This document shows positions 1 through 42,419 of a stretch of 42,419 nucleotides of DNA, one piece after another. The notes beneath the pieces were generated by a model. It was given only the letters and a program-made list of their open reading frames with translations. It did no database searches and had not been told where the DNA came from. Within the stretch, counting starts at the first letter, position 1. Each line of letters starts with the position of its first letter. A program made the translations under genes and the position numbers. Origin of the DNA: Clostridia bacterium (GTDB lineage Bacteria > Bacillota > Clostridia > Oscillospirales > Acutalibacteraceae); assembly GCA_017481575.1 (NCBI GenBank), contig JAFUPA010000010.1, forward strand, positions 1 to 42,419, in the 5' to 3' direction.

Positions 1-33
1 ATAATAAATAAGATATTGCAGGCGATTTATCGA

Positions 34-180
34 AGCATTATTTCAGTCATGTGGTGTGTTGGTCCTGTGCGACGGGGTACCACGAACCATGTCAGGCGGG
101 GAACCGAGCAGCATTAAGAGGTTAACACCGTGCGACACAGTCCGGCCTGCGCACCATATGACTGAGATAATGCTTTTTTA
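34..180 (+). ncRNA. ffs: Bacterial small signal recognition particle RNA (4.5S type) with terminator
   Basis: RNA core of the signal recognition particle, which binds Ffh and targets nascent membrane proteins. The conserved domain IV is visible at about 86-110: GTCAGG, then a CGG-GGAA-CCG tetraloop hairpin, then AGCAGC on the return strand. The two ends form a long basal helix: AGCATTATTTCAGTCAT from 34 pairs with ATGACTGAGATAATGCT ending at 174, with one G-U pair in the adjoining GTGGTG/CACCAT part. A T-run follows at 174-179, so the basal helix probably also acts as the intrinsic terminator. The mature ends are uncertain; a shorter RNA of about 44-164 is possible. The position just upstream of dnaX matches the scr-dnaX arrangement of Bacillus. 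Confidence 0.9.
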
Positions 181-192
181 TATTCAGGAAAA

Positions 193-1800
193 GTGGTGAG
201 TTTTTTGTACAGAGTTCTTTACCGTAAGTGGAGACCGCAGACCTTTGCCGACGTTGTCGGTCAGGAGCACATAACGTCTACCCTCGCCCACGAGGTTGAG
301 TCGGGCAAGATTTCACATGCCTATCTCTTCACAGGTTCAAGAGGTACGGGTAAGACAACCTGTGCAAAAATTCTTGCAAAAGCGGCAAACTGTCTTAACC
401 CCGTTGACGGTAATCCGTGTAACGAGTGCTCTGTTTGTAAAGGTCTTGATGACGGCTCTATTCTTGACGTTATAGAAATTGACGCAGCAAGTAACAACGG
501 TGTTGATAATATCCGTGACCTGCGTGAAGAGGCAAACTACACCCCCGTCCACACAAAATACCGTGTTTATATTATCGACGAGGTGCATATGCTTTCAATC
601 GGTGCTTTTAATGCACTTTTGAAAACACTTGAAGAGCCTCCTGCTCATGTTAAATTTATTCTTGCAACAACGGAAGTACATAAGCTTCCTGCAACCATAC
701 TTTCAAGATGTCAAAGGTTTGATTTTCACAGAATTACGCCTGAAAACATCACATCACGTCTTCGTTATGTTGCCGAATGTGAAAACATTGACCTTGATGA
801 GGATGCAGCACTTCTTATTGCAAGAATTGCTGACGGTGCAATGCGTGATGCTCTTTCAATTCTTGACAGATGCTCGGGTATAACCAATCATGTTACAACG
901 TCCGTTGTCAGTAATGCCGCAGGTCTTGCAGGTAAGGATTACCTTTTTGATTTAGTTGAAAACATTAACGAAAACAATCCTTCCGAGGTGCTTTCACTTG
1001 TTGCAAAGCTCCACAACGACTCCTGCGATATGGAAAGACTCTGTTCAGAGCTTATCAACCATTATCGCAACCTTATGATAATAAAAACGGTCAAAAATCC
1101 GCAGAAGCTTATTGTCTGCACAGACCTTGACCTCGAGCTTTATAAAAAGCAAGCAGAAAAAACAACTCTTTTCAAGATTCTTTCTTGCATAACAAAGCTT
1201 GAGGAATGTTCAGCAATGCTGAAATCCTCTTCAAACAAGCGTACAGAAATGGAAATGAGTGTTGTAAAGCTTTGTATTCCGAATATTTCAAGCGACAATA
1301 CAGCAATTCTTGAAAGAATTGAAAGGCTTGAAAATATGTTAAAGGATGGCAAGGTTGTTACCGCCTCTAAAACAGAGGTTAAAAAGGAAGAAAAACCACC
1401 TGTTTCCGCTACAGTTGAGGAAAAGAAAGAGGAAACTCCTCTTCCTCCGCCAACGCCTGAAAGAGAACACTCCCCTGCTGCAGAAAACACGGCAGATGTT
1501 GACACACTCTTCACCGGTTGGGGCGAAGTGCTTGAAAAACTCAACGTCACAGATAAGCCGCTTACGGGTATTTTAGGTTTATCCTCGGCTTATATCAGAG
1601 GTGAATTTCTGCTTATAAAATGCGACAATCCCGTATTTTCACAGTTTATCCGTCAAGGAAACCATGCTAATGCAATTAAAACAGCTGTTTTTGAGGTTAC
1701 CGGAAAAAAATTCCGTCTGGGTATTTACAAATCCGACGATAAAAAATCAAATTCAAGCGACCCACTCGCAGATTTAGTTAATAAAATAAATAATCTTTAA
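193..1800 (+). CDS. dnaX: DNA polymerase III subunit gamma/tau (clamp loader)
   Basis: ATPase subunit of the clamp loader that places the DnaN clamp on primed DNA. The 535-residue product has the family opening (YRKWRPQTF), a Walker A GSRGTGKT at residues 48-55, zinc cysteines at 67, 76, 79 and 82, a DEVH Walker B at 129-132 and an SRC sensor motif. A charged Pro/Glu/Lys-rich linker around residues 390-430 separates the ATPase part from a C-terminal tau-like region. The start is uncertain: GTG at 193, GTG at 196 (AGGAA five bases upstream, the best-spaced) and TTG at 205 (giving MYRVLYRKW) are all possible. It is the first gene after the SRP RNA and leads a group with ebfC and recR. Confidence 0.96.
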   Translation: MVSFLYRVLYRKWRPQTFADVVGQEHITSTLAHEVESGKISHAYLFTGSRGTGKTTCAKILAKAANCLNPVDGNPCNECSVCKGLDDGSILDVIEIDAASNNGVDNIRDLREEANYTPVHTKYRVYIIDEVHMLSIGAFNALLKTLEEPPAHVKFILATTEVHKLPATILSRCQRFDFHRITPENITSRLRYVAECENIDLDEDAALLIARIADGAMRDALSILDRCSGITNHVTTSVVSNAAGLAGKDYLFDLVENINENNPSEVLSLVAKLHNDSCDMERLCSELINHYRNLMIIKTVKNPQKLIVCTDLDLELYKKQAEKTTLFKILSCITKLEECSAMLKSSSNKRTEMEMSVVKLCIPNISSDNTAILERIERLENMLKDGKVVTASKTEVKKEEKPPVSATVEEKKEETPLPPPTPEREHSPAAENTADVDTLFTGWGEVLEKLNVTDKPLTGILGLSSAYIRGEFLLIKCDNPVFSQFIRQGNHANAIKTAVFEVTGKKFRLGIYKSDDKKSNSSDPLADLVNKINNL

Positions 1801-1812
1801 GGATGTGCCGCT

Positions 1813-2805
1813 ATGAACGGTGAAAAAAATCCTGTAATCAGCGTAATAGTCCCGTCTTTTAATGAAGAAAAGCATATTGCCAGCTGTCTTGACAGTATTC
1901 TTAACCAGACCTTTACTGATTTTGAAGTGCTTTGTGTTGATGATAACAGCACTGATTCTACATTTGATATCATCAAAGAATATTCTCTTAGAGACAGCAG
2001 AATAAAACCACTTAAAAATCCCGGTAAGGGTGTTTCTTCTGCAAGAAATTTTGGTTTAAAAAATTCCTGCGGTGATTATATTGGCTTTGTTGATTCAGAC
2101 GACTTTATTCAGCCGCAAACGTATGAATTTCTCTTAAGAGCGATTTTAGAAAATAACTGCGAAATGTCTGTTTGCCGATATGAAAAAACGTCAGAATTTA
2201 TAAGTAAAAATTTTAATTACAACAGCAGAGAATGTTTTGCAGAAGAATTTGTAAATTTTTATGATATTGATTTTGTTTCAAGAAATGAACTTACACTAAC
2301 TTCAGCTTGTATGAAGCTTATAAAAAAAGATTTACTTAAAAAATGTGAAAAATTTTTAAAATACAGAATCGGCGAAGATACAATTTTCTGTGCTGATTTG
2401 TGGACAAAGACCGATAAAATTTTTCTTGTCGATTTACCGCTTTATTGTTATTTTACAAATACAGAAAGCGTAAGCTATACTGAAATCTGGCACGAAAAAT
2501 GGTTTGACCTTATTGAAACAAGATTTATTGCTTTTGAAAAATTCAAAGCTTTAAATAACACTTTAACATCTTCGTTTTACCTCGAAAAAGGTATGAAGTT
2601 ACTTCTCTCATATCGCTTTAATATCAAAGGTACTCCGAGTGAAGAAAAATTTATAAAACCAATTAAAAATTATTTTAAAAAATATATTTCAGTTTATTTG
2701 AAATGCAATGACATTTCTTTAAAAAATAAATTATTTGTTACTCTGTTTTTCTTTTTCCCGTTTCTTTACACGGCATTCAGAAAAATGACAGACAGCACTC
2801 TTTAA
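1813..2805 (+). CDS. GT2-family glycosyltransferase
   Basis: Family 2 glycosyltransferase that probably moves a sugar from a nucleotide donor onto a surface polysaccharide or other acceptor at the inner face of the membrane. The 330-residue product opens with the GT-A fold signature (ISVIVPSFNEEKHI, then CVDDNSTDST) and has the DSDD metal-binding motif near residue 95. A hydrophobic stretch near the C-terminus (FVTLFFFFPFLYTAF) may bind the membrane. It lies 12 bases after dnaX and 19 before ebfC, in the same direction, so it is probably co-transcribed. Its base composition is clearly richer in A+T than dnaX or ebfC, which suggests later insertion into a conserved operon. Donor and acceptor cannot be inferred. 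Confidence 0.88.
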   Translation: MNGEKNPVISVIVPSFNEEKHIASCLDSILNQTFTDFEVLCVDDNSTDSTFDIIKEYSLRDSRIKPLKNPGKGVSSARNFGLKNSCGDYIGFVDSDDFIQPQTYEFLLRAILENNCEMSVCRYEKTSEFISKNFNYNSRECFAEEFVNFYDIDFVSRNELTLTSACMKLIKKDLLKKCEKFLKYRIGEDTIFCADLWTKTDKIFLVDLPLYCYFTNTESVSYTEIWHEKWFDLIETRFIAFEKFKALNNTLTSSFYLEKGMKLLLSYRFNIKGTPSEEKFIKPIKNYFKKYISVYLKCNDISLKNKLFVTLFFFFPFLYTAFRKMTDSTL

Positions 2806-2824
2806 TATGAAAGGATAATTCAAA

Positions 2825-3157
2825 ATGAAAGCTAGAATTCCCAACGCACCCAGTCAGGGTAATATGATGAAGCAGATTCAGAAGATGCAGGAGGATATGG
2901 CTCGCATCCAGTCCGAGGTTGAAGCAAGTGAATATACAGCTTCTGTCGGCGGCGGTGCAGTTGAAGTTACAGTTAACGGCTCACATGAGGTACTTTCTGT
3001 TAAGATGAAGCCCGAGGTTGTTGACCCCGAAGACATTGAAATGCTTGAGGATCTCCTTATTTCAGCTCTTAATGAGAGCATCCGCAAGGCTAACGATGCA
3101 ATGGAGCAGGGCATGGAAAAGGCTAAAGGCGGCCTTTCAATTCCGGGACTTTTCTGA
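2825..3157 (+). CDS. ebfC: YbaB/EbfC-family nucleoid-associated protein
   Basis: Small dimeric DNA-binding protein of the YbaB/EbfC family (YaaK in Bacillus). The 110-residue product has the family pattern: an N-terminal helix rich in Met and Gln (MMKQIQKMQEDM), then VEVTVNGSHEVLSVKMKPEVVDPED, then a C-terminal helical segment ending in GLSIPGLF. It sits between dnaX and recR as in many bacteria, apart from the glycosyltransferase gene inserted before it. Its TGA stop overlaps the recR ATG by one base, indicating translational coupling. In the family it is thought to help nucleoid organisation and to act near RecR; the exact role is not settled. Confidence 0.95.
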   Translation: MKARIPNAPSQGNMMKQIQKMQEDMARIQSEVEASEYTASVGGGAVEVTVNGSHEVLSVKMKPEVVDPEDIEMLEDLLISALNESIRKANDAMEQGMEKAKGGLSIPGLF

Positions 3158-3756
3158 TGGCACGAAACGTAGTACCGCTTGCCAACCTTATTGAGCAGTT
3201 TGAACGTCTGCCTGGTATAGGACACAAAAGTGCGCAGAAGCTTGCTTTTCACATCCTTAATATGACCGATGCAGAGGCAAAAAGATTTGCTGATACAATT
3301 ATGCTCGCTCACGAGAAAATTCACCGTTGCTCCGTTTGCTGTGACCTTACAGATTCGGATGTATGCAACATCTGCCTTGATGAAAAAAGAGACCGCTCAA
3401 CAATCTGCGTGGTCGAAAATTCCAAGGATGTTATTGCAATCGAACGCACACGTGAGTTCAACGGAATGTATCACGTTCTTCACGGCTCAATTTCACCGAT
3501 GAACGGAATTGGTCCTGACGAAATTACAATCAAGGAGCTTTTAAACAGGCTTAATGATGACAGCGTTCAGGAAATTATTATGGCAACTAACCCTACGGTT
3601 GAGGGTGAAGCAACCGCTATGTATATTTCAAGGCTTATTAAACCTTTAGGCATTAAGGTTTCACGCCTTGCTTACGGTGTTCCCGTCGGTGCAGACCTTG
3701 AATATGCCGATGAAATTACACTTACAAGAGCAATTGAAGGCAGACAGATTTTATAA
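3157..3756 (+). CDS. recR: Recombination mediator protein RecR
   Basis: Repair protein that works with RecO and RecF to load RecA on gapped single-stranded DNA. The 199-residue length is typical. Visible parts are a helix-hairpin-helix region (LPGIGHKSAQKLAF, residues 18-31), a four-cysteine zinc site (Cys 58, 61, 70, 73) and a TOPRIM domain beginning near residue 83 with the conserved E and the later VEGEATAMY segment. The start codon overlaps the ebfC stop. The gene ends at the edge of the origin region, 240 bases before dnaN. Confidence 0.97.
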   Translation: MARNVVPLANLIEQFERLPGIGHKSAQKLAFHILNMTDAEAKRFADTIMLAHEKIHRCSVCCDLTDSDVCNICLDEKRDRSTICVVENSKDVIAIERTREFNGMYHVLHGSISPMNGIGPDEITIKELLNRLNDDSVQEIIMATNPTVEGEATAMYISRLIKPLGIKVSRLAYGVPVGADLEYADEITLTRAIEGRQIL

Positions 3757-3996
3757 AGAAATTTCCACACTTTCTTTAACATTCTTTCCACAACCTTCCA
3801 CACTTTCAACAGTGACTTTTCTTTAACAATCTTTTCCACAAATTATAAACAATCTGATTGTTTAAAAAATAAAGCATTAAAACCTTGATAATTAAGGCTT
3901 ACGACAATTTTCCACACTTTAAACAGCCCCTACTACTACTACTTAAATATTTATATAATATATTTATTAACAAATTTCCTGAACGGAGGAATTACA
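3757..3996. other. oriC: Putative chromosomal replication origin (oriC) between recR and dnaN
   Basis: This 240-base gap has the layout of a Firmicutes origin. Five DnaA-box-like sites with core TCCACA lie on the plus strand: 3761-3769, 3784-3792, 3794-3802, 3832-3840 and 3908-3916. The last two are TTTTCCACA, one change from TTATCCACA. After the final box come a short spacer ending in GCCCC (3925-3930), four TAC repeats (3931-3942) that read as 3'-GAT-5' DnaA-trios on the complement, and an AT-only stretch (3943-3970) suited to unwinding. This box, GC, trio, AT order is known from the Bacillus dnaA-dnaN unwinding element. dnaA itself is absent here. Confidence 0.82.
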
Positions 3997-5118
3997 ATGA
4001 AATTCGTTTGCGAAACAGCATCACTTTCAACAGCTTGCCAGAACGTGCAAAGAGCAGTATCTGCAAAATCATCCATACCCGGAACAGAAGGTATACTTAT
4101 TAAAGCTTCAAACAGCGAGCTTAACCTTACCGGTTATGACCTTGAGATAGGTATTAACACAACTATCTATGCAAAAATTGAAGAAGCAGGCTCAATTGTA
4201 CTTAATGCAAAGGTGCTTTGCGAAATTCTTCGCCGCATTCCTAACCAAACAGTAACAATTGAATGTGACGAAAGAAACTTTGCAGTTATCCGCAGTGGTG
4301 ACATCAAATATGAAATAATGGGTATTTCCGCCGAGGATTACCCCGAATTGCCAACCGTTCAGGGCGGTTTCACAATTGATATCAACAGAAAAATGCTTTC
4401 TGAAATGGTTAAGCAGACAATCTTTGCTGTTGCAGTTACAGATTCAAAGGTTGTTTATACAGGTATTAAATTCGAAATTTCTGACGGTGAGCTGAAGCTT
4501 ATTGCTGTTGACGGCTTCAGAATGGCTATCAGAACAGAAAAAATTGATTATAACGGTGAGGATATAACTTTCATTGTTCCTGCAAAGACAATGTCAGAAA
4601 TTATCAAGCTTTCTGTTGAAGATGCAGAAAATGAAGAGGGAGTTGTTTCGCTCGGTCTCGGTAACCGCCACATTATTTTTGAAGTGAACGGTTACAGCAT
4701 TATTTCAAGACTTCTTGAGGGTGAGTTCCTTAATTACAAGTCAACTATCCCCGTTTCTGTTTCAACAAGTGTTGAAGTTGATACAAGAAGCCTTATTGAC
4801 AGTATTGAAAGAACTTCGCTTATTATTACAGACAGAACAAAGAGCCTTATCAACTGCGTTTTTGATACTGATTTCATCAGAATTTCAAGTATCGCCGCTC
4901 TTGGTACAGCTAATGATAAAGTTCCTGCAGACGTTGACGGCAACAGAGTAGAAATCGGCTTTAACAACCGTTATCTTCTTGATGCGCTTAAGGCTTGCAA
5001 CACCGACAGAGTTAAAATTCAGCTCAACGGTGCAATCTCCCCTATCCTCATCTTGCCGACAGAGGGAGAAAGCTTTATATTCCTTGTTCTTCCCGTGAGG
5101 TTGAAGAAAAATGATTGA
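3997..5118 (+). CDS. dnaN: DNA polymerase III subunit beta (sliding clamp)
   Basis: Ring-shaped processivity clamp for DNA polymerase III and docking site for many replication and repair proteins. The 373-residue product opens MKFVCETASLSTACQNVQRAV and closes with the family tail SPILILPTEGESFIFLVLPVRL. ATG at 3997 follows the ribosome site GGAGG at 3985-3989. It is the first gene after the putative origin and leads the dnaN-yaaA-recF-remB operon. It overlaps yaaA by eight bases. Confidence 0.98.
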   Translation: MKFVCETASLSTACQNVQRAVSAKSSIPGTEGILIKASNSELNLTGYDLEIGINTTIYAKIEEAGSIVLNAKVLCEILRRIPNQTVTIECDERNFAVIRSGDIKYEIMGISAEDYPELPTVQGGFTIDINRKMLSEMVKQTIFAVAVTDSKVVYTGIKFEISDGELKLIAVDGFRMAIRTEKIDYNGEDITFIVPAKTMSEIIKLSVEDAENEEGVVSLGLGNRHIIFEVNGYSIISRLLEGEFLNYKSTIPVSVSTSVEVDTRSLIDSIERTSLIITDRTKSLINCVFDTDFIRISSIAALGTANDKVPADVDGNRVEIGFNNRYLLDALKACNTDRVKIQLNGAISPILILPTEGESFIFLVLPVRLKKND

Positions 5119-5362
5119 TAAAAGAAAAATACGATTAAAAATAAAAGAAAAACCCGTTATTCAAAAAAGTATTCATACTGAATTTATTCGTCTTGATGCT
5201 TTTTTAAAGCTCTGTGATGCTGTTCAGTCAGGCGGTCACGCAAAGATTGTTATTCAGGACGGAGAAATTAAAGTGAATAACGAAATCTGCACCCAGAGAG
5301 GCAAAAAGCTCCACCCGGGTGACAAGGTTGAATTTGAAAATACGGTTTACGAGATAGTTTGA
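5111..5362 (+). CDS. yaaA: S4-domain RNA-binding protein YaaA
   Basis: Small protein with an S4 RNA-binding fold, conserved between dnaN and recF in Firmicutes. The 83-residue product carries the S4 pattern in its second half: FIRLDAFLKLCDAVQSGGHAK, then DGEIKVNNEICTQRGKKLHPGD. The start overlaps the end of dnaN and the stop is one base before the recF ATG, so all three are probably translated from one message. In Bacillus relatives it has been linked to ribosome assembly; that role is inferred here only from family and position. Confidence 0.93.
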   Translation: MIDKRKIRLKIKEKPVIQKSIHTEFIRLDAFLKLCDAVQSGGHAKIVIQDGEIKVNNEICTQRGKKLHPGDKVEFENTVYEIV

Positions 5363-5363
5363 T

Positions 5364-6458
5364 ATGAATATTGAAAATCATGTAATCAAAAATTTCCGAA
5401 ACATAGAGCATATTGAAATCGAACCCGTGAACGGAATCAATGTAATTTACGGCGAAAACGGTCACGGTAAGACTAATATTATTGAAAGTATTTGGCTCTT
5501 TACAGGTTGCAACAGCTTCAGGACAAGAAAAAACACTGAGCTTATAAAAAAAGACGAGTCTTTTTCGGAAATTAACATGGATTTCTTTTCTTATGACAGA
5601 CCTCAGACGGCTAAATTGATAATTAACAGTCAGAAAGAGGCCTATCTTAACGGTATCAAACAAATCTCGCCGAGAAAATTTTTGGGAGAATTTCAGGCGG
5701 TGGTTTTTTCACCGTCTGTTCTTTCTGTTATAAAGGACGGTCCGTCAGAAAAAAGAAAATTTCTCGACATCGCAATTTGCCTTATAAAGCCGAATTATGC
5801 AGTTTTGCTTTCAAAGTATAACAAGGCGGTCTTTCAGCGTAACGCCCTTTTAAAGCAAATTAGTCAAACCTCACGGGGTGAAGATCTGCTTTTCGCCTTT
5901 GATGAAGAAATTGCACGCTACGGCGGAAAAATTATTGATTACCGATTAAATTATATCGAGGATTTAAAAGAATTTTCTGCAGACATTTACAAAGAAATTT
6001 CTTCTGACAGAGAAAAGATGGAAATATCTTATCTTAACTCTTTAAAAGAAAAAGGAAATAATGCAGAAGAATGGTCTGAAATCCTTTATAACGAAACGGT
6101 CAAAAATCATCAGCGTGATATCTTCCGTCTTGCAACAAATGTCGGCCCGCACAAGGATGACCTTGAAATTATGCTCAACTCAATGGATGCAAGAAGCTAC
6201 GGCTCGCAGGGTCAGCAACGCTCCTGCGCTTTGGCACTTAAATTGAGTGAGGCTTCAATCCTTAAAAAGTATTCAGGTGAACAGCCGATTGCTTTGCTTG
6301 ATGATGTTATGAGTGAGCTTGACGGCAAAAGACAGAAATATCTTATAAAATATTTTGACGGCTGGCAGGTTTTTGTCACCTGCTGTGACAGGTCGCATTT
6401 AAGAAAAATTAAATCGGATAAAACCTTTAAAATTGCTGATGGAAAAGTAAAGAGGTAA
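5364..6458 (+). CDS. recF: DNA replication and repair protein RecF
   Basis: SMC-like ATPase that recognises gapped DNA and works with RecO and RecR. The 364-residue product has Walker A GENGHGKT at residues 30-37, a signature region (YGSQGQQRSCALALKL) in the C-terminal third and a Walker B ALLDDVMSELD directly after it. Length and order of motifs are typical. It begins one base after yaaA and ends four bases before remB. Confidence 0.97.
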   Translation: MNIENHVIKNFRNIEHIEIEPVNGINVIYGENGHGKTNIIESIWLFTGCNSFRTRKNTELIKKDESFSEINMDFFSYDRPQTAKLIINSQKEAYLNGIKQISPRKFLGEFQAVVFSPSVLSVIKDGPSEKRKFLDIAICLIKPNYAVLLSKYNKAVFQRNALLKQISQTSRGEDLLFAFDEEIARYGGKIIDYRLNYIEDLKEFSADIYKEISSDREKMEISYLNSLKEKGNNAEEWSEILYNETVKNHQRDIFRLATNVGPHKDDLEIMLNSMDARSYGSQGQQRSCALALKLSEASILKKYSGEQPIALLDDVMSELDGKRQKYLIKYFDGWQVFVTCCDRSHLRKIKSDKTFKIADGKVKR

Positions 6459-6462
6459 TATT

Positions 6463-6735
6463 ATGTTTCTACATCTCGGTCAGGATACAATTATTACAAC
6501 TGATGAAATAATCGGAATTTTTGACCTTGACACTTCAACTGTTATGAAATCCACAAGAGATTTTTTAACAACGATGTCAAAGGAAAAAAGAGTTGTGAAT
6601 GTAAGCTACGAATTACCAAAATCTTTTGTGCTTACTTATAACGAAAAGACAAAAGAAAAAACAATGTACATCTCCCCCATTTCGAGTGTTACATTGTTAA
6701 AGAGAATTGAAAATGTGAATTACATTAAAGAATAA
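6463..6735 (+). CDS. remB: Extracellular matrix regulator RemB-like protein (DUF370)
   Basis: The 90-residue DUF370 product resembles RemB (YaaB) of Bacillus, which follows recF there too. The opening FLHLGQDTIITTDEIIGIFD and the central SYELPKSFVLT segment match the family. RemA/RemB relatives bind DNA and affect matrix genes; the function of the origin-linked copy is not well established. gyrB usually comes next in other Firmicutes but is replaced here by a terminator and convergent serS. Confidence 0.88.
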   Translation: MFLHLGQDTIITTDEIIGIFDLDTSTVMKSTRDFLTTMSKEKRVVNVSYELPKSFVLTYNEKTKEKTMYISPISSVTLLKRIENVNYIKE

Positions 6736-6740
6736 AGAAA

Positions 6741-6779
6741 GACTGTATTAAGCCGAAACTTAATACAGTCAATTTTTTT
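6741..6779. terminator. Strong intrinsic terminator between remB and serS
   Basis: A perfect 12-bp stem, GACTGTATTAAG with CTTAATACAGTC, closes a 6-base loop (6741-6770) and is followed by AATTTTTTT on the plus strand. It ends the dnaN operon. The minus-strand side reads TTTCTTTATT after the same stem, so it may also stop serS transcription from the other side. Confidence 0.93.
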
Positions 6780-6782
6780 GCA

Positions 6783-8051
6783 TTATTTAATGATATCTGT
6801 GCCCATATACGGAACAAGAACTTCGGGGATTGTTACTGTGCCGTCTTCGTTCTGGAAGTTTTCGAGGATAGCGGCAACAGTTCTGCCTACTGCAACACCT
6901 GAACCGTTAAGAGTGTGAACAAGCTGTGCCTTTGACTTCGGGTCTTTCTTGAAGCGGATAGCTGCACGGCGAGCCTGGAAATCCTCAAAGTTTGAGCAAG
7001 AAGATATCTCAACATATCTGCCGTAAGAAGGCATCCATACTTCAATATCATAAGTCTTTGCAGAGGAGAAGCCTATGTCACCTGTTGAAAGGCATACAAC
7101 TCTGTGAGGAAGTCCGAGAAGCTGAAGAACTCTTTCTGCATCGTTTGTAAGCTTTTCAAGCTCATCATAAGATGTTTCGGGGTCTACAAACTTAACAAGC
7201 TCAACCTTGTTGAACTGATGCTGACGTATAAGACCTCTTGTGTCACGTCCTGCAGAGCCTGCCTCTGCACGGAAACATGCAGAATATGCGCAGTAGCTGA
7301 TGGGAAGCTTGCTGCCGTCGATAATCTCGTCTCTGTACATATTTGTAACAGGAACTTCAGCTGTGGGAATGAGGAAGAAATCGTCAGTTGTTTTAAAGGC
7401 ATCCTCTTCAAACTTCGGAAGCTGACCTGTGCCGGTCATAGATGCACGGTTTACAAGGAACGGAGGAAGAACTTCTGTATATCCGTTTTCTGTGTGAGTG
7501 TTGAGGAAAAAGCTGATAATAGCTCTTTCAAGACGAGCGCCGAGACCCTTATAGAAATGGAAACGTGTGCCTGTTACCTTTGCGGCTGTTTCAGGGTCAA
7601 GAATACCAAGATCTGCACCGATGTCCCAATGAGCTTTCGGCTCAAAGTCAAAGCTTCTCGGCTCACCATAACGGCGAATTTCAACATTTTCGCTGTCATC
7701 CTTACCCTGCGGAACACTTGAGTTCGGTACATTCGGGAACTCATACATAATTGTTTTCTGCTTTGCATCAAGCTCCGCAATAGCGGCATCGTTTGCCTTG
7801 ACTTTTTCTTTAATCTCGTTCATACGAGCCATAATTTCGGAAATGTCGCCGCCTGCCTTCTTAATCTGCGGAATCTGCTTGCTTGCAGAGTTCTGCTCCT
7901 GCTTCATTGCATCAGTAACCTGCATAAGCTCACGGCGCTGAATGTCAATTGCAAGCACCTCGTCAACAAGTGCGTCCATGTCTTTATTTCTCGACTTCAT
8001 TGCAGCTTTGACCAAGTCGGGATTTTCTCTGATTAGTTTGATATCTAACAT
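6783..8051 (-). CDS. serS: Seryl-tRNA synthetase
   Basis: Cytoplasmic class II enzyme that charges tRNA-Ser with serine. The 422-residue product has the N-terminal long coiled-coil arm (about residues 25-105), motif 2 ([16 protein letters not shown], then HQFNKVEL) and motif 3 ([10 protein letters not shown]) near the C-terminus. ATG at 8051 has AGGAG upstream. It is the last gene of the parA-parB-serS group, 22 bases after parB, and converges on remB. No T-box leader is visible in that short gap. Confidence 0.97.
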
Positions 8052-8073
8052 TTATTATCACTCCTGATAAATA

Positions 8074-8940
8074 TTATTTTCCATAATTTTCAAGCTGTAA
8101 AGCAAGGCTTTCAAGGTCTGACTTGTCAAAAAACTCAATTTCAAGCACGCCGGAGCCTTTTTTTCCGTTTTCTTTAATTTTAACCTTTCTGCCAAGGTTA
8201 TTTACTAAAGCGAGTTCAACCTCGCTGAAAAACTTTTCTCTTTTCTTCGGCTCTCTGGGTTTTACGGGAGCTGTTTTTTCTGCCTTAACAAGTGCTTCAA
8301 TCTGACGGACCGAAATATCTTCTTTAATAATAAGATTTGCGGTTTCAATCATTGCTTCTTTATTTGCAAAACCGAGCAAAGCTCTTGCATGGCCTGCAGA
8401 AATGAGATTGTTTTTAACCATTTCCTGAATTTCTTCGGGAAGCTTTAAAAGACGTAAAGCATTTGCAATTGCGGGTCGTGATTTGCCGACCTTTTCTGCT
8501 GCCTCTTCCTGTGTAATTTTAAGCTCCTGCATCATATAGCTATAGCCGAGCGCTTCTTCAAGCGGATTAAGGTCTTCACGCTGGAGGTTTTCAATCATTG
8601 CAATTTCAATGGTTTCCTCGTCTGTTAGCTCCTTGATTATAACAGGAACTTCGGAAAGACCTGCAATTCTGGCCGCACGCCAACGTCTTTCACCTGCAAC
8701 CAGCTGATAACCGCCGTTTGTCATCGGTCTTACAACAAGAGGCTGAAGAACTCCGTGCTGTGAAATGCTGTCTGCAAGCTCAGACAAAGCCTTTTCATCA
8801 AAAATCTTTCTCGGCTGGTCGTGGTTTGGCTCAATTTCCATAAGCTTGAGTTTATTTGTTGAAGCGTTTATTTCTTCAACGGAATTATCAACAAAAAGAG
8901 ATTCAAGTCCCCTGCCGAGTCCGTTTCTTTTAACTGCCAT
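8074..8940 (-). CDS. parB: Chromosome partitioning protein ParB (Spo0J)
   Basis: CTP-dependent DNA clamp that loads at parS, spreads, and drives origin segregation with ParA. The 288-residue product has the CTP-binding motif GERRWRAA, the [14 protein letters not shown] segment and a helix-turn-helix with [13 protein letters not shown], followed by SAGHARALL. The Arg, Ala and Gly in these segments are the residues of ParB proteins that read parS, unlike Noc at 9888-10697. It starts directly after the parA stop. Three matching parS sites lie within 4 kb. Confidence 0.97.
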
Positions 8941-9720
8941 TTATTTCTTAACCTCCTTGCCGTTCATTTTTAAAAATTCGTCGCTCAAAGCATCATATGC
9001 GAGCGCACCCTTTGAATTTTTGTCATAATAAGCTATGGGTAAACCGTAGCTCGGAGCCTCGGAAAGCTTAACATTACGTGGAATAACGGTTGTATAAACC
9101 TTCCTCGGGAAAAATCTTTTAAGCTCGTCCACAACCTGATGCGTAAGGTTAAGTCTGCCGTCAAACATTGTAAGAAGCACACCTTCCATATCAATCAGCG
9201 GATTATAGAGCCTTTTAACCTGGCGGATTGTCGCCATAAGCTGTGAAAGACCCTCAAGTGCGTAATATTCGCACTGAATAGGTACTAAAACTGTGTCTGC
9301 CGCACAAAGTGCATTCAAGGTAAGCAAGCCAAGTGACGGCGGACAGTCAAGAAAAATGAAATCAAAGCTGTCCTTAACAAGTGCTATTGCATTTTTAAGC
9401 TTCGCCTCTCGCCTGTTCATATCAACAAGCTCAAGCTCTGCGCCTGCAAGGTTCATACTTGACGGAAGCACCCAAAGGTTGTCAAATTCCGTTTTAATCA
9501 TAACCTTTTCAATCTGCATTGAATTTATAAGCACATCATATGACGAAATTTTAAGTTCACGTTTATTAACGCCAAGTCCGCTTGTAGCATTACCCTGCGG
9601 ATCAATATCTGCTAAAAGTACCTTAAAACCCTTTGCAGCTATGCTTGCGGCAAGGTTAACGGTAGATGTAGTTTTACCTACACCGCCCTTCTGATTAACA
9701 ACTGCTATCGTTTTAGCCAT
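8941..9720 (-). CDS. parA: Chromosome partitioning ATPase ParA (Soj)
   Basis: Deviant Walker ATPase that moves ParB-bound origins over the nucleoid and, in Bacillus, controls DnaA. The 259-residue product opens with VVNQKGGVGKTT, has the Walker B-like DIDPQGNATSG near residue 40, and the DCPPSLGLLTLNAL segment near residue 125. The downstream parB ATG touches its stop. An extended -10 promoter lies at 9751-9759 and two parS sites lie just upstream. Confidence 0.97.
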   Translation of the reverse strand: MAKTIAVVNQKGGVGKTTSTVNLAASIAAKGFKVLLADIDPQGNATSGLGVNKRELKISSYDVLINSMQIEKVMIKTEFDNLWVLPSSMNLAGAELELVDMNRREAKLKNAIALVKDSFDFIFLDCPPSLGLLTLNALCAADTVLVPIQCEYYALEGLSQLMATIRQVKRLYNPLIDMEGVLLTMFDGRLNLTHQVVDELKRFFPRKVYTTVIPRNVKLSEAPSYGLPIAYYDKNSKGALAYDALSDEFLKMNGKEVKK

Positions 9721-9750
9721 TATATCTACTCCAAAAATTTACTAAAAAAT

Positions 9751-9759
9751 ATTATACCA
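9751..9759 (-). promoter_or_regulatory. Extended -10 promoter for parA-parB-serS
   Basis: Read on the minus strand the sequence is TGGTATAAT, a perfect TATAAT with the TGn extension, about 30 bases upstream of the parA ATG. No good -35 is seen, as is common for extended -10 promoters. Both parS sites lie further upstream, so ParB spreading could influence it. Confidence 0.6.
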
Positions 9760-9812
9760 CATACATTTTGAAAATTAAAGTAGAAAAGCATTATTTTTTA
9801 TAAAAACATCAA

Positions 9813-9828
9813 TGTTTCACGTGAAACA
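9813..9828. promoter_or_regulatory. parS: parS site 1
   Basis: Perfect 16-bp palindrome TGTTTCACGTGAAACA, identical to the Bacillus/Clostridium parS consensus, in the gap between noc and parA. It is the loading site for ParB. Confidence 0.96.
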
Positions 9829-9848
9829 TCAGGTTTTTGTCAATTTAG

Positions 9849-9864
9849 TGTTTCACGTGAAACA
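9849..9864. promoter_or_regulatory. parS: parS site 2
   Basis: Second perfect copy of TGTTTCACGTGAAACA, 36 bases from site 1 in the same gap and next to the noc terminator. Confidence 0.96.
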
Positions 9865-9889
9865 AAAAAAAGCAGAGTCTCCCCTGCTT
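9864..9889 (-). terminator. Intrinsic terminator after noc
   Basis: On the minus strand AAGCAG pairs with CTGCTT around a GGGGAGACT-type loop and runs into eight T residues. The stem overlaps the noc stop codon, and the T-run ends at parS site 2. It separates noc from the parA promoter. Confidence 0.75.
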
Positions 9890-10697
9890 AAGTCGGTTTG
9901 TTTATCTTTACAATATATTCTATATACTCATCTGTTTCGTTTTTGGTTGCTTTTGCGTTAATTCCGCTTTTTCGCATTGTGCTTACTGCGTGGTTTAAGG
10001 TGTTTATAAATATCCGCACATCTTTAAATACCATTACCTTTTTGCCTTTTTTCTCTTTTTCGGGAGATTTTGTAAGAATATCGCAGATTAATTGTTCTGT
10101 GGCGCTTACTGTAAGACCCTGTTCAACAACTGTATCAATCACCTGCTCCATTAGTGCAGTTGACGGTAAACGTAATAAAGCACGTGCGTGGCGCTCAGTT
10201 AATCCGTAAATCATTATATTATAACGTATTTCGTCCGGCAGACGCAGAATTCTCATTTTATTGGATAAGGTTGACTGCGATTTACCGAGTTTATGTGAAA
10301 CCTCCTCTTGCGAAAGACCAAAACCCTTAATAAGCCGCTCTATTGCCATAGCTTCTTCAAAAAAGTGAAGATTTTCACGCTGTAGGTTTTCTATCACAGC
10401 AAGCAAGGCAGATTTTTCTTCATCAATATCTATTATAATTGTCGGTATTGCAGAAAGGCCTGCCATTTTGCATGCACGCAATCTGCGTTCGCCTGAAATC
10501 AGCTCATATTTACCGTTATCTTTACGTCTGACGGTTATCGGCTGTAAAAGACCGTTGTGATGGATGCTTTCTGCAAGTCCTTCAAGGTCATCCCAGTTAA
10601 AGTTCTTTCTGGGCTGATGCGGATTTGGCAAAATCTGCCTTGCAGGAATTAAAACTACTTCGTTGCTCTTTTTTAAATTGTTTCGGTTTTTAAGCAT
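9888..10697 (-). CDS. noc: Nucleoid occlusion protein Noc (ParB paralogue)
   Basis: ParB-family CTP clamp that blocks division over the nucleoid and binds Noc-binding sites rather than parS. The 269-residue product has the N-terminal Noc-like segment, GERRLRACKMAG, ENLQRENLHFFEEA and a helix-turn-helix. The specificity residues point to Noc: KSQSTLSNKMRIL has Gln and Lys where ParB has Arg and Ala, and TERHARALL has Arg where ParB has Gly. The order rsmG-noc-parA-parB matches Bacillus. The N-terminus is short and basic and may bind the membrane as in other Noc proteins. A 104-base gap separates it from rsmG. Confidence 0.92.
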   Translation of the reverse strand: MLKNRNNLKKSNEVVLIPARQILPNPHQPRKNFNWDDLEGLAESIHHNGLLQPITVRRKDNGKYELISGERRLRACKMAGLSAIPTIIIDIDEEKSALLAVIENLQRENLHFFEEAMAIERLIKGFGLSQEEVSHKLGKSQSTLSNKMRILRLPDEIRYNIMIYGLTERHARALLRLPSTALMEQVIDTVVEQGLTVSATEQLICDILTKSPEKEKKGKKVMVFKDVRIFINTLNHAVSTMRKSGINAKATKNETDEYIEYIVKINKPT

Positions 10698-10801
10698 AAA
10701 AAACCTCCCTTAAGTTTGCCAAATAAACTTTAACATTCTTAAAAGAGGTTGTCCAACATTTTTCGTTGACTAAAAAATATGTATTATTTATGTTTTCTGC
10801 T

Positions 10802-11524
10802 TTATGCGAGCGGTTTTTTTGAAATCTGTGCCGAAGCACGTGGATATTTTGGCGGAGTTTGCGATATTTTTTTTGTAATAATAATACATCTTTCGCCGCA
10901 GTTTTCAATATTAAGGTGACAAACCTTGTCGATTTCGCCGCCAAGCAGTTTTATTGCGCCTTTTGCAGAATCCAACTCTTCGTCAGCTTTTGCGGCTTTC
11001 ATCGGGGCAAAAACACCGCCAACCTTAACAAACGGCAAGCAATATTCGCTCAAAGTGTTCATATTTGCAACTGCTCTTGCTGTAACAAAGTCATATTTCT
11101 CTCTATAAGCCTTGTCTTTGCCTGCAAGCTCTGCACGGGAGTGAAGAATCTCCGCATTAAGTCCTATTTCATCAAGAACACTCTGAATGAAGTTAAGACG
11201 CTTGTTTGTACCATCCATAAGAGTTATTTTTATGTCAGGTCGAGCAATAAGTAAAACTACACCGGGAAAACCTGCGCCTGTGCCGACATCTATGACCTTT
11301 GCGCCTTCCTTAAGGTCAATAACCGTCAAAAGGCTTAAACTGTCCACAAAATGCTTATAAAGCATCTCATCAGGCTCGGTTATAGCTGTAAGATTGAGAG
11401 TTTTGTTTGTTTCAACTATCATTTCAGCATACTTGTTAAGCCGTGCAAGTGCTGTTTCATCAAGTTCAATACCGATTTTAGCGGCTTCGGACTTTAAAAG
11501 GGTAGTGTTAATCATTTTTTGCAC
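10802..11524 (-). CDS. rsmG: 16S rRNA (guanine-N7) methyltransferase RsmG
   Basis: SAM-dependent enzyme that methylates G527 (E. coli numbering) of 16S rRNA. The 240-residue product has the Rossmann SAM motif IDVGTGAGFPGVVLLIARP (about residues 79-97), TLMDGTNKRLNFI after it and the VTARAVANM segment. The start overlaps the last 13 bases of mnmG, so the two are translationally coupled. Loss of the enzyme gives low-level streptomycin resistance in other bacteria. Confidence 0.96.
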   Translation of the reverse strand: MQKMINTTLLKSEAAKIGIELDETALARLNKYAEMIVETNKTLNLTAITEPDEMLYKHFVDSLSLLTVIDLKEGAKVIDVGTGAGFPGVVLLIARPDIKITLMDGTNKRLNFIQSVLDEIGLNAEILHSRAELAGKDKAYREKYDFVTARAVANMNTLSEYCLPFVKVGGVFAPMKAAKADEELDSAKGAIKLLGGEIDKVCHLNIENCGERCIIITKKISQTPPKYPRASAQISKKPLA

Positions 11525-13386
11525 TCCTTTTCAAGATAAATAAGCAAAACTGAAATATCCGACGGGCTTACACCTGAAATTCGTGATGCCTGTCCGATAT
11601 TGTGCGGTCGGATTTTAGAGAGCTTTTCTCTTGCTTCAAGTCTTAAACCGTGAATGGAATTATAATCCGTGTCTTCGGGCAGCTTTTTAACCTCAAGCCG
11701 GTGCATTTCGTCCACCTGAGCCTGCTGACGCTTAATATAACCCTCATATTTGATGTCAATTTCAACCTGCTCAAATACTTCGTAGGGGAGGGCAGGACGT
11801 TCCTTATCAAACGGAGTAAGTAACTCATAGTTTAGCTGCGGTCGCTTTAAAAGCTCTGCAAAACGTACACCTGTGTTAAGCGGCGATGTTTCACGTGAAA
11901 CAAGTAGCTTGTTTATCTCTTCACCAGGTGAAATTACAAGATTTTGCACACGTTTTTTCTCAATATCAATGAGTTCGAGCTTTTTAAGGTATTTTTGATA
12001 TCTTTTTTCACTTATAAGACCAATTTCATAGCCAATCGGTGTCAGACGGTGGTCTGCGTTGTCCTGACGGAGCAAAAGTCTGTATTCAGAGCGGGAAGTC
12101 ATCATTCTGTAGGGGTCAGAGCATCCCTTTGTGACCAAATCATCAATAAGAGTACCGATATACGAGCCGGAACGCTCGAGAATAAGCGGTTCTTTGCCTA
12201 AAATCTTGTGAGCGGCGTTAATTCCTGCAACAAGTCCCTGTGCGGCGGCTTCTTCGTAGCCTGACGAGCCGTTAAATTGTCCTGCACCGAAAAGACCGCT
12301 GTAATCATTAAATTCAAGGCTTGCTTTGAGTGCAAGCGGGTCAACGCAGTCATATTCGATAGCGTATGCTGTTCGCATTGTTTCAGCATTTTCAAGTCCC
12401 GGGATTGAGTGAATGAATTTAAGCTGAACATCCTCGGGCAGGGAAGAGGAGAGACCCTGAAGGTACATTTCCTCGGTATTTTCACCGCAAGGCTCAATAA
12501 ATATCTGATGACGCTCTTTTTCTGCAAAGCGTACAATCTTATCTTCAATGCTCGGGCAGTATCTCGGGCCTTTGCCGTCAATTTTGCCGCCGTAAAGAGG
12601 GGAGCGGTGCAGATTTTTTAAAATTATATCCTTTGTTTCAAGATTTGTGTATGTAACATAGCAGGGGAGCTTGTTTTTAACCTCACAGTTACAGTCAAAT
12701 GAGAACGTAACAATGTTCTCGTCACCCTCTTGAATTTCTAATTTAGAAAAATCAACACTTCTTCTGTTAACTCTTGACGGTGTACCTGTCTTGAAACGTC
12801 GGGTAGGTAAGCCCATATTTTTAAGTGCAACAGCAAGCTTATTTGCAGGAAACATTCCGTCGGGGCCACTTTCGTAGGAAACATCACCGACATAAACCTT
12901 GCCTGCAAGGAAAGTACCTGTTGCAAGGATAACACAGTCAGCAGTATAAACCGCTTCAAGGTGAGTTTTAACCTGCCATGTGCCGTCATCAAGCTGGTGG
13001 AGATCAGTTATCTCTGCCTGACGCAGGTCGAGATTTTCCTGCAGCTCAAGTACGTGCTTCATATGGTCGGAATAAAGTCTGCGGTCAATCTGCGCACGAA
13101 GGCTGTGAACAGCAGGACCTTTGCCGAGGTTTAAAATTCGGCTTTGCAGGGTATTGGCATCTGCCGCTTTACCCATTTCGCCGCCGAGAGCATCAATTTC
13201 ACGCACAAGGTGCCCCTTTGACGTTCCGCCAATTGACGGGTTGCAAGCCATATTGCCGACCCAGTCAAGATTTATTGTAAAAACGCAGGTTTCACATCCG
13301 AGACGTGCGGCGGCAAGACCCGCTTCAATTCCTGCGTGTCCTGCTCCGATAACTATAACCTGATATTTTTTTGCAAAGTATTCCAT
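11512..13386 (-). CDS. mnmG: tRNA wobble-uridine modification protein MnmG (GidA)
   Basis: FAD enzyme that, with MnmE, adds a carboxymethylaminomethyl (or related) group to U34 of certain tRNAs. The 624-residue product opens with the FAD dinucleotide motif VIVIGAGHAGIEAGLAAARLG and has the family segments ACNPSIGGTSKGHL and GLFGAGQFNGSSGYEEAAAQG. The reading frame contains a perfect parS site (11887-11902) that encodes VSRET. It lies 9 bases after mnmE and overlaps rsmG. Confidence 0.97.
   Translation of the reverse strand: MEYFAKKYQVIVIGAGHAGIEAGLAAARLGCETCVFTINLDWVGNMACNPSIGGTSKGHLVREIDALGGEMGKAADANTLQSRILNLGKGPAVHSLRAQIDRRLYSDHMKHVLELQENLDLRQAEITDLHQLDDGTWQVKTHLEAVYTADCVILATGTFLAGKVYVGDVSYESGPDGMFPANKLAVALKNMGLPTRRFKTGTPSRVNRRSVDFSKLEIQEGDENIVTFSFDCNCEVKNKLPCYVTYTNLETKDIILKNLHRSPLYGGKIDGKGPRYCPSIEDKIVRFAEKERHQIFIEPCGENTEEMYLQGLSSSLPEDVQLKFIHSIPGLENAETMRTAYAIEYDCVDPLALKASLEFNDYSGLFGAGQFNGSSGYEEAAAQGLVAGINAAHKILGKEPLILERSGSYIGTLIDDLVTKGCSDPYRMMTSRSEYRLLLRQDNADHRLTPIGYEIGLISEKRYQKYLKKLELIDIEKKRVQNLVISPGEEINKLLVSRETSPLNTGVRFAELLKRPQLNYELLTPFDKERPALPYEVFEQVEIDIKYEGYIKRQQAQVDEMHRLEVKKLPEDTDYNSIHGLRLEAREKLSKIRPHNIGQASRISGVSPSDISVLLIYLEKECKK
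11887..11902. promoter_or_regulatory. parS: parS site 3, inside mnmG
   Basis: Third perfect TGTTTCACGTGAAACA palindrome, about 2 kb from the other two and inside the coding sequence of mnmG. Exact conservation of 16 bases inside a gene suggests selection for ParB binding, not only for the protein. Confidence 0.95.
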
Positions 13387-13395
13387 AGTATTCCT

Positions 13396-14766
13396 TTACT
13401 TTCCTACACAAAATTGTCTGAAAACTTCATCAACAACGGCTTCGCTTGCTTTCTGACCCGTCAGTTCAAGCAGAGCGGCGATTGCACCGTCAATGCAAAC
13501 ACCGATTGCATCAAGCGTAAGACCGAAATCCATTGCATCAAGAGCCTCTTTAAGGCTTGCCGACGCATTTTCACAGCAAAGTCTCTGTCTTTCGTTAGCA
13601 AGCATAGCAGCAGTTGTGTCAAAATTCTTTGTTCCTATTAAAGTAGTAACCGTTTCGCAAAGCTCGTCGTAGCCGTCGCCGTCTTTTGCCGAAATAGCAA
13701 CGCATTTTCCAAAATTATTTTCTATAATAGAAATATCAGCCTTTCTGTCAAGGTCTGTTTTATTTATAATAGGTATAACCGTTTTACCCTTGCACATTTC
13801 AATAAGCTCAATATCCTCGTCGGAAAGCTCACGGGAAATGTCAAACACGGCAAAAATAACTGCCGCACGTTCAAGCTTTTTACGGCTTCGGTCAACACCG
13901 ATTTTTTCAACCAAATCTCCCGTTTCACGCATACCTGCGGTGTCAGAAAGGCGAAGAATACAGCCGTTAAGGTTAACGGTTTCTTCAACAACGTCTCTTG
14001 TTGTGCCTTCAACAGCGGTTACAATTGAGCGGTCGTAGCCTGTCAGCAGGTTCATAAGCGTTGATTTGCCGACATTCGGTTTGCCGACGATTGCGGCTTC
14101 AACACCCGTTGTAACTGCCATTCCGCTGTCAAAGCGTGAAAGCAGGGTGTTTATTTCAATAAGTGCGGTCTGCACGGTATTTCTTAAGTTTGTATCGTCA
14201 ATTTCTTCAATCTCGTCGTCGGGATAATCCACCCACGCAGCCATATGAGCCGCAACTGAGAGAAGAGAAGAATTTATTTCGTTAATTTTACGGCTTAAGG
14301 AGCCTTCAAGCAGGTTGTAGGCGGCGTTTGCGCCCTGCTCGCCCTGTGCGGAGATAAGCGACATAACACCCTCCGCCTTTGAAAGATCCATTTTGCCGTT
14401 AAGAAATGCTCTTTTTGTGAATTCACCGGGAGCAGCAGGGGAGGCACCGTTTGAAAGTACAAGACGGAGAATTTTTTTCATAATAAAAACTCCGCCGTGG
14501 CAGTTGATTTCAACCACATTTTCGCCCGTGTAGCTGTGCGGAGCTTTAAAAACAAGGCAGATTGCCTCGTCAACCGCTGTTTCACCGTCAAAAATTCTGC
14601 CGAAATGAGCCTTATAACCCTCGGAGCTTACAAGAGCGTTGCCCGAAAAAGCCTTGAAAACCTTGTCCGTGATTTCCATTGCCTTTTCGCCCGATATTCT
14701 GATAATTCCAACGCCGCCTGTACCCATAGGCGTGGATATGGCGGCGATAGTTGTCTTATCTGTCAT
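13396..14766 (-). CDS. mnmE: tRNA modification GTPase MnmE (TrmE)
   Basis: GTPase partner of MnmG in tRNA U34 modification. The product has an N-terminal folate-binding domain (TIAAISTPMGTGGVGIIRISG), a G domain with GKPNVGKSTL, DTAGMRET and NKTD, and the C-terminal FCVGK motif with the conserved Cys. ATG at 14766 (MTDKTT) is chosen because AGGA lies seven bases upstream; an in-frame ATG at 14787 would overlap the MinD-like gene by 11 bases and lacks a good ribosome site. The gene follows the MinD-like gene closely and leads into mnmG-rsmG. Confidence 0.96.
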   Translation of the reverse strand: MTDKTTIAAISTPMGTGGVGIIRISGEKAMEITDKVFKAFSGNALVSSEGYKAHFGRIFDGETAVDEAICLVFKAPHSYTGENVVEINCHGGVFIMKKILRLVLSNGASPAAPGEFTKRAFLNGKMDLSKAEGVMSLISAQGEQGANAAYNLLEGSLSRKINEINSSLLSVAAHMAAWVDYPDDEIEEIDDTNLRNTVQTALIEINTLLSRFDSGMAVTTGVEAAIVGKPNVGKSTLMNLLTGYDRSIVTAVEGTTRDVVEETVNLNGCILRLSDTAGMRETGDLVEKIGVDRSRKKLERAAVIFAVFDISRELSDEDIELIEMCKGKTVIPIINKTDLDRKADISIIENNFGKCVAISAKDGDGYDELCETVTTLIGTKNFDTTAAMLANERQRLCCENASASLKEALDAMDFGLTLDAIGVCIDGAIAALLELTGQKASEAVVDEVFRQFCVGK

Positions 14767-14776
14767 AGTTTTTTCC

Positions 14777-15499
14777 TCATATAACAAGATTTACATTTAT
14801 GCCCTCAAGACGCTTTGCAATTCGGTAAAAAGCGGACTTGGCGGGGGATTTTGTGAGGGTCTGCATACCCGTAACGGAGCAGTAGGAGAGCTTTCTGTCC
14901 TCGGGAACAACTCCGACAAGCTGAAGCACGGTTGCATCAATAACCTCGTCAATATTGAGGTAGTGACCCTGTGTTGTAAGCTTTTTGTTAAAGCGGTTGA
15001 TGATGAGCTTAACGCTTTCAAGTCCCATTGAATAAAGAATGTCGCCTGCATACTGTCCCACACGAACGCAAACCTCGTCGGGAGTTGAAACGATAATTCC
15101 TTCGTCGGCACATTCTGCGGCAAGCTTGAAGCCTCCGCTTACACCTGCAGGTGCATCAAAGAGGATATAATCAAAGTGCTTGTCGTAAAAGCTGACCATT
15201 TTTTTAACCGCTTCGGCGGTGTAGCTGTCGTCAAAGAAAGTGGGAGCAACAAGGAGCTTCGGCCCGATTGTCGAACGCAGAGCTGTCATAGGCTCGCAGG
15301 TTTCGTTTATAACGTCGCCCCAGTTGAAAATTCCCGTATCGTCAGCCGCAAGGATAAGGTCAAGACAGCCCATTCCGATGTCAAAATCGATAACAAGCGT
15401 GTTAAAACCGATCTCACAGAGCGAAATTGCAAGTCCTGCTGTAAGTGATGACTTGCCGACACCGCCCTTGCCCGATGCAAGAATTATTTTTTTAGCCAT
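14777..15499 (-). CDS. MinD/ParA-family ATPase
   Basis: Deviant Walker ATPase of the MinD/FlhG/ParA superfamily. The 240-residue product opens LASGKGGVGKSSLTAGLA, has the DFDIGMGCLDL segment near residue 40 and DAPAGVSGG near residue 117, all like MinD. MinD normally works with MinC to place the division site, and Firmicutes often encode it beside mreBCD as here. No minC or minE is present in the gap or anywhere nearby, and the C-terminal membrane-targeting helix is not obvious (tail FYRIAKRLEGINVNLVI). It may be a true MinD with distant partners or a MinD-like protein with another role. Confidence 0.8.
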   Translation of the reverse strand: MAKKIILASGKGGVGKSSLTAGLAISLCEIGFNTLVIDFDIGMGCLDLILAADDTGIFNWGDVINETCEPMTALRSTIGPKLLVAPTFFDDSYTAEAVKKMVSFYDKHFDYILFDAPAGVSGGFKLAAECADEGIIVSTPDEVCVRVGQYAGDILYSMGLESVKLIINRFNKKLTTQGHYLNIDEVIDATVLQLVGVVPEDRKLSYCSVTGMQTLTKSPAKSAFYRIAKRLEGINVNLVI

Positions 15500-15515
15500 A
15501 AACGTCCCACCTAAG

Positions 15516-15594
15516 ACAACTTCATTAATTACGAAGTTGTAATGATATCTGACCTGCGGTCAGGTGAAATATTGCTTCCGCAATGTGATATATT
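15516..15594. repeat. Array of three hairpins with ATATCA-type spacers
   Basis: Three consecutive inverted repeats lie between pbp2 and the MinD-like gene: ACAACTTC/GAAGTTGT (15516-15540), CTGACC/GGTCAG (15549-15563) and ATTGC/GCAAT (15571-15584). On the minus strand they are separated by short ATATCA or TTTCAC spacers. The layout resembles the larger array at 37843-38013. In this position they lie in the leader of the MinD-like message. Confidence 0.6.
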
Positions 15595-15598
15595 TTAT

Positions 15599-15627
15599 AT
15601 TATACCTTATCTTAATAAAGCAATGAA
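15599..15627 (-). promoter_or_regulatory. Possible promoter for the MinD-like gene and mnmE operon
   Basis: On the minus strand a perfect TATAAT (15599-15604) lies 17 bases after a weak TTCATT (15622-15627) inside the end of pbp2. The message would begin with the hairpin array before the MinD-like start codon. Confidence 0.4.
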
Positions 15628-17678
15628 GAATCTATGTTTTCGTTGTTTTCTTCAGTTTCCGTTTCTGCTTCGGAATCAACTTTATCTTCAAAATAGTAAT
15701 TATAAATGTCGCACGCAACGGGAGCACAGCCGCCACCCGAGGTAGCACCCTCAACTGCAACCGCAACTGCAAGCTCGGGGTCATCGTAAGGAGCAAAAGA
15801 AATGTTGAAACCGTTGGTGTAGGTCTTTTTAACTCCGTTAATTGTTTTATCAACCTGCGATGTACCTGTTTTGCAGGCAACCGCAATGTCAAGAAGACCA
15901 AAGTTGTAACGGCATGAGCCGTTTGTAACAACAAGTCTCATACCCTGGTGAACTGTCTGTATATTTTCTTCCGAAAAGCCTGTTTCAACAACAACCTTCG
16001 GCTTTTTTTCAAGAATGGTTGTTGTGTTGTCGGCTGAAAGGATTGATTTTACAAGATGAGCCTCGTAGCGTGTGCCGCCGTTTGCGATTGTCGCAACGTA
16101 ATTGCAAAGCTGAAGCGGTGTGAAGAGGTTACCTGCTTGTCCGATTGCTGACTGCAAAGAGAAGCCGGGCATCCAGGTCTGACCGATTGATGTGCGGTAG
16201 CTCGGGGAGTCAAGAACACCTGTGTTCTCGGCAATTTCAATGCCTGTCGGCTGACCGAGACCGAGCATTTCACGGTACATATTCATTTTATCAATGCCGA
16301 GCTCTTCACCGCCATAGTAGTAGAAAAATGTGTTGCACGAATCCTGCAAAGCGGTGCGAACATTCAGCGTTCTGTTTGCGTGGTTAATTTGGCAGACAAA
16401 CGTGTGTCCACGGTAAAAATAGTTATATGCGCAATATTTTGAGGTCGAAGCATCAACAAGTCCCTCTTCAAGGCAGGCAATTGCCGTTGAAACCTTGGCT
16501 GTTGAACCCGGTGCATAGGTGCTCAGAGTAGCACGGTTGTAAAGAGGTGAGTTTGTATTCTTTGCGAGAGAGTTGTAATCCTCATAATATGTCGAAAGGT
16601 CATAAGTCGGGTAAGATGCCATTGCAAGAATTTCGCCCGTTTTGCAGTTCATAACAACAACTGCACCGCCGCCCGAGTTTGCCGTGCCGACGGAATCGCA
16701 CTTTTCCTTGAGTGCATCCTGTGCAATTTTCTGCAGTCGTGCATCTATTGTAAGCACAATGTTGTCGCCGTTTTTAAGTCCTGTTATTTTCGTCTCCTGT
16801 GTGCCGTCGGTTGAGGTTGTAACGGTTTTCACACCGTTTGTACCCTTAAGATTTTCTTCAAAAACCTTTTCAATACCGCTTTTGCCGAGAATGTCGTCCA
16901 TAGCATAGCCCTTTGCCTTAAGGGTTGCATATTCCTCGGCATTTATAACGCCTGTAACACCCAGAATGTGCGGTGCAATCGAGCCGTCCGTGTATTCACG
17001 GTAGGTTACAATCTGCACATCGACACCCTTGTAAAAACGGCTGTTTTCTTTGATAACGGAAACAATCTCGTCGTCAACATCCTGTGCAAAGGTGTATGGG
17101 TTTGCCGTGTTAAAGGTGTTCATTTTCATATTACAAACGACAGATGCAATCTTAAGTGTATCCGCCTTTGAATAGCTTTCGAGTGAATAACGCTCAATAA
17201 TCTCCTGCATACAGTCGTCCGCTGTTGCGTACTTGTTGAGGTGGAGCATATCACGGGATTTGAGCTTTGTGATGTCGGACTCTCTGTCCTCGATAAACTG
17301 ATAATTTCCGCCTGCATCAAGCGTAATCGGCAGCTCGTTTATCCACGCCGCACCGTTATCCTCAAAAAGATTAACAAGAGAAAGGATGATTTCGTTACGC
17401 TTGTCCTGCTCGCTGAAGGAGGGGAAGGTGCTTGCGTTAAAAATAATCTCGTTACCCTGACGGTTGCCGACAAGAACGGTACCGTTACGGTCAAGAATCT
17501 GACCTCGGGTCGCCTTTACGGTTGTTGACGAGGTGGAGGCTGTGCTTGTTTTTGCATATTTTTCACCGTTTACTACCTGAATGTTAACAAGTCGGACACA
17601 AAAAACAAGAAAAAGACAAACGAAGACCGTGATTATGGCAATAAATCTGCCTTTTTTTTCTTCACGAGCCAATCTCAT
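15612..17678 (-). CDS. mrdA: Penicillin-binding protein 2 (elongation transpeptidase)
   Basis: Class B penicillin-binding protein that crosslinks peptidoglycan during side-wall growth with MreBCD. The 688-residue product has one N-terminal membrane helix (about residues 11-33), a dimerisation region with TRGQILDRNG (about 58-67), and a transpeptidase domain with STAK (catalytic Ser 392), SCN near 447 and KTGT near 597. Its place after mreBCD supports the elongation PBP2 over a sporulation-specific SpoVD. The C-terminal tail is acidic. rodA, a usual partner, is not in the window. Confidence 0.9.
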   Translation of the reverse strand: MRLAREEKKGRFIAIITVFVCLFLVFCVRLVNIQVVNGEKYAKTSTASTSSTTVKATRGQILDRNGTVLVGNRQGNEIIFNASTFPSFSEQDKRNEIILSLVNLFEDNGAAWINELPITLDAGGNYQFIEDRESDITKLKSRDMLHLNKYATADDCMQEIIERYSLESYSKADTLKIASVVCNMKMNTFNTANPYTFAQDVDDEIVSVIKENSRFYKGVDVQIVTYREYTDGSIAPHILGVTGVINAEEYATLKAKGYAMDDILGKSGIEKVFEENLKGTNGVKTVTTSTDGTQETKITGLKNGDNIVLTIDARLQKIAQDALKEKCDSVGTANSGGGAVVVMNCKTGEILAMASYPTYDLSTYYEDYNSLAKNTNSPLYNRATLSTYAPGSTAKVSTAIACLEEGLVDASTSKYCAYNYFYRGHTFVCQINHANRTLNVRTALQDSCNTFFYYYGGEELGIDKMNMYREMLGLGQPTGIEIAENTGVLDSPSYRTSIGQTWMPGFSLQSAIGQAGNLFTPLQLCNYVATIANGGTRYEAHLVKSILSADNTTTILEKKPKVVVETGFSEENIQTVHQGMRLVVTNGSCRYNFGLLDIAVACKTGTSQVDKTINGVKKTYTNGFNISFAPYDDPELAVAVAVEGATSGGGCAPVACDIYNYYFEDKVDSEAETETEENNENIDSSLLY

Positions 17679-17697
17679 TTGTCTTTACTCCTTTCGT

Positions 17698-18216
17698 TTA
17701 TTTAAACTGCTTTGAAACGGCACGCACAAGCAAATAATAAACGGGTGTGAGAACAACCGTGTAAAGTGCCGAAGTGAAATAATATCTGAAATATGTAAAA
17801 AGCGGCGAGGCGATTGCTTCAAAATCCGTGTATACAAGGAAAAGCAGAGCCGTGTAAATAAAAGCCGCTACCGATGTCATAATCGTTGCGCAAAGCAGGT
17901 TGTTTCGCATAAGGTAGGTTATAAGAGAGCCTGCAACAAAGCCGATTACCGTAAAAAACAAGGAGTTGAAAACTGCAGATTGCGAGCTGAACGCATCAAG
18001 CATAACTCCCGAAAAAAGTCCGAAAAATATTCCTGCAAATTCACGCTCAAACATTGCAATACAGATAGTAAGAGGTATCAGCAACATTGCGTGAACGTCA
18101 AACGGAGCAGGGAAGAGACCGCCCGTGTTCTGAAAAGCAAAGGTAAGCATTGCAAGTGCCGCAAGGATTGCACGTCGTATGAGTGTTTTTTTATCGAGTC
18201 TGCCGATGAAATCCAT
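17698..18216 (-). CDS. mreD: Rod shape-determining protein MreD
   Basis: Polytopic membrane subunit of the rod elongation machinery. The 172-residue product has about five hydrophobic segments (for example LAALAMLTFAF and LTICIAMF) and the family-like stretch FAGIFFGLFSGVMLDAF. It is recognised mainly from size, hydrophobicity and position between mreC and pbp2. Gaps on both sides are about 20 bases. Confidence 0.88.
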   Translation of the reverse strand: MDFIGRLDKKTLIRRAILAALAMLTFAFQNTGGLFPAPFDVHAMLLIPLTICIAMFEREFAGIFFGLFSGVMLDAFSSQSAVFNSLFFTVIGFVAGSLITYLMRNNLLCATIMTSVAAFIYTALLFLVYTDFEAIASPLFTYFRYYFTSALYTVVLTPVYYLLVRAVSKQFK

Positions 18217-18235
18217 ACCGTGCTTTCCTTTCCTT

Positions 18236-19093
18236 TTAATCTGTTATGGTAACTACTCCCTGACCGTCAAAGCTTTTGATGATGAAAACCTCTGAAAGCT
18301 CTGCAATGTCAACCGCAGAACGCACCGTAGCGTAGGAGGAGATGCCGTCCTTTGCATCTTCAAGCTCAACAACCGTGCCTACTATAAGGTCTTTAGGGTA
18401 AATTCCGCCGCTGCCCGACGTGCAGATAATTCCGTTGGGTGAAATTGCGGTTTCGGTTTTAAGACCCGGGATTTTGCAGTAAACTCTGTCCTTCGAGTTG
18501 CCTGTGCCGCCCGTGTAGCCGACCTCACCCGTATATGTTTCGTAAACACCGACATTGACGTTCGGGTTTGCAATTGTGCTCACTGTGCAGGTCGCAGGCG
18601 AAACAGATGTTATAACGCCGACAAGGTTTGTCCCGTAAATAACGGGGTCGTTGACTTCAATGTCGTCAATCGAGCCCTTGCTCAATGTAAAGGACTCATA
18701 CGGGTCCGTTGAATCTCTTGAAATTATGGTTGCGCTTTCAAAGATGAAATCGGGATTTTCTTCCTTAACACCGAGGAAATCCTCATAGGTTTCAAGCTTC
18801 TTTTTAGCCTCGTTGTAGCCGATAATCTCCTGCTGATACTGCTCAATCTGCATTTTAAGCTCGGCATTCTCGTCTGCAAGTGTAGCCGAGGACTTGAAAT
18901 TGTCGTTAAAGTTAGCAAACTTGTAGCTTAAATATGCGGAAACACGCTGAAGCGGATACAAAACCGTGCTTGTCGCTGAGGAAAGGGGAGTATTATTGCT
19001 GTGAGAGAAAGCTGCAATAACCGCACCGAGAATTATCGCCACGACAACGCAAACAAATGCTTTTAATGCTCTACTTCTGAAAAATCTGTTCAT
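18236..19093 (-). CDS. mreC: Rod shape-determining protein MreC
   Basis: Bitopic membrane protein that links MreB to the wall synthases outside the cell. The 285-residue product has a membrane helix at about residues 10-28, a coiled coil near residues 65-100 and the extracellular beta domain with VIYGTNLVGVITSVSPATCTV and a late GSGGIYPKDLIVGTV segment. ATG at 19093 follows GGAGGTGAAG. It is 46 bases after mreB. Confidence 0.93.
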   Translation of the reverse strand: MNRFFRSRALKAFVCVVVAIILGAVIAAFSHSNNTPLSSATSTVLYPLQRVSAYLSYKFANFNDNFKSSATLADENAELKMQIEQYQQEIIGYNEAKKKLETYEDFLGVKEENPDFIFESATIISRDSTDPYESFTLSKGSIDDIEVNDPVIYGTNLVGVITSVSPATCTVSTIANPNVNVGVYETYTGEVGYTGGTGNSKDRVYCKIPGLKTETAISPNGIICTSGSGGIYPKDLIVGTVVELEDAKDGISSYATVRSAVDIAELSEVFIIKSFDGQGVVTITD

Positions 19094-19139
19094 ACCGCTT
19101 CACCTCCGTTTTGCAGTTATATATTTTTGTTTAATTATA

Positions 19140-20126
19140 TTAATGGTGCTTTTCGAGGCAGATGCCCGTACCCTCAACCACGCAGTCGAGCGGATTGTCG
19201 GAAATTGTAACGGGGATTTTAACTTCCTTTTCGATAAGCTTGTCAAGACCACGCAGAAGTGCGCCGCCGCCCGTAAGAGTAATTCCACCGTCAATGATGT
19301 CGGCTGAAAGCTCGGGGGGAGTGTTCTCAAGAGTTGTGCGGATAGCGTCAAGCACCTGGCTGATGCTGTCCTTAAGAGCCTCACGGATTTCCTCTGCGGA
19401 AACCTCAACGTCCTTGGGAAGTCCGTCAACAAGGTTTCTGCCCTTGACGTTCATAGCGCCTTCGCCCTCGTAGGGGTAAGCGGAGCCAATCTGAATTTTA
19501 ATGTCCTCTGCGGTTCTTTCACCGATAAGAAGACTGTATTTCTTTCTTATGTAGTTGATGATTGCCTCGTCGTAGCTGTCGCCCGCAACCTTAACGGAGC
19601 GAGAAGTTACAATATCACCGAGAGCAACAACAGCAACCTCTGCCGTGCCGCCGCCGATGTCAACAATCATTGAGCCCTTTGCCGCTTCAACGGGCAGACC
19701 TGCACCGATAGCTGCCGCCATGGGCTGTTCAATAAGGCTGACGTATCTTGCACCTGCGCTCTTTGCGGCATCGTTAACCGCACGGCGCTCAACCTCGGTA
19801 ACACCCGACGGAACGCAGATCATAACTCTTGTTTTGCTGAAGGGTGAAGCGGTAACAGCCTTACGGATGAATTTGCGAAGCATCTCTGCCGTTGCGTCAA
19901 AGTCTGCAATAACACCGTTGCGCAAGGGACGTACTGCACCGATTGAGCCCGGTGTTCTGCCTATCATATCCTTTGCCTCCGAGCCGACCGCAACAACACG
20001 CACGGGGTTGTATCGCTGGTCAACCGCAACAACTGACGGCTCACGGATAATAATACCTTTACCCTTAACAAAAACGAGGGTGTTGGCTGTGCCCAAGTCT
20101 ATACCTATGTCCTGTGAAAACAACAT
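19140..20126 (-). CDS. mreB: Rod shape-determining actin homologue MreB
   Basis: Bacterial actin that forms membrane-bound filaments and directs side-wall growth. The 328-residue product has phosphate-1 GIDLGTANTLVFVKGKGI near the N-terminus, phosphate-2 DIGGGTAEVAVVALGDIV near residue 160 and the adenosine motif TGGGALLRGLDKLI near residue 285. The N-terminal MLFSQDIGID is typical. It lies 18 bases after the lipoprotein gene, so the two share a message. Confidence 0.97.
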   Translation of the reverse strand: MLFSQDIGIDLGTANTLVFVKGKGIIIREPSVVAVDQRYNPVRVVAVGSEAKDMIGRTPGSIGAVRPLRNGVIADFDATAEMLRKFIRKAVTASPFSKTRVMICVPSGVTEVERRAVNDAAKSAGARYVSLIEQPMAAAIGAGLPVEAAKGSMIVDIGGGTAEVAVVALGDIVTSRSVKVAGDSYDEAIINYIRKKYSLLIGERTAEDIKIQIGSAYPYEGEGAMNVKGRNLVDGLPKDVEVSAEEIREALKDSISQVLDAIRTTLENTPPELSADIIDGGITLTGGGALLRGLDKLIEKEVKIPVTISDNPLDCVVEGTGICLEKHH

Positions 20127-20144
20127 AACAAAAACTCCTAAAAA

Positions 20145-20891
20145 TTATTCTGCCGAAGTATCAATGTCTTCCTCGATTGCTTCCTCTGTTGAGGGTGCAG
20201 TAGGTCTTACACCGCCGAGGTCCTTGAGAGTGTATGCCTTTGCAATAAGCTCTTTGATTTCATCTTCCGTGAAGCAGTCATCACACGCATAAGCCTCAAT
20301 TTCAAAAGCGGCAAGACCTCTTTCAACAAGGTAGTAGTAGAATGTGCCGCCCTCGTTTAATGTACGGTAAGAGATAGCCTTTGCAGACAGACCGCAGATT
20401 TCTGTTTCGTATTCCTTAAGGTCGTCAAACTCTGTTCTTGCTTCAACAAGCCAGCGTACGGGACCTCTGTAGTTTTCATAAAGTGTCTCGTTAGCCGCCA
20501 TAACGTCAAAACGAACGTCAACCTGACACTGTGCCTTGTTCATATCAAGACACTCGCCATTGTGCTGAATTGAAAGCTTGTCGTTGGCGCTGAAGTTTAT
20601 CCACTTGCTCGGCACATCAAGCTTTATAAAGGTGTTTTCTATTTTATCGCCCTTTTTGTTTGTAACTCTGTCAGGGAAGATAAAGCTTTTGGTCTGGGTT
20701 TCACCGTCTTCATCAGTAACAACTTCGTAAACTCCGCCGTACTCATTCTGGACAAAGTTGCCCTTTTTGTCGGTAAGAAGAACGTGCTCTTGACCGTTCT
20801 CGTCAACAACGACATTCTTTTTACTGCACGCAGTAAAAGTGATTGAAAGGAGAATTACCAATACTGAAATTATAGCAATTGATTTTTTCAC
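20145..20891 (-). CDS. Putative lipoprotein upstream of mreB
   Basis: Not assigned to a known family. The 248-residue product starts MKKSIAIISVLVILLSITF and has the lipobox FTAC with Cys at residue 22, so it is probably anchored to the outer face of the membrane. The mature part is acidic, with a central segment containing CLDMNKAQC and CDDC, and ends in a Ser/Thr/Glu-rich tail. The start is GTG at 20891. It is the first gene of the mreBCD-pbp2 operon, with a good promoter upstream, which suggests a wall or cell-shape link by position only. Confidence 0.75.
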   Translation of the reverse strand: MKKSIAIISVLVILLSITFTACSKKNVVVDENGQEHVLLTDKKGNFVQNEYGGVYEVVTDEDGETQTKSFIFPDRVTNKKGDKIENTFIKLDVPSKWINFSANDKLSIQHNGECLDMNKAQCQVDVRFDVMAANETLYENYRGPVRWLVEARTEFDDLKEYETEICGLSAKAISYRTLNEGGTFYYYLVERGLAAFEIEAYACDDCFTEDEIKELIAKAYTLKDLGGVRPTAPSTEEAIEEDIDTSAE

Positions 20892-20927
20892 AAAAAACGC
20901 CTACTTTACAATTTTATTCAGTTTAAT

Positions 20928-20956
20928 AGTATAACATTACACAGTCAAAAAGTCAA
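20928..20956 (-). promoter_or_regulatory. Promoter for the lipoprotein-mreBCD operon
   Basis: On the minus strand TTGACT (20951-20956) and TATACT (20928-20933) are separated by exactly 17 bases, near the sigma-A consensus. It points away from the tRNA promoter at 20978-21006, so the two are divergent. Confidence 0.8.
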
Positions 20957-20977
20957 TGCACAAAGAGGCATTTATGG

Positions 20978-21006
20978 TTGACAATAAAGGTGGTTTTTGG
21001 TAGAAT
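20978..21006 (+). promoter_or_regulatory. Promoter of the tRNA-Arg locus
   Basis: Perfect -35 TTGACA (20978-20983), 17-base spacer, -10 TAGAAT (21001-21006). The start would be about 21013, twelve bases before the tRNA half gene. Confidence 0.85.
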
Positions 21007-21024
21007 ATCAATACTTGAAAATAT

Positions 21025-21071
21025 GTCTTCGTAGCTCAGATGGATAGAGCGTTCGCCTCCTAAGCGGGTGT
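21025..21071 (+). pseudogene. Truncated tRNA-Arg (anticodon CCU), 5' half only
   Basis: The stretch has the acceptor 5' strand GTCTTCG, a D arm with GCTC/GAGC, and an anticodon arm with loop CTCCTAA giving anticodon CCT. After the anticodon stem (GCGGG) the variable loop, T arm and acceptor 3' strand (expected CGAAGAC) are missing. Instead a hairpin GGTGTTT/AAACACC and unrelated sequence follow. It lies directly behind a strong promoter, so it may still be transcribed. Confidence 0.8.
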
Positions 21072-21129
21072 TTTAACAAACACCTTTGCAAAAAGGTAAA
21101 TGGTAATCTGTTTGAATTGTATAGTATAT

Positions 21130-21206
21130 GCGCTTGTACCTCAGCAGGATAGAGGGTCCGCCTCCTAAGCGGAACGCCCCCGGTTCGAATCCGGGCAAGC
21201 GCGCCA
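21130..21206 (+). tRNA. tRNA-Arg (anticodon CCU)
   Basis: Complete cloverleaf: acceptor GCGCTTG/CAAGCGC, D stem CCTC/GAGG, anticodon stem TCCGC/GCGGA with loop CTCCTAA (anticodon CCT), T stem CCCGG/CCGGG with TTCGAAT loop, and encoded GCCA end. It reads AGG arginine codons. It lies 59 bases after the truncated copy and probably shares its promoter. Confidence 0.97.
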
Positions 21207-21207
21207 A

Positions 21208-21250
21208 AAAGTGCCGAGAAATCAAGGTTTCTCGGCACTTTCACTTTTTA
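21208..21250 (+). terminator. Terminator after tRNA-Arg
   Basis: A 14-bp stem AAAGTGCCGAGAAA/TTTCTCGGCACTTT with a six-base loop starts two bases after the tRNA CCA end and is followed by a T-rich run broken by CAC. Confidence 0.85.
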
Positions 21251-21254
21251 TTAC

Positions 21255-21288
21255 TCACTCATTTTCTTGAGTGATTTTTTTGTTTTTT
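21255..21288 (+). terminator. Second terminator hairpin
   Basis: TCACTCA pairs with TGAGTGA (21255-21274) and runs into TTTTTTTGTTTTTT. Two terminators in a row seal the tRNA transcript from the island beyond. Confidence 0.75.
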
Positions 21289-21323
21289 AAGGGTAAAACA
21301 AGTTCGAACTTTTACCATATCCC

Positions 21324-21390
21324 GATTAGCTGGAAATTAGCAGAAAATCGGCGTTTTGCTAATCGCCTGCTAATCGGATTTTTAGCAAAA
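21324..21390. repeat. Left-boundary GCTAAT repeats of the AT-rich island
   Basis: Two direct copies of GCTAATCG lie at 21358 and 21369, an 11-base period, with an inverted copy GATTAGC at 21324-21330 and related TTAGC pieces between. A matching pair with the same 11-base period lies at 24161 and 24172. The ten bases TTTGCTAATC are identical at 21355 and 24169. Such paired repeats resemble recombinase arm sites; no integrase gene is present. Confidence 0.5.
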
Positions 21391-21440
21391 TCCTACTAAT
21401 TTGCACAGGCGTATGTTCTATCCATTTGTAAAACTATGTT

Positions 21441-22322
21441 TTATACTAAAACATCTTCACCTGATAGTAACTTTTCTACATCAGTTATATCACGAATCAA
21501 AACGTCTTGAGATTCCAAAAAGTTCCTACTATCTTTTGTTAATTTTGCATTATCAATGATTAAAACGGGGATATATCCATTTTCAACAGCATTTCTACTA
21601 TTGTTCACAAACATTTGGATATCATCTCGTCTAATAAATCTGCCATTTGCCAACTTTATTTCTATAACATACTTCTTTTTACATTTCACAATCAGCATAT
21701 CAGCCGTGACAAATTCTTGTGGCAAGTTTGGATAAGTATAAACTTTATAGCCTTGATTTTCAAAAGCATATTTAAATAATGTTTCTCTTGTAATACCAGT
21801 ATCCAATGAACACAACGCTTGGTACAATTTGTTGGGGCTAATTTTAATTAATGCAGTACATTCGTCATTGTAATAATCCAATCCTATCAACAGGTCCCCA
21901 CAAATATTAAATCTACCATGTGCGAGACAATTACGCACATGTCTCAACAAGCACATACTTTTGGTTTCATTATCGGATGATTTACCCAAAATCAGCTCTT
22001 GGCAATTTATACAAAGAGTTGGTTCATTATCTTTTATGTAACGACTTAACTGAGAAGGATTTTTTTCACATACAACTTTATTGACATCAAAATTTATTAA
22101 CTTTAATAAATATTCAAAGCAAAATTGATCATATAATTTCTTGGAAATAATTTCATAACTAAAACCTGTATTTTCCGATTGATATGATGTCTTCACTCCC
22201 GGAACATACCATAGCAACATTTTTAAAGACTTTTCTAAATCGCTTGTTAACTCTATCGGCTTTTTTGTGTGCTTTAAACTATATGTTATTATATCGGGAT
22301 TTTTACAACATTTATTTTTCAT
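21441..22322 (-). CDS. HEPN-like and PD-(D/E)XK nuclease fusion protein
   Basis: Not a recognised named protein; motifs suggest a two-part nuclease. With the start at 22322 (293 residues), residues 125-137 hold an RNCLAHG motif (Arg 130, His 135), the R-x4-H signature of HEPN ribonucleases. Residues 180-260 resemble an Mrr-like PD-(D/E)XK core: Asp 208, then Glu 221 and Lys 223 as EIK, followed by a Gln in DDIQMF. There are no membrane helices. A longer form from ATG 22409 is possible but would overlap the previous gene and lacks a close ribosome site. It lies 64 bases after the YD-repeat gene in the same AT-rich island. Defence or abortive infection is a plausible inference, not shown. Confidence 0.7.
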   Translation of the reverse strand: MKNKCCKNPDIITYSLKHTKKPIELTSDLEKSLKMLLWYVPGVKTSYQSENTGFSYEIISKKLYDQFCFEYLLKLINFDVNKVVCEKNPSQLSRYIKDNEPTLCINCQELILGKSSDNETKSMCLLRHVRNCLAHGRFNICGDLLIGLDYYNDECTALIKISPNKLYQALCSLDTGITRETLFKYAFENQGYKVYTYPNLPQEFVTADMLIVKCKKKYVIEIKLANGRFIRRDDIQMFVNNSRNAVENGYIPVLIIDNAKLTKDSRNFLESQDVLIRDITDVEKLLSGEDVLV

Positions 22323-22386
22323 TTCACCTTTACCTATCTTTCTATTAACACAAACACGATTATGATATTTAATTGTTTTGGTTCGA

Positions 22387-24027
22387 TTATTCTCTATATA
22401 CCGGAACATATGTATATTTTATGTCTTCTTCACTGGTATTTTGTTCTTCAATCAAATTACCATTGTTATCATATATGTAATTTTTTATATTATGCTCACC
22501 ATTTGTCTCCCTAACCAATTTGTCTCTTTCATATTCATAAGTTATTATGTTTTCAACCTTTTCGTTTACTGTTTTTGTTGCTTTAATTATTTGATTGCTA
22601 GAATTATATTCGTAATTATAAACCCAGTCTAATTTATAATATCCAAGTGTTTTATTAAGAGAATTTATGAAATCATCATAATCTATACTTTTTAATAAAG
22701 ATATAACAAAACCCCTATCGTCCGCAGGAGAATATGATGATTTTTTTGTGCAATTTCCGTTAATATCATATGCATACGTGTTTATGTAATTAAAACTACT
22801 TTGTATATTCATACTATACTCTGCTACCAATTGATTTTTCTCATTATAGAGATATTTATATTCATAAGAATCTTCTTCTGTTGAACTTATTGATGATGTT
22901 ATTTGCTTGATTTTATTGTTGTTCTCATCATAAAAATATTCTCTTCTCCATTCATGTCCATCATCATTACTAATTTCTCGTTCTAATATTAGATTTCCTT
23001 TCGAGTCATATTCATATGTAATCATATTCGATCCTGATCTTTCTGCAATTAGACGATCAAAAGAATCATATTCATATGTATATATGGTAGAGTAATTGTG
23101 ATATTCGATTACATTCCCTTTTTCATTATAAAACTTTTTATAATTATCTCCCTCTTCTGAAAATAAAACAAAATCAAAACTTTTCAAATATGTTTCGCTG
23201 TCTTTATAGTTTTTCAATTTGGCAAAAAGATCGTATGCGGCTTGATATTGTTGGCTTTCAAGCAACTCCTTCGCTTTTGAATATTCTATACTTGGCTGAA
23301 TTATACAAGGATTAATCCAAAAGCAAAAAAGAGAAATAAGAACGCCTATTGAACCTATTATCGAAATTGTTGCAACTATTTTTTTAGAATTAATTTTGAT
23401 CTTTTTTCTCAGTTTAACCACATTTGTTGAAAACACTTTCCTTACAAATTGTTCGCTTTGGGTAAAAATTGCATTTTCATTTAAAACTTTGGTTTGTTCT
23501 TCATAATTATCGTTAATTTGATTATTTTTAGCGGCACTTCTGTCTCCTTTCAGAACGCAACACATATCTTGATTGTTCTTTATGAAAAGAAATTTATATG
23601 TATCTGCTGCTGTTGAAATAGATATACTGGCAAATGTGTCAGACACACTTATCGCATTTATTTGATTTAACGAAATTACGATTTTTTTATTATATTTCGC
23701 TGTTCCCTCAACATATTCATTATAAACTGTTAATTCACACGACGAACCGCTATTTAAAATAGTAATAAGAATTATTGAAATAATTAAAGATACGATAGCT
23801 AGATAAAAAGTAACAATCTCATAAATCTCAGTTTGTGCAAAGCTATGCGTTTCAAATTGAAATAAAGATGGCATAGTGGTTACTGTATCCCAGTTGCTTT
23901 CGGATATGTACATACCAAAGGTAATAACAAACATAAAAATTGATATTACTACAAAAAGTCCAATTATGCCCTTTAGCACTTTAATTTTGTCATTATCTCT
24001 CAAACTTTTATATACAAACTTGTCCAT
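22387..24027 (-). CDS. Membrane protein with PH-like domain and extracellular YD (RHS) repeats
   Basis: Function unknown. The 546-residue product has two N-terminal membrane helices (about 18-40 and 70-91), a cytosolic segment resembling a bacterial PH domain (about 98-155) and a third helix (about 216-238). A TPR-like motif follows (AKELLESQQYQAAYDLF, then KDSETYL). From residue 300 to the end run about eight YD repeats of the YEYDSKGNLI type found in RHS proteins, predicted outside the cell. No toxin tip or RHS core-cleavage motif is seen. The ribosome site GAGGTG is five bases before the ATG. AT-rich codon use differs from nearby genes. It probably shares a message with the nuclease-like gene downstream. 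Confidence 0.78.
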   Translation of the reverse strand: MDKFVYKSLRDNDKIKVLKGIIGLFVVISIFMFVITFGMYISESNWDTVTTMPSLFQFETHSFAQTEIYEIVTFYLAIVSLIISIILITILNSGSSCELTVYNEYVEGTAKYNKKIVISLNQINAISVSDTFASISISTAADTYKFLFIKNNQDMCCVLKGDRSAAKNNQINDNYEEQTKVLNENAIFTQSEQFVRKVFSTNVVKLRKKIKINSKKIVATISIIGSIGVLISLFCFWINPCIIQPSIEYSKAKELLESQQYQAAYDLFAKLKNYKDSETYLKSFDFVLFSEEGDNYKKFYNEKGNVIEYHNYSTIYTYEYDSFDRLIAERSGSNMITYEYDSKGNLILEREISNDDGHEWRREYFYDENNNKIKQITSSISSTEEDSYEYKYLYNEKNQLVAEYSMNIQSSFNYINTYAYDINGNCTKKSSYSPADDRGFVISLLKSIDYDDFINSLNKTLGYYKLDWVYNYEYNSSNQIIKATKTVNEKVENIITYEYERDKLVRETNGEHNIKNYIYDNNGNLIEEQNTSEEDIKYTYVPVYRE

Positions 24028-24159
24028 AAAAACACCTCATCGATATCTTTTGAAATATTATAACACAATCTTATTAAAACATAAAGATATTAAATAACAT
24101 TTCAAGTCAGTTAATAAAACAAACTGATAATATTATCTCTACACCAAATTCAAACTATC

Positions 24160-24178
24160 TGCTAATTGTTTGCTAATC
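24160..24178. repeat. Right-boundary GCTAAT repeats of the AT-rich island
   Basis: Two direct copies of TGCTAAT eleven bases apart. The second sits in TTTGCTAATC, identical to the left-boundary copy at 21355-21364. Confidence 0.5.
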
Positions 24179-24241
24179 AAACGCTGTAAAACAAAATAAA
24201 ATCAGCAATAACGGCGCAACACAAGATAACACATTAACCTT

Positions 24242-24269
24242 AAAAATCCCCTGATAGCAGGGGATTTTT
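24242..24269. terminator. Bidirectional terminator hairpin
   Basis: Perfect 12-bp stem AAAAATCCCCTG/CAGGGGATTTTT with loop ATAG. T-runs lie at the 3' side on both strands, so it can stop the kinase operon coming from the right. Confidence 0.75.
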
Positions 24270-24288
24270 AGGTATTACAGGGGATACG

Positions 24289-24324
24289 AAAGCCGCAGCA
24301 GAATTTAAATCTTGCTACGGCTTT
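24289..24324. terminator. Hairpin next to the kinase gene end
   Basis: AAAGCCGCAGCA pairs with TGCTACGGCTTT with one G-T mismatch; the plus strand continues GTTTTATT. It may act as a weak terminator or a 3' stabilising stem for the kinase message. Confidence 0.5.
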
Positions 24325-24327
24325 GTT

Positions 24328-24918
24328 TTATTCATTTTCAATCTTTATAATCATATCACACCGCTGTCCGACGTGCATTTTTGAAAAATACTCTCTCTCG
24401 AGCGGTATCCATTTGCTGAAAAATCTTTCGGCTTCTTCGGCAGAGTTGCGTTTTAAAATCCTCTCTCTCTGCAATTCGGGTGAGATGTCAAGAAACACCG
24501 CAAGGTCGTAGTATTCTGCAAGGGTCGGGTGCATTGAATAAGCGCCCTCAATCACGGTCAGCTTTTCGGGTTTTATCTCGGTGAAAGGGGAGATGGTAAA
24601 CGTTGCACAGTCAAATCGACGGTAGTTTATGGTTTCGTTTCTTTTAAGAGGACGAAGCACCTCTTCAAGGAAACGCTCTCTGTCAAGGTTGCCGCCGACC
24701 TCGGCATATCGCTCGGGCGTGCGCTGTTCGGGTCGCAGGAAAAAGTCGTCCGTATGCAAAACCGTGCAACCGTAAATTTCGTTGAGAATTCCGCTCAATG
24801 TGGTTTTGCCGCTTGCACTTCCGCCGTCAATTGCAAGGACTACAGAGCCGTTTTTCAGCATTTCGTCCAGTTTTTCAAAAAGAGGCAGAAACGGAATATA
24901 TTTTTCGTTATTTTCCAT
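24328..24918 (-). CDS. Uridine kinase-like P-loop kinase
   Basis: P-loop kinase of the uridine kinase/phosphoribulokinase superfamily, likely to phosphorylate a nucleoside or small vitamin-like alcohol. The 196-residue product has Walker A DGGSASGKTT near residue 31, HTDDFFLRP near residue 55 and a Walker B-like LTVIEGAYSMHP near residue 120; ERILKRN could be the lid. It starts 12 bases after the ECF S-component gene, suggesting that it traps the substrate brought in by that transporter. The true substrate cannot be told from the sequence. Confidence 0.82.
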   Translation of the reverse strand: MENNEKYIPFLPLFEKLDEMLKNGSVVLAIDGGSASGKTTLSGILNEIYGCTVLHTDDFFLRPEQRTPERYAEVGGNLDRERFLEEVLRPLKRNETINYRRFDCATFTISPFTEIKPEKLTVIEGAYSMHPTLAEYYDLAVFLDISPELQRERILKRNSAEEAERFFSKWIPLEREYFSKMHVGQRCDMIIKIENE

Positions 24919-24930
24919 AGTAACTCCAAC

Positions 24931-25467
24931 TCAAAGCTTTTTGAATATTTTTTTGTTATCAAGCACCGCAACAAGAATTGGTATGAGTATTATCTGAATA
25001 ACAATTCCGGGAATTGCATTGGTAAACGCACCTGCAATAAATGCGGCAAAGGTAAAGCCACCGCCGTTAAGTCCCATACAAATAAACATTGCAATACCCC
25101 AAATCACTCTGCCAACAAGCATTGCAACCAGCAGGGAGCAATAAATGTACGGCTTTTTCGGGGGCAGTATTCTGTGCATCAAGCCTGACGTGAAACCATA
25201 TGCGGCAAGCTCAAACGCCATACAAACAGCCATCGGGAAAAGCACCGGCATTCCGAGTGTCACGGAGCGAAGCAGGGGCGCAACAAAGCCCACAACAAGC
25301 CCCCACGGCCATCCGCAGATGAAGCCGCAAAGTAAAACGGGAATATGTAACGGGCACAGCATTGAGCCGACCTCGGGTATCTGACCCGTCAGAAAGGGCA
25401 TAACAAAAGCGAGCGCCAGAAAAAATGCAGAAAGTGCTGTTTTGGATAAGTTATTGTGTTTTTTCAT
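24931..25467 (-). CDS. ECF transporter substrate-binding (S) component
   Basis: Membrane protein of the energy-coupling factor type that captures a vitamin or related nutrient and shares a common ATPase module encoded elsewhere. The 178-residue product has about six hydrophobic segments, with the early ALSAFFLALAFVMPF stretch and GGGFTFAAFIAGAF later. The start ATG at 25467 is preferred because GAGG lies just upstream; a longer frame to 25503 has no such site. It is coupled to a P-loop kinase gene, as vitamin S components often are. No ECF ATPase genes are in the window. Confidence 0.82.
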   Translation of the reverse strand: MKKHNNLSKTALSAFFLALAFVMPFLTGQIPEVGSMLCPLHIPVLLCGFICGWPWGLVVGFVAPLLRSVTLGMPVLFPMAVCMAFELAAYGFTSGLMHRILPPKKPYIYCSLLVAMLVGRVIWGIAMFICMGLNGGGFTFAAFIAGAFTNAIPGIVIQIILIPILVAVLDNKKIFKKL

Positions 25468-25544
25468 AAAAACCTCTTTTAAAAAGCATGGCTGTATTGT
25501 CACCTATATTATCATAAAAGAAATAACTTCGCAAGGAATAACAC

Positions 25545-25572
25545 TTGAAAAAATGAAAAATGGGTGTATATT
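25545..25572 (+). promoter_or_regulatory. Promoter for the ceramidase-like gene
   Basis: TTGAAA (25545-25550), 16-base spacer, TATATT (25567-25572). The start would fall near 25580, which argues for the GTG start at 25594 over an in-frame upstream codon at 25564. Confidence 0.55.
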
Positions 25573-25593
25573 GAAAATATGGGAGTGATAATT

Positions 25594-27069
25594 GTGAATT
25601 TTAAAGACAGATTAACAAAAGGTGCGGTGACAGCACTCATAAATACTCTTATTTCAACAATGCCGAAAAAATATTTTACCACGCAGGCAAATGCAGACAA
25701 ATTTATGCTCACGGGTGATGACACATTTTCCACAGCCCCGGGGGAAAAGTGGACCTGCGGCTTCGGCAAGGCGGCATACACTCCCGACGATTACAAAGAA
25801 AAAACCTATTACATCGCAGGCTACGACTCAAACAATCCTGTCAAGGGAGTGCTTGACGATTTGTACGCAAGGGCGATTTACCTTGACGACAACCGAGGCG
25901 GCGGAGGTGTAGTTTTCTGTGTGCTTGACTGTGTCGGTATGAGCCGCCGTGACATAAATGACATAAGAAAACTTGCGCTTGAAAGCGGCAGGCTCGGCAA
26001 AGTTAAATCCGTAAACATTTCTGCCACTCACACTCACGCAGGCATTGACACGCAAGGGCTGTGGGGCGAAAAGCTTTACAAAACAGGCAGAGACGAAGCG
26101 TTTATGTCAAACCTTAAAAAGAAAGCGGCTCAGGCAATTGCTGAGGCTTACGAAAGCAGAAAAGACGGCAGACTTTATATGGGCTACACTCCTGCAGAGG
26201 ATATGCAGGCAGATGTAAGAACTCCCGAGACGTACGACAAAAATCTGACGAGATTCCGTTTTTCGCCCGACGACAATTCAGGCGACATCTACCTTGTGAA
26301 TTTTGCTTCACACGCTGAGCTGCTCGGCACAACGTCGCTTGTCAGCGCAGACTTCCCTGCGTACCTTATAAAGGAAATTGAAGAAAAAGTACCGAATTCA
26401 AACGCCCTTTTCTTCAACGGTGCAGTCGGCGGTATGATTTCCGCAAAGGAAATCAAAAAGGTTTACAGAGATTCAATCGACTGCGAAGCGTATATGAAAG
26501 GCTTTGGTAAACAGCTTGGCGAGCTTGCACTTTCAATTGAAAAGGAGACAGAACTAAAGCCTGTTCTCAATATAAAAACAAAAGGAATAAAAATTGCAAT
26601 TGATAACACGGTTCTCATTCTTGCAAGGTATATCAACGTTCTCAACAACGACGTCGGCAGAACCGAAAAAAGAAACAAGGTCTGCATTTATTCCGAGGTG
26701 GCTTATGCCGAAATGGGCGACAAGGACGTTGCAATGTTCCTTGTTCCGGGCGAGCTTTTCCCCGAGCTTTACAACGGCGAATTCCTCAACGAAAAGGACA
26801 GCGCAAATCACAGAAAAGCAAGCTACAAAAAGGTGCTTGCCGAGATGACGGATTGCAAGCATAAGTTCGTTGTCGGACTTTGTAACGATGAGCTTGGTTA
26901 CATTCTTGCTGAAAATGACTTTTTGCTCAACGAAGCATTACCTTATATCAACAAGGCGACGGACGATATGGACAGAGGCCACTATGAGGAAACAAACTCA
27001 ACCGGCCCCGAAACAGGCAAAACAATCCTTGACGAAATGGAGAGTTTAATCAATTCTGCATCGGCTTGA
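25594..27069 (+). CDS. Neutral/alkaline ceramidase-like protein
   Basis: Resembles the N-terminal domain of neutral ceramidases, zinc amidases that cleave ceramide. Family hallmarks are GFGKAAYTPDDY followed by YIAGYD near residue 55, and the metal-site segment SATHTHAGIDTQGLWG near residue 145. Residues GAVGGM and the late VPGELFPE segment also fit. There is no signal peptide, so it may act inside the cell, and the natural substrate in such a bacterium is unclear. GTG at 25594 is chosen from GGGAG eight bases upstream and the promoter position. It leads a three-gene plus-strand group. Confidence 0.75.
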   Translation: MNFKDRLTKGAVTALINTLISTMPKKYFTTQANADKFMLTGDDTFSTAPGEKWTCGFGKAAYTPDDYKEKTYYIAGYDSNNPVKGVLDDLYARAIYLDDNRGGGGVVFCVLDCVGMSRRDINDIRKLALESGRLGKVKSVNISATHTHAGIDTQGLWGEKLYKTGRDEAFMSNLKKKAAQAIAEAYESRKDGRLYMGYTPAEDMQADVRTPETYDKNLTRFRFSPDDNSGDIYLVNFASHAELLGTTSLVSADFPAYLIKEIEEKVPNSNALFFNGAVGGMISAKEIKKVYRDSIDCEAYMKGFGKQLGELALSIEKETELKPVLNIKTKGIKIAIDNTVLILARYINVLNNDVGRTEKRNKVCIYSEVAYAEMGDKDVAMFLVPGELFPELYNGEFLNEKDSANHRKASYKKVLAEMTDCKHKFVVGLCNDELGYILAENDFLLNEALPYINKATDDMDRGHYEETNSTGPETGKTILDEMESLINSASA

Positions 27070-27125
27070 GTTATTTGACAAAAATATCTTTTTGCTCTAC
27101 AATCCTTTTTAAGGAGGAATGAAAA

Positions 27126-28796
27126 ATGAAAAAAGTTAAAATTGTCCCGTACCTTGTCGGTGCAGTTTCCGCTCTTGCTTTTGCGGCATTGTGTCTGTAT
27201 GTTTTCTGCCCGGCTTTCAATGTGCATAACCCCGTGCTGTGGATTATTGGTGCGCTCACGCTGTTTGTTTTTATTCTTATTGAACGCCTTTTAAAGGGCG
27301 AAAGAGATTTCGGCAGAGTGAACATCAGCAAGAAAAAGGGAAACGGGAAAAAGTATTCTAAATTTAAATTTGATGTCAAGTATTACATTGCACCAATTGC
27401 GTTGATTTGTCTGATTGCTTTAATCGGTGCTTTCAGCAGTACATTTTTTAACGCAACGGCATATTCGCAGATTTTAAAGGTTACCGAGTCTGACTTTACA
27501 ACGGATTTGTCCGAGTCAGTCGGTACGGATTCAATTGCTTTAATGGATACAGCATCTGCACAGATGCTCGGTGACCGTGAAATCGGTGCGCTTTCCGATG
27601 TTGTCAGCCAGTTCAATGTTTCTTATGATTACATACAGATTGATTACAACGGCAAGCCCGTGAAGGTTTCGGCTTTGGAGTATGCGGGCTTTTTTAAATG
27701 GATGAACAACAAAAATAACGGTGTCAAAGGATATGTTACCGTTGACCCCGTTTCAATGTCCGCCTCGTTCAAGGAATCCGAGGGAATGAAATATGTCCCG
27801 TCTGCTTATTTCTCGGAGAATGCAAGAAGATATATATGGACTAAATATCCTACCTTAATGCTCGAAAACCTGCACTTTGAAATTGACGAGAACGGAAAAC
27901 CTTATTATATTGCTTCGATTATTGAAAAAACAGTCGCCCTCTTCGGCGGAAAGACCGTCAGCGGTTGCGTGGTGCTTGACCCCGTAACGGGCGAAACGGT
28001 AAAATATGACCTCAAAGATATTCCCCAATGGGTTGATGTCGTCTTTAGCGGCGACCTTATCTGTCAGCAGTATAACTGGCACGGAATGTTGCAGAACGGC
28101 TATATGAACAGCCTTTTTGCCAAAAAGGGATGCAAGCAGGTCACGACCTACACATCAGACGAAGACACCTTTGACGAAACTCCGGTTTCGGACTTCGGAT
28201 ATGTTGCAAAGGACGGCGACATCTGGATTTATACAGGTGTTACCTCGGTGAACGGTGACAGCTCAAACATCGGCTTCCTTCTTGCTAACGAAAGAACAGG
28301 CGAAAGCCGTTACTATTCGGTTGCAGGTGCGGATGAAAAATCTGCTATGGCGGCTGCCGAGGGCGAAGTGCAGGAGAAAGGCTATCAGGCATCTTTTCCG
28401 TCACTTATCAATATAGACGGAAATCCGACTTATATAATGGTTTTAAAGGACTCGGGCGGTCTTGTTAAGCTCTATGCGGCGGTTAATGTGGAGCAATACA
28501 ATATTGTAACCACAGCGGCAACTCAATCCGAATGTATTGAAAAATATAAATCTATTCTCGGAATAGAAACCGAGGATGTTACCAACGAAACAAAAGATGT
28601 TACCGTTAAAATAGATTCGGTAAAATACATCGACATTGACGGAAACACATATATTTATCTGATTGATACCGAGAATAATATTTATAAAGCAAAAGCGTCA
28701 GAAAACGAAAAAATGCTTTTGTTAAAAGACGGCGACACGGTTAAGCTTTCCTGCTCGGGTTCAAAAATTGTTTCGTGTGAAAAAGTTGAAAAGTAA
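27126..28796 (+). CDS. Membrane-anchored protein with PepSY-like external region
   Basis: Not assigned to a characterised family. The 556-residue product has hydrophobic segments at about 7-27, 37-52 and 87-107, a basic loop between the second and third (KKKGNGKKYSKFKF) and a large region predicted outside. The segment around residues 245-295 (ENGKPYYIASIIEK, VVLDPVTGETVKYDL) resembles PepSY-type modules. A possible second such module follows. A good AGGAGG site lies before the ATG. It lies between the ceramidase-like gene and an EEP-family gene. Confidence 0.75.
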   Translation: MKKVKIVPYLVGAVSALAFAALCLYVFCPAFNVHNPVLWIIGALTLFVFILIERLLKGERDFGRVNISKKKGNGKKYSKFKFDVKYYIAPIALICLIALIGAFSSTFFNATAYSQILKVTESDFTTDLSESVGTDSIALMDTASAQMLGDREIGALSDVVSQFNVSYDYIQIDYNGKPVKVSALEYAGFFKWMNNKNNGVKGYVTVDPVSMSASFKESEGMKYVPSAYFSENARRYIWTKYPTLMLENLHFEIDENGKPYYIASIIEKTVALFGGKTVSGCVVLDPVTGETVKYDLKDIPQWVDVVFSGDLICQQYNWHGMLQNGYMNSLFAKKGCKQVTTYTSDEDTFDETPVSDFGYVAKDGDIWIYTGVTSVNGDSSNIGFLLANERTGESRYYSVAGADEKSAMAAAEGEVQEKGYQASFPSLINIDGNPTYIMVLKDSGGLVKLYAAVNVEQYNIVTTAATQSECIEKYKSILGIETEDVTNETKDVTVKIDSVKYIDIDGNTYIYLIDTENNIYKAKASENEKMLLLKDGDTVKLSCSGSKIVSCEKVEK

Positions 28797-28815
28797 TAAC
28801 CTATGAGGTGATTTT

Positions 28816-29532
28816 ATGAAATTTATGTCATTCAATATTCAGCATGCGACGGACTACATCCGTCAGGTGATTGACCTTGAATATTTTGCAAAAGAGATAA
28901 AGCGTCTTAACCCCGACTTCCTCGGTCTTAACGAGGTTATGAACGAGGGCGAGGACGAAGAGTACACAGACCAGGTCGGCTTTTTCTGTAAAAAGCTCGG
29001 TTGGAACGGATTTTTCGGTCTGGGCGATATGATTGACGGCAATAACCCGTTCGGTAACGCAATTCTTACAAAACACCCGATAAAAAGCGTTGAAAATTTC
29101 CACATTCCCGACCCCGAGGATAAAAGTGAGCCTGCTTATTATGAGTCACGTTGCGTTATCCGTGCGGTTGTCGAGGTCGATGGTGTTGATGTCTGCTGGC
29201 TTGTGTGCCACATGGGACTTGCAAAGCTCGAAAGAGAAAATGCAGTTAAGGTCATTTCTCTTCTCATAGATTCAACGGATATGCCGATTGTCTTTATGGG
29301 TGACTTCAATATCGAGCCCGACGGCGAGGTGCTGGGACCCATTCGTGAGAGACTCCTTGACACGGCGGATATTTCCGACAGCGCAAAGGAATGCACCTAC
29401 CCGTCAGACAAGCCGTTCAAGAAGATTGACTATATCTTCTACCGTGGGCTTGAATGTGTAAGTGCCGAGACCTTGCACGAGGTTATTGCCGACCACCTGC
29501 CCGTGGTTGCAGAGTTTAAAGTGAAGAAATAA
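28816..29532 (+). CDS. Endonuclease/exonuclease/phosphatase family protein
   Basis: EEP-fold metal-dependent phosphodiesterase or phosphatase. The 238-residue product has MSFNIQHATD at the start, LGLNEV with the metal-binding Glu near residue 40, MGDFNIEPDG near residue 155, and a final IADHLPVVAEF with the catalytic Asp-His. No signal peptide is seen. Substrates in the superfamily range from DNA to lipids, so the substrate is open. The neighbouring ceramidase-like gene hints at lipid turnover but does not prove it. It ends at a strong terminator. Confidence 0.85.
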   Translation: MKFMSFNIQHATDYIRQVIDLEYFAKEIKRLNPDFLGLNEVMNEGEDEEYTDQVGFFCKKLGWNGFFGLGDMIDGNNPFGNAILTKHPIKSVENFHIPDPEDKSEPAYYESRCVIRAVVEVDGVDVCWLVCHMGLAKLERENAVKVISLLIDSTDMPIVFMGDFNIEPDGEVLGPIRERLLDTADISDSAKECTYPSDKPFKKIDYIFYRGLECVSAETLHEVIADHLPVVAEFKVKK

Positions 29533-29536
29533 AATT

Positions 29537-29569
29537 AAGAGCAAGAAATTTTCATTTCTTGCTCTTTTT
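29537..29569 (+). terminator. Intrinsic terminator after the EEP gene
   Basis: AAGAGCAAGAAAT pairs with ATTTCTTGCTCTT (13 bp, loop TTTC) and continues TTT, closing the 25594-29532 gene group. The facing gene at 29603 ends just beyond it. Confidence 0.85.
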
Positions 29570-29602
29570 CATTATTTAGTTTTTCACCCGGAAAAGCCTT
29601 GA

Positions 29603-31168
29603 TTATTCTACTGTGTCTTCAATTGAGATAAGACCGTTGAACACACCGACATAAGCCTTTCCGTTCGGGCCGATTGTGATAGGACCGTAAGAGTTGTTCC
29701 AGTTTTTGCCGCAGCCTGTGAATACCTTGTAAAGTGTTTCACCTGTTCTGAAATCAACTGCTGTGAAGTACCATGCAACTGCACGGTCAGGGATATCATC
29801 ATTCTGAACTCTTGTGTAAAGATAGAGGATACCGTTTTCTGTTGACATCTTGGGAACAACTGTTGCAGATGCTTCGTCGATTTCCCATACTACCTCTGCC
29901 TTTGTGCAGTCATAGTTCATATCAATTCTTGTAACACCGGGTTCACTTGTGGGGTTGTTCTCAAGGAAGCCTGCTCCTGACTCGGAGTAGTTGTTTTCAA
30001 TAATGAATGAACGGCCGTAAGCTACGATTGAGTTTTCACTTACTGACTTGCCTTCTGTGAAAAGAGGAACCTGATCAACAATTTCACCTGTCGGACGGTC
30101 ATAGATAACGATGTTTACTCTGCCGTCAGCGTTGTCAGTAATAGCGCAAAGCTCTTTAACTCCTACCTGAACTGCACCCTCGCCTTCCTTGTCGTATACA
30201 GGAACGTCAAGGAGTGTGGGTGTTGTACCTGAACCCTGGTTGATAGCACCGGGCTTAAGAGTTGTTCCACGGTCGTAAGCTGTTCTCCATGTGTAGCAGG
30301 GGAGACCGTCAGCACCGATTTCGAAACGGTACATAGCTGTGTCTGAAACGATGTAGATACCATCGTCGCAGATTGCGAATGTGTTCTGGATCTCTTCGTT
30401 ATCAAGCTTAATCATCTTGACTTCTTCAGTTTCAGCGTCGATGTAACCGATTTCGCCGGGACGTGTAAGGAACCAGATGTTGCCGTCGAAGTCAGGCATA
30501 GCGTCTGTGATGTGAGAACCTTCGGGAAGATAGCTGTCGATATCCCACTCTTTTTCAATCTTCCATTCAGGTGTGCCTGATGATTCATCGATGTAGTAAA
30601 TCTGAATTACATTGTCAGAGTTACCGATGATGGGTCTGTCACCCTTGAGAAGATGGCAGTATGCACCGCCTGAAGTATCGGTTGAAATTGCGTCGAAGTT
30701 GAAGGTTTTGATAGCTTCAACTGTTGACGGACGCTGCGGAAGTCTTGTTTCAGCAAGGATTTCAAGTGTATCAGCATCCAAAAGAAGAAGACGGAAGCCG
30801 ACAACGTTACCGCTGATGCACATGATTCTGCCCTGTGAATCAAACATAAGTGTTGCAACAAGACCGCCGAAAACGTTCATTGAACGTGACTTGACAACAG
30901 GGTTGATGCCGAGAGGACCCATGTAGTCGTATGTATCTGTGTTGTAGGAGTCGCCGTGCATACCGTTTGTACCTTCGGTAGCAAGGTAAGGATGCTGGGG
31001 AACGCCAAGGTTGCCTTCGTCCTCAAGAGGATTAGCAACTGCAGCCTCACCGTAGAATGCGGGGCACTGCTTAGCAACCAGAGGCTGACGAATCTGACCG
31101 CCGGGGCTCAGGAACAGCATAAGGAATGCTGAAATAGCAGATAAAATTTTCAGTAAAAATGGGTTCAT
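29603..31168 (-). CDS. Secreted propeller-like protein
   Basis: Function unknown. The 521-residue product has a signal-like N-terminus (FLLKILSAISAFLMLFLSPGG) and a mature part of repeated beta-type segments: FDSQGRIMCISG, DFDGNIWFLTRPGEIGYIDAETEEV, ICDDGIYIVSDTAMYRFE and IGPNGKAYVGVFNGL. These resemble beta-propeller or YncE/PQQ-like blades. There is no LPXTG or other anchor. Codon use is in line with well-expressed genes here. It has its own promoter and stands alone, convergent with the EEP gene. Confidence 0.78.
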   Translation of the reverse strand: MNPFLLKILSAISAFLMLFLSPGGQIRQPLVAKQCPAFYGEAAVANPLEDEGNLGVPQHPYLATEGTNGMHGDSYNTDTYDYMGPLGINPVVKSRSMNVFGGLVATLMFDSQGRIMCISGNVVGFRLLLLDADTLEILAETRLPQRPSTVEAIKTFNFDAISTDTSGGAYCHLLKGDRPIIGNSDNVIQIYYIDESSGTPEWKIEKEWDIDSYLPEGSHITDAMPDFDGNIWFLTRPGEIGYIDAETEEVKMIKLDNEEIQNTFAICDDGIYIVSDTAMYRFEIGADGLPCYTWRTAYDRGTTLKPGAINQGSGTTPTLLDVPVYDKEGEGAVQVGVKELCAITDNADGRVNIVIYDRPTGEIVDQVPLFTEGKSVSENSIVAYGRSFIIENNYSESGAGFLENNPTSEPGVTRIDMNYDCTKAEVVWEIDEASATVVPKMSTENGILYLYTRVQNDDIPDRAVAWYFTAVDFRTGETLYKVFTGCGKNWNNSYGPITIGPNGKAYVGVFNGLISIEDTVE

Positions 31169-31215
31169 TTACATACTCTCCTTTTATTGTATTTTTTCAA
31201 TAAAGAAACAAAAAC

Positions 31216-31244
31216 ATTATATCATAGCCTTAACGAAAAAACAA
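31216..31244 (-). promoter_or_regulatory. Promoter of the propeller-like gene
   Basis: Minus-strand TTGTTT (31239-31244), 17-base spacer and perfect TATAAT (31216-31221), about 45 bases before the ATG, which has AGGAG upstream. Confidence 0.7.
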
Positions 31245-31286
31245 TATAATTCCGGAAAAATAATTTATATGATGTTTAGCAGATGT

Positions 31287-31955
31287 TTAACCTTTCTTTT
31301 TTGCAAAAATTTTCTTAACAGCTACCGCAATACCTGCAACGGGGATTGCGGCTATTGCGACAAGGACGATGTATTTCATCGGGATAAGGTCATAGATTTT
31401 GTCACCCAGAATTGTAAAGGCGATAACTCTCGGTGCAATTCCTGCAACCGAGCAAAGGAAATACGGCAGGAATTTAAAGTCAAACGCACCCATAAAAAGT
31501 GAAGAAAAATCAATCGGGAAAGCGGGGACAAATCGGATGATAAATGTGGCGAGGTTTTTGTTCTTGTCCTTCATCGAAAGCAGCTTGTCGCCGCCCTTTG
31601 TTCCCTTGAGCTTTTTCTCAACGGCATCCTTGCCGAGAAATTTGCCGAGGAAGTAGGTGATTACCACCTCAATCGCTATGCCGAGCATATTAACAATCAC
31701 CGCTGTTTTCCAGTCAAGCGCCACGCCGACGGAGATGTAAATGACCGATGCAGGCAGGACGAGAAGAACAGCCTTTACCATATAAACACCGAGTATCAGA
31801 AGCAATGCAACGGCAAGGCTTGAAGCGGATGCGACAAGCAGACGGATGTCAATATTTGAAAGTGTTTCGTAGTTTACTGCCGCCGTGATGAATATTGCCG
31901 CCGCAACTGCGATTTTTATAATGTTGAGGATTTTATCCTTTTTGTTTTTGTCCAT
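31287..31955 (-). CDS. TVP38/TMEM64-family membrane protein
   Basis: Member of the TVP38/DedA-like (SNARE-associated) family of membrane proteins, thought to act in lipid handling. The 222-residue product has several hydrophobic segments and the family stretch VPAFPIDFSSLFMGAFDFKFLPY (quoted here in part: RFVPAFPIDFSS then GAFDFKF). The start ATG at 31955 follows GGGGTG; a longer frame to 32138 gives an implausible Cys/Ile-rich extension and is rejected. It is alone, between the propeller gene and a repeat-rich gap. Confidence 0.85.
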   Translation of the reverse strand: MDKNKKDKILNIIKIAVAAAIFITAAVNYETLSNIDIRLLVASASSLAVALLLILGVYMVKAVLLVLPASVIYISVGVALDWKTAVIVNMLGIAIEVVITYFLGKFLGKDAVEKKLKGTKGGDKLLSMKDKNKNLATFIIRFVPAFPIDFSSLFMGAFDFKFLPYFLCSVAGIAPRVIAFTILGDKIYDLIPMKYIVLVAIAAIPVAGIAVAVKKIFAKKKG

Positions 31956-32360
31956 AAAGCACCCCGCAAAATTACTTTTTACAGCATAACATATTTTTAA
32001 ATGAAAGTACAGAAGATGTCGTATGATTTTTATTTGATAAATTGGAGTTTGTGAAGCAAAGGCAATACATTTGCAGTGAATAATGAAAAAATGAATAATG
32101 AATAATTGTGGGTCTGCGACGCATTTTAAAAAGCACAAATTACAGTTGAGAAAGTAGGGGCGACCATTGGTCGTCAGAGGGCTTGTGTTGATATTGGTTC
32201 AAAGATTATGGGTTTCGGAAATTACTCTATTGGGGTGTAAACGATTGAATAGAATATTCAACTCTATTTAGAAAACTATTTTGCTTTTCAACTGAACGAT
32301 TATTTGTTTTTGTTGCATTGAATGTTATTATAATTAAAAAAGTAATTGGAGGCACAACAT
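31956..32360. other. Intergenic region with repeat remnants, no gene
   Basis: This 405-base gap holds short direct repeats of GAATAATG (32080-32105), a palindrome CGACC-ATT-GGTCG inside GTAGGGGCGACC (32154-32173), and the leader of the next gene with TATAAT at 32329-32334. The pieces look like decayed dispersed repeats. No open frame with a ribosome site was found. Confidence 0.5.
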
Positions 32361-33176
32361 ATGAATATCGGCAAACAGATAGCAGAAAAACGGAAAAACT
32401 CGGGTTTAACACAACAAGCATTGGCAGAAAAACTTAATGTTTCGTTTCAAGCGGTATCAAAATGGGAAAACGGTTTTTCTTGTCCTGATATTGAATTGAT
32501 ACCAAAAATTGCTACAGTATTAAAAACAACAACCGATGCCTTGTTTGATTATTCTGCACACAGTTTTACCGAATATGATGTAAGATATGAAAAAGACGGA
32601 TATTTTTGGGGATTACAGCCGAATAGTCTGTGTTACGAAATTATGAAGCTAAAGCCGCCCGTTAAACCGTACAGGGTGCTTGACATTGGTTGCGGAGAGG
32701 GTAAGGATGCGGTTTTTCTTGCAAGAAACGGTTATTCTGTCACAGCATTTGATGTATCTGTTGTAGGTATTAATAAAGCAAAAAATCTTGCTGACAACCT
32801 TGGCGCAAATGTAGATTTCTTTAATGCAGATATACGGGACTATGTACCTGATACAAACTATGATATAATTTTTTCAAGCGGAGTATTTCACTATATTCCT
32901 CTGAGTTCAAGGGGAAAGATTATTAAAAATCTAAAAAAATACACAAATTTAAACGGTATCAATGTATTAAATGTTTTTGTAAAAAAGCCGTTTATAGAAG
33001 CTCCGCCTGATTCAGAAGACAGCGAAAAGAAAGTTGAAGCTTGGAAATCGGGAGAATTGTTTTCTTTTTATCATAATTGGTTGTTTCACAGAAATGATGA
33101 AATAATTTTTGATTGTAACAGTAACGGTTTTCCTCATAAGCATTGTATGGATATTTTAATAGCAGAAAAAATCTGA
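32361..33176 (+). CDS. XRE-type regulator fused to a SAM methyltransferase
   Basis: The 271-residue product joins a helix-turn-helix of the XRE/Cro type (residues 5-60, GLTQQALAEKLNVSFQAVSKWENG) to a class I methyltransferase (from about residue 100, motif VLDIGCGEGKDA at 107-118, DIRDY and a GVFHYIPL segment later), similar to TehB-like enzymes. Such fusions may couple sensing to small-molecule methylation; the target is unknown. ATG at 32361 has GGAGG upstream; an in-frame ATG at 32346 lies before that site. Its base composition is more AT-rich than the following operon. Confidence 0.85.
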   Translation: MNIGKQIAEKRKNSGLTQQALAEKLNVSFQAVSKWENGFSCPDIELIPKIATVLKTTTDALFDYSAHSFTEYDVRYEKDGYFWGLQPNSLCYEIMKLKPPVKPYRVLDIGCGEGKDAVFLARNGYSVTAFDVSVVGINKAKNLADNLGANVDFFNADIRDYVPDTNYDIIFSSGVFHYIPLSSRGKIIKNLKKYTNLNGINVLNVFVKKPFIEAPPDSEDSEKKVEAWKSGELFSFYHNWLFHRNDEIIFDCNSNGFPHKHCMDILIAEKI

Positions 33177-33231
33177 TACTTTTAAAAATGAAGTACACAG
33201 AAAGAATAATACCCCGATTTCTCTAAAAAGA

Positions 33232-33249
33232 TTGTCAAAAATATGACAA
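33232..33249. promoter_or_regulatory. CRP/FNR-like operator upstream of aconitase X genes
   Basis: Perfect inverted repeat TTGTCA-N6-TGACAA centred at 33240.5. The start predicted from the promoter at 33266-33294 is near 33301, so the centre lies about 60 bases upstream, the usual place for class I activation by CRP/FNR proteins. The regulator is not identified. Confidence 0.5.
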
Positions 33250-33265
33250 CTTTTGCAATATCATC

Positions 33266-33294
33266 TTGAAATCGTGTTTCCTTTATTATATAAT
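33266..33294 (+). promoter_or_regulatory. Promoter of the aconitase X operon
   Basis: TTGAAA (33266-33271), a 17-base spacer and a perfect TATAAT (33289-33294), about 63 bases before the ATG. Confidence 0.85.
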
Positions 33295-33356
33295 AAAAAA
33301 GATTTAGGCAAGCTGTGCTTGCACTTGATATTTTAATCAAGAGGAGGAAAATCATT

Positions 33357-34670
33357 ATGAATGAAAACTTCACTTACAAAATGAAGCTCACTGATGATGA
33401 GGTTGCCATTCTTCACGGCTCACAGGGCGAAACAATGGCAAAGGTTATGAAAACACTCGTTCTTTACGGTGATGCTTTCGGCGCAGAAAAGTTTGTTTCC
33501 GTTGCAGGAAACAAGGGTCACCTTGTTACAAGCTTTGGTATCTCTGTTCTTAAGCCCGTGTTCGACATCACACAGGAGCTTATTGACGCAGGTCTTAAGG
33601 TTGACGAGACATTTACAGTTGACCCCAGACCTATCGACTACACAAACGTAAAGTGCAATCCGCTCCAGAAGCTTATTTTTAACAAGATTCTCTACGGTAT
33701 GCAGGATTCTTACGAGGCTCAGCTCAAAAAGCTCGGCATCAAGGACAGCAAGGCATTCACATGTACCTGCTACCTTGATGAAGTAGGCAACACTCCGAAG
33801 AAGGGCGATGTTCTTTCTTGGGCAGAGTCATCGGCAGTTGTTTACGCTAACTCCGTTCTCGGTGCAAGATGTAACCGTAACTCAGGTATCATTGAGCTCT
33901 TCGGTTCAATCCTCGGCAAGGTACCTGCGTTCGACCTTGTTACAGACGAGGGCAGAAAGGCAAAGTGGATTATCGAAGTCAAGACAACAAAGATTCCCGA
34001 GGCACAGGTTCTCGGTTCAGCTATCGGTATGAAGGTTATGGAAGACGTTCCTTATGTCAAGGGTCTTGACAAGTGGATCGGCACAGAGCTTAACGATAAG
34101 ACAAAGGCTTACCTCAAGGACTTTGGTGCTGCAACAGCTTCAAACGGTGCGGTTGGTCTTTATCATATCGAAAACCTTACTCCCGAAGCAGTTGAATTCG
34201 GTGAAGACATCATCAATGCTGATGCAAAGACTTATGTTATCGACGATGCAGAGCTCGAAAGAGTTTACAAGAACTATCCCGTTGTATGGAAGGATAAGAA
34301 CGCAACACCGAAGCTTTGCTTCATCGGCTGTCCTCACCTGTCATTCGAGCAGCTCGGCGAATGGGCTGAAAGAATTGACAACGAGTGCAAGAAGCAGGGT
34401 CAGAAGACCGTACAGATCCGTACAGTTATGACATCTGCTCCCGATGTTCTCGAAAGATTCAAGAAAGAGAACAAGCCCGCATACAACAAGCTTCTTCTCC
34501 GTGGCGTAAATCTTTCTTATATCTGCCCGCTTATGTATATGAACAACCCGCTTTGCGGCGGCGAGACAAGCAATGTTATCACTTGCTCAAACAAGCTTCG
34601 TACATATACAACAGCACGCTACTTCACAACAGAAGATATTACAAAGATTGTTGTTAAGGGAGGTTATTGA
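33357..34670 (+). CDS. Aconitase X catalytic (large) subunit
   Basis: Large subunit of aconitase X, an iron-sulfur hydro-lyase family. Characterised bacterial members dehydrate cis-3-hydroxy-L-proline and archaeal ones dehydrate mevalonate 5-phosphate. The 437-residue product opens KLTDDEVAILHGSQGETMAKVM, has a CTCYLDEVGN segment, GARCNRNSGIIELFGS, CFIGCPHLSFEQL and CGGETSNVITCSNK with candidate cluster or active-site cysteines. The start at 33357 follows GAGGAGG. The small subunit follows two bases later. Hydroxyproline use is the more likely job in a bacterium, but this is inferred. Confidence 0.88.
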   Translation: MNENFTYKMKLTDDEVAILHGSQGETMAKVMKTLVLYGDAFGAEKFVSVAGNKGHLVTSFGISVLKPVFDITQELIDAGLKVDETFTVDPRPIDYTNVKCNPLQKLIFNKILYGMQDSYEAQLKKLGIKDSKAFTCTCYLDEVGNTPKKGDVLSWAESSAVVYANSVLGARCNRNSGIIELFGSILGKVPAFDLVTDEGRKAKWIIEVKTTKIPEAQVLGSAIGMKVMEDVPYVKGLDKWIGTELNDKTKAYLKDFGAATASNGAVGLYHIENLTPEAVEFGEDIINADAKTYVIDDAELERVYKNYPVVWKDKNATPKLCFIGCPHLSFEQLGEWAERIDNECKKQGQKTVQIRTVMTSAPDVLERFKKENKPAYNKLLLRGVNLSYICPLMYMNNPLCGGETSNVITCSNKLRTYTTARYFTTEDITKIVVKGGY

Positions 34671-34672
34671 TT

Positions 34673-35137
34673 ATGAGTAAAACATTTAAAGGACGTCCTG
34701 TCGTTGCAGGTAATATCGATAAGGGCGAAGCAATAGTATCTCACAACGGTGTCAATACTCTTGCAACATTCCAGAAGACAGCTCTTCTTCACGACATCCC
34801 CGTTCTCGGCAAGGACTACGTTATCGGTTCTGACCAGAACAACCCCGATGTTTACGGCAAAAACCTTACAGGCAAGGTTCTCTGCCTTCCCCAGACAATC
34901 GGCTCAACAACAGGCGGTATGGTTATCTATACAGTTGCGGCTCTCAAGCTTGCTCCGAGCGCAATGCTCTTCTCACAGCCGATTGACTCACTTGCTGCTG
35001 CAGGTGTTATCCTTGCAGACGTATGGACAGACAACTCAATCGTTGCTGTTGACAGCCTTGGTGAGGAATTCCTTAACGCTGTTAAGGACGGCGACAAAAT
35101 CACAATCAAGGAAGACGGTACAGTTATCGTTGACTGA
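34673..35137 (+). CDS. Aconitase X swivel (small) subunit
   Basis: DUF126-type swivelling domain that completes the aconitase X active site. The 154-residue product has GRPVVAGNIDKGEAIVS near the start, LPQTIGSTTGGMVIY in the middle and the family SQPIDSLAAAGVI stretch. ATG at 34673 is used, with GGGAGG nine bases before it; an upstream TTG at 34667 is less likely. It is separate here, as in many bacteria, while others fuse it to the large subunit. No proline-pathway gene follows. Confidence 0.88.
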   Translation: MSKTFKGRPVVAGNIDKGEAIVSHNGVNTLATFQKTALLHDIPVLGKDYVIGSDQNNPDVYGKNLTGKVLCLPQTIGSTTGGMVIYTVAALKLAPSAMLFSQPIDSLAAAGVILADVWTDNSIVAVDSLGEEFLNAVKDGDKITIKEDGTVIVD

Positions 35138-35151
35138 TTAAGTTTAAAGAA

Positions 35152-35184
35152 AAGGGGCTGTATTTTTCAGCCCCTTGTTGTTTT
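35152..35184 (+). terminator. Terminator after aconitase X genes
   Basis: AAGGGGCTG pairs with CAGCCCCTT (35152-35176, seven-base loop) followed by GTTGTTTT. Only eighteen bases separate its stem from the rnhB start. Confidence 0.75.
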
Positions 35185-35194
35185 AGGTGACAAG

Positions 35195-35827
35195 ATGAAA
35201 AAGGACGTTACAAAAGAACCCGTTGATTGGTTCAGATATGAAAACGAGGCTAAAGCAGACGGCTTTAGCGTGGTCTGCGGAATTGACGAAGCAGGCAGAG
35301 GACCGCTTGCAGGTCCCGTATGTGCCGCCGCAGTAATCCTCCCCGAGGGTTGCGTGATTGACGGTGTTAACGACTCCAAAAAATTAACCGAGAAAAAACG
35401 TGAAGAGCTTTTTGATATTATAAAGGAAAAGGCTCTCGCTTACAGTATAGCCGTTGCCGACGAAAAGGAGATTGACGAAATCAACATTTTGCAGGCAACA
35501 TACCTTGCAATGCGCCGTGCCTTTGACGGACTTGATATCAAGCCCGATATGGCACTCGTTGACGGCAACCGTGACCCGGGTCTCGGTGTGCCCACACGCA
35601 CAATTGTAAAGGGTGACGCAAACTCGATGTCGATTGCCGCCGCATCGATTCTTGCAAAGGTCACAAGGGACAGATTTATGCTCGAAATGGACGAGAAATA
35701 TCCCGAATATCAGTTTGCGAAGCATAAGGGCTACGGTACAAAGCTCCATTACGAGATGCTCACAAAATACGGTGCATCAGAAATACACCGCATCACATTT
35801 TTAAAGAGTTTTTATGCAAATAAATAA
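35195..35827 (+). CDS. rnhB: Ribonuclease HII
   Basis: Removes RNA from RNA-DNA hybrids and nicks at single ribonucleotides in DNA. The 210-residue product has the catalytic motif CGIDEAGRGPLAGPV (Asp 31, Glu 32), a later DMALVDGNRDP with the third Asp, and KVTRDRFMLEMDEKYPEY. Its last 14 bases overlap yraN. Confidence 0.96.
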   Translation: MKKDVTKEPVDWFRYENEAKADGFSVVCGIDEAGRGPLAGPVCAAAVILPEGCVIDGVNDSKKLTEKKREELFDIIKEKALAYSIAVADEKEIDEINILQATYLAMRRAFDGLDIKPDMALVDGNRDPGLGVPTRTIVKGDANSMSIAAASILAKVTRDRFMLEMDEKYPEYQFAKHKGYGTKLHYEMLTKYGASEIHRITFLKSFYANK

Positions 35828-36173
35828 GCAGGGTGTCTGGGGCGAGGTCTTTGCGGCAAGGTATATGCGTGACCACGGCTACGACCCGGTAACAGCAAAT
35901 TTCCGTTCCCGTGAGGGCGAAATTGACATCATCGCACGCAAGGACGGTTTTATGTGCTTCGTTGAAGTCAAAACCCGAGGCGAAAACGCAATTTCACAGC
36001 CCAAAGAGGCGGTTGACATCGCAAAACAGCAGAACATTATTGCCACGGCACAGATTTTTGCCAAAGCATACCCTCATTTTGAGCAGGACAGATTTGATGT
36101 CTGTGAGGTTTATCTTGATAAAAATATGAAGCCCGTAAAAATAAATTATATTGAAAATGCATTTAATGGCTAA
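35814..36173 (+). CDS. yraN: YraN-family (UPF0102) nuclease-fold protein
   Basis: Small protein with an endonuclease-like fold of unproven activity, commonly beside rnhB. The 119-residue product has NKQGVWGEVFAARYM at the start, REGEIDIIARKDG with the acidic pair and FVEVKTR, the E-x-K motif. The overlap with rnhB suggests coupling. Confidence 0.93.
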   Translation: MQINKQGVWGEVFAARYMRDHGYDPVTANFRSREGEIDIIARKDGFMCFVEVKTRGENAISQPKEAVDIAKQQNIIATAQIFAKAYPHFEQDRFDVCEVYLDKNMKPVKINYIENAFNG

Positions 36174-36180
36174 ATTTTTA

Positions 36181-36209
36181 TTGAGAGTATTGACAGACTG
36201 TGGTATAAT
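36181..36209 (+). promoter_or_regulatory. Promoter of thrC
   Basis: TTGAGA (36181-36186), 17-base spacer, perfect TATAAT (36204-36209). The leader is only about 30 bases, too short for a T-box or riboswitch. An overlapping TTGACA at 36190 is too near the -10 to serve. Confidence 0.78.
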
Positions 36210-36245
36210 ATTTCGCAGAAATTTACATTCGAAGGAGAATGAAAA

Positions 36246-37736
36246 ATGTTATATACAAGCACACGTGACAAAAGTATAAAGGTAAGCTCGTCAGAGGCTA
36301 TTGCTCACGGCATTTCAAAAGAGGGCGGACTTTTTGTGCCCGAATCAATTCCGCAGATTACAATGGACGACATCGTTCGTCTTTCAAAGCTCGATTATAT
36401 CGGCAGAGCAAAGGAAATACTTTCACTCTACCTCACCGACTTCACCGCAGAGGAGATTGACACTTGTGTAAACGGCGCTTACGGCGAGGGCTTTTCAAGC
36501 GAAAAGATTTCTCCGCTTCACACGCTCGAAAAGGGCACAGAGATTCTTGAACTCTGGAAAGGTCCGACCTGTGCTTTCAAGGATATGGCTCTCCAGCTTC
36601 TTCCGCATCTTCTTACGGTTGCATCTTCAAAGTCAGCACCCGATAAGGAAATTGTAATCCTTGTTGCAACCTCGGGTGACACGGGCAAAGCCGCACTTGA
36701 AGGCTTCAAGGATGTTAAGAATACAAGAATTCTTGTTTTCTACCCCAACGACGGTGTCAGCCCGATGCAGAAGCTCCAGATGACAACCCAGGAGGGCTCA
36801 AACGTAGGTGTTTGCGCAATCGAGGGTAACTTTGACGACGCACAGTCAGGAGTTAAAAAGATTTTCACAGACAAGTCAGTTGCCGCAAAGCTTGAGGAAA
36901 AGGGAATGATGTTCTCTTCCGCAAACTCAATCAACTGGGGTCGCCTTGTTCCGCAGATTGTTTATTATGTTTCAGCTTACTGCGATATGCTCGAAAAGGG
37001 CGCAATTAACGCAGGCGACGAGATTAACGTTGTTGTTCCCACAGGCAACTTCGGTAACATTCTTGCCGCTTATTACGCAAAGGAAATGGGCGTTCCGATG
37101 AAGAAGCTCATCTGTGCTTCAAACGCAAACAACGTTCTCACAGATTTCCTCAAAACAGGTAACTACAACCGTGTAAGAGATTTCTACACAACAATTTCTC
37201 CGTCAATGGATATTCTCATCTCTTCTAATCTTGAAAGATTGCTTTTCCTTCTTTCAGGTATGGACGATGCACTTGTACGTGAGTGGATGGGCTCACTTTC
37301 CAAGGACGGTAAATACAGCGTAAACGAAGAGGTTTTTGCAAAGCTTACAGCTCTCTTTGACGCAGGCTGCTGTGACGACGAAGGCACAAAGGCTTGCATT
37401 GCAAAGACCTTCAAAGAAAACTCTTATCTTTGCGACACACACACAGCGGTTGCTGTTTCGGTTTATGACGATTACAAGGCTGTAACAGGTGACGACACAC
37501 CGACAGTTATCGCTTCAACCGCAAACCCGTACAAGTTCAGTAAGGCCGTTCTTGACGCAGTTCATCCCGGTATGAGCGAGGGTATGGACGAGTTTGATAT
37601 GGTGCTCGGTCTTAAGGTCGAGACAGGCGAGGAGTGTCCGCCGCAGCTTGCAAACCTCAAAGGCAAAACACCCAGATTTACAGGTTGCTGTAAGAAAGAG
37701 GAAATGGAGCAGGTCGTTTTCGATATGCTTAAATAA
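36246..37736 (+). CDS. thrC: Threonine synthase
   Basis: PLP enzyme that converts O-phosphohomoserine to threonine. The 496-residue product is of the longer type. It has the PLP-lysine segment GPTCAFKDMALQLLP near residue 105, VATSGDTGKAALEGF near 140 and SANSINWGRLVPQIVYY near 225. ATG at 36246 follows GGAG. No other threonine gene is next to it. It ends at a terminator and hairpin array. Confidence 0.96.
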   Translation: MLYTSTRDKSIKVSSSEAIAHGISKEGGLFVPESIPQITMDDIVRLSKLDYIGRAKEILSLYLTDFTAEEIDTCVNGAYGEGFSSEKISPLHTLEKGTEILELWKGPTCAFKDMALQLLPHLLTVASSKSAPDKEIVILVATSGDTGKAALEGFKDVKNTRILVFYPNDGVSPMQKLQMTTQEGSNVGVCAIEGNFDDAQSGVKKIFTDKSVAAKLEEKGMMFSSANSINWGRLVPQIVYYVSAYCDMLEKGAINAGDEINVVVPTGNFGNILAAYYAKEMGVPMKKLICASNANNVLTDFLKTGNYNRVRDFYTTISPSMDILISSNLERLLFLLSGMDDALVREWMGSLSKDGKYSVNEEVFAKLTALFDAGCCDDEGTKACIAKTFKENSYLCDTHTAVAVSVYDDYKAVTGDDTPTVIASTANPYKFSKAVLDAVHPGMSEGMDEFDMVLGLKVETGEECPPQLANLKGKTPRFTGCCKKEEMEQVVFDMLK

Positions 37737-37793
37737 GCTGACGACTAAATTAACGACTTGTTTTCGGGTCGAAAATTTTTAGTGTTTCAAAAT

Positions 37794-37842
37794 AAAATCA
37801 CCCGAATAAGAACAACGATAATTCTTTTTCGGGTGATTTTTT
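37794..37842 (+). terminator. Intrinsic terminator after thrC
   Basis: AAAATCACCCGAA pairs with TTCGGGTGATTTT (13 bp) over a 21-base loop and ends in six T residues. Confidence 0.88.
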
Positions 37843-38013
37843 GTGAAGTTTCAAACCAGTGGTTTGAAGTGAAGTTGTAACAAGTTACAGTTAAGTTTTT
37901 GCTTTTTAGTCAAAAGTGAAGTTAAGTTTGCCTTAAAACACTTGCGAAGCAAACTTCACTACAAGGTAACTTCACTGCCGCAAGGCAACTTCATTTGCCA
38001 CAGGGGCAAACTT
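37843..38013. repeat. Hairpin array with GTGAAGT/ACTTCAC spacers
   Basis: Hairpins alternate with a nearly constant heptamer. In the left half the spacer is GTGAAGT (37843, 37869, 37916) or GTTAAGT (37890), and the hairpins are TTCAAACC/GGTTTGAA, TGTAAC/GTTACA and TTTTG/CAAAA. A larger AAGTTTGC/GCAAACTT stem (37925-37956) forms the centre. In the right half the spacer is inverted, ACTTCAC (37953, 37969) and ACTTCA (37988), with TGCC/GGCA and TTTGCC/GGCAAA hairpins. The whole is roughly symmetric. It lies between the thrC terminator and the DUF1540 gene. Confidence 0.7.
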
Positions 38014-38023
38014 AGTTTTTAGT

Positions 38024-38191
38024 TTATTTGCTTACGTTGTTGCCGGGCTCAAATGTTGCACAGATTGTTTCCGCACAGGTGCAGGCACTTGACGGGCCGA
38101 CTTCGATATGACCTGCAACGCACTTGCAGCCGTCTTCGTTGTAAATGCAGTTGTGAGCATTACACTTGATTTCTTTAATTTCTTTTTTCAT
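38024..38191 (-). CDS. Small cysteine-rich DUF1540 protein
   Basis: A 55-residue frame with the DUF1540 spacing of cysteines: IKCNAHNCIY, then GCKC, then IEVGPSSACTCAETICATF. Such proteins are small, probably metal-binding and of unknown function, common in Clostridia and Bacilli. ATG at 38191 has AGGAG eight bases upstream. It is the only minus-strand gene between 32 and 42 kb and faces the hairpin array. Confidence 0.88.
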   Translation of the reverse strand: MKKEIKEIKCNAHNCIYNEDGCKCVAGHIEVGPSSACTCAETICATFEPGNNVSK

Positions 38192-38294
38192 TTCGCTTTA
38201 CTCCTTTAATATTTTAGTGACAAACGGTCACATTTTTATTATGAATTTAATTTTTTTGAATATACTTTTTTATAAAGAAAAGAGGTGAAGAACT

Positions 38295-38987
38295 TTGTCT
38301 TTGTTTGCAATAGCGGACACGCATCTTTCTTTTTCATGCGACAAGCCGATGAACATTTTTAAGGGCTGGCAGGATTTTGAAAAAAGACTTGAAAAAAATT
38401 GGAATTCTGTTGTCGGCGAGGATGATTTTGTCGTCATTCCGGGCGATATTTCGTGGGGAATGAATATAGACGAAACGCTCGAGGATTTCCGCTTTCTTGA
38501 CCGCCTTAACGGAACAAAAATCATAATGAAGGGCAACCACGATTATTGGTGGTCAACCAAAAGCAAGACAGAAAAGTTCTTTGCCGAGAATGAAATAAAT
38601 TCGGTCAAAGTGCTTTTCAACAATGCTTACCGTGTCGGTGATTTTACCGTTTGCGGCACTCGTGGATGGTTCTTTGACTGTGAGAAAAAAGAGGACGAAA
38701 AAGTGCTTCTGCGTGAGGCGGGCAGACTTAAAATGTCGCTTGAAGAAGCCGAAAAGCTCGGCGGCGAGCCGATAATTTTTCTTCACTATCCGCCCGTCAG
38801 TCTTACACAGACCTGCTCGGAGATTTACGACATCGTCATTTCTTCGGGTGCAAAACGCTGTTACTACGGTCATCTTCACGGCCCGTCGTCCAACTGGGCA
38901 TTCAGAGGTGAGCGTGACGGAGTGAATTTTGACCTCGTTTCCGCTGATTTTCTCGAATTTTGCCCTAAATTGTTGGCAAAATTTTGA
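38295..38987 (+). CDS. Calcineurin-like metallophosphoesterase
   Basis: Two-metal phosphoesterase. The 230-residue product has the family motifs in order: IADTHL near residue 6, IPGDISWG near 52, MKGNHDYWW near 78, FLHYPPV near 162 and YYGHLHG near 193. The start is TTG at 38295, preceded by AGAGGTGAAG; no ATG fits. The substrate is unknown. Confidence 0.88.
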   Translation: MSLFAIADTHLSFSCDKPMNIFKGWQDFEKRLEKNWNSVVGEDDFVVIPGDISWGMNIDETLEDFRFLDRLNGTKIIMKGNHDYWWSTKSKTEKFFAENEINSVKVLFNNAYRVGDFTVCGTRGWFFDCEKKEDEKVLLREAGRLKMSLEEAEKLGGEPIIFLHYPPVSLTQTCSEIYDIVISSGAKRCYYGHLHGPSSNWAFRGERDGVNFDLVSADFLEFCPKLLAKF

Positions 38988-39016
38988 TAAAAGTCCAAAA
39001 ATATATAAAAAAGGTA

Positions 39017-39045
39017 TGGAAAAACTAAAAACTATCTGCTATAAT
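39017..39045 (+). promoter_or_regulatory. Probable tig promoter
   Basis: TGGAAA (39017-39022), 17-base spacer and perfect TATAAT (39040-39045). The predicted leader is about 60 bases and holds a strong AGGAGG before the tig ATG. Confidence 0.5.
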
Positions 39046-39112
39046 ACTAGGGTTAATAGGTATTTGTGGGAGTATTGCTCACAGCGTAATGCCAAACAGG
39101 AGGAAGTTTTCA

Positions 39113-40459
39113 ATGTTAAAATCAGCTAACAAAACAGAAACAAACATCTACACACTTGAAGTTGCGGTAAGCGCAGAGGACTTTAAGGCTGCTATCGTAA
39201 AGGCTTATAACAAGCAGAAGAACAAGATTCAGCTTCCCGGCTTCCGTAAGGGCAAGGCACCTCTTGCAATGATTGAGAAGTTCTACGGCAAAGAGGTATT
39301 CTACGAGGACGCACTCGACATCGTTTATCCCGAAACAGTAGGCGCTGCTATTGAAGAAGCAGGCATTAACCCCGTTGCACCCCCGCACGACGTTGATGTT
39401 ACAAAGATGGACGAGACAGGCGTTGAAATGACACTTAAAATCACAGTTATGCCTGAAATCACAATCGAAGGCTACAAGGGCATCGAGGCTGACAAGGGTG
39501 ACGCATCTGTTACAGCAGACGATGTTAAGAAAGAGCTTGCTTCAATGCAGGAGAGAAACTCACGTACAGTTACAGTTGAGGAAGCAAGAAAGGCAAAGAA
39601 GAACGATATCGCAGTTATCGATTTCGAGGGCTTTGTTGACGGCGTAGCATTCGACGGCGGCAAGGGCGAAAACTTTGACCTTACACTCGGTTCAGGTCAG
39701 TTCATCCCCGGCTTTGAAGACCAGGTTATCGGTCACAAGGCAGGCGAGGAGTTTGACGTTAACGTTACATTCCCCACAGAGTACGCTGCAGAGCTTGCAG
39801 GCAAGGACGCTACATTCAAGGTTAAACTCCACGAGCTCAAGGTTAAGGAGCTTCCCGCTCTTGATGACGAGTTTGCAAAGGACGTAAGCGAAGAGTACGA
39901 GACACTTGCAGAGCTCAAGAAGGGCATCAAGGCAGACCTTGTTAAGACAAAGACAGAGCAGGTTGACAGAGAGTTCGAGAGCAACGTTCTTGAAAAGGTT
40001 GTTGAGCTTGTTCAGGGCGAAATTCCCGAGGTTATGTACGACAATAAGCTCGAGGACGACGTTAAGGAATACGAGCAGAGACTTGCACAGCAGGGCATCG
40101 GTCTTGATATGTACCTTCAGTATATGGGTATGGACAAGGATGCTTTCAAGGAGAGCATGAGAGGCAACGCTGTTAAGCAGGTTAAGCTTCAGCTCGCTAT
40201 CGATAAGATTGCAGAGCTTGAGAAAATCGAAGCAACTGATGAAGATGCTGATGCAAAGATTCAGGAAATGGCTGATATGTACCAGATGGAAGCAGAGCAG
40301 ATTAAGAAGTTTGTTCGCATCGAGGACGTTAAGAAGGACGTTGTCGGTCAGAAGACAGTTGATTTCCTTGTAAAGAATGCAAAGGCTATCGTTGCAGAGA
40401 AGCCGAAGAAGACAACAAAAAAGGCAGCTGCAAAGAAGACAGAGGAAGCTGCTGAATAA
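39113..40459 (+). CDS. tig: Trigger factor (ribosome-bound chaperone and prolyl isomerase)
   Basis: Folds nascent chains at the ribosome exit. The 448-residue product has the ribosome-binding signature in LPGFRKGKAPLAMIEKFYG (residues 41-59), an FKBP-type domain (VIDFEGFVDGVAFDGGKG, then LGSGQFIPGFEDQVIGHKAG) and a helical C-terminal part ending in a Lys/Ala/Thr-rich tail. ATG at 39113 follows AGGAGG; an in-frame ATG at 39089 lies before that site and is rejected. It precedes clpP-clpX, the common arrangement. Confidence 0.97.
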   Translation: MLKSANKTETNIYTLEVAVSAEDFKAAIVKAYNKQKNKIQLPGFRKGKAPLAMIEKFYGKEVFYEDALDIVYPETVGAAIEEAGINPVAPPHDVDVTKMDETGVEMTLKITVMPEITIEGYKGIEADKGDASVTADDVKKELASMQERNSRTVTVEEARKAKKNDIAVIDFEGFVDGVAFDGGKGENFDLTLGSGQFIPGFEDQVIGHKAGEEFDVNVTFPTEYAAELAGKDATFKVKLHELKVKELPALDDEFAKDVSEEYETLAELKKGIKADLVKTKTEQVDREFESNVLEKVVELVQGEIPEVMYDNKLEDDVKEYEQRLAQQGIGLDMYLQYMGMDKDAFKESMRGNAVKQVKLQLAIDKIAELEKIEATDEDADAKIQEMADMYQMEAEQIKKFVRIEDVKKDVVGQKTVDFLVKNAKAIVAEKPKKTTKKAAAKKTEEAAE

Positions 40460-40482
40460 TTAACGGTTTAAACGCCAATATT

Positions 40483-40518
40483 AAGGCAAATGAATGGCTT
40501 TTACCATTCGTTTGCCTT
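40483..40518 (+). other. Long hairpin between tig and clpP
   Basis: AAGGCAAATGAATGG pairs with CCATTCGTTTGCCTT (15 bp, one G-T pair, loop CTTTTA). No T-run follows (ATTGAAAC), so full termination is unlikely; it may give partial termination or mRNA stability. Confidence 0.6.
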
Positions 40519-40561
40519 ATTGAAACTATCAACATAAATTTTTGAAACGGAGGAAATAAAT

Positions 40562-41143
40562 ATGGCTTTGGTACCTTATGTTATTGAACAGACAAGCAGA
40601 GGCGAGCGTTCTTACGACATTTTTTCACGACTTCTTAACGAAAGAGTAATCGTTCTTTCCGACGAAGTTAACGATGCAACAGCAAGCCTTGTTGTTGCAC
40701 AGCTGCTCCACCTCGAAAGTCAGGATCCTGAAAAGGACATCAGCCTTTACATCAACAGTCCCGGTGGCTCCGTAACTGCAGGTATGGCAATCTACGACAC
40801 AATGCAGTACATCAAGTGCGATGTTTCAACAATCTGTATGGGTATGGCGGCATCAATGGGCGCATTCCTGCTCTCATCAGGCGCAAAGGGCAAGCGTTTT
40901 GCTCTTCCCAACAGCGAGATTATGATTCACCAGCCGCTCGGCGGTGCAAGAGGTCAGGCAACCGAAATCAAAATTGTTGCAGACCACATCCTTAAAACAA
41001 GAGACAAACTCAACAGAATTCTTGCAGAAAACACAGGCAAGTCAGTTGAGCAGATTGCTCTTGATACAGAAAGAGACAATTACCTTTCAGCTCAGGAGGC
41101 TATGGAATATGGTCTTGTTGATAAGGTTCTCTATAAAAGATAA
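40562..41143 (+). CDS. clpP: ATP-dependent Clp protease proteolytic subunit ClpP
   Basis: Serine peptidase that forms a double-ring chamber fed by ClpX. The 193-residue product has the catalytic triad Ser 98 ([11 protein letters not shown]), His 123 ([13 protein letters not shown]) and Asp 172 (DTERDNYLS). ATG at 40562 follows GGAGG. It lies 15 bases before clpX. Confidence 0.98.
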
Positions 41144-41158
41144 TTCAGAGGTGTAACA

Positions 41159-42418
41159 ATGCCGAGAGATGACGAAAGACGTGAGAAAAGCGTCCGCTGC
41201 TCCTTTTGCCATAAAACTCAGGGTCAGGTCGAAAGAATAATCGCCGGTGACGGTGTTTATATCTGTAACGAATGTGTTGAGCTTTGCCAGGAGATTATTG
41301 AAGAGGAAAGCATCGGACGAAACAAAAAGAAGAAGTCGAAGGACATCAAGCTTCCCACTCCGATGGAAATCAAGCGTGGTCTTGACGAGTATGTCATCGG
41401 TCAGGACGAGGCTAAGGTCGCTTTGAGCGTGGCTGTTTACAACCACTACAAGCGAGTGTTCAAGGCTGAAGAAACAGACGTCGAAATTCAGAAGAGCAAC
41501 ATTCTTATGCTCGGCCCCACAGGTGTCGGCAAAACAATGCTTGCCCAGACTCTTGCAAAAATTCTTAACGTTCCCTTTGCGATTGCCGATGCAACCACTC
41601 TTACCGAGGCAGGCTATGTTGGCGAAGATGTTGAAAACATCCTTTTGCGTCTTATTCAGGCGGCGGATTTCGACATCGACAAGGCGGAGCAGGGAATTAT
41701 CTATGTTGACGAAATCGACAAAATTGCCCGCAAGTCCGAAAACCCGTCCATCACCCGTGATGTAAGCGGCGAGGGCGTTCAGCAGGCACTTCTTAAAATA
41801 ATTGAGGGCACGGTTGCCAACGTTCCTCCGCAGGGCGGCAGAAAGCACCCCCAGCAGGAGTGTATCCAGGTCAACACCTCAAACATTCTCTTCATTTGCG
41901 GCGGTGCGTTTGACGGAATTGAAAAAACTGTTGAAAAGCGTATCGGCGGTTCTGCACTCGGTTTCGGTGCGGAAATTAAGAGCAAAAAAGAGTTTTCTAT
42001 CGAGAATGCGGTTTCAAAGGTTATTCCGCAGGACATCACAAAGTTCGGTCTCATTCCCGAGCTTGTCGGCAGACTTCCCGTTATAACAACTCTTAAGGAG
42101 CTTGACGAGGAGGCACTTGTCAAAATCCTTACCGAACCGAAAAATGCAATCGTCAAGCAGTATCAGTCACTTCTCGGAATGGACGGCGTTAAGCTTGAAT
42201 TCACACCCGAGGCATTGACGGCTATTGCAAAAAAGACACTCGAAAGAAAGACGGGTGCTCGTGGCTTGCGTGCGGTTATGGAGGGTCTCCTTATGCCGAT
42301 TATGTACGCTGTACCGAGCGACAAATCAATCGTCAGCGTGCAGATTACCGAAAATTGCATTAACAGCGACGAAGCACCGCTTGTTGAGCATAAGGGTAAG
42401 AAAAAGTTGGAAGCATAA
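41159..42418 (+). CDS. clpX: ATP-dependent Clp protease ATP-binding subunit ClpX
   Basis: AAA+ unfoldase that feeds proteins to ClpP. The 419-residue product has the N-terminal zinc finger (Cys 14, 17, 36, 39), Walker A GPTGVGKT at 119-126, Walker [12 protein letters not shown] near 180, and LVGRLPVIT, which fits the region after the IGF/LGF ClpP loop (SALGFGAEI here). The stop at 42416-42418 is one base before the window end, so the gene is complete. Confidence 0.98.
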
Positions 42419-42419
42419 A

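Follow-up and report, generated by a model that had tools for sequence, protein, structure and literature searches.

A gene encoding a HEPN-Mrr protein in an AT-rich island at a tRNA-Arg(CCU) site of a Clostridia bacterium

Organization of the locus

Two adjacent genes on the minus strand occupy the central part of the window, the whole 42,419-nucleotide stretch of Clostridia bacterium DNA that was analyzed. The upstream gene (22387..24027) encodes a 546-residue membrane protein with YD repeats, as judged from the ORF, the Pfam matches and the hydrophobic segments. The downstream gene (21441..22322) encodes a 293-residue protein, in which family profiles, conservation and a structural model point to a HEPN domain joined to a Mrr-type PD-(D/E)XK domain. 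The start at 22322 was chosen by its fit to the relatives; the ORF could open at 22409. Both ORFs and the 64 bp gap between them are found where the original prediction had placed them, and the genes are AT-rich, as had been proposed, with a G+C content of 0.30 and 0.28 versus 0.44-0.45 in the flanks.

The left flank (15612-20891, minus strand) presumably contains genes for PBP2-, MreD-, MreC-, MreB- and lipoprotein-like proteins. To the right of the island, three more genes (24328-27069) precede a gene at 27126; in the sister genome G700, a counterpart with 90% identity comes directly after the tRNA. The right flank must therefore have been altered more than once. Three terminator-like sites were found in the region, compared to 0.9 expected from shuffled sequences, and a terminator-like hairpin follows the tRNA described below (21208..21241, plus strand; hairpin scan).

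The island had also been thought to be flanked by matching repeats. The window contains 18 copies of the motif GCTAA(T/C), and at least two copies fall within 100 bp only at 21325..21374 and at 24161..24177. These short clusters do bracket the YD and HEPN-Mrr genes. The left cluster has four copies, arranged as two pairs with a spacing of 11 bp in each, which are candidate integrase arm sites; the right cluster is a single pair, also 11 bp apart, and may be what is left of the opposite end of the element. When the island was shuffled 500 times, four copies within 100 bp never occurred (0/500), and two copies occurred in 115 of the 500 shuffles, so that the right pair carries little weight by itself.

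The tRNA-Arg(CCU) site

The tRNA locus predicted to adjoin the island is a complete tRNA-Arg with the anticodon CCT (21130..21206, plus strand; ARAGORN), the sequence of which is unlike that of the host gene. It is preceded by the 5' half of the host tRNA-Arg(CCU) (21025..21066, plus strand), which ends just past the anticodon loop and represents the attL side. The 42 bases of this half are identical to the intact tRNA-Arg of the sister genomes G689 and G700, after which the sequences diverge. The 63 bases between the cut half and the complete tRNA (21067..21129) form an apparently element-derived linker with a hairpin-like stretch, and similar linkers are visible by eye in G688, G698 and G690.

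The lipoprotein-like gene was found in 17 of the 18 genomes of the genus, and ARAGORN detects a tRNA-Arg beside it at 8 of these 17 loci. The site is occupied by an intact tRNA-Arg(CCU) in G689 and G700 and by a nearly identical one in G693. A cut host tRNA followed by a different full tRNA-Arg is present in G688 and G698, where 39 and 37 bases of the host gene are kept, respectively, and the replacement tRNAs of these two genomes differ from that of the window. In two genomes, G696 and G694, the full tRNA-Arg is again a different one, but no cut half was seen ahead of it, which counts against the involvement of an element. The sequence comparison shows a family of elements that insert at the anticodon loop of tRNA-Arg(CCU), where we infer the crossover point to lie, destroy the host gene and supply a complete tRNA-Arg in its place.

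The following was also observed at this site. Inspection by eye shows a cut half in G690, behind which another tRNA-Arg begins at the contig end, and two cut-looking tRNA halves in G701; both contigs end among further tRNA-Arg halves, which gives the impression of stacked insertions. The same gene thus appears to have been cut repeatedly by elements bringing different complete tRNA-Arg genes (21025-21206 in the window; loci L082, L083, L085 and L070).

No attR core follows the right repeats, and no 3' half of the host tRNA was found with up to 3 mismatches (<=3) in the window or in the rest of its own genome, which is 72.9% complete, and no integrase gene lies between the repeats of the window, where the two cargo genes are the only genes. 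Since the displaced half is missing, the island is classified as a remnant only.

The tyrosine integrase (found in G688), the tRNA target and the cut near the anticodon loop resemble the Islander tDNA islands (PMC4383910), in which a fragment makes the split tRNA whole again. In contrast to the islands described there, the cut half in the window is followed by a complete and different tRNA-Arg.

The element of G688 and the Hachiman genes

The displaced 3' half of the tRNA is found in G688 on another contig, about 120-150 bp past three GCTAA(T/C) copies, two of which are 11 bp apart, as in the window. This half lies downstream of a tyrosine integrase gene (Phage_integrase, 3.1e-15; Arm-DNA-bind_4, 1e-5). 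The two ends of the G688 site reside on separate contigs; a host gene beyond the 3' half is 70% identical over 214 aa to a gene lying to the right of the tRNA of G696, and hence the two contigs are interpreted as the two ends of one element. The stretches concerned are 13539-18222 of L091 (G688:C51) and 12827-14281 of L090 (G688:C16). The element is of the conjugative type.

Three AT-rich genes (G+C 0.26-0.35) lie between the replacement tRNA and ParB in the G688 element. The first encodes a 270-aa protein of no assigned function; the second and the third from the tRNA end encode HamA (1.2e-86) and HamB (1020 bits), respectively, and constitute a Hachiman system. G698 retains a tRNA, the repeats and an ORF that is similar at its start to the ParB of G688 (61% over 31 aa). 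The left ends of both G688 and G698 contain GCTAA(T/C) clusters of five copies each. In the G688 element, Hachiman (HamAB) occupies the slot next to the tRNA end in which the window has its two genes; only this slot is shared, and the proteins themselves are unrelated. The mobile and possibly defensive setting suggested by the original prediction is supported. The HEPN-Mrr gene has apparently been carried into the genome of the window on a mobile element.

The HEPN-Mrr protein

The downstream protein had been predicted to combine an R-x4-H HEPN motif (Arg130, His135) with a nuclease core made of Asp208, Glu221 and Lys223. This numbering is exact for the 293-residue start, and the codons are located on the minus strand at 21933-21935 (R130), 21918-21920 (H135), 21699-21701 (D208), 21660-21662 (E221) and 21654-21656 (K223). 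When searched alone, the protein shows no convincing Pfam match (NERD only, E about 0.07), no NCBIfam match and no relative in the PDB (phmmer). Matches of PDB profiles to immunity-related GTPases (E 0.016 and weaker) involve an N-terminal stretch only and were dismissed as chance similarity.

Both domains are recognized in the relatives. The Pfam profile of the HEPN family pEK499_p136 is matched at E<=0.1 by 33 of the 38 aligned family members (best 3.2e-5), the individual scores shown being below the Pfam cut-off of 26.6 bits. Mrr_cat is matched at the same threshold by 23 of the 38 (best 6.6e-9), and the score of L025, 27.3 bits, exceeds the 21-bit cut-off. The window protein is in neither group. 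Residues W38, Y39, P41, R127, H128, R130, N131, A134, H135, G136, F138 and D208 are invariant in all 38 sequences, and residue 221 is glutamate in 37 of them. Position 223 is more variable (K in 28, R in 6, L in 2, H in 1 and I in 1), and because 10 of the 38 members lack the lysine, part of the family may have an inactive nuclease half. In a set of 19 sequences, six of which come from more divergent members, the residues R130, N131, A134, H135, G136 and D208 are still invariant.

An AlphaFold model built from the 38-sequence alignment has a pLDDT of 84.4 and a pTM of 0.78. Its N-terminal half is mostly helical, with R130 within the helix 121-134 and H135 just after it. The C-terminal half is an alpha-beta structure composed of helix 179-189, strands 193-195, 209-213 and 216-222, helix 232-247, strand 251-256, helix 263-271 and strand 275-278, in which D208 directly precedes strand 209-213 and E221 is inside strand 216-222. 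The assignment of the HEPN and PD-(D/E)XK folds, which agrees with the original prediction, is supported by the profiles, the motif and the modeled topology. Taken together, the profiles, the conservation and the model show a family in which a predicted HEPN domain with the motif R-N-x-x-A-H is joined to a predicted Mrr-type nuclease with the core D...E-x-K. HEPN domains are RNases that act as dimers, and the substrate of Mrr-type domains is DNA. One domain of the protein is likely to cut RNA and the other DNA.

Distribution and evolution of the family

The HEPN-Mrr protein of the window has no relative in the other 294 of the 295 genomes sampled from its order. A first relative (30% identity) was found in the phylum sample, in G320, and full-length matches are rare in the rest of the phylum, occurring in two of 398 genomes (G000 and G320). 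A search of genome contigs with a two-row alignment, based on a few short peptide patterns and thus liable to miss relatives, yielded 39 loci, one of which (L053) is the G320 locus again; 35 of the 39 are titled Peptoniphilus, Anaerococcus, Aedoeadaptatus or Urinicoccus. The 38-row alignment omits L002, which is the same gene as L053, L034, where the gene is in two ORFs, and L040, which is at a contig edge. The broken gene of L034 (4875-5861) belongs to Peptoniphilus grossensis ph5.

A profile search of 394 genomes of the order returned the window protein and two partial matches on HEPN-only ORFs. Short proteins with a HEPN-like RN-x-x-AHG motif and without the Mrr half are encoded in L098 (1249-1815), L099 (1348-1971) and L116 (5668-6237), of which the last is a viral contig and the others belong to further genomes of the order. 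The one plasmid, phage or IMG/VR match obtained with the window nuclease and the relatives tried is a HEPN stretch of 39 residues in this viral contig (L116), the IMG/VR search also being one that relies on few peptide patterns, and a plasmid or phage origin of the gene was rejected because no such match turned up beyond it.

The relatives are mostly resident chromosomal genes of the Peptoniphilaceae. At E<=1e-10 the gene is present in 67 of the 130 genomes of this family, to which G320 belongs, and in 60 of the 108 better genomes. Four genomes have a second copy, which is divergent, and in two further genomes the sole copy is divergent. The gene occupies lineage-specific, stable places, and is flanked by fixed neighbors in Anaerococcus and the P. 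harei group; in one clade it is situated beside what we take to be rplM-rpsI. The dN/dS values of 0.04-0.12 in 8 close pairs indicate that the family is under purifying selection. In the tree, from which L058 was omitted due to its short start, the window copy falls outside the resident members and close to the long branch of L115, a position that long branches make unsure. The L115 gene is two genes away from a T4SS coupling protein (PF02534, 6.7e-59) and is thus probably part of a conjugative element.

Such a distribution might be that of a housekeeping enzyme of RNA processing or RNA decay in the Peptoniphilaceae, in which the Mrr half would bind nucleic acid and of which the window copy would be an accidental passenger. 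The usual single chromosomal copy in a lineage-stable place, the presence of the gene in all 31 genomes of the genus g450, the purifying selection and the variability of K223 next to an invariant HEPN motif are consistent with this explanation. It is at odds with the 63 of 130 Peptoniphilaceae genomes that give no match at E<=1e-10, with the rarity of full-length matches in the remainder of the phylum, with the copy beside the conjugation genes of L115 and with the location of the window copy in an element remnant. A housekeeping role is considered unlikely, if less so than the two-gene system and the toxin-antitoxin pair discussed below.

The YD-repeat membrane protein

The three membrane helices attributed to the upstream protein correspond to the hydrophobic segments 17-35, 71-89 and 217-235, and about eight YD-type repeats can be discerned with a loose pattern, in agreement with an RHS_repeat score of 43.8 bits versus the Pfam cut-off of 22. 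The chain is laid out as two transmembrane segments with a soluble N-terminal module, a third transmembrane segment, a TPR-like stretch and the YD repeats. The soluble part, which had been labeled PH-like, has no credible Pfam match. A reading as an Rhs or polymorphic toxin was rejected, as no toxin domain was matched and the YD repeats number about eight. Searches of viral contigs and of plasmids gave no match to the protein.

Segments of the N-terminal 187 residues resemble proteins of the same genus with two transmembrane segments, which presumably end in a SHOCT-like tail. The remainder, with the TPR-like stretch and the YD repeats, is similar to proteins of membrane or lipoprotein-like type found elsewhere in the order, in which a TPR-like stretch and YD repeats follow a transmembrane or lipoprotein-like start. 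Because its two parts match separate local families, the protein looks like a composite that was assembled locally.

The original prediction regarded the two genes as one contact-response or defense system, in which the YD protein would sense the surface and release the HEPN-Mrr nuclease. The genes are on the same strand, 64 bp apart, equally low in G+C and enclosed by the same two repeat clusters, and no terminator-like site was found between them, all of which would suit such a system. Nevertheless, a tblastn search with the YD protein gave no match (0) in 45 HEPN-Mrr loci (489 kb, with flanks of 1.5-6 kb on each side), 39 of which come from the genome contigs and six of which are more divergent. 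Conversely, tblastn with two nuclease proteins and a search with the family HMM detected nothing in 22 stretches (98 kb) around relatives of parts of the YD protein, which represent about 17 separate places, as some of the stretches overlap. The check for recurrence of the gene pair thus never found the two together in the searched loci. A conserved sensor-nuclease pair is unsupported by these searches, and the matches of the two parts of the YD protein to separate local families speak against it as well, so that a two-gene system appears highly improbable.

HEPN toxins are often paired with an adjacent nucleotidyltransferase antitoxin (HEPN-MNT), but a toxin-antitoxin pair in which the upstream gene neutralizes a HEPN toxin is the least credible explanation and can be set aside almost entirely, since this gene encodes a protein with three transmembrane segments that matches RHS/YD profiles only and is not a nucleotidyltransferase, and since no neighboring gene is common to all loci of the HEPN-Mrr family, which therefore has no constant antitoxin.

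Association with defense genes

Defense genes are found near the HEPN-Mrr gene in some loci but not in most of them. In four Anaerococcus loci (L035, L045, L050 and L060), Shango-like genes are located directly upstream of the HEPN-Mrr gene and on the same strand, the gap being 49 bp in L035 and L045 and 3 bp in L060. SngA (3.1e-22), SngB (1.1e-139) and SngC (5.8e-164) are all matched in L045; L035, L050 and L060 have matches to SngB and SngC, and their first gene belongs to the same protein cluster as that of L045. As the four loci form one clade in the tree, the associations may represent one event. A Shango variant with the HEPN-Mrr gene as its fourth component might exist in these loci. 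In L110, a divergent HEPN-Mrr paralog is separated by 406 bp from a gene for a GmrSD-type enzyme on the same strand; this enzyme has a DUF4268 tail (3657-5873, minus strand).

A scan of 142 neighbors from 29 of the 40 family loci, which leaves out ORFs at contig edges and ORFs of more than 1200 aa and to which SngB of L045 was added by hand, produced strong matches to SngB (4), SngC (3), mad3 (2) and a type I methyltransferase (one), as well as cross-hits of the same proteins, for example to BrxD and BrxHI; these counts stand without a background rate for random genes. At the majority of the resident loci, the neighbors are not defense genes. The Hachiman slot, the conjugation genes of L115, the GmrSD-type enzyme of L110 and the four Shango loci nonetheless suggest a link to defense. 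PADLOC contains no match to either protein of the window at E<=10, and its matches to the HEPN-Mrr relatives are weak (best 1.2e-4). The family is uncatalogued.

A possible function of the HEPN-Mrr gene

The family can be compared to several known systems. In the open-licence literature, the pEK499_p136 family is covered by PMC3710099 alone (Anantharaman et al. 2013), and no HEPN work on Peptoniphilus was found there. This paper places pEK499_p136 genes near R-M, Pgl and macro/ART genes, reports HEPN-REase fusions, such as that of a DUF4145 HEPN domain with a REase, and proposes that the HEPN RNase is a reversible suicide arm linked to restriction. The present family shares with pEK499_p136 the RN-x-x-A-H motif and the profile similarity, but has its HEPN half fused to a Mrr-type nuclease and is mostly a stable resident gene. 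Like the HEPN-restriction endonuclease fusions of that paper, it unites an RNase-type and a DNase-type domain in one polypeptide, yet it belongs to another HEPN family than the DUF4145 fusions, has no helicase or methylase partner and stands alone in most loci. The C-terminal D...E-x-K core is that of the Mrr_cat, or type IV restriction, nucleases (PF04471), from which the family differs in its variable lysine and in having no further DNA-reader domain in Pfam scans of its members.

The explanation that we favor, and consider rather probable, is that the two AT-rich genes are the cargo of a decayed integrative element, and that the HEPN-Mrr protein is a standalone, self-restrained immune nuclease. 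As HEPN domains act as dimers, the protein would probably dimerize through its HEPN half. It would hold itself inactive without the help of an antitoxin. Upon infection or entry of foreign DNA, the Mrr half might engage the incoming molecule and thereby release the RNase activity of the HEPN half. The released activity could then limit both the invader and the infected cell. The same restriction-suicide logic would thus be contained in one small protein, with no helicase, methylase or antitoxin. The YD membrane protein would be a separate surface protein in the same slot, perhaps encoded on the same transcript, and not a required partner.

A broader proposal may be put forward tentatively, and we would not expect it to hold in every part. 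The HEPN-Mrr proteins could be a single-gene, antitoxin-free immune family composed of a Mrr DNase and a HEPN RNase, which holds itself inactive, is a near-permanent gene in the chromosomes of Anaerococcus and related Peptoniphilaceae and was captured by conjugative elements that, by replacing the tRNA-Arg(CCU) of the host, become difficult to lose.

If this is true, a compact RNase/DNase immune gene that functions without an antitoxin would be added to a family of anaerobes, in proteins for which PADLOC offers at best weak matches. The tRNA-Arg(CCU) gene would be a hot spot where elements of one lineage swap their cargo, including Hachiman. The complete replacement tRNA suggests that the host becomes tied to the element, which would explain why the decayed copies keep the tRNA.
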